Shown: positions 1 through 31,678, numbered from the stretch's first letter. The stretch: 31,678 nt of DNA from a virus (IMGVR_UViG_3300025276_000123:1-31678); one strand, 5' to 3'. Numbers and translations: made by a program. The notes: generated by a model not told the origin, from the letters alone.

Positions 1-3000
1 ATTAAGATTACTTTCAAACTCTCGTTGGATTTGATAAATCATTATCTTAGCCTTCTGAACCCACCTCTTGTTTGCACTTATATCTAAAATTGCATTAGCT
101 TTTTTTAGGTCTGCATTTATGTCTAACATCATTTGTTCTGCACTTGCAAACGCCCTACTTACAGGTCTAAATACATTCTCGTAAATCATTGTAGACTTAA
201 ACTTCTTAGCTCCAGCACTAAGAACTTGGTCAATGTTTTTAAGTGGGCTTGAGTTGAGTCTATTCCGTATGGATGTAACCAGCTTACCTCTTCCCTTGAA
301 CATATTAATTACGGCTACCTTAGCTGACGATATTGATTTATCAACAACTCCACTTTCCTTTATTTCTGATAAGGGAATTGCTTGTTCATTTCTGTTGGCC
401 TCAACAATCAACTTAGACTGTACTAAGTTTGTGGTTACAAACCCAGCCTGAAGCATTTCAACGCCCCTTGTAAGTATATTTATTTGAGAGGTGCTTAACA
501 TATCAAGGTCTTCTACCTTAAGGGTTTTTGCAAACTTTAACGCAGCCTTATCATCGTCCGATAAATTATCTAAAAATTTTGGTGCTTCTTCTACAGCCAC
601 CTCAAAATCCTCTACTGCCTCTGCTCTTTTTTCCGCTGCCTTCTCCTCTAACTCCTCTATTGTAAACCCCTTGTTGTCCGAGTTTCCTATAAGTTCCTTA
701 AACCTTGTTATAATTTCAAGTTGAGAATCTGATATTAATCCATCCTTAAGCATTTGCTTTAAGTTCTCTGTCTTTGTCTTGCTAAGGTCAAGATTTTGGT
801 TTATTGTTTCAGCAATACCCTCAGCCTCATTGTTATCTTCAGTAAAAGATTTAATAACAGCGTTAGCATCGCTTTTAATTATATTTCTGTCCTTCACATC
901 ACGCTTAGTCTCTATATTTGATAGGCTTGTTATGACTTTATCATAATTTTTTAGTGCTTCTTTTGATAGTTGCTTAGGGTTTAGCTTTAACACCGCTAGT
1001 ACAGGAGCTTCAAGGTCTTTTAAATGTGCAAGCCTTGATAATTTAGACTTAGCGAGCTTAAAAGTTTTAATTCTAGCATTCATAGCCCTTCTGTCTATAT
1101 CTCTACTGATAGCATCCATAACATCGCTAATCTTCTTCTGCATATTAGTTGCATTAGCCTGATCAACGCTTTTCATTATCTTTTGTACGGTTCTATTGGA
1201 TACTTCTTTAAGATTAGATTCTTTTATTATAACCCTAATCTCTTTTATGACATCAGCTCTAGCAGCTTCACCTTGCTTTATCTTGGCTCTAAATAACTCC
1301 TTAACTTTAGCTATCTCATCTCTTAGTTTCTGTGCGGAAACTTCTCTTGCTTTTCTTTTATCGTTTTTTACTGAATCAATAAATTCCTCGAACCCTTGCT
1401 TAAATCTTTCGGTAATACTAAGTCCTTTAGTCTCAGAAGCTATAGATGTAGTTTTTTTCTTTACGGGCTTCATCGCACCTCTTATCTCATCTTTGCTAAA
1501 CCCAAGCTCTTGCAAAACATCTATAGTTTCTTTTCTCGTAAGACCCTCTTTATCAGCGTCTTCTATTACATCTTTTATTGTGAAGTCTTCTTGTAGCTGC
1601 TGGCGGGTTTGGGGGGTTTTTATAGTAGCTACCTTGGGTTGAGCACCTGCACTTGAGGATACATTTGTAATTATAAATCCTTCATCAGATTTACTAGATA
1701 CTACTACGTCTTTTTTATTATGCTTAGTGTAGCTATCGGTTACATCGTATGACTTATAAAATTTAGTAGGCTGTAATATTTTTTCTATTTTAGCACTCAC
1801 TACCCAACCAAAAGAAGGGTGATGATCAATATCTTTTGTGTTTGTCTTTGAAACTTCGAATGTAGATGGGTCAAACTGAATAAAAGTCATAAGCTCCCCA
1901 CCAACAACTCCTTCATTTAAAGGATCCATTATTCTTTGATAAAACTCTTTTAAATTTTTAACACCAATAGCTTTTTGAAACTTCTTATTAGATGCTATTT
2001 TTCCGTTAAAAGATTTTCTTAAATCAGGCGAGAAATTATTTTCAATATCCAAAAGCCTTACTAATTCTTTTGGGTCAGACTCAAATGAATCAAGGTTACT
2101 TATATTAAGTCCAGATTTATCTCTAAATTTTTTGAAAGCACTCAAAAATTGAGTAGGTTTGTTTGGTTTTTTAGTAACCATAACATCCTTACCTTCTACT
2201 TTCTTTATATAGTATCCTTTCTCTTTTATGCTTTTAATTTTTGCAGCGTAAGTTTTTTTAGCAGATTCATTTCTAAGATTAGAATCAAATAATTTTATAA
2301 TCTCCTTATTTGTTAGTATATTAGTATCAAGAACTAAGCTTACCAACGACTCAAATATGTGTTGCTGAAACTGCCAAGAATCTTTTAATGTTCCTGCGTG
2401 AGGAGCAAACATATTTGCCTTACCATCGATAGCATTTTTTATAAATCCTTCTGCTTGAGATTTAGTGTTAAATGCAGCTAGATTAGATACATCTCCTAGT
2501 TTCTTACCTTTCTTTGTCATCATAAGAGGTACATAATTTCTACCTCCTAATAAGTCTATACTATATCCATTACCTAATTCTGTAACACCAGCATTAGTGT
2601 AATCATACATATTCGTAACAAAATTAGTTCCTTCAATATTAATCAAATCTATATTATCAACTAAATCCCTAATCCATTTTCTTGGGTCGTTTTTTGCGTT
2701 TTTAGAATCTATAACATCAATTTGTTGTCTAGGAATAATAAGAGTACCAACCTCTCCTGACTCACCCTGCTCTTCATTTTCAAGTATCTCTATATCAGAC
2801 TGCTCAATAACCTCGCCAGAAGCTACCTTTGCAGACACAACATTTAAGAACTCTAAAACCTGCTTATCGCTATCTAAGATGCCTTCTACTGGCACATTAA
2901 GAGCCTTAGCAAGCTTTCTTAGAAAATCTTTTATTAAGTCCTTTACAGACTGCGTAGATGATTCGTAGTTCTCTGCTAGTATACCAAAAAGTTCAGCAAT

Positions 3001-6000
3001 ACTTTCCTCAGATTGAAGCCCTTCATTTTTGTATTGGTCAGCAAATCTATCAAGCTCTTTAAGTAATTTTGGAGACGCAACCTTACGAACAGTAGTCATC
3101 ATATCAGATGTAACCTTCTGTGCTCTAGCGTTTGTTATGCCATCCTTAAGTAACAATGCGTGGAATACTTCGTGTGCAACCGTTCTTAGGTTTGCTTTTT
3201 CAAGGTTTATCTTTATAGTTTTTGATGATGGTACATACGAACCACCCTCATTAAGGTTACCTCCAGAAGCTACATACTCTTGCTTTGTCTCATAAACCTC
3301 AATGGCAACACCCTTAGCAATCTTTGATAAAGCTTTTCTAGCTTTTTTTACTTGCCTTCTAATTCCAATCTTACCATACTTGGTAGTTATTTTTTCTATT
3401 CCAGTGGCCTTTGTAGCTTCTCTTGGTGTAGCTTTAGTTTTTAGTGCAGCCTTTGTAGTTTCTTTTGGCTTGGGAGCTTTAAGTGTATCAAGAACAAACT
3501 TCTTAAAATAAAACTCGTTTGCGGAGAACCCTTGATCTTCTGTAAATGATAATGCATCGTCTATAGATTGCATTATTGTCATTCCTGACGCATAAGAGTT
3601 TCTAAGAACTTTTAACGCATTAGTTACAATCGACTCAGGTGCAGATATTCTTTCGTTAAATGCAGGCTTTGATCCTTGTGTTTTTTGTTGTCTTGTAGCT
3701 AGACGTTCATTAATAGCATTATCTATTCTTTGTAATTCTTCTTTTTTAAAGTCATCTATAAGTTTTTCTGCATTAGCTAAAGCCTTTGTTTCTTGGTTTG
3801 ATTTCTTAGACTTAAATACACCTATAGCTTTACTTCTCTTTGCTTCTTCTCTAGTGCCAATCAGTTTACCACTTTCGTTCATCTGAGATACAGTGAAAGA
3901 ACCATCGTCATTCTTGGTTACTTGAAATACGTCTTCTCCAACCTGAACTAAGTCTTTGTTTTTAGAATCTTGAGCGGCCTCATCAAGAGCCATTTCTTCA
4001 AACTCTTGGACACTTTTCTGAGACTCTTCCTCCATTTGAGATAACTCCTCTAAGGATTTTTTATCGTACTCTTCTCTGGCTTTTTTCTTTTCTGCAACCC
4101 TTTCGGCTCTTCTTTCTTTTTTAGTAGGACTAACAACTTCTTTTCCTTCTGTTGTTAACGGTAGCGTAGTTTCCTTTTTTACCTTTCTAAGCTGGATATC
4201 CTTTAAAACCCTTTCAGCTTTAGCTCCTTTAATTCTTCTTACTAACCCTGTACCTATTTCCTTTACTTTTACTACAGCCTTTCCTTTTTTATCCTTACTT
4301 CTACCTATTACATTGTACTTTTTACCATCTACAGATACAACATCTGAATCCATAGTTTTTGCTTGTACATCTAAACCTTCAGTTGGCATTGTAGTTAAAC
4401 CAAAACCAGCGATAGGCTCAGAACCTACCTCATCTTTATTTCCAAGTTCAATTATTTCGTCACCCGACTCAAATATAATGGTATTCTCATTTGTTGGGTC
4501 AATCTTTATATTACCCTCTTTGCCGTTTATGTAAACCTTTTCTTCTTTGTTTGCGTTATCTAAAAGACTACCTTGCTCTTCTCTTGATTGCACCTCTGCT
4601 TCTAGTTCTTCTAGAGCTTCCTGGGGTATTGTTTCAACCTCCGAGGATTTCTCGGTAGTAGCGATTGATATAAGTTCATTATACTTGTTGTATATTTCCT
4701 CAAACTTAGCTTTATCTTCAGGGTTAGTTATCTTTTTTCCATCAACCTTACCATCTGTTAAATAGTTCTCAGAGTTAGGAATAGCCTCAAGCAATTCTAC
4801 TTGCTCTTCTGCTCTTAATTTTTCTACTTCTTTTCCATTATTCTGTCCATCGCTTGACACATCTGTTGCAGGTTGCTCAATTGTTTCGGTTTCAGTTTCG
4901 GTTTCAGTTTCTCCTGTTGTTTCTTTTTCAAATTCTTCATTAGGGTTACCGATATTCTCTAGACTGGCTTGAACTTCTTTAAGTCTTACCGCCTCTGTTT
5001 TAGTTAACGAAACGTTATCAACGTCTTTTATTTTATTCTTTAACTTCGCCTCTTCAATTAAAAGCCTTACTGCTTCTGGCTTATTTTCTGAGGTTAGCCT
5101 ATCTATTTTATTGGCTGTATTTACAGCACCCTGAGTGCTTCTAAAGTTTTCTTTTATAGCATTAGATTCCTCTTGAGTCATTCTGCCGTTAGCGACCTCT
5201 ATTTCAACCTGCTCGTCAACAAGGTTTGATGTGTTTTTGTTGGACGCAAGTGTTATAGTTGTTTCGTCAATGTCTGTGTTAGGATCGAATACGGATGATG
5301 CGTTTTTATATCCCCCTTCCGTAGCCGTCTTATTTGCCTGAACCCTTCCGCTTACAGTCTTTAAGTTTTTATAAGCGGCAGGAACTACACTAATTCCTGC
5401 TCCACCAAACTCACCAATTACCTCAAGAGCTATATCTTTAGCGTTCATCTCTTGGCCTATTACAGCCCTAGCACTAGCTTCACCAACACCTCCACCAGCA
5501 CCCTCTACTAGTACACCACCAGCAATACCAGCAGTTTTTATAGCCGTCCTAGACGCAATGTTTTTCCCTAATGGTACTGCCTTTTTAAGAACTGTGCCTG
5601 TAAATTTACCTGCGACCCCTGCTGTTATAACGTCTACAGCAGAAATTACAGCACCCCTAGCAATTGCTTTTTGTCTTAAAGTAGAAAGTTTTTCTGGGTC
5701 GCTTAAAACCATCTTAACTTTTTCAGGAGTAAGTACCCCACCTATTTCTTCTTGAAGGAGTTCATTGAATGTTAATGCTGCCTCCATAGTACCGGATAAT
5801 GCAGCATACCCACCAATCATAGCCCCTCCTGTTGATGTTAAAGGAGCGAACACTCCTCCAGCTAATCCAAGTGCAGCACCAGTACCAACACCCGCAGCGG
5901 TAGCAGCGACAGCCTGTTCTGATTGAAGAGAGCCGACCATTGTAGCCATCGAACTTACCATTACTGGTATTGCAATTCCAGGGTTATTTATTGTTGCCAT

Positions 6001-6564
6001 CAGAATACCATAAACTCCTCCACCATTCTTATCAACATCTTTATCCCATGATGCCATTTCATCTTGAATCTTTTGGTTTTTACTTAATTTCTCATTTGCT
6101 CTTATGTATTTATATATTTCGTTAACCGAAGCATCTGCTCCAGAAGTCATTAAATCCATTGATGGGTCTACGGCTGCTGATTGTGCTACACCTTGTACCC
6201 CTGCCCTCCATAAATCTCCTAGAGTATCGGTAACTTCGTTCTTCCCAAAAACCCTTTCAACAAGAGTGTCTTCTTCTTGTGATTCCGATGAACCACCCTC
6301 CGATGCTAAACCCGTATCTGCTGGTGTGGTCGCATCCTCTACCGCAACAGCATCCATCTTTGCTAGACTACCATCACCTAGTACGTTAGCCTTCCAAGTA
6401 TCAAGGTCGCTATCGGTTAATTTTTTATCAACTAAATAGTTGTGTACATTATTCTGTACTTCTTTATTCTCACTGATGTTCGTTTTCCATGAGTCAAATT
6501 CAGAGTCTGTTAAATTATTAGAAGACAAGTCCTTCCAAATATTCATTAAAATTTCTTCGTTCAT
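1..6564 (-). CDS. Giant multidomain virion protein with zincin-type protease motif (C-terminus cut off by window edge)
   Basis: An open frame starts at ATG 6564 and runs without a stop to the left edge, giving 2188 residues so far. Two W-containing motifs (LTDSEFDSW near residue 18, LTDSDLDTW near 47) open the protein. A Gly/Ala-rich hydrophobic stretch lies at about residues 181-268, a Glu/Thr run at 551-561 and a Lys/Glu coiled coil at about 810-865. HEVFH at 1131-1135 is followed by EESIAELF at 1186-1193, which looks like a gluzincin-type HExxH plus distal Glu. Further long coiled coils fill roughly 1650-2000. The gene is last in the tail/internal-protein block, 9 bases after the preceding stop. 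Giant proteins here in podoviruses and crAss-like phages are often packaged and ejected, and may carry protease, lytic or RNA polymerase domains. I saw no DxDGD polymerase motif. The zincin is fairly secure; packaging or ejection is inference. Confidence 0.85.
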   Translation of the reverse strand, partial: MNEEILMNIWKDLSSNNLTDSEFDSWKTNISENKEVQNNVHNYLVDKKLTDSDLDTWKANVLGDGSLAKMDAVAVEDATTPADTGLASEGGSSESQEEDTLVERVFGKNEVTDTLGDLWRAGVQGVAQSAAVDPSMDLMTSGADASVNEIYKYIRANEKLSKNQKIQDEMASWDKDVDKNGGGVYGILMATINNPGIAIPVMVSSMATMVGSLQSEQAVAATAAGVGTGAALGLAGGVFAPLTSTGGAMIGGYAALSGTMEAALTFNELLQEEIGGVLTPEKVKMVLSDPEKLSTLRQKAIARGAVISAVDVITAGVAGKFTGTVLKKAVPLGKNIASRTAIKTAGIAGGVLVEGAGGGVGEASARAVIGQEMNAKDIALEVIGEFGGAGISVVPAAYKNLKTVSGRVQANKTATEGGYKNASSVFDPNTDIDETTITLASNKNTSNLVDEQVEIEVANGRMTQEESNAIKENFRSTQGAVNTANKIDRLTSENKPEAVRLLIEEAKLKNKIKDVDNVSLTKTEAVRLKEVQASLENIGNPNEEFEKETTGETETETETETIEQPATDVSSDGQNNGKEVEKLRAEEQVELLEAIPNSENYLTDGKVDGKKITNPEDKAKFEEIYNKYNELISIATTEKSSEVETIPQEALEELEAEVQSREEQGSLLDNANKEEKVYINGKEGNIKIDPTNENTIIFESGDEIIELGNKDEVGSEPIAGFGLTTMPTEGLDVQAKTMDSDVVSVDGKKYNVIGRSKDKKGKAVVKVKEIGTGLVRRIKGAKAERVLKDIQLRKVKKETTLPLTTEGKEVVSPTKKERRAERVAEKKKAREEYDKKSLEELSQMEEESQKSVQEFEEMALDEAAQDSKNKDLVQVGEDVFQVTKNDDGSFTVSQMNESGKLIGTREEAKRSKAIGVFKSKKSNQETKALANAEKLIDDFKKEELQRIDNAINERLATRQQKTQGSKPAFNERISAPESIVTNALKVLRNSYASGMTIMQSIDDALSFTEDQGFSANEFYFKKFVLDTLKAPKPKETTKAALKTKATPREATKATGIEKITTKYGKIGIRRQVKKARKALSKIAKGVAIEVYETKQEYVASGGNLNEGGSYVPSSKTIKINLEKANLRTVAHEVFHALLLKDGITNARAQKVTSDMMTTVRKVASPKLLKELDRFADQYKNEGLQSEESIAELFGILAENYESSTQSVKDLIKDFLRKLAKALNVPVEGILDSDKQVLEFLNVVSAKVASGEVIEQSDIEILENEEQGESGEVGTLIIPRQQIDVIDSKNAKNDPRKWIRDLVDNIDLINIEGTNFVTNMYDYTNAGVTELGNGYSIDLLGGRNYVPLMMTKKGKKLGDVSNLAAFNTKSQAEGFIKNAIDGKANMFAPHAGTLKDSWQFQQHIFESLVSLVLDTNILTNKEIIKLFDSNLRNESAKKTYAAKIKSIKEKGYYIKKVEGKDVMVTKKPNKPTQFLSAFKKFRDKSGLNISNLDSFESDPKELVRLLDIENNFSPDLRKSFNGKIASNKKFQKAIGVKNLKEFYQRIMDPLNEGVVGGELMTFIQFDPSTFEVSKTNTKDIDHHPSFGWVVSAKIEKILQPTKFYKSYDVTDSYTKHNKKDVVVSSKSDEGFIITNVSSSAGAQPKVATIKTPQTRQQLQEDFTIKDVIEDADKEGLTRKETIDVLQELGFSKDEIRGAMKPVKKKTTSIASETKGLSITERFKQGFEEFIDSVKNDKRKAREVSAQKLRDEIAKVKELFRAKIKQGEAARADVIKEIRVIIKESNLKEVSNRTVQKIMKSVDQANATNMQKKISDVMDAISRDIDRRAMNARIKTFKLAKSKLSRLAHLKDLEAPVLAVLKLNPKQLSKEALKNYDKVITSLSNIETKRDVKDRNIIKSDANAVIKSFTEDNNEAEGIAETINQNLDLSKTKTENLKQMLKDGLISDSQLEIITRFKELIGNSDNKGFTIEELEEKAAEKRAEAVEDFEVAVEEAPKFLDNLSDDDKAALKFAKTLKVEDLDMLSTSQINILTRGVEMLQAGFVTTNLVQSKLIVEANRNEQAIPLSEIKESGVVDKSISSAKVAVINMFKGRGKLVTSIRNRLNSSPLKNIDQVLSAGAKKFKSTMIYENVFRPVSRAFASAEQMMLDINADLKKANAILDISANKRWVQKAKIMIYQIQREFESNLN
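4884..4911. repeat. Short hexamer repeat coding a Glu-Thr run
   Basis: About four and a half alternating copies of TTTCGG/TTTCAG lie inside the giant gene. On the coding strand they encode an alternating Glu-Thr tract at about residues 551-561. This marks a low-complexity linker between the N-terminal hydrophobic part and the central region. Such repeats can change length by slippage in whole-codon steps without breaking the frame. Confidence 0.8.
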
Positions 6565-6573
6565 AATATATTT

Positions 6574-8562
6574 TTAACCGAATTTACCTGTTTCAACTTT
6601 ACTGCTTGTGCCTTTATTACCGCTATTGGTTGATGATTCTCCACCTACCAAGCCTCTTACCATTTTTTCCCACTCAGCTTGTCCTTCTTCTTCTTTAGGA
6701 TTAAAGTTAAGTATTTCTTTTCCATCTTTCGTTACTGTTATTGTATTGTAGCCAAATGAATCCTCACTCAACTCGATACCTAAATCATATAACTGCTTTT
6801 GGCTAAACCAATCCTTAAAGTCCTCATCATCTTCTATATTTTTATCTTCATCACTAATCGGAATATATGATTCAACAAGTTTGTTTATTTTTTTGCCTTG
6901 GCTAGTCTTAGTAGGGTCTTCTGTAGAAACTTTTTTAGAGCCAAGAATACTATATATTTGTTGCATATCATTATTCACATCAAATGATCCTACAGAACTC
7001 TCTTCCCTGTTTTTTCCAGTACCAGTTTCCTCATATATATTTATTATTCCGCTTTGGTTTGGGTCAGCCTCTATAAGAAAATCATTCAAGCCATTCATTG
7101 AAGTTAAGGCTGACATAGCTCCTTCGGTGTTACCCATTCCTGTAGCTTCTTTATACCCTGCTACGGCATTATCAATTACTTGGCTTGTATTAAACTTACC
7201 TGAGTTTGCTTTATTTCTACTAATAGCAGCAGCTCTATCAGCCCTTAGTCGGTTAGTAGCTCCCACATTTATTACCCCATTATCTTTAGTAAACGCACCT
7301 AATTCATAGGCTGTTTGATATTGTGCCCATTCGGAAAACTCCTTAAACTGCTCCTCGTTAAAACCAAACCTCTGAGCGTTCTCCTCAATATTCTGTCTGA
7401 TAAACTGACCGCCACCTAGCTCATCATCACCAAGTATAACTTTGTTAGACGGATCCTCATATGGGTTATCTTCTTTATCTCTTTTTAATGTTCCGTCTCC
7501 ATTATAGGAAGGTTTGTAATAAACAAATTGCTTCTTTCCATTAATAACTTCCTCTTCTAATCCTCTACCAACATACGCTCTCATTGAGGATGCAACAACG
7601 TTATCTGTTCCAGCAGATATACCCGCAACCTTAGCATCTGCGGCAACCTTTACTCTTCCATATAACTCACGCACATTAGTGCTTTTGGTTTTAAATACTT
7701 CACCATTTCTAGTTTCCGTTCCATCAATTTTATAGTCATCTAAAATCTTACCGTCATTATTGGTTACCTTTAAATCTGCTAAGGTTTTTATCGTGTTCTT
7801 ATCAAGAACCTCTGGAACTGTATTGTACACAAGACTATTATAATCGCTATTGTCCTTATTGTTCTCAAAGTCTGCATTTGCCGTGTAAGACATCTCATAA
7901 ACATCGCTATCGATACCCTTTGATAGATTAGCTTGCCTTATCGATTCCCCTTTAGCTAACTGCTTCCATGTCCAACCATTTTCTTCATCGTAACTTGCAT
8001 CCCAAGATATTTGCCCATTTATACCATTCCCAGGCTTTGATATTTCCATCATAGCCAAAAACCTTGAATCTACTGAAGACATATCTATTTGACCACCACC
8101 CGTGCCCGCTCCTTTAGAGTTTAGTGTTTCGTTATATTTTTCAATGGTGTAGTTCATAGTACCAAAGGTATCTCCAATATTAGCTAGCATTGACTCTGTG
8201 TGCCTGAGAAAAGCCTCATCCTTCTCGTACCCCTCATACTTAGATGTCGCCTGAGATAATCTAATCTTAGTATTTGCATAATCTTTCATAATTTGCTTTG
8301 AAGCAATATTAAGGGATTCCATATTAATTTTACTCTTTTTACCTGCGTCTATAAGAGTTTGTTTAGCTGTACCAACATCAGCTAAAGCTGTTTGACGTAG
8401 TTTCCAATTAGTTTCATTTCTTAATTCATTATCAGCTATTGCTTTCTGGCGATTTTTTATCATAGCCGATAGACCTTGGTCTGCTGCTCTAGAATTAGAA
8501 CTAGTACTTGGCCTTACGCTTGAAATACTTTTTTGTAATGCTGGATTAGAATATGTTCCCAT
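6574..8562 (-). CDS. Probable virion (cargo/internal) protein, 662 aa, function unknown
   Basis: The ORF starts at ATG 8562 after an A-rich leader and encodes 662 residues. The first 150 or so are helical and polar, with many Lys, Gln and Ala and an N-terminal Ser-rich tail. The rest is mixed and acidic, rich in Asn, Asp and Gly, and ends in a Gly/Ser/Thr/Lys tail. No signal peptide, membrane segment or catalytic motif is visible, and I do not recognise the family. It lies between the Ala/Gln-rich internal protein candidate and the giant zincin protein. By analogy with podovirus gene order, a packaged or tail-associated protein is the best guess. That role comes from position only. Confidence 0.8.
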   Translation of the reverse strand: MGTYSNPALQKSISSVRPSTSSNSRAADQGLSAMIKNRQKAIADNELRNETNWKLRQTALADVGTAKQTLIDAGKKSKINMESLNIASKQIMKDYANTKIRLSQATSKYEGYEKDEAFLRHTESMLANIGDTFGTMNYTIEKYNETLNSKGAGTGGGQIDMSSVDSRFLAMMEISKPGNGINGQISWDASYDEENGWTWKQLAKGESIRQANLSKGIDSDVYEMSYTANADFENNKDNSDYNSLVYNTVPEVLDKNTIKTLADLKVTNNDGKILDDYKIDGTETRNGEVFKTKSTNVRELYGRVKVAADAKVAGISAGTDNVVASSMRAYVGRGLEEEVINGKKQFVYYKPSYNGDGTLKRDKEDNPYEDPSNKVILGDDELGGGQFIRQNIEENAQRFGFNEEQFKEFSEWAQYQTAYELGAFTKDNGVINVGATNRLRADRAAAISRNKANSGKFNTSQVIDNAVAGYKEATGMGNTEGAMSALTSMNGLNDFLIEADPNQSGIINIYEETGTGKNREESSVGSFDVNNDMQQIYSILGSKKVSTEDPTKTSQGKKINKLVESYIPISDEDKNIEDDEDFKDWFSQKQLYDLGIELSEDSFGYNTITVTKDGKEILNFNPKEEEGQAEWEKMVRGLVGGESSTNSGNKGTSSKVETGKFG

Positions 8563-8598
8563 GTTTTATATATGTATTTTTTGTAAAATAGTTTTGAT

Positions 8599-9369
8599 TT
8601 ATGGTGCAGGGGTTGGAGTTCCTTCTTGCTTCTCTACATTAAATTCACCCTCTTGACCACCACCAGAGTAATTGTTTGTTGTGTTGCCTGATTCTGAGTC
8701 AGACCCTGTTGCTACATAACCGGCATATCCAGCATCTGCTGCGAATTTAATAGCGTCATCTGTGGTTGCATCATCATCAGCTCTAGATTGCCTAAAATCA
8801 CTTCTAGCTTGATCTATATCACTTTGAGCTCTATTCATTGCATTCATCTCTCTACTTTCTTGCTGGTCATAAACAAACTTCCTTCCTTCAGCGTCAGCTT
8901 GTTGCATTCTTCTTTTTTCGGAAAGAACCTGAGTTTGTAGATTAAGTTCTCCTTGTGCGGCAAGCTTCTGATTAGCAACTTCTTGTTGCTCTATGTTAGC
9001 GGCTACACCCTTCTTGCTTTGCCGTGCGGCTTGTGCTAATGCGGTTGCACCACCTGCTCCTGCTCCTGTAGCCCTTAAAGTATCTAATGTGTTTGCTAAG
9101 GCAGCGTCAGATTGTTGCATCTGTATTTCAGCAGCTCCTGTTGCTACGGTTAGGTTAGCAAGTGGATTTGAAAGTTCTCCAGATAAATCTTTAGCAGCAG
9201 CATATGGATTTATAATATCCTGTCTATCAGCTTCTAGTGCCGCCATCCTATTTTGTGAGTCTCTCTTTTCTTTTTCCGCTTCTTTTAAACGCTTTTTTGC
9301 TCTAGAAGATTTTATTATCATTCCAGTTATACTTGCCGCTGCTCCTATGCCTAACGCTATAAAACTCAT
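8599..9369 (-). CDS. Probable internal virion/ejection protein, 256 aa
   Basis: The protein begins with a hydrophobic Gly/Ala/Ile segment (about residues 3-20) followed at once by a basic patch, so the N-terminus could insert in a membrane. Residues about 25-200 are almost wholly helical, rich in Ala, Gln, Arg and Glu. A Gly-rich hinge (ATGAGAGGATALAQAA) lies near residues 101-116. The last 40 residues are a low-complexity Ser/Asn/Gly tail ending in Pro-Ala repeats. This composition resembles small internal virion proteins of podoviruses (the T7 gp14 type), and I recall similar Gly-hinge proteins in marine phages. The start is ATG 9369, two bases after the stop of the cupin gene. Identification is by composition and place, not by a catalytic motif. 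Confidence 0.8.
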   Translation of the reverse strand: MSFIALGIGAAASITGMIIKSSRAKKRLKEAEKEKRDSQNRMAALEADRQDIINPYAAAKDLSGELSNPLANLTVATGAAEIQMQQSDAALANTLDTLRATGAGAGGATALAQAARQSKKGVAANIEQQEVANQKLAAQGELNLQTQVLSEKRRMQQADAEGRKFVYDQQESREMNAMNRAQSDIDQARSDFRQSRADDDATTDDAIKFAADAGYAGYVATGSDSESGNTTNNYSGGGQEGEFNVEKQEGTPTPAP

Positions 9370-9371
9370 AG

Positions 9372-9818
9372 TTATTTATTTTTTTTGTTAAATTCTTCTG
9401 TTGTAAATGAGACTATTTCTTTCTCTAATTGTTTTATATCTTTTACGTTTAGAGGATTTTTATGTACGTTAACAAACACAGAATCTTCGTGTGCGTATAT
9501 AACCCTCTTTGCTCCTGGCTCTGACACAGTGTAACAAGGTGCAATATAATCTATAACTTCACCGTTGTTATTAATTGATACATGTCCAGTTAACAAGAAC
9601 CATACATGCTGGTGATTATGAATAGCTCCAACGACTAACTGGTCTGCTTTCATTGTCATCTGCCTTATATATATTTGGTCAGCAAAACTATTCTTTATAG
9701 GTATTTCAGGTATATCTACTATACTAAGTCCATCTCCATAAAAACCTTCCTTATCCTTGTTTGATACTATAAGGTTTTGCAAATCTTCTATTTCCTTGTT
9801 TATTTTTTTTAACTTCAT
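9372..9818 (-). CDS. Cupin-fold protein
   Basis: A 148-residue protein with a single-domain cupin pattern. A helical N-terminus of about 25 residues precedes beta strands carrying GAIHNHQHVWFLLTGHV (about 64-80), which matches cupin motif 1 with His67, His69 and His71 as likely metal ligands and the closing Gly78. The second motif region follows as PGAKRVIYAHED (101-112), then NVHKN with His119. Ligand-like His residues suggest metal binding. Cupins of this sort occur in tail regions of marine phages as I remember them, but their role is not established; a structural or sugar-related job at the tail is possible. It sits between the 780-residue tail protein (3 bases before) and the Ala/Gln-rich protein, within the same run of genes. 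Confidence 0.82.
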   Translation of the reverse strand: MKLKKINKEIEDLQNLIVSNKDKEGFYGDGLSIVDIPEIPIKNSFADQIYIRQMTMKADQLVVGAIHNHQHVWFLLTGHVSINNNGEVIDYIAPCYTVSEPGAKRVIYAHEDSVFVNVHKNPLNVKDIKQLEKEIVSFTTEEFNKKNK

Positions 9819-9822
9819 TTAA

Positions 9823-12165
9823 TTATGATTTTACAAAGTTCGAAGATACAGTAAATAAAGTCTTTAACCCCCCTAATTCTGTAGTATTATCTGTTCTTAA
9901 TTTAACTGTAGCAAAGAAACCTTTTATACCACTCATACTTGAGCCTGGAACTACTTGTCCTGGCTGACCAAACGATACGTTTTGGTTAGTGCCACTAATC
10001 AACACGCCTTTATTTATTAAGTTGGCTACATATTTATTCTCCTTTCTATTAAATCCAACCCTTCTTACAACTCCATTCTCAGTGTAAACCCCTTCATCAT
10101 AGCTATATATAGAAGACGCTTCATCTTTGTAATTGTTTGATTCTGAGTTTATTGCTGTAGGGCCTGTTCTATCAGATAGAAAGTAATCAACTTGCCAACC
10201 ATTAGTTCCTTCGTAATTAATTGTATTAAAGTTCTTAGATGTAGATGCAACTGGATTAAAAGATAGCTGCACTGAAGTAGGATAATAAGTTCCATAGAAG
10301 TACCCTCTATTATTAATTACAGATTCATTGTAATGTTTCCACACATTCCCACCTTCGATAGAATAATATACGCTATTTATAGTGTCCATAAACGCTGGCT
10401 TGTAATCCCAAAGACTAGTCCACCCGTTTACCGTATCAGCAAACGATAAGGTATCGTAAGCACTAGTTGCCCCATCCTGTATAGATATAACGTAGTTGTC
10501 ATAGTAGTTATCGTATCCACCAACAATTTTATCATTGATAAGTTTATAGAAACTAAAGTCCTCGTTTGCAGGTGTTACGCCTGAGGGTAGTGTTAGTATA
10601 CGGTCAAATATCAATCTCTTAGCAGTTGTAGAAATATTTGTTAAATTAGATTCTATTATTGTTACGGTAAGAAATCCAATTTGAGCAGGGTCGCCAGGTG
10701 GAACAGAAATAGTTCCTATATTATCAGTGTTAATTGATATGACATCGCCTACTGAATAAAAAGTGCCAGGAACAGTTGCCGTCACACTTGATACCGCACC
10801 AGCACCATCAACTACTACAACAATAGTAGCTGAACTTTGACCGCTAGACCCACGAGATGTAGTGAATCCTCCAGACCCCTCGGTAAGTGTGTACGATGCG
10901 GGCCCTCCATTTAAAGCAGGCACGTTATTAGTTATAGTTAAAGCCCCCGTCAACCCTCCTACATCCTGCTTTGAATAAACATATACCCCGCTATTACCAT
11001 ATATCGATGACGAAAACTGCATACCAAGTTCTAGGTTACTAATCAACCCTGTAGAAGAGTCTTCAGCTATAATGGAGTTTGTTGGGAAAATAGTCGATAG
11101 TCCAGGGTTTGCTGCGTATAGCTTTAATGTAAGCAAGCTACTAAGTTCTGGCTGTTCAGATACGGCAGCAAGCTTATCTCTAAAATAGTCACGCATACCA
11201 TACATACTTATTTCAGTAAGTCCGTCTGTTGACAATCTCATTACAGCTCCCCTGTTTTTATCTGAAAAGTATAATCTACTTCCTTTGAATGCAAAAGACT
11301 CTGGGTTGTTACTTATGCCATACTCTCCAGAATATTGAGTAATGCTTCCTATAACAAGTGACGATGCTGTTTTTAAAGCATCCCCATCGGCTGTATATAT
11401 TTCATCTTTATCTATCAACGCCCTGCTTATCTTATCATTTTGAAAGATAACTAAATTTGTGTTTGAGGCATATAATTTTTGTATTCCCCCATATCTAGGG
11501 TCTACTTGAGTTTGAATTTTTTCTGCTACAGAAAATACGTTAGTATCGTTAAATCCAGTTGTAGAATTGTAAAGGCCAGAATAAATTATTCCATTGCTCA
11601 ATATTAACTCATCATCAGTGGTTTCCTTTATATATGCCCTAACTCCAAGGTCAACTTGTTTGTTATTATAACCTCCCCGTATTCTAGACTCCTCTATATA
11701 CCACATGTAAACATCGTCATTTCCATTTGGATAAATATCAGTTGACACAAGATTAGGGAAGAGTGGGTATCCGTTAGGATTCCATGGCAACCCAGGCCAC
11801 ACAGCTTTACCTGATCCTTGATTGAATAAATCTGGAATTGCTGCAACGGTTATTGTAGTTCCTGAAGATCCTACTCCTAATTGACCTGCTGTTACAGTTA
11901 TAATGTCTCCAACTGAGTATCCCCTACCTGTGGTAGTTACAGCCAAAGTAACAATTGTAGAACTAATAACATTAGCTGACATTTTCAATTCTACTCCTGA
12001 ACCTGAAGTTGTCGATGCTATATTAGTATAAAAGCCTATAGTTCCGCTTGTAATACCTGTATTGGCTAATACCTTACCGATGTTCAGTTCCGTATCTACA
12101 TTTGCCTCAACTAATTTTTTAACTATAAACGAATTGAAATATGTTACTTCTCTTATTGTAGCCAT
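9823..12165 (-). CDS. Large beta-rich tail protein (nozzle/muzzle or stabilisation type), 780 aa
   Basis: The protein is beta-rich, full of Ser, Thr, Gly, Asn and Tyr, with no cysteine-based or enzymatic motif visible. Its middle, from about residue 150 to 380, has repeating blade-like blocks such as MWYIEESRIRGGY, QKLYASNTNLVIFQNDKISR and GISNNPESFAFKGSRLYFSD. These recall the beta-propeller-like tail (nozzle, muzzle, stabilisation) proteins of podoviruses and crAss-like phages. Two copies of a Gly/Ser/Thr-rich module with a G-x-x-YSVGD core sit at about residues 41-112 and 420-510. Similar modules occur in the two upstream tail genes. The ORF starts 6 bases after the stop of the 1595-residue gene. 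A distal tail component is likely; the exact part is unknown. Confidence 0.82.
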   Translation of the reverse strand: MATIREVTYFNSFIVKKLVEANVDTELNIGKVLANTGITSGTIGFYTNIASTTSGSGVELKMSANVISSTIVTLAVTTTGRGYSVGDIITVTAGQLGVGSSGTTITVAAIPDLFNQGSGKAVWPGLPWNPNGYPLFPNLVSTDIYPNGNDDVYMWYIEESRIRGGYNNKQVDLGVRAYIKETTDDELILSNGIIYSGLYNSTTGFNDTNVFSVAEKIQTQVDPRYGGIQKLYASNTNLVIFQNDKISRALIDKDEIYTADGDALKTASSLVIGSITQYSGEYGISNNPESFAFKGSRLYFSDKNRGAVMRLSTDGLTEISMYGMRDYFRDKLAAVSEQPELSSLLTLKLYAANPGLSTIFPTNSIIAEDSSTGLISNLELGMQFSSSIYGNSGVYVYSKQDVGGLTGALTITNNVPALNGGPASYTLTEGSGGFTTSRGSSGQSSATIVVVVDGAGAVSSVTATVPGTFYSVGDVISINTDNIGTISVPPGDPAQIGFLTVTIIESNLTNISTTAKRLIFDRILTLPSGVTPANEDFSFYKLINDKIVGGYDNYYDNYVISIQDGATSAYDTLSFADTVNGWTSLWDYKPAFMDTINSVYYSIEGGNVWKHYNESVINNRGYFYGTYYPTSVQLSFNPVASTSKNFNTINYEGTNGWQVDYFLSDRTGPTAINSESNNYKDEASSIYSYDEGVYTENGVVRRVGFNRKENKYVANLINKGVLISGTNQNVSFGQPGQVVPGSSMSGIKGFFATVKLRTDNTTELGGLKTLFTVSSNFVKS

Positions 12166-12171
12166 TCTAAT

Positions 12172-15100
12172 TTAATTTTCACGAAGTGTAAAGTATATTG
12201 TTGTAGTAGTAGAAAGACTTCCACTAAGACCAGACGCATCACTTAATTTTAAGCTAACCCTAAATTGTGTGTCTACTCTTTTATTGTATGTGTACAAATC
12301 GACTATACCGCTAGGAGTACCCGCAGCATTAGTATTCAGAGTGATAAATTCACTTGAATATGATAATGTTTCTGCTGAAATAGCTCCTTGGGCAGAACCA
12401 AGTAACATCCAACTAACTTTATTGTAATCAATAGCACCATTGTACATAGATGGAGAGTATGGCGTCCAAGTATTATTATTGCCAACCCACAGAAACTCTA
12501 CGTTAGTAACCTGCCAAAGTAACCCTCTTTTAAATATACTAGGGTCAGTTGTATTTGCACTTCCATTCTTTCCGTTCAAGTCATATAAAGTTCTATATCC
12601 AGCAACACTAAATTCTTGTGCATCTGGTATAGGATTAGGTATAGCTGCATAACCAGGAACAAAGTTGTCTAATTCATTTGCTTCGTTTGTTGTTATATCT
12701 TTAGAAAATACTTCACCGCTAGCTAAGGTCTTAGTAAACCTAATCGTAAAATTATACCTATCTTTTATATAAGACTGAGAGTCGTATGCAAAGTATTTAC
12801 CTACGGCTATCTTTAATCTAAACTTGTATTGGTCAGTCCCAGCAGTAGTATTTTGCTCTAACGTAAAGTAAGAGGTGTTTGATAGTATATTACCATTACC
12901 ATCAACAACTTTAATTATCTCTCCCTTAAGGTCTGCTCCAACTATACTAATGCCCGTACTATTTGTTACATCAAAAAAGTCTTTATTTACATAATAAGGA
13001 GTTGCGATAGTTGAAAAATTACTTTCGTTTAACTCCCAAGACCAGTCCGCAATTAAAGAAGGGTCGTTTATATCTGAATCTTGATTAATATAATTGTTTA
13101 ACTGTGATATAAGTCCACTTGAACTAGATTCGTAATAGATATCTAAGTTAGATTCAAATGGAGTTGTTTCATATACATTTAATCTTAATTTTTCAAAGGA
13201 AACATTGGCAGACTTATTTCCTCCGGTAGCACCTATAAGTTTTTCTGTATTAATAGACGCTACATATGGGTTGCCGCCTTTTACGCTAGCCGAAGGAACG
13301 CTATAAAATGGAGATATGTATGCTAAATTACCTTTAGAACCTTTATTTGCACCTATATCCGGTATCAATCCAATTCTTCCTACGTCATCCGCTATTCCAT
13401 TTAATGATGGGAAATATTGCCTATTAGAATTAGCATTATCGTAATATCTATTGTTCCAAACTCTACCGTATAGCTTAACAGAGCTAGAGAAAGTAAGGTC
13501 TTGTGATGCAGATGTTTTTAAGTCTCTAGAAACTTTATTTACATTATCGCTAAATAAAGTTATAAAAGCTAAATCTTCATTTACTTCAATATTTTTAGGG
13601 GAGATAGTTAAAGATGCCCACCCTTCTCCAAGAGTATAATTAGATGGATTAATAAAAGTTAAAGTTTTTCCGCTTGAATCTATTTCAGATAAGGTTACGT
13701 TTATAGCACTAAGGTTTGTGTTAGTGCCTTGTAAATAAGCTCCAATCCACATATCCGGAACTGGCTCTGAGTCGCTAGATAAGTCACAAAATTCATCCGC
13801 ACCAGTGTTGTTTACCATTTTTCTGATATTAATTCTCAACACATCAGGCTGCGGCTTGTTGTTTAATATTGTAGGTAGATATACATTATAATAATCTTGA
13901 GCACTTTGCTTTACCACAACCTTATAACTATACCACCCAAGGGGATTTGTAAGGCTATACAATCCTGCATATCCCTCCCTGTCTATTACAGAAGGAATAA
14001 CTCCACCCCAATTTATTTTTAACGAATCACCTAAATAAGATTTTATACCAGACCTACTTTGTCTATAATCATTAAATACAGTTGAATTATCAGAAGTTAT
14101 AACGTCAGATTGCCTTCCAAATTTATCAGCCAAAACTATTCCAATCTCATATGACCTACTTTGCTTTAGGTTATGATTTGGATATTCAACTTGATTAAAT
14201 GAATTATATGTTCCATAGCTTTGCTTTTCTCCAGATGTAGCTATATAATTTAGTTTGTTTGGCCTTGATGTTCTATCTAGATAGTTTCCATATATTACCC
14301 TATTCCCTGCAACTTCTTGTGCTTTAGCTCTAATTGGAGCTCTATCAGCAGCTCTAGAAAAATCTACAGAACGTAAGGTTCTTATAGGCATTGAAGCATT
14401 ATATTTATATGTATATTGATTTGTTACTAGACCTATAAAAGAATCTTTTGTTATTGTATCTATTATTTTTATATTAGATTCATCAGAGTCTTTATATAAA
14501 ATATCTATTTCTATAACCTTTAATTTATCGTATAATTCGGCTGGCGTATTAATACCCTCTGGCATATCTATAGTAATGCCAACTTGGTTTACTTTGTTTT
14601 CAAAAAATGCTATTATAGTGCTTTTTATCGCTCTGTTTTCATCAGAGTTAGACTCAACGTCATCAATACTTTCTGGAATTGAATCTTCTAAAAAGTAGCC
14701 GTCTTGTCTTGGTATAAAAGCTGCCTGTGTGAACGGAGCTATTAAAGAATATTGGTTATCATCAAACTTAAACCTATAGCTAAACCTAACAAATTTTTCA
14801 GATAAAAAATCTTTATCTCCATCAAATGTGGTATCGTAAAATGGGTTAGCAGAAAATGTTACAATATCAGATACAGCTATGTTTGATGTTGAATCGTGGG
14901 TAATCTGATTACCTCCAGTATTAGCCGTTATGCTAATATTATCAGATAATATAATTTTAGGGTCACCATCAGAATTAGTACTAGTTATTTTAGAGTTAAC
15001 GAAAGAACTCGTAGGTAGTAAAGTTAACCTTGTCGCATCTAAATCTAGAATTAAATCATTAGACAATCCTGGAATAGGGCCTCGTCCTGCGAGAGAAACT

Positions 15101-16959
15101 CCTCTTAGAATTTTTATTTGATTCCCACTAGAGTAATTATTCCCAGAAGAAACGACATTTATATTAATCGTATTTCTAATAACATCAGAATCTTCAAGAG
15201 TGACTACTAACACAGTGCTTCCCGAACCCATAGATCCAGCAGGAAATGTTATTGTATCAGACACTGAATATCCATCTCCTGGGATAACAACTTCTATGCT
15301 TGCTGACACAGCAGACAATGAAATTAAATTAAAAGTAGCTCCTGATCCTGAACCATTTGTAGTAAAACTTACATTATTAAATAAACCGTTAACCTTTGCA
15401 CCGGTAACCTGTGTGCTTATACTAGAGTTTAAAGTTCCAACTCCTACCCTTAACTTACCTGAGAGTGTTGGGACATCTATAACGCTAACAGAGACTTCTA
15501 ACCCAAGACCCTCAAGCCCAGCCCCAGTGCCTTGTAGCAACTCAAAATTTTTAGCATTAGGTACAAATGGACTAGGAGATTGCGTTAAAAGTATAGGTCT
15601 AGGAGTTGAGTCGGCTGTTTCTTGAAATATTCTACTCCATATATTATCTCCTCTTTTTACAGGTGACCCGTAATTAAAAACAGTGGATGGGGTAATTGCA
15701 GCAACCTTACGCTCTATAGCACCAGGCAGATTCTCACTAACAACATCCTTCATTGTTGGTGTTTGAGCTATATTCTGACTTCCAATGGTAAGTACTATAT
15801 CACCCGAGGGTAATGCGGTTGGGTTAGTCCAAGGGCTACCTATAGTTATAGTATCCCCAATACTGAAGTTATTGCCTCCAGTAACAAGAGCAGGGACTGT
15901 TGAAGGTACGGTTATTACTAAATCATTACCTACCCCACCACCAAAACTTGCGCCAGAAAAGGTTACTGTATTTCCACTTGTATATCCTGTACCAGCAGAG
16001 GTAATGCTAACGTCTGTTACTGTAGCAGAGCCGACAGCACCAGTAGTTGTTATACTAACAGTTAAACCTACACCAGAACCAGTTGTAGCACTTTGAATAA
16101 CCCCAGTAGTAGTTGTTGGGTTTTTATTTGTTGGATTCGTAGTTATATTGCTTGTTAAGTTAACATTAAAATCACTAACAAATAAGCTAGAAATATTTTG
16201 ATTTGGAGAAGTTCCTTCTATGGTTATCGATATGTAAGCATCGATTCCGTCACCGCTAGTCGTCCAGCCAGCAGATCCTACCTGCTCAATGTATGTTCCA
16301 GAAGGTTTAACAATTACAAGTGGCTGAGTAGTTATTAAAAGCTCACTTCTTACCTCTAAAGGGTATTGGCTTGTTTTTCCTGGGGATAATATATTCTTAG
16401 ATAATCGAGGAGCATTCCAAGGGAAGTACCTTAACACTGAAATATTATCCTCATTCGTATAATAAGTGGAATCTGATATTGCAGAATTAACATTTATTTT
16501 TCTAGGCTGATTCCTATTATCTGTAAAAAATAATAAATCTTCTAGTAAATTTACAGCAAGTATACGCTTTGTTTTGCTAAAGTTTAAAAAACTCCCCGAT
16601 ACTAAGGTAGTTGAGGTGTTAGTCTTAATATCATACATGCATATGTAATGACTAGAGGCTGGTGAAGCAAAGTTTGACACGCCTTCAGGAGATGGGTCAT
16701 TCCAGTTCGTTACAAACAAAAACATTCTATCTAATATCTTATCTGAAAATAAGCCTACTATCTCTAAATTCTCTCCAATTAAATTAAGATTAGTTAATAA
16801 TGTATTACCCTCAACATTTTGAAGCAACCCTGATTCTCCACCTTCAGAATTTAATACTGTAGCGTTCCTTGCGTCTATGTACTGTGTACTAGGGATTAAT
16901 CTAGGGCTAAGATCTTTATTCATCTTAGAGCCTGTAAATTGATTATTAGCTTCTGGCAT
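12172..16959 (-). CDS. Very large beta-rich tail protein (muzzle/nozzle type), 1595 aa
   Basis: The N-terminal 160 residues (MPEANNQFTGSKMNKDLSPR, then IDARNATV, FLFVTNWND, DLLFFTDNRNQPRKINV) look like blades of a tail nozzle or stabilisation protein. From about residue 240 to 620 the chain is a Gly/Ser/Thr-rich beta region with several copies of a module whose core is G-T-G-Y-x-x-G-x-T-V-T-F. One copy, residues 274-344, matches a copy in the ring-type gene at 18127-19185 nearly base for base. The part from about 700 to 1000 again looks like tail beta-sandwich or propeller sequence (RAPIRAKAQEVAGNRVIYGN). No enzymatic site is visible. The gene starts 3 bases after the adaptor gene. It is probably the main body of the tail tube or muzzle; the domain count is a guess. 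Confidence 0.85.
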   Translation of the reverse strand: MPEANNQFTGSKMNKDLSPRLIPSTQYIDARNATVLNSEGGESGLLQNVEGNTLLTNLNLIGENLEIVGLFSDKILDRMFLFVTNWNDPSPEGVSNFASPASSHYICMYDIKTNTSTTLVSGSFLNFSKTKRILAVNLLEDLLFFTDNRNQPRKINVNSAISDSTYYTNEDNISVLRYFPWNAPRLSKNILSPGKTSQYPLEVRSELLITTQPLVIVKPSGTYIEQVGSAGWTTSGDGIDAYISITIEGTSPNQNISSLFVSDFNVNLTSNITTNPTNKNPTTTTGVIQSATTGSGVGLTVSITTTGAVGSATVTDVSITSAGTGYTSGNTVTFSGASFGGGVGNDLVITVPSTVPALVTGGNNFSIGDTITIGSPWTNPTALPSGDIVLTIGSQNIAQTPTMKDVVSENLPGAIERKVAAITPSTVFNYGSPVKRGDNIWSRIFQETADSTPRPILLTQSPSPFVPNAKNFELLQGTGAGLEGLGLEVSVSVIDVPTLSGKLRVGVGTLNSSISTQVTGAKVNGLFNNVSFTTNGSGSGATFNLISLSAVSASIEVVIPGDGYSVSDTITFPAGSMGSGSTVLVVTLEDSDVIRNTININVVSSGNNYSSGNQIKILRGVSLAGRGPIPGLSNDLILDLDATRLTLLPTSSFVNSKITSTNSDGDPKIILSDNISITANTGGNQITHDSTSNIAVSDIVTFSANPFYDTTFDGDKDFLSEKFVRFSYRFKFDDNQYSLIAPFTQAAFIPRQDGYFLEDSIPESIDDVESNSDENRAIKSTIIAFFENKVNQVGITIDMPEGINTPAELYDKLKVIEIDILYKDSDESNIKIIDTITKDSFIGLVTNQYTYKYNASMPIRTLRSVDFSRAADRAPIRAKAQEVAGNRVIYGNYLDRTSRPNKLNYIATSGEKQSYGTYNSFNQVEYPNHNLKQSRSYEIGIVLADKFGRQSDVITSDNSTVFNDYRQSRSGIKSYLGDSLKINWGGVIPSVIDREGYAGLYSLTNPLGWYSYKVVVKQSAQDYYNVYLPTILNNKPQPDVLRINIRKMVNNTGADEFCDLSSDSEPVPDMWIGAYLQGTNTNLSAINVTLSEIDSSGKTLTFINPSNYTLGEGWASLTISPKNIEVNEDLAFITLFSDNVNKVSRDLKTSASQDLTFSSSVKLYGRVWNNRYYDNANSNRQYFPSLNGIADDVGRIGLIPDIGANKGSKGNLAYISPFYSVPSASVKGGNPYVASINTEKLIGATGGNKSANVSFEKLRLNVYETTPFESNLDIYYESSSSGLISQLNNYINQDSDINDPSLIADWSWELNESNFSTIATPYYVNKDFFDVTNSTGISIVGADLKGEIIKVVDGNGNILSNTSYFTLEQNTTAGTDQYKFRLKIAVGKYFAYDSQSYIKDRYNFTIRFTKTLASGEVFSKDITTNEANELDNFVPGYAAIPNPIPDAQEFSVAGYRTLYDLNGKNGSANTTDPSIFKRGLLWQVTNVEFLWVGNNNTWTPYSPSMYNGAIDYNKVSWMLLGSAQGAISAETLSYSSEFITLNTNAAGTPSGIVDLYTYNKRVDTQFRVSLKLSDASGLSGSLSTTTTIYFTLREN
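15929..16138. repeat. Cross-gene repeat, copy A (pairs with 18332-18541)
   Basis: These 210 bases align without gaps to 18332-18541 in the same reading frame. By hand count 34 of 210 positions differ (about 84% identity), with many of the changes at third codon positions. The encoded block (residues about 274-344 of the 1595-residue tail protein) contains TTGSGVGLTVSITT and SITSAGTGY. The similarity fades immediately beyond both ends, so only this module is shared. Confidence 0.9.
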
Positions 16960-16962
16960 ATT

Positions 16963-18123
16963 TTAAGATTTTATCCATTTAGATTTACCTCTCATAACTT
17001 GAACTATCTCACCTAGCTTTATGTTAGACAGCCTTATTTTTGCGTTTCTAAGTTTAGCACTTCGTTCTCGTCTTAATCTATTAACAACGTATTCTGGCTG
17101 ATTGATTCTACTGGCTATTATTGCGTGGCTTATATGGCTGTACATAGCGTCCTCTATCATCTTGGGAACCCTAGTGTCCAAGTCGTATGCTAGACCGTCA
17201 GAAATGTACTCTATGGTTATCATAACGTCCTTTAAATTGCTTGAAAAGGTGAATACGCCTCTAACCTCATCGATACCAAACCACCCGTTTCTTTGTGTAA
17301 GTTGAGGCTCTAGACCATATCTCTGTCCGTTTACGCCACCCCAAAAACTATCTCCCCAATAATCTCTATCAAAATCAAAACCTTGATTTAGCTGTGTGTT
17401 ACTAAAAGTTCCTGATATTATGCTAGCATTAGCTTTTCTCCACCTCTGTACTGTTTCAGGTGGATCAGTTTCTATATTCTCACCAAATCCATCTTGCACT
17501 GGGACTCCTTTATTGTCTTGCTCTAATGCTTGAGCTGGGTTTATAGTTAAGTTATTGTTCGGGTATATTATTCTTTTAACACCTAAGTTGTCTATCCAAG
17601 ATAACCTAACGTAATTAACGTAATCCTGTGGTATTATAGCTGTTAGGCTAGGTGACATAGTTAGCTCCTGAGACTTAATACTTTTTAACGTATCGTAGCT
17701 AAACTCTTGCATACCACGTTTAGCATGAAATATAATGTCTGTTCTTTTAGCACTAAGTATTAGTTTGCCAGCACCAACATATGCAACCATAAAGTTATTG
17801 ATTATATCATTAAGGCTAGTGTATTGATAACCACCATAGTTAGACCTTAAAGCATTTGTGCTTAGGGTAATTAAAATTACCGCTAAATTAGCAGGTGCAA
17901 CATTAAATTTTATAATGTTGTTTGCCATAGTGAATGTACCAGGTGCAAGACCATTTACAGTTACCGTATAGTTTGCATTAGAAGCACCAACAACAGCGTT
18001 AGCTAAGTCTGTGTTAAAATTACAAACAAATGATAACGTAACACCATCACCTATAAAGCCTTGCTGACCTGAATAATACTGAGCATTAGTTTCGGTTATT
18101 AAACCACCATTTGGATTTGGCAT
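16963..18123 (-). CDS. Head-tail adaptor / tail ring protein, 386 aa
   Basis: A 386-residue protein with a beta-rich N-terminus (about 1-100) and a mixed core holding RGMQEFSYDTLKSIKSQEL (135-153) and IIPQDYVNYVRLSWIDNLGV (164-183). The helical basic C-terminus from about 310 ends in GKSKWIKS. The pattern of an E-L or E-F helix followed by a P-x-DYV-x-Y strand recalls tail tubular protein A or adaptor rings of podoviruses and the ring proteins of crAss-like phages. It lies between the other ring-type gene and the giant tail protein, with gaps of 3 bases on each side, as expected for neck parts. Ring identity is from resemblance and order; which ring cannot be said. Confidence 0.8.
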   Translation of the reverse strand: MPNPNGGLITETNAQYYSGQQGFIGDGVTLSFVCNFNTDLANAVVGASNANYTVTVNGLAPGTFTMANNIIKFNVAPANLAVILITLSTNALRSNYGGYQYTSLNDIINNFMVAYVGAGKLILSAKRTDIIFHAKRGMQEFSYDTLKSIKSQELTMSPSLTAIIPQDYVNYVRLSWIDNLGVKRIIYPNNNLTINPAQALEQDNKGVPVQDGFGENIETDPPETVQRWRKANASIISGTFSNTQLNQGFDFDRDYWGDSFWGGVNGQRYGLEPQLTQRNGWFGIDEVRGVFTFSSNLKDVMITIEYISDGLAYDLDTRVPKMIEDAMYSHISHAIIASRINQPEYVVNRLRRERSAKLRNAKIRLSNIKLGEIVQVMRGKSKWIKS

Positions 18124-18126
18124 ATC

Positions 18127-19185
18127 TTATCTTTTTGAGTTGTTTTCTTCTTGCTGGATTTGAGAAGCAGCAACTTGAATAATCTGAGGATCTTTTACTA
18201 CAACACCGAAGTAGAATAAAGTTTTTAATATAAAACTTGTCTGTTCCGATACGTCTAGTTCTATTTGAGTTGAGCCATAAGTGCTATTAGAGTTAAAATT
18301 AGAATCTTGTAACGTCACCTCCAAACTACCACCTACACCACCGCCAAAACTTGCACTAGAAAAAGTTACTGTATCTGCACTTACGTATCCCGTACCAGCA
18401 GAGGTGATACTAACATCTGTTACTGTGGCAGATCCAGCAGCACCAATAGTTGTTATACTAACAGTTAAGCCCACCCCAGAGCCAGTCGTAGTACTTTGGA
18501 CGACCCCAGTAGTAATCGCTGGGTCTTTGTCTGTTGGATTCACGCCTGTTATACTACCTGTTAGCGTTCCAGAGCCAGTGTTTAATAGTAATGGCCCGTA
18601 TACGGTAGGGTCATAAACATACTGTCCTACAGTTCCAATTGAATAACCCCACCTAGGGTCTATTGGCTTTCTTAAGAAGTCACAGTTTATATTACTAATA
18701 ATAGTATCAGGCTTTACGAATAACCTTTCATTTTCTAGTAAATAAGTTGGGAATGTTTCTGTTGATTTTGTTAATGGAGATTTTTGAATGTTATAAAAAT
18801 CCATTCTTTGAAGTCTTTGGAGTTCGACTTGTTCTTTGTAGTTAACAACACCTAGCCTGTAAAGCTCTACGGTATTATTAAAAACGTCAGTAGTAGGCAA
18901 TGTAAAATGAGCAGGAGTTGGGGCAGCAGCGGCTACATAAGCAGCAGGCCCTGATGTTTTAAATATAGAAAGGTGCTCATCAATAGCAGCAACTCTATCT
19001 GCGTAATCTGTATCTGTCTGAGGTATACGAAGTTGCTGGTTTAAATCTTCGCCATACTGTTCAAATGTTTCTAGCTGAACCTGTGTGGCAATTTTATTAA
19101 ACTCATCTGGAGTTACATAGCCCCTCTCTTCCTTGTTGAGTATTAATAATACAGTCTTGTATACCGTATTCACGTTTATTGCCAT
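18127..19185 (-). CDS. Tail ring/neck protein carrying an inserted Gly/Ser/Thr beta module, 352 aa
   Basis: The N-terminal 190 residues are mostly helical (MAINVNTVYKTVLLILNKEE, RGYVTPDEFNKIATQVQLE, and an acidic Gln-rich helix). They look like neck or ring proteins of Bacteroidota podoviruses. A beta module of about 90 residues (roughly 199-295) interrupts this, followed by a short helical end (ELDVSEQTSFILKTLFYFGV). Residues 215-285 are encoded by DNA about 84% identical to part of the 1595-residue gene. The helical-beta-helical layout suggests the module was inserted into an older ring protein between GPLLLN and STQIEL. ATG 19185 follows a 72-base gap with a hairpin and begins the tail gene group. 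Ring assignment is inferential. Confidence 0.8.
   Translation of the reverse strand: MAINVNTVYKTVLLILNKEERGYVTPDEFNKIATQVQLETFEQYGEDLNQQLRIPQTDTDYADRVAAIDEHLSIFKTSGPAAYVAAAAPTPAHFTLPTTDVFNNTVELYRLGVVNYKEQVELQRLQRMDFYNIQKSPLTKSTETFPTYLLENERLFVKPDTIISNINCDFLRKPIDPRWGYSIGTVGQYVYDPTVYGPLLLNTGSGTLTGSITGVNPTDKDPAITTGVVQSTTTGSGVGLTVSITTIGAAGSATVTDVSITSAGTGYVSADTVTFSSASFGGGVGGSLEVTLQDSNFNSNSTYGSTQIELDVSEQTSFILKTLFYFGVVVKDPQIIQVAASQIQQEENNSKR
18332..18541. repeat. Cross-gene repeat, copy B (pairs with 15929-16138)
   Basis: Copy B of the module shared by two tail genes, in the same orientation and frame as copy A and about 2.4 kb upstream of it in transcription order. It encodes residues about 215-285 of the 352-residue ring-type protein. 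The most conserved run includes TGTCAC-free stretches such as GGTGTAGG and the block for VTDVSITSAGTGY, which is unchanged in protein between the two copies. Confidence 0.9.
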
Positions 19186-19209
19186 ATTATTTTGTGTTTT
19201 ATTTATAAA

Positions 19210-19236
19210 GGTGAGCCAACATTAAGTCAGCCCACC
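19210..19236 (-). terminator. Hairpin between head and tail gene groups (weak terminator or RNA-stability element)
   Basis: On the minus strand GGTGGGCTGAC, a five-base loop TTAAT and GTTGGCTCACC form an 11-pair stem with three G-U pairs. It lies in the 72-base gap after the 253-residue gene and before the ring gene. The run after it (TTTATAAATAAAACAC) is only partly T-rich. It may be a leaky terminator or a processing or stability hairpin rather than a full stop. Confidence 0.55.
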
Positions 19237-19257
19237 ACTATAAATTATAGTTACATA

Positions 19258-20019
19258 TTAAGAGAATTTTTTCTCTATACTTTTATACACTAACATTCCT
19301 TCATCAGTTTTAAACCAACTAGCTAATGCCGAGTAAGGGTGTTCGTCAAAAGGAACTTCCATTAGCTTTCTGCCGTTGATTACCCATTTGAATGTTTTTT
19401 GATCTGAAGACAATGCTATTATTCCGGCCTCAGCAGCTCTAATACCAAAGCTTCTTAGCTCAACATTCTCATCTTGTGCTAAACTTATAAATAAAGCTGG
19501 ATTGCTTTTAGCTAATAACATCAAATCTCTTTTAAGTTCCTTACTGCTCATTGTAGATACAGCACTACCTAATTCTGTTCTTAGTATTGCTTCAGCATGC
19601 TCTAACTCAAGTGTGTTAGCAAGATTTAATGCTTCTATCTCAAGCTGAATGTCATCTAGCTGATTTACAGCGTTTGCAACCTCATCTTGTTCTTTATACG
19701 TTAAACCTCTCTGAGGGTGATATAAAGATAATAGCTTTTGTAAGTTTTGCTTATTCTTAGGAACCATTAATACTCCTTGTATAAATACAATATGTGCAAG
19801 AGTTACAGGGCCTTTTTGTTCATCTACAAATGTTGATAATTGATTTGTAGCGTACCTTAACTCTCTTTCATATCCTAGTTTCTCGTCAAAATACATCATA
19901 GGATGTAATTCTGAATGCTTACTAGCTAATGTCATTGTTAGTGGGCTTTTATTGTGAGAAAGATAGTATCTTCTGTCCTTCAGTTCCCAAGTGTCTTTTG
20001 TTTTTTCTTTTGCTTTCAT
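19258..20019 (-). CDS. Conserved head-associated protein of unknown function, 253 aa
   Basis: A 253-residue mostly helical protein directly after the capsid gene and its terminator. The N-terminus (KDRRYYLSHNKSPLTMTLAS, then LHPMMYFDEKLGYERELRYA and VDEQKGPVTLAHIVFIQGVL) resembles proteins I recall next to the major capsid gene in marine phages. The middle is a helical region of about 100 residues. The C-terminus FKWVINGRKLMEVPFDEHPY then ends in short helices. No enzymatic motif, membrane segment or signal is visible. Location suggests a head-completion, decoration or minor capsid part, but nothing in the sequence proves it. ATG 20019 follows an AT-rich leader with no Shine-Dalgarno. Confidence 0.8.
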   Translation of the reverse strand: MKAKEKTKDTWELKDRRYYLSHNKSPLTMTLASKHSELHPMMYFDEKLGYERELRYATNQLSTFVDEQKGPVTLAHIVFIQGVLMVPKNKQNLQKLLSLYHPQRGLTYKEQDEVANAVNQLDDIQLEIEALNLANTLELEHAEAILRTELGSAVSTMSSKELKRDLMLLAKSNPALFISLAQDENVELRSFGIRAAEAGIIALSSDQKTFKWVINGRKLMEVPFDEHPYSALASWFKTDEGMLVYKSIEKKFS

Positions 20020-20039
20020 AAAATATAATATAATAAATA

Positions 20040-20083
20040 AATAAAAAAAATAAAACTTAGGGCCACAAAGCGTGACCCCAAGT
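20040..20083 (-). terminator. Strong intrinsic terminator after the major capsid gene
   Basis: On the minus strand ACTTGGGGTCAC, loop GCTTT and GTGGCCCTAAGT form a 12-pair stem with two G-U pairs. It is followed at once by TTTTATTTTTTTTATTT, a classic U-tract. It begins 18 bases past the capsid stop codon, inside an 82-base gap. A terminator here would let capsid mRNA be made in excess over the tail genes, by partial readthrough or by a separate downstream start I could not identify. Confidence 0.85.
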
Positions 20084-20101
20084 AATATTTATTGCTTATA
20101 A

Positions 20102-21577
20102 TTAAGCTGCTGTGAATAACACGAAGTTATTAGCTGCTTGAGTTACTAAACATCTCTCAGATAAGAAACTTACTTCCATCTTATCAAAAGTAGAAGTAGC
20201 TGCTCCACCAACAGAACCAGTAATCCAAGACTTCATTCTGCGGTCATCAGCTTCAGAAGCTCTGTATCGTACATGTAGAAATGGTCGTCTGATGTTAGTA
20301 CCTAGCATTTGATCGTAAACTGTGCTTGTTCCAGCAGGAACCATAACACCTTTAATGTTGTCAATCATACCACGAGTAGTAGCATCGTTCAAATATTTCC
20401 AATCAGTCTTGTAGAAATCATAAGAACCTCTTCTAAAACCATCGAATCCTAAGTTCAATGCCATTTCCTCAGAGTTTTCGAAAACTCCATAAGAAGTACC
20501 ACCAGCTCCATAAGAGTTCTGAGCAGCTAACATATCATCAAAATCCAAAGATGTAGCTCTATCTAAGAATAACATGTTTTCTTCAATAGCCCCTTGCTTG
20601 TCAAGATTTTGCAAAATTAAATCAAAGTCTCCTAAAGCACTTCTAGCTCCAGCACCACCTGTTCCAGTTCCGTTTGCGTAGTTTTGGTATACGTTACCTC
20701 TTGCAGTAATTGCAGCAAATAACCCTTCAGTACCAGCAGTTGTAATTCCTGCTCCTAAAGCAACCTGACTAACAACACCAGAAGCGGCAGTAGCAGTTTC
20801 ACCTTCAACAACAGCCATCTCTAGGTAATCTTGAAAACGTAGACGAGTTTCGCCTTCTGATTTCAAATACCATAGATATCCAGATGTTCCATCTTCAGTA
20901 GCAACTTCAACCCAACCAATTTGAGCAGCATCAGAACCACTTATTTCATAAGAATCCTTAATGATAATCGGCTTGTTGTTAAACTGCGTAAATGAAGCCT
21001 CAAGAGAACCAGTCATTCCGTCTGTACCTTTACCAAATTCAGACCCGTAAACGAATAGGTTTACAGCTCCGTTTGCAATGCTAGTTAAATCAGCAGTAGT
21101 ATATGATAATACGGTAAATGTTCTAGCTGTTTGATTGATAGCAGAAACATAACATTTTAATGTTACAAATCCAGTAGCAGCATCAGCGATAACAACAGTG
21201 TTACCTACTCTTACTGACATGTTATGGTCAGAACCTAAAGTAATTGTTGAACCAGCCGCTGTTGCAGCACCACTAAGTACAACACTTAAGTTTCCTGCTC
21301 CGTTCTCATATCCGATATGTAACCTGTTTTGCTCAGACCATATAACTTGATCAGAAGTCATTGGCATCTCAGCACCAACCATACGCAAGAATCCAGATAA
21401 AGTTCTGTTTCCGTATCGCTCTACTTCAGCTTCATAAATTTCTGGTAAATACTGCTGTGCAAAATCGTTTCCGCTTCCGTCAGCAAAGTTTAAATAATTT
21501 GATGCCAAAGTTGTTTTAGTTGGCATCGGTCTTAGGCTAAATGCACCTAGTGGATCGTTTGTTCCAAATTGTCCCAT
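20102..21577 (-). CDS. Major capsid protein (HK97-fold candidate), 491 aa
   Basis: The 491-residue product starts at ATG 21577 after an A-rich leader with no Shine-Dalgarno. It has the length and pattern of crAss-like and marine Bacteroidota podovirus capsid proteins. An N-terminal arm (EIYEAEVERYGNRTLSGFLR) is followed by a beta-rich domain of about residues 73-190. Then come ISGSDAAQIGWVEV and GYLWYLKSEGETRLRFQDYL, and helices holding DLILQNLDKQGAIEENMLFL. The C-terminal part contains FYKTDWKYLNDATTRGMID and RPFLHVRYRASEADDRRMKS. The beta domain is probably an insertion or E-loop/A-domain element. It sits between scaffold and a strong terminator, the usual place for the most expressed gene. 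HK97 fold is from family knowledge, not shown here. Confidence 0.9.
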   Translation of the reverse strand: MGQFGTNDPLGAFSLRPMPTKTTLASNYLNFADGSGNDFAQQYLPEIYEAEVERYGNRTLSGFLRMVGAEMPMTSDQVIWSEQNRLHIGYENGAGNLSVVLSGAATAAGSTITLGSDHNMSVRVGNTVVIADAATGFVTLKCYVSAINQTARTFTVLSYTTADLTSIANGAVNLFVYGSEFGKGTDGMTGSLEASFTQFNNKPIIIKDSYEISGSDAAQIGWVEVATEDGTSGYLWYLKSEGETRLRFQDYLEMAVVEGETATAASGVVSQVALGAGITTAGTEGLFAAITARGNVYQNYANGTGTGGAGARSALGDFDLILQNLDKQGAIEENMLFLDRATSLDFDDMLAAQNSYGAGGTSYGVFENSEEMALNLGFDGFRRGSYDFYKTDWKYLNDATTRGMIDNIKGVMVPAGTSTVYDQMLGTNIRRPFLHVRYRASEADDRRMKSWITGSVGGAATSTFDKMEVSFLSERCLVTQAANNFVLFTAA

Positions 21578-21596
21578 TTTTTTTCTTTTTTAATTT

Positions 21597-22775
21597 TTAA
21601 AATTTTGTTTTTTTAATTCTTAACTTAGAAGAATCTACTCCAGTTATAGCTTTAACTTTTAACCCATTAATAAAAACACTGTCATCAGCTGTTTGTCTAG
21701 GCTTATCGGAAATGTTCTTTGAACTATTAACTATATCCTTAACTGAATCAGCTTTACCTTGCTCGTAAAAATGAGTTGCAATCTTGTCTACATTTGAAGC
21801 AGCATACATAGCTTTATGATAACCTTTGTAATCTTTAACTTCTCCGTTATCTAGAAACTTTCCAGTAAAATCAGTTAGATTAGATTGATCCGAAGCAACT
21901 TTAGTTGGGTTATTAATGCCATATCTAAATTTCTTTTCCCCGATATTGAAATCAAAACCTTTGAAATCATCGTTTAAAAGATCAGATGTAGCTTTCTTAA
22001 ACCTGTCCTGCTTTTGCTCCGTTAAGCTCTGCTCTTCATTATATCGATTAAAGAAGTCTGTAGCTTTTTTTTGTTCTTGGGTAACGCCTGGTCTTAACTT
22101 AATCTCATCGTAATATTTACCCTTTAGTTCCTCCAAAAAACCTTCAGCTTCTGCAACCTCTTCTTTAAACGCAAGCTTCTTCTTGCGTATTTCTCTTTCA
22201 TCATCAAGGTCTTCATCATACGAGAAGTTGTCTTCTATCAGAAAGGATATTTCCTCAGCGTCTAAGTGAGGCTTACTTTTATTATAATACTCTCTTAGTA
22301 GAGCATTGCTATCTACATTACTGTAGTCAGCATTTAATCTTACATAATCTTCTATATCGCCTCCAGTCTCTTTCATAAAAGAAACTAGCTTCTCTATATT
22401 TTCTGGAAGAGGATTTCTCTCTTCTTTTAACTCCTGAACAATGTCTTTAGTTTCTTCTTCATCGGTTACTTCTTGTATATTAGAGAACTCATCATTTTGA
22501 ATGGGGATTTCCCTTGGTGATACTTCCGTTTCCACTTCTTGTATAACTCCGGCTTGTTCATCTGAAGCCACACCTGTTGTTTCTTGCTTTGTATTGGCAT
22601 CTTGATTTTCTTCGCTAGAAGGTATTACCACTTTAGTTACCCCTGATTCCGCTATTTTCTTAGCAGATAAATCTAGTTTAGTAACTTCAGGCTGTTTACC
22701 TAGTTTTTTCATTGAAGGCTTTTTCTTTATTTTAAACTCCCCTTCTTGCTTTACTTCTTCTTTTTCTCCTGACAT
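21597..22775 (-). CDS. Scaffold-like capsid assembly protein, 392 aa
   Basis: The protein is highly charged, with a basic start (KIKKKPSMKKLGKQP), a long acidic low-complexity middle rich in Glu, Asp and Val, and Lys-rich helices from about residue 190 to 270 (RKKKLAFKEEVAEAEGFLEE, then ELKGKYYDEIKLR). It ends in a basic helix and tail (SKLRIKKTKF). No membrane segment or active site is visible. A charged, helical, disordered protein exactly between portal and major capsid genes is the usual phage scaffold, and a basic C-terminal tail commonly contacts the capsid shell. The role is well supported by position and composition, not by a recognised motif. It starts 26 bases after the portal stop. 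Confidence 0.85.
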   Translation of the reverse strand: MSGEKEEVKQEGEFKIKKKPSMKKLGKQPEVTKLDLSAKKIAESGVTKVVIPSSEENQDANTKQETTGVASDEQAGVIQEVETEVSPREIPIQNDEFSNIQEVTDEEETKDIVQELKEERNPLPENIEKLVSFMKETGGDIEDYVRLNADYSNVDSNALLREYYNKSKPHLDAEEISFLIEDNFSYDEDLDDEREIRKKKLAFKEEVAEAEGFLEELKGKYYDEIKLRPGVTQEQKKATDFFNRYNEEQSLTEQKQDRFKKATSDLLNDDFKGFDFNIGEKKFRYGINNPTKVASDQSNLTDFTGKFLDNGEVKDYKGYHKAMYAASNVDKIATHFYEQGKADSVKDIVNSSKNISDKPRQTADDSVFINGLKVKAITGVDSSKLRIKKTKF

Positions 22776-22801
22776 AATATAATATAATAAAAATTAAAAA
22801 T

Positions 22802-25210
22802 TTACTTTGGGTCAAACTGGCCTAAACCAAAACCCCCACTTAATACATCATTACCTGTAGATTCAAAGTTTTTAGGTAATAAATTGTTTTTTCTTTGGTC
22901 AATCATTTCGGATTGTTGAGTTCCTGTTATTTTAACTCTTTCATCCTTCCTGTCCTCTATCTCTTTTTCTTTTAAGCTCTCGGACTCTAATCTAGCTTGA
23001 GCTAGTTGCATGTTAAAATTAAATTCGGTAGCCATCAACTCTCTTTTTATTTGAGCTTCCGTCTGCATTCTCTGTATTTCAAATTGAGATTTCGCCTGCT
23101 CTATACTTACCTTTTCGGCAGTTAAGGCCTGTTGTTTTTGCACTTCAAACATTGATGATTTTTCAGCTAATCCAGCATTTGCCTCTGCTTGTGCTTGTAT
23201 GTTAGCTTGCTTTGCTTGTTGCTCGGCAGCTTGTTTTTTCTTTCTTCTGTTTTTTAGCATTTCATTTGCTAACTGAAGATTTTTGACTTGCCTTATATCT
23301 ATAGCGTCCTCTAGGTCTATACCGCCTGACTGTAACGCAACCTGTATGTTTTGCTCTAGCTGTGCTTTTATCTCATCGTCTGGCTCTAGCTCTAAAAATA
23401 TACCAAAGTCATGTAAGTTTAATTGGCTTATTTCAGCTAAGGTTGCAACATTAAATTTAGTTAAACTATTTTCTAGGGAATTTGCTGTTAAAGCGAACTC
23501 CAAAGAATCTGCAACTCTCATAGAAATGTTTTCGCATATCCTAAGCGATATATAACAGCTAGCCTGTAGTATGTGTCTAGTTGCAACATTAGAAGCGTTA
23601 GCGGCCATTTTCTGCAACCCTACTAAAGAATCCTTAGATGGATTAGATCCATCTCTCGCTTCATTAAGTCCTGTTACATCTCTTATCATTTGTAGGTAGT
23701 ATTGATAGGTCTGTATTAAAGATTGTATCTTAGCCCCTCCACTTGATGTTTGCAGTTCTTGAATTGGAACTTTAGCCCTATTCATTTCACCATCCTGCGT
23801 CATTGACCTACCTAATACACTACCAGTTTGAAAGTACATGTTAAGTGCTTCTGCTGGATTATAATTAGTTCCGTTACCTAGGTCAACCTCTGCTAATCCA
23901 TCTACATCTAAAAAAACTCCGTCAGGAACCATCCTTGACATTACCTGTTGTAGCTTAAGGTGTGTTAGCTGAATCATATCAGCAAATCCAGTAATCTTAC
24001 TTACTATAGATTCTATTCTTCCTTGATACATTCTAGGAGCACAAATAACGTAGTTCATTTCTACTTTAGTTGTGTCCGCAAACGGTCTGGTCATATTCTT
24101 AGAGAGTTCCCATTGTAGCATTGTATTAGTACCCAATACCTTAGCTCCAGTATATAATACCTCTATACTTCTTGACACCTTCTTAAACGTATCATTTTCA
24201 GGAGGATTAAAATCATCTGTCTTTTGTATTGACTTCTCTAATCCGTTAGGGCCTTGCTTTATTTTAAATACTTGATTGTTGTAAGTCTTATATTCAAAGA
24301 ATAAAACTTGAACAGTGTTTCTATCGTAAGCATTCCACCCAGTAATATATTCTCTATTGCCAGGCATTTTTTCTACTCTTTCTAACTCTTCCTTTGAAAT
24401 ATCAGGAAATTGTTTTTTTAACTCAGGAATTGTAAGTGCTTTTACTTCACCTACATAATATATATCTTCAAAGTTCGGATCGTCTGTATAAGAATAAATT
24501 AAGCGAGCAGGGTCACAGTAGTCTAGAACGACTCCCTCAGACTTATTCCAAGTCGTCTTGGCAGCTCCAATACCTAACACGGCTAAATCATAGTTAAATC
24601 TTTTCTTTACTTCACTAAACTTATTCTTAGCTAAAACCTGATTTATAACTTCCTCTTCAGCTACCTCAATAGATTGCTTGTAATCAAGTTGCATGTGAAG
24701 CGATAGCTCTTCTTCTGACTGCGGTAAGTTTTCTGGGTTTTTAGTATTAAATGTATTTACTCCGATTGCAGCGTTAAGTTGTTCAATCTGAGCTTTAGCT
24801 ATCATATCTTGCATAATAGCTTCGGCATACTCAGTCCTTTTTCTTATAGCTTCAGGGTCTTGAGCATATGCTTTTATTTCAAATTCCTTTTCGGTAATTC
24901 CGTTAACAACGATATCTACAAATTTAGATATAACTGGAACGGGCTGCCAATCTAAATTCAAATAAGACAAGTCGCCATTTATTGCTAATTCATCTTTATA
25001 TTTCTGTACCGGCTGCTCTCCTCGTGCATAAAGTCTTAGGGTATGATAATGATTGTAGTTTTGTGAGAATCTATTTCCCATTCCACCTTGTCTAAACCAC
25101 TCCGACTCTACAGCTCGTCCAACCTGTACGCCATATTCAAAGCTTGATTTTTCAGCGTCACTAACTACTTGGCTAGGAAATACACTATTTGGGTTTGCGC
25201 CTACGTTCAT
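22802..25210 (-). CDS. Portal protein with long C-terminal helix, 802 aa
   Basis: The portal forms the dodecameric ring at the capsid vertex and channels DNA. Its 802-residue length fits crAss-like and P22-type portals. Recognisable blocks are LRLYARGEQPVQKYKDELA near residue 57, the early crown/wing region up to about 300, PDGVFLDVDGLAEVDLGNG, NYNPAEALNMYFQTGSVLGR and IRDVTGLNEARDGS. The last helical part, about residues 650-775, is rich in Gln, Ala, Lys and Glu and recalls the C-terminal helical barrel of P22 portal. The start overlaps the terminase stop by ATGA, showing coupled translation. The portal call depends on order and remembered blocks; the barrel is an inference from composition. 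Confidence 0.92.
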   Translation of the reverse strand: MNVGANPNSVFPSQVVSDAEKSSFEYGVQVGRAVESEWFRQGGMGNRFSQNYNHYHTLRLYARGEQPVQKYKDELAINGDLSYLNLDWQPVPVISKFVDIVVNGITEKEFEIKAYAQDPEAIRKRTEYAEAIMQDMIAKAQIEQLNAAIGVNTFNTKNPENLPQSEEELSLHMQLDYKQSIEVAEEEVINQVLAKNKFSEVKKRFNYDLAVLGIGAAKTTWNKSEGVVLDYCDPARLIYSYTDDPNFEDIYYVGEVKALTIPELKKQFPDISKEELERVEKMPGNREYITGWNAYDRNTVQVLFFEYKTYNNQVFKIKQGPNGLEKSIQKTDDFNPPENDTFKKVSRSIEVLYTGAKVLGTNTMLQWELSKNMTRPFADTTKVEMNYVICAPRMYQGRIESIVSKITGFADMIQLTHLKLQQVMSRMVPDGVFLDVDGLAEVDLGNGTNYNPAEALNMYFQTGSVLGRSMTQDGEMNRAKVPIQELQTSSGGAKIQSLIQTYQYYLQMIRDVTGLNEARDGSNPSKDSLVGLQKMAANASNVATRHILQASCYISLRICENISMRVADSLEFALTANSLENSLTKFNVATLAEISQLNLHDFGIFLELEPDDEIKAQLEQNIQVALQSGGIDLEDAIDIRQVKNLQLANEMLKNRRKKKQAAEQQAKQANIQAQAEANAGLAEKSSMFEVQKQQALTAEKVSIEQAKSQFEIQRMQTEAQIKRELMATEFNFNMQLAQARLESESLKEKEIEDRKDERVKITGTQQSEMIDQRKNNLLPKNFESTGNDVLSGGFGLGQFDPK

Positions 25211-27423
25211 TTATTTATTATTTTTGAAAATTCTCCAGTATTATCGTATCTCTTAAATCCTAGATTTATATTTTTTCTTGTCACCTTATTTATCGGTGCG
25301 TATCTATTCCTGTTACAAGCCATTATAGCTAATCCAGAACTTATCGAAGCATCGTGACTGGTTCTGTTATTAATATTAAACCTAGCCCAATCTTCTAAAG
25401 TTCTCTGGAAGTATACGTCCCCCATTTCATCATCACCAAGAACCCCAACTAACTCCTCAATATATGTTTCTATTGCGGCAGCGTGTGCTTGTTTTATATC
25501 TTCACTAGAGTTTGGTATTCCTCCAATTTCTCTTTCCGTTACGGATAATTTATTTACTAGCTTGTCTGGTCTATTCATAGAATATCCTCTGTAACCTCTT
25601 CTTTTAAAGTGATATAACAATCTAGGTTTATTGTTCTCTGCAAGTATTGGCATACCGTAAAAAATACAAGCCATCAATACATCCTCAAAAAATATTTCAG
25701 CAGTTTGAGGTCTAGCTATATATTCTAAAAAGAAATGATTAGAAGGTGCGTCCTCCATACTAAACTTTGTTAACCCATGTAGAGAACCATTAGAGCCTCT
25801 ATTGTCTACTGTACCTGATATATCGTAACTATCACAACCAAATGCACCTAAGTGCTCATTACCCGGATAGTTGCCCCCATTCTTTACTATAATTCTATTC
25901 TGCAATCCAATTGGTGGTATCCAGCTTATATAAAATCTACCATTCTTATTTGGCATAAATATTACCTTAGTATCCTTAACGCCCTCTTTCCATTGAAAGT
26001 TGCCTTTTGTAACTAATGTGCTAGAAGCCATAGACTCGTTGTGGTCTATCTGCTGGTAAATTTTAGTTAGATTAAATAAAGATTCTTTTGCCTCGTCTCT
26101 AAATGCGTGTTGTTCAGTACGAGGAAATTGTCTATAAAATTCATTTAAACCGTCCTGGTCTTGCTTTAATCCATCAACTTCGTTTTTCCAATAGTCGATG
26201 ACCCCTTTCTTAATAGGTGTTCCATACGGATCCTCAATTGCATTCTCTGGTGTGTCGAAGACAGGCATTCCATAAGAATCAATGTATCCTTCGTAATTCC
26301 ACTCCATAGGTATAAACAAAGAATATAATCCAGAAGCAGTTTGTCCGTTACTGTTTCTTTTTTCAACATCTGATGCATAATATAATTTCTTAAAATTACT
26401 ACCGCCTTTATCTAGTGCGTTGCTAGTAGACCCCATCATACACTTACCAATAATCCTAGAACCTAATCTTAAGCAAGTTTTGGTTACCCTCCAGTTGTTT
26501 AATATATTATTAGGTCTTTCCCATTTGCCAGACTCATCGTGTACTAACAGCTTTAGCTTTTCCCCATCATAAGAGTTATCGCCAGTGTTTTTCCAATCTA
26601 TAGTAGAATCTAATCCTTTTAACTCTTCTAACTTTTCGTTAACATCAAGCTTTCGTCTTGTAAGCTTTGATGCTGGTACTCTATATGCTAATTCTGTCTT
26701 TGGCCTATCCATACCGTCTTGTATGGGCTTGAAAAAAAACGGGTAGTTGATTGATATAGGAACAATCTTATCGGTAAACATTTTCTTTGCATCAGGCCCT
26801 GACTTTGATAATACGCCATACCTTGAATCGGTTGACATTGTAGCAAGGTTAACAGTTTCTCCTGACGACATAAATGAAAATCCGCTACGCCTGTTCTTCA
26901 GGTAACACATTCCAAAACATCTTACATCGGCCTTACACGCCTCCCAGAAAATATAGAATAATCTATTTGATTCTCTGAAGTCTGCATTTCCAACGTCAAT
27001 CTTTGACCATTGTAAATACATATAGTGTGAGCCTGTAATGTAAGTAGACTTGTTTTTATTATAAAAGAAAAACCCTTTTTCCCTTCTTTCAAATTCTGTT
27101 TCAATGTAATCGTACCAGTCCTCTTTAAATTCCTCAGAGTATTCCTTCCAGTCAAATATTGTTTTTATTCTACTTAATTCTTTAGGGTATTCAATCTTAC
27201 CCCATTTCTTATCTTTAAACTTATAAGTTTTTTCCTCAAGAGGTAAAGCTATTTTAAGATTTTGTATCTCATATATATCTCCAATCTTACCAGTTTTACT
27301 TATTATAACCATATCATGGTCTTCGTCATAACCGTGCTTCCAAGACTTAGCTCTATTTTTCTTTTTTAGGGTGGCAGGCTTTATGTAATTATCCAGTACC
27401 TTATATAATGTTTGTTCGTACAT
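25207..27423 (-). CDS. terL: Terminase large subunit (ATPase and nuclease), 738 aa
   Basis: Packages genome DNA through the portal. The ATPase half has a Walker A of the lambda gpA type, KNRRSGFS at residues 176-183, and a Walker B KLLVHDE at about 291-297. A GSTSN motif follows near 332, which may be the coupling motif. The nuclease half has GCDSYD near 529-534, acidic residues around LAENN (594-598) and HDAS (690-693), consistent with an RNase H-like site. I chose ATG 27423 (product starting MYEQTLYKVLDNYIKP). It lies one base after the upstream stop, whereas an upstream start at 27504 would overlap that gene by 80 bases and add 27 poorly conserved-looking residues. The catalytic motifs are seen directly; the exact ligands would need an alignment. 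Confidence 0.93.
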   Translation of the reverse strand: MYEQTLYKVLDNYIKPATLKKKNRAKSWKHGYDEDHDMVIISKTGKIGDIYEIQNLKIALPLEEKTYKFKDKKWGKIEYPKELSRIKTIFDWKEYSEEFKEDWYDYIETEFERREKGFFFYNKNKSTYITGSHYMYLQWSKIDVGNADFRESNRLFYIFWEACKADVRCFGMCYLKNRRSGFSFMSSGETVNLATMSTDSRYGVLSKSGPDAKKMFTDKIVPISINYPFFFKPIQDGMDRPKTELAYRVPASKLTRRKLDVNEKLEELKGLDSTIDWKNTGDNSYDGEKLKLLVHDESGKWERPNNILNNWRVTKTCLRLGSRIIGKCMMGSTSNALDKGGSNFKKLYYASDVEKRNSNGQTASGLYSLFIPMEWNYEGYIDSYGMPVFDTPENAIEDPYGTPIKKGVIDYWKNEVDGLKQDQDGLNEFYRQFPRTEQHAFRDEAKESLFNLTKIYQQIDHNESMASSTLVTKGNFQWKEGVKDTKVIFMPNKNGRFYISWIPPIGLQNRIIVKNGGNYPGNEHLGAFGCDSYDISGTVDNRGSNGSLHGLTKFSMEDAPSNHFFLEYIARPQTAEIFFEDVLMACIFYGMPILAENNKPRLLYHFKRRGYRGYSMNRPDKLVNKLSVTEREIGGIPNSSEDIKQAHAAAIETYIEELVGVLGDDEMGDVYFQRTLEDWARFNINNRTSHDASISSGLAIMACNRNRYAPINKVTRKNINLGFKRYDNTGEFSKIINK

Positions 27424-27424
27424 A

Positions 27425-27712
27425 TTACTCGAACTTCGCTCTCCCTTCGGCAAATCCTTTAAATTTTTGCTGTTTCTTAGAATCACCTTTTTTATCAATG
27501 TCATTTAGCATTTGTTCTTCCTCTTGTATTCTGTTAAGAATCTCAAAAGCATCAAATATAGCTAATTTTTTAGTAGCTGCCGCATTTTTTAATTTGTCTG
27601 CTGTTAGGTCATCATCAGAATCCACGATAGGTTCTTTAGCCACCTTAATCAATTCCTCAACAGCTTTTTGCCCAGCTTGGATTATACTCTTTTTCGTTTC
27701 CTTTACGTTCAT
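27425..27712 (-). CDS. Small terminase subunit candidate / conserved small helical protein, 95 aa
   Basis: A 95-residue helical protein immediately upstream of the large terminase, with KAVEELIKVAKEP then DDDLTADKLKNAAATKKLAI, FDAFEILNRIQEEEQ and a basic C-terminus (KQQKFKGFAEGRAKFE). Small terminase subunits usually precede the large one and are often short and helical, so this is the best candidate in the window. No clear HTH is visible, so the identity stays open. I choose ATG 27712 over a TTG at 27724 because ATG is used by every other gene here. The start overlaps the end of the GroES-like gene by 56 bases. The large terminase ATG lies one base after this stop. Confidence 0.75.
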   Translation of the reverse strand: MNVKETKKSIIQAGQKAVEELIKVAKEPIVDSDDDLTADKLKNAAATKKLAIFDAFEILNRIQEEEQMLNDIDKKGDSKKQQKFKGFAEGRAKFE

Positions 27713-28253
27713 GTTTCGCAACAATATTAATTAATTTCATACAATATAATAATTCTCCGTCTATTACAAACTCAAATTCAGATGTCGGTCTAAAAGAAAC
27801 TAAATCACCCTCGTAAACTCCAAGTTTGCTTAATACCTTATTACCGTGTTTTAATAAGCCCATAAGAGGCTTCTCCTTGCTTGTAATAAAAATATCATGG
27901 TTTACTATAGGTTTTACAAAACAGTAGTCTAAATGAGCTGTATTAGCTCCGTACATGTATATTTGCTCTGGTGAGCAGGCGTACATATCTTCTTTTATAA
28001 AACTCCTACTGTTTTTCTCCTTACCTCTTATATCGTAAAACCTTCTAAAGATATTATGGTGAACTATAACCTTATCCCCAATCTTTATATCTGTTTTTAT
28101 TGATAACGGTAAAGCAACCACCTCAGCAACTTTGCTTATACTTTTAAATTCTTCTATTTTTGTATTCACTACAAGATCTACATTCCCAACTTTGACTGTG
28201 TTATTGTATCTCCCTTCTATAGGCTTTACAATAAAATCATTTACACTTTTCAT
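27657..28253 (-). CDS. GroES/Cpn10-like double-barrel protein (putative phage co-chaperonin), 198 aa
   Basis: The protein looks like two Cpn10-type beta barrels in tandem. The first (about 6-103) has IVKPIEGRY, AEVVALPL and GDKVIVHHNIFRRFYD, then EDMYACSPEQIYMYG. The second (about 110-180) has DYCFVKPI, VYEGDLVSFRPTSEFEFVID and GELLYCMKLINIVAKHE. G-D-x-V followed by I-D-G-E-x-L-Y and I-x-A-K is the end pattern of GroES family members. Double-length Cpn10-like proteins occur in marine phages, where they are thought to help fold capsid proteins with host GroEL; that role is inferred here. A mobile loop I could not identify with confidence. Its start overlaps the previous stop by one base (TAATG), and its last 56 bases overlap the small-terminase candidate. 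Confidence 0.7.
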   Translation of the reverse strand: MKSVNDFIVKPIEGRYNNTVKVGNVDLVVNTKIEEFKSISKVAEVVALPLSIKTDIKIGDKVIVHHNIFRRFYDIRGKEKNSRSFIKEDMYACSPEQIYMYGANTAHLDYCFVKPIVNHDIFITSKEKPLMGLLKHGNKVLSKLGVYEGDLVSFRPTSEFEFVIDGELLYCMKLINIVAKHERKGNEKEYNPSWAKSC

Positions 28254-28480
28254 TAATAATGTAAATCGTATTCCACAGATATAGCCATGTTAGAATTAAA
28301 CTTCTTCCAAGGCAATATTTCATTGTTCTTCTTTATGTAAATGTTATAAGAGTTATCTTTCTCATCTAAGAGAATGTCAGATATTTCGTGACCGCCATAT
28401 ACTTGCTGTGATACAGCGTAATGCATAGCTTCATTTTTGTAATCAGAACCAATGCTGATTTTTCTTATAACACTTCCCAT
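28253..28480 (-). CDS. Small conserved hypothetical protein, 75 aa
   Basis: A 75-residue protein of mixed beta and alpha character, starting MGSVIRKISIGSDYKNEAMH and followed by YAVSQQVYGGHEISDILLDE. It ends in a basic strand region with IYIKKNNEILPWKKF and the motif SVEYDLHY. I recall similar small proteins in marine phage genomes, but do not know a function. No signal peptide, membrane segment or metal-binding cluster is visible. It joins both neighbours by TAATG overlaps, so it is translated with the coiled-coil gene and the GroES-like gene, and a function tied to that part of the late region is likely. Confidence 0.75.
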   Translation of the reverse strand: MGSVIRKISIGSDYKNEAMHYAVSQQVYGGHEISDILLDEKDNSYNIYIKKNNEILPWKKFNSNMAISVEYDLHY

Positions 28481-28716
28481 TATTTAATAATGTTTTCTTC
28501 AATATCAGTATAACTACCGTCATCAAGATTAATATTAATTCTTCCGTACTGATCTTCTAATAGTTTCTTGGTATCGTTAACTTCTTTATTTAGATTAACT
28601 AAAACGTGAAGTATCTCGTGCTTTTGCATTTCTAGAGTTCCTAAATCTTGCTTTATCTCGGCAATTTTAGTTTGTTGATCTCTAACTTCTTCTAATTCTT
28701 TTTCTGTTATATTCAT
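28480..28716 (-). CDS. Small coiled-coil protein, 78 aa
   Basis: A 78-residue protein whose first 55 residues form one predicted coiled coil (repeats of Leu, Ile and Val in heptad spacing among Glu, Lys and Gln), followed by a short tail with YGRININLDDGSYTDIEENI. It has no hydrophobic membrane segment. In this place, after the holin-like gene, a spanin or other lysis helper would be tempting, but no lipobox or membrane anchor is visible. The tail resembles one I recall in small marine-phage proteins of unknown role. Its stop overlaps the next start by one base. Confidence 0.75.
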   Translation of the reverse strand: MNITEKELEEVRDQQTKIAEIKQDLGTLEMQKHEILHVLVNLNKEVNDTKKLLEDQYGRININLDDGSYTDIEENIIK

Positions 28717-28742
28717 TATATTAAATTAAACTTGATTATACT

Positions 28743-29201
28743 CTATTTATTATTACTTAAAGTTTTCCATTTTTCCGCTCCCCTTGAACCAAAGTAAGCA
28801 ACATATACTGTTGTGGTTAAAGTTTGCAGTAAATTCACCCACCCTATATCAACCGAAAAGCTAGCGTATTCAATACTATCAACCCATATTAAGGAGACAG
28901 TCATTAAGGTTAAAAATATTAATGACATTGGCCTAGTATTCTTAGATAACCAAGAATCAGACTTCATATCAGCAGCCCACCTCTTACTAACCTCTTTCAT
29001 CTCAACTATGTCTTGGTCTATAATTTTCATTGCCGTATCTTTATCTTTAAAAGACAAAGACATATCTTTGGTTATTAAATTCTTTATAATTCCAAAGGCT
29101 CCATTAGTGGGCAAAATATCCCCAACAACATTTAAAATTCCTGGTGCTTTGTTTTTTAAAAACTCAGCTATCTTAGTATCCTTAAACTTTTTTTTAGACA
29201 T
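28743..29201 (-). CDS. Holin-like two-TM protein (GTA-holin type), 152 aa
   Basis: A 152-residue protein with an N-terminal soluble helical part, then RWAADMKSDSWLSKNTRP (about 74-91) and two hydrophobic segments at about 91-108 and 119-138, and a short basic C-terminus. The R-W-x-A-D-x-x-S-D-x-W-L pattern before the first membrane segment is typical of the GTA_holin_3TM family. Holins form the membrane lesion that lets the endolysin reach the cell wall. It lies in the small-gene block a few genes after the M15 peptidase. It overlaps the mini zincin gene by 8 bases. Membrane topology is read from sequence; timing of lysis is inference. Confidence 0.8.
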   Translation of the reverse strand: MSKKKFKDTKIAEFLKNKAPGILNVVGDILPTNGAFGIIKNLITKDMSLSFKDKDTAMKIIDQDIVEMKEVSKRWAADMKSDSWLSKNTRPMSLIFLTLMTVSLIWVDSIEYASFSVDIGWVNLLQTLTTTVYVAYFGSRGAEKWKTLSNNK

Positions 29202-29544
29202 TGTATTTATTATCTTTATATTTAGTTTTTGATTTACTATAAGCCTCCTTTTCCCAAGGAGAATTTTTTGGGCTAGCCATAGCTATCTTACTATCTTTCT
29301 TTGAGTAAGTTTTTCCTTTCCAGTATATATTATCATCATCGTAATCTAAGTCTCCTCTAGATATTTGGTTAATATGAACCTTTTCGTGGTCAATAACTTC
29401 CTTATGAAACTTTGGGTCTAGATTACTATTAATCACTATAGTACCATTATTATTACTTTGGCCAAGAATACCTTCACCTAAATCTGTTTCATAGGTAGGC
29501 ACTGGATCTTTTTTATATGGAGGAGATTGTAATTTAAAAGCCAT
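29194..29544 (-). CDS. Mini metallopeptidase-like protein with HExxH motif, 116 aa
   Basis: A 116-residue protein with DHEKVHINQ at residues 52-60 (HEKVH at 53-57), the canonical zinc HExxH signature, followed about 40 residues later by PWEKEAY where Glu98 or Glu100 could be the third ligand. Before it, GTIVINSNLDPKFHKEVI looks like the strand and helix that precede such a site. The layout recalls very short gluzincin-like domains such as those in phage- or contractile-system-associated proteins. No signal peptide or membrane anchor is visible. It overlaps the neighbouring gene upstream by 11 bases and the holin-like gene by 8, so it is co-translated with them. Whether it is active, and its target, are unknown. 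Confidence 0.8.
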   Translation of the reverse strand: MAFKLQSPPYKKDPVPTYETDLGEGILGQSNNNGTIVINSNLDPKFHKEVIDHEKVHINQISRGDLDYDDDNIYWKGKTYSKKDSKIAMASPKNSPWEKEAYSKSKTKYKDNKYNV

Positions 29545-30037
29545 ATTTATTCATGTGTTTTCCAATCTGACTACCTGATTTCTTAATGTTATCACCTATA
29601 GGTAATTTTCCTGAACCCATTGAAGTACCAGAACTTTTCATTGCTAATTCACTTACTTGGTTAATACCTAAGCTTTTATTATAAGAAGTTGCAGCGGCAT
29701 TATTTATCCTTAACTTTTCTTCGTCTATTTTTTTTTGCAATGCAGGAGATGAAACACCTTGTCCTGTTATTTTCATGCCCTCATCTAAAGCCTTATCTTT
29801 TGCAACCTTTAAACCATGTTGATACTCACGCTCTTCGGATCTTTTTATTCTGTCTTCCTGAAACCTTTTTGAACCCTTTAACTCCGAAGTAGCAAAAGTA
29901 TCAAAAAGTTTGCTGTCCATAAGGTTCTGCCCCATCTTAGCTTGATCTTCATTAGCTAGAGCTATAAACTCGTTTGGATTAGCTACCGCATTCGCATATT
30001 CTTTTGTTCTATCAATATATTCTTTTGGGCTTTTCAT
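29534..30037 (-). CDS. Small helical protein with SGTSMG/KSGSQIGKHM motif, 167 aa
   Basis: A 167-residue helical, charged protein without recognised domain. Residues about 1-125 are Lys/Glu/Ala helices (EYIDRTKEYANAV, SEEREYQHGLKVAKDKALDE). The C-terminal tail has SSGTSMGSGKLPIGDN then KKSGSQIGKHMNKYGF. The motifs SGTSMG and KSGxQIxKHM are repeated, in the same order, in the next upstream gene (30043-30324). No membrane segment or signal is seen. The shared tail suggests a common binding partner or place in the virion, which I cannot name. It follows the neighbour after a 5-base gap. Confidence 0.75.
   Translation of the reverse strand: MKSPKEYIDRTKEYANAVANPNEFIALANEDQAKMGQNLMDSKLFDTFATSELKGSKRFQEDRIKRSEEREYQHGLKVAKDKALDEGMKITGQGVSSPALQKKIDEEKLRINNAAATSYNKSLGINQVSELAMKSSGTSMGSGKLPIGDNIKKSGSQIGKHMNKYGF
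29552..29640. repeat. DNA-level relic of duplication, copy 1 (pairs with 30115-30178)
   Basis: Encodes the C-terminal motif of the 167-residue protein. Its start, CATGTGTTTTCCAATCTGAC, matches CATGTGTTTAGAAATCTGAC in the neighbouring gene. The two copies then differ in spacer length between the SGTSMG and KSGxQIxKHM parts, so this is an old partial duplication rather than a fresh repeat. Confidence 0.7.
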
Positions 30038-30042
30038 AATTT

Positions 30043-30324
30043 TTATTTACCTGAAGCTCGTTTATCAATAGGCATATATTTTAAGTCAGCACTCATATTC
30101 ATTCCACTGCCTTTCATGTGTTTAGAAATCTGACATCCACTTTTCATATTGACACCGTTACCCATAGATGTTCCTGACATGTAAAGACTAGACTTCATAG
30201 AAGGGCCTTCTCCAGCAGCTTCTTTTACAGCCATCTTTTTTTCGTATCTACCTTCCTTAGTATTTCCATCTACAATAGCATTACGAGCGTAATCTTGTGC
30301 AATTCTTTTTCTTGACTTATCCAT
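30043..30324 (-). CDS. Small basic protein with SGTSMG/KSGCQISKHM motif, 93 aa
   Basis: A 93-residue basic protein. Residues 1-40 form a helical Lys/Arg/Glu region (KSRKRIAQDYARNAIVDGN); the rest is Met/Gly/Ser-rich and probably unstructured, with SGTSMGNGVNMKSGCQISKH and a basic tail (KYMPIDKRASGK). The motif also ends the adjacent 167-residue protein. A single Cys lies in the motif where the neighbour has Ser. Nothing suggests a membrane or enzymatic role, and I do not recognise the family. The start follows a run of TATT repeats on the plus strand. Confidence 0.75.
   Translation of the reverse strand: MDKSRKRIAQDYARNAIVDGNTKEGRYEKKMAVKEAAGEGPSMKSSLYMSGTSMGNGVNMKSGCQISKHMKGSGMNMSADLKYMPIDKRASGK
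30115..30178. repeat. DNA-level relic of duplication, copy 2 (pairs with 29552-29640)
   Basis: Encodes residues around SGTSMGNGVNMKSGCQISKH of the 93-residue protein. It shares a matching block of about 20 bases with copy 1 and is otherwise related mainly at the protein level. Confidence 0.7.
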
Positions 30325-30330
30325 ATCTAT

Positions 30331-30354
30331 TATTTATTTATTTATTTATTTATT
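30331..30354. repeat. Six tandem TATT repeats in the intergenic gap
   Basis: Six copies of TATT fill most of the 31-base gap between the 106-residue gene's stop and the start of the 93-residue gene. On the coding strand this gives an A-rich leader (AATA repeats) a few bases before the ATG at 30324. It is likely to serve as the AT-rich, Shine-Dalgarno-free translation leader, and could vary in length by slippage. Confidence 0.85.
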
Positions 30355-30355
30355 T

Positions 30356-30676
30356 TTAACAATTCCACCTTCTTCTTGCAGCTAAACCTCTTTCTCCCTT
30401 CCAACCTTTTGACCTAGCACAAAAAGATTTTCTTCTTCCCGCATCCTTACTTCCTTTTTTAAGTTTAGAAGGAGGAGTGGTTACCGCTGTCTGTAGCTTA
30501 CTTCCAGGGTTATCTTTCCTGTACTTGCTAACTCCCTTTTCGCTCATACCTCCTCCAGCGTCAGTTCCTGTACCTGTAGGGTTTGCTTTATTATAATAAC
30601 CTAACGACTTCTTTTTTGAAGGAGCTGGGGGCTTACTTTTAGCAAAGAACGGGCTGTCGTGTTGTATGTAAGGCAT
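30356..30676 (-). CDS. Small basic phage protein of DUF6321-like pattern, 106 aa
   Basis: A 106-residue very basic protein. After a Pro/Lys-rich start (KSKPPAPSKKKS) comes GGGMSEKGVSKYRKDNPGSK at about residues 42-61, then LQTAVTTPPSKLKKGSKDAG, RRKSFCARSKGW and a final WNC. The succession G-x-S-x-K-G-V-x-x-Y-R-x-x-N-P-G-S-K-L, then K-L-K-K-G-S-K, R-R-K-S-F-C-A-R and terminal W-N-C matches a small family I know from cyanophages and other marine phages; I believe it is the one called DUF6321, but cannot check. It has no known function. Two Cys are conserved-looking (in FCAR and at the C-terminus). The start shares a base with the stop of the M15 peptidase (TAATG). Confidence 0.82.
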   Translation of the reverse strand: MPYIQHDSPFFAKSKPPAPSKKKSLGYYNKANPTGTGTDAGGGMSEKGVSKYRKDNPGSKLQTAVTTPPSKLKKGSKDAGRRKSFCARSKGWKGERGLAARRRWNC

Positions 30677-31134
30677 TATATAACTTTGTATTTAGTTTTA
30701 CCATCTTCTTTGTAAGCTTTTAATCTAACTTTTCTATTTTCTTCTTCAGAAACATAAGATACGTGTAGCCAGCTCGGATTCTCATCCGAACCAAATTCCC
30801 AAATCATTTGATCATAAGATAGGTTGTCTTTAATAAAGTTATACATTTCTGCATTTGTTTTGTGACCATAAGAGTCGTCTAAATCAAAAGCTTCACCTTT
30901 ACAATGCTGCGAGGATAAACTTCCCCCAATCGCAGTATTCAATTTTTTGGATCTGAAGAAACTGTTAATTCTTATCGGCCCTCCTACATACTTTCTAAGA
31001 GGCTCAAATATTTCCTCAGACAATAATACCATATTAAGTAATTGAACGGCATTAGGGCTATTGTCAATATCTAATCGGCTAGCTGTAGAACTTCTTGTTC
31101 CCTCCTTGTATGATACATATTTACTTATTTCCAT
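30676..31134 (-). CDS. Peptidoglycan peptidase of M15 type, probable endolysin, 152 aa
   Basis: A 152-residue peptidase_M15-like domain making up the whole protein. Zinc ligands are readable: His77 and Asp84 in SSQHCKGEAFDL (74-85) and His124 in WLHVSY (122-127), with Trp112-Glu113 of the M-I-W-E-F motif before it supplying the catalytic Glu. Before them RINSFFRSKKLNTAIGGS (55-72) is the usual first strand and helix. Such domains cut peptide bonds in peptidoglycan (carboxypeptidase or L-Ala-D-Glu type), so this is the likely lysis enzyme. No signal peptide is visible, so a holin is needed: a 55-residue membrane gene ends inside its first 14 bases. Specificity is not determinable from sequence. 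Confidence 0.93.
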   Translation of the reverse strand: MEISKYVSYKEGTRSSTASRLDIDNSPNAVQLLNMVLLSEEIFEPLRKYVGGPIRINSFFRSKKLNTAIGGSLSSQHCKGEAFDLDDSYGHKTNAEMYNFIKDNLSYDQMIWEFGSDENPSWLHVSYVSEEENRKVRLKAYKEDGKTKYKVI

Positions 31135-31288
31135 TCCTTTTCTTTTTATAAAAATAAATCCACTTATATGAAGTGTATGCTATTGTTAATGCTAGTAAGA
31201 ATATTTTTAATAATACCTCTACTTCGGTTAATGTTATAAACATTACTATAGTGCTCAGTGTGTATACCTTCAAGTCAGTTACTCCCAT
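31121..31288 (-). CDS. Small membrane protein, holin candidate, 55 aa
   Basis: A 55-residue frame between the 68-residue gene and the M15 peptidase. Translation starts at ATG 31288, overlapping the preceding stop by one base (TAATG), and ends at TAA 31121, overlapping the peptidase start by 14 bases. Residues about 9-19 and 26-47 are hydrophobic (STIVMFITL and LLKIFLLALTIAYTSYKW), separated by Glu22 and Glu24, and the end KKKRNGNK is strongly basic. A short hydrophobic protein with a basic tail right before the endolysin is the classic layout of a small holin. No other signal was seen. The alternative is a membrane anchor or chaperone for lysis; the competing holin candidate is at 28743-29201. 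Confidence 0.8.
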   Translation of the reverse strand: MGVTDLKVYTLSTIVMFITLTEVEVLLKIFLLALTIAYTSYKWIYFYKKKRNGNK

Positions 31289-31494
31289 TAGTTCATACCT
31301 AAGCCGCCTGTACCTTTAGCTATCTTAGTGATAGGGCCTGGTATATAAGCTGGTTCGTTGTGAGCCAATAGCTGTATACCGTTTGCTCCACTACTAGACC
31401 CTTTACCTTTTGGCATTGAATCTAAATCTAGGGGGCCATCCCATATGGCATCACTTCCTTGTTCTGGAGAATATAATCGTTTTCCTTTTTTCAT
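31288..31494 (-). CDS. Small hypothetical protein, 68 aa
   Basis: A 68-residue protein, basic at the start (MKKGKRLYSPEQGS), then Gly/Ser/Pro-rich and ending in GPITKIAKGTGGLGMN. The Gly- and Pro-rich composition suggests a flexible, perhaps surface or linker-type peptide; no membrane, signal or catalytic motif is visible. It precedes the 55-residue membrane gene with a one-base overlap. ATG 31494 follows an A-rich leader. Function unknown. Confidence 0.7.
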   Translation of the reverse strand: MKKGKRLYSPEQGSDAIWDGPLDLDSMPKGKGSSSGANGIQLLAHNEPAYIPGPITKIAKGTGGLGMN

Positions 31495-31527
31495 AGCTTA
31501 TGTTATTTGTTTTTCAACTGTTTAGAT

Positions 31528-31678
31528 TTACTTAATACTTGGAAGACCCAAAAGATATTTACCAACAACACCCAAACCTTTTTTAGCTGAACCTTTAATT
31601 GTCTTTGGGAAATTGTTTATCGAAGATGCAACTGGATTATTTGACTTAACCGTTTTAGGTTTAGAACTTTTAGTTAAA
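31528..31678 (-). CDS. 5'-truncated basic protein (start beyond right edge)
   Basis: An open frame enters from the right edge and stops at TAA 31528, giving 49 residues here. The visible C-terminus is Lys/Ser/Asn/Pro-rich (KSSKPKTVKSNNPVASSINN) and ends with a small hydrophobic, basic block (KKGLGVVGKYLLGLPSIK). No motif allows an assignment. It is followed by a 33-base gap before the next ATG and is read in the same direction as all other genes. Confidence 0.7.
   Translation of the reverse strand, partial: LTKSSKPKTVKSNNPVASSINNFPKTIKGSAKKGLGVVGKYLLGLPSIK

Follow-up and report, generated by a model that had tools for sequence, protein, structure and literature searches.

Do two similar copies of a protein module within one phage genome derive from each other, or can they have reached their genes separately? 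This question is raised by two neighbouring tail genes on a 31,678-base IMG/VR record, a genome fragment which we refer to throughout, as the whole stretch of DNA that was analysed, as the window. A preliminary description of this DNA had proposed that a decoration domain was copied, or transferred by gene conversion, between a nozzle-type and a ring-type gene of the same genome, followed by selection on the protein. We found that terminase, portal, muzzle and other virion genes of the window match crAss-like phage families, the upstream terminase and portal matching phrog_6681 and phrog_6547 (E = 3e−161 and 4e−141), which belong to the same Crassvirales group. At the protein level the nearest cultured relatives are phages of Cellulophaga and Flavobacterium. 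These matches identify the window as part of the genome of a crAss-like phage, a bacterial virus, which is probably of marine origin. The window also carries a gene for a GroES-like co-chaperonin at 27657–28253, close to the terminase (phrog_13932, E = 1e−21), and at 1–6564 a giant open frame which codes for at least 2188 aa and extends past the window edge; its residues 52–564 match phrog_32588 (function unknown).

A beta module repeated in two tail genes

A repeat search found that 15928–16138 and 18331–18541 align over 211 ungapped bases with 83.9% identity (83.8% over 210 nt), which makes this the strongest repeat in the window; the second-best direct repeat is only 41 nt long, at 71%. Both copies lie on the minus strand and are read in one frame, in the genes encoding P0001 (1595 aa) and P0002 (352 aa). 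The repeat of about 84% over 210 ungapped in-frame bases that had first been counted by hand was thus recovered, with an identity above 80%, and so was a beta module common to both host proteins. Over the full module the nozzle and ring copies share 75–82% amino acid identity, and P0001 and P0002 are without similarity outside it. The edges of the repeat were less sharp than had been described, since similarity fades over approximately 8 further codons on each side, with one 1-codon indel, leaving flank remnants such as NLTSNIT versus TLTGSITG and LVITV versus LEVTL.

The copies differ by 21 synonymous changes per 58.2 sites and by 13 non-synonymous changes per 151.8 sites (Fisher: P = 4.8e−6), giving dS = 0.49, dN = 0.09 and dN/dS of approximately 0.185 over 210 nt. 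Both copies are kept under purifying selection, as had been proposed. T, S and G are abundant in the module, so that convergence or a low-complexity likeness between Thr/Ser/Gly-rich beta sequences could be considered, as could an assembly artefact. We regard all of these as extremely improbable: convergence is opposed by an in-frame DNA identity of 84% with an excess of synonymous change, and an artefact by an independent second contig (L049/L005), in which nozzle and module are again joined and which ends inside the nozzle copy.

An optional cassette in the tail-barrel ring protein

P0002, the host of copy 1 (18127–19185, minus strand), matches PHROG 14543, a virion structural protein family. 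We modelled its structure from 66 orthologues (mean pLDDT 86.6); this model replaced a poor one from 17 sequences (pLDDT 57). Its best three PDB matches are the phicrAss001 ring chains 7qoj D, F and E (E = 4e−5 to 7e−4; TM to target 0.41–0.51), by which P0002 is predicted to be a crassvirus tail-barrel ring protein. The phicrAss001 rings consist of helices and a beta-sandwich (Bayfield et al. 2023, PMC10172136; PDB 7qoj), a fold like that of P0002, and an optional ring cassette is not described in the available part of that report. The rings without an insert in our set have 243–266 aa, similar to the 226–238 aa of the 7qoj chains, compared to 352 aa for the ring of the window.

The difference in length lies in one place. 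Ring orthologues align end to end but for a single slot between the motifs GQYVYD and STQIELDV, located between the last strand of the ring beta domain and the C-terminal helices. In the window, alignment and tree place the whole insert at residues 193–304 (18274–18609, minus strand), and within it the ring beta module at residues 203–294 (18304–18579, minus strand; profile match of 100 bits) includes the repeated 18332–18541 and is predicted as a beta domain with a pLDDT of about 92. The slot is filled in 22 of 78 distinct full-length rings, with an insert of about 95–120 residues, and empty in the other 56, with at most about 20 residues; in L045 and L046 the empty slot was seen at the DNA level. 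In a tree of ring bodies only, the filled or empty state changes at least 4 times, and an eight-member clade including the window (support 97/99) is half filled and half empty. As all distant rings except L029 are empty, an empty slot was probably the ancestral state, to which the nested empty rings would have returned secondarily.

We also compared synonymous divergence between cassettes and ring bodies. The window and L007 differ by dS = 0.11 in their ring bodies and by 0.32 in their cassettes, while for L006 and L007 the order is reversed (0.42 in the ring bodies and 0.13 in the cassettes), and the ring bodies of L006 (filled) and L018 (empty) differ by only 0.12. These distances indicate that ring cassette and ring body have different histories and, together with the distribution of filled and empty slots, that the ring module is an optional, exchangeable cassette.

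What looks like a recent exchange was found in L008, which is nearly SNP-free relative to the window, with only 8 SNPs over 4.7 kb; 57 of 65 SNPs fall in a 1.4-kb tract around the cassette (18025–19399, by sliding identity). Here a stretch of 246 nt (18301–18546, minus strand) is replaced in L008 by an unrelated-looking in-frame cassette for which there is no DNA alignment, and this stretch closely coincides with the repeat module. The rest of the L008 ring is 97–99% identical to that of the window and its frame is intact. We read 18025–19399 as a recombination tract, and the pattern as that of homologous recombination through the conserved ring flanks. It should be noted that assembly may account for part of the L008 mosaic, because metagenome assemblers can pass from one strain to another where sequences are identical, although the different cassette within an intact ring frame would stand despite this. 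L049 is 100% identical to the window at 15948–20429 (sense coordinates about 11250–15731) and mostly 80–92% identical elsewhere, which is a sign of mosaic strains or of strain joins in assembly.

The nozzle copy and its source

P0001, the host of copy 2 (12172–16959, minus strand), matches PHROG 14478. P0001 and the next gene (9823–12165, minus strand, 780 aa) match, respectively, the start and the later part of the phrog_14478 profile, and the latter gene also matches the Pfam family crAss_MUZ_C (E = 5e−9, 36.9 bits versus a cut-off of 27), as the C-terminal half of a muzzle. The muzzle is a single gene in L023, L024 and L025 (1543–1556 aa), as it is in phicrAss001, and two adjacent genes in the window (9823–16959) and in most relatives. 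Because one profile spans both genes and they are fused in L023 to L025, we take the two products together to be the muzzle, with P0001 as the nozzle, or N-terminal, half of a protein split over two genes. These profile matches, with the predicted ring fold, agree with the nozzle-type and ring-type hosts named in the preliminary description. In phicrAss001 the muzzle has Ig-like domains inserted between and into its propeller blades (PMC10172136), and by analogy this propeller and Ig-domain region would include the part of P0001 beyond residue 188, which is rich in inserts.

The repeated 15929–16138 belongs to nozzle module A, which occupies residues 267–352 (15904–16161, minus strand). Among nozzles this subtype was only found in the window and in L049/L005, one contig which is 100% identical to the window here. 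It is absent from L022, of which the nozzle N-terminus is 86% identical, from L018, L006, L014, L016 and others, and no other nozzle orthologue reaching the site carries it; both the ring and the nozzle gene therefore have orthologues without the module. The L022 nozzle matches the module profile weakly around the insertion point, suggesting that a distant member of this domain family already resided there and received module A in one of its loops. Two further modules were found in the muzzle: nozzle module B, a divergent family member at residues 505–590 (15190–15447, minus strand; 53.5 bits, E = 1e−15) which is missing from L022 as an alignment gap, and a module at the N-terminus of the muzzle C-terminal half, at residues 39–108 (11842–12051, minus strand; E = 2e−9), which is inserted relative to L022. 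The nearest relative of the latter is the ring cassette of L008 (55% amino acid identity; 108 of 163 aligned DNA columns identical).

Divergent family members are present in the nozzle and muzzle of many relatives, which would be expected if an ancestor had carried the module in both genes and it had repeatedly been lost elsewhere. We consider this old vertical paralogy improbable, as the module A subtype is absent from the other nozzles reaching the site, including the closely similar one of L022, and the dS of 0.49 between the copies falls within the range of closely related ring bodies (dS up to 0.66).

If the ring gene had recently served as donor to the nozzle gene within this genome, by copying or gene conversion, this would account for two copies which lie 2.4 kb apart in the same orientation with 84% identity, and for a nozzle copy that is private to this haplotype. 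However, when the full module is compared at the DNA level, the nozzle copy is closer to the ring copies of L006 (83.1%) and L007 (81.2%) than to that of its own genome (78.8%). The ring cassettes of the window and of its two closest ring relatives, L006 and L007, form a clade that excludes the nozzle copy (support 98/95), and a tree forcing the two window copies together was rejected, weakly (p-AU = 0.04, 258 columns). The joint tree of all modules has poor resolution (long branches meet, and 12 of 39 branches are starred) and was used only for its well-supported subgroup. The dS of 0.49 also speaks against a recent event, and the long identical tract that is a sign of recent gene conversion is absent between the copies. 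The module in the nozzle was thus probably not copied recently from the ring module of the same genome, and we judge copying within the genome to be unlikely overall, a possible variant being an older in-genome copy with later replacement of the ring allele. Of the earlier proposal, the shared beta module and its selection stand, while intragenomic copying as stated does not.

The nozzle copy is better explained as an older one, taken from a pool of shared cassettes, than as a recent in-genome copy, on evidence from the window and one partial contig which are 100% identical in the region. Because ring cassettes are exchanged between genomes, the donor may be another phage or an older, since-replaced ring allele. 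Similar copies within one genome need not derive from each other when cassettes move between genomes.

The reading which we prefer (probability roughly 70%) is that the repeat represents two members of a small beta-domain family which serve as exchangeable cassettes in surface loops of tail-tip proteins; this probability applies to the explanation as a whole, including ring-slot exchange, nozzle insertion, later purifying selection and inferred decoration. Cassettes in the ring slot would most likely be swapped between co-infecting phages by homologous recombination via the conserved ring flanks, probably driven by an Erf-type annealing protein of the phage. Phage annealing recombinases, Erf type included, have been reported to be active on diverged phage DNA (PMC3945230). 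An ERF recombinase was found in 6 of 11 records of relatives and was not found within the 31.7-kb fragment; RecT, for which we searched beside ERF, was not found. Switching by a retroelement (DGR) was rejected, as there was no RVT_1 in the 11 records, which may be incomplete, while controls were positive. The nozzle copy would have arisen when a cassette of the same subtype, from an allele that predates the present ring alleles of that subtype or falls outside them, was inserted into a loop of the resident distant family member, an event which would be rarer than ring-slot exchange and may proceed via less homologous annealing. Both copies would afterwards have been held by purifying selection.

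As the module is dispensable among close relatives, lies in an inter-element loop of the ring and has relatives in exposed tail parts, we infer that it is an outer decoration or adhesion domain. It may decorate the outer tail barrel and the muzzle, and tune weak cell-surface contacts or the stability of the virion. More tentatively, recombination may move cassettes from a shared beta-cassette pool both between genomes and among ring, nozzle and muzzle, with the conserved edges as exchange points, allowing the tail surface to change in a modular way.

The gene between ring and nozzle, encoding P0003 (16963–18123), also has a segment which varies in presence, at residues about 20–94; it is missing in L009 and L012 to L016 (about 311 versus 386 aa) and is without a match to the module profile. 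In L005/L049, frame breaks split P0003 and the start of the nozzle while the DNA is otherwise identical, and these are possibly sequencing errors.

The wider module family and related systems

We examined how far the module family extends using a profile made from nine modules, which found additional members within the window. Family members have approximately 70–95 residues, are beta-rich and follow the pattern GxGx..V..V..GxGYxxGDxITI..GG..L.ITL. By tblastn, related modules were found in 175 phage records, all of marine cyanophages (38–45% identity, best E = 3e−4), where the matches are annotated as structural, tail fibre, neck and other virion proteins. Only module subtypes other than the nozzle type reach these proteins, and the nozzle-type module alone gave nothing at E = 0.01 against phage records. 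Among the PHROG matches of the module are families of baseplate wedge and head closure proteins. Virion proteins of cyanophages were also matched by fold over about the module length, and one predicted cyanophage protein named Ig-like was among these fold matches (E = 3e−3, with a query larger than the module alone). In cyanomyoviruses the likeness, by tblastn and by fold, to structural, tail fibre, neck and baseplate proteins is restricted to the module, and both the phage group and the host proteins differ from those described here.

Against PDB sequences the module profile gave only a chance-level match to a ribosomal protein, and the ring profile and the nozzle gave no match. A scan of contigs with the narrow module subtype added none beyond those already known; the diverse module alignment was too variable for this purpose. 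No Ig match for the module and no BACON match were seen in the Pfam searches, and matches to poxvirus I1 and ChrB_N were below cut-off and disregarded. The best match to Gp18_dom_I had 17.2 bits (E = 0.005), and membership of this Pfam family is not supported, because every match was below the cut-off of 27 bits and covered only part of the model. Domain I of the T4 tail sheath protein gp18 is a small inserted beta domain which protrudes and is dispensable for subunit contacts (PMC3004832), and we regard it as the best functional analogy to the module despite the weak similarity.

For the BACON repeats of crAss-like phages, which are tail-associated beta domains, both duplication and the horizontal transfer of individual domains are described as routes of spread (de Jonge et al. 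2019, PMC6949934). BACON is however another domain and forms tandem arrays in gut phages, whereas the module described here occurs as single cassettes in separate genes and slots. Smug et al. (2023, PMC10684548) report that unrelated virion proteins share homologous domains through ongoing shuffling, and take identity of at least 70% between domains of non-homologous proteins as recently emerged mosaicism; the 75–82% amino acid identity of the module in non-homologous ring and nozzle proteins lies within this range. In the searched part of that article crAss-like phages are unmentioned. Compared to the cases it reports, the module occupies a fixed slot in a core tail-barrel ring, which is empty, filled or swapped in near-identical contigs, and has reached a second virion gene. 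We consider this well-supported domain mosaicism in the core of the crassvirus tail. The module acts like an interchangeable surface attachment, one which has been transferred from virus to virus as well as among tail genes. Fibres and lysins are the best-known examples of domain shuffling in phages, and here it extends to the core ring of the crassvirus tail barrel. As near-identical contigs show the slot empty, filled and swapped, it can be tested directly what is exchanged, how often, and with what consequence for infection.

The same type of module was also seen in a 338-aa protein of L034 (5680–6693, 50% identity), apparently a T4-like marine phage, where it adjoins a gene resembling the T4-type capsid gene, probably that of the major capsid protein.
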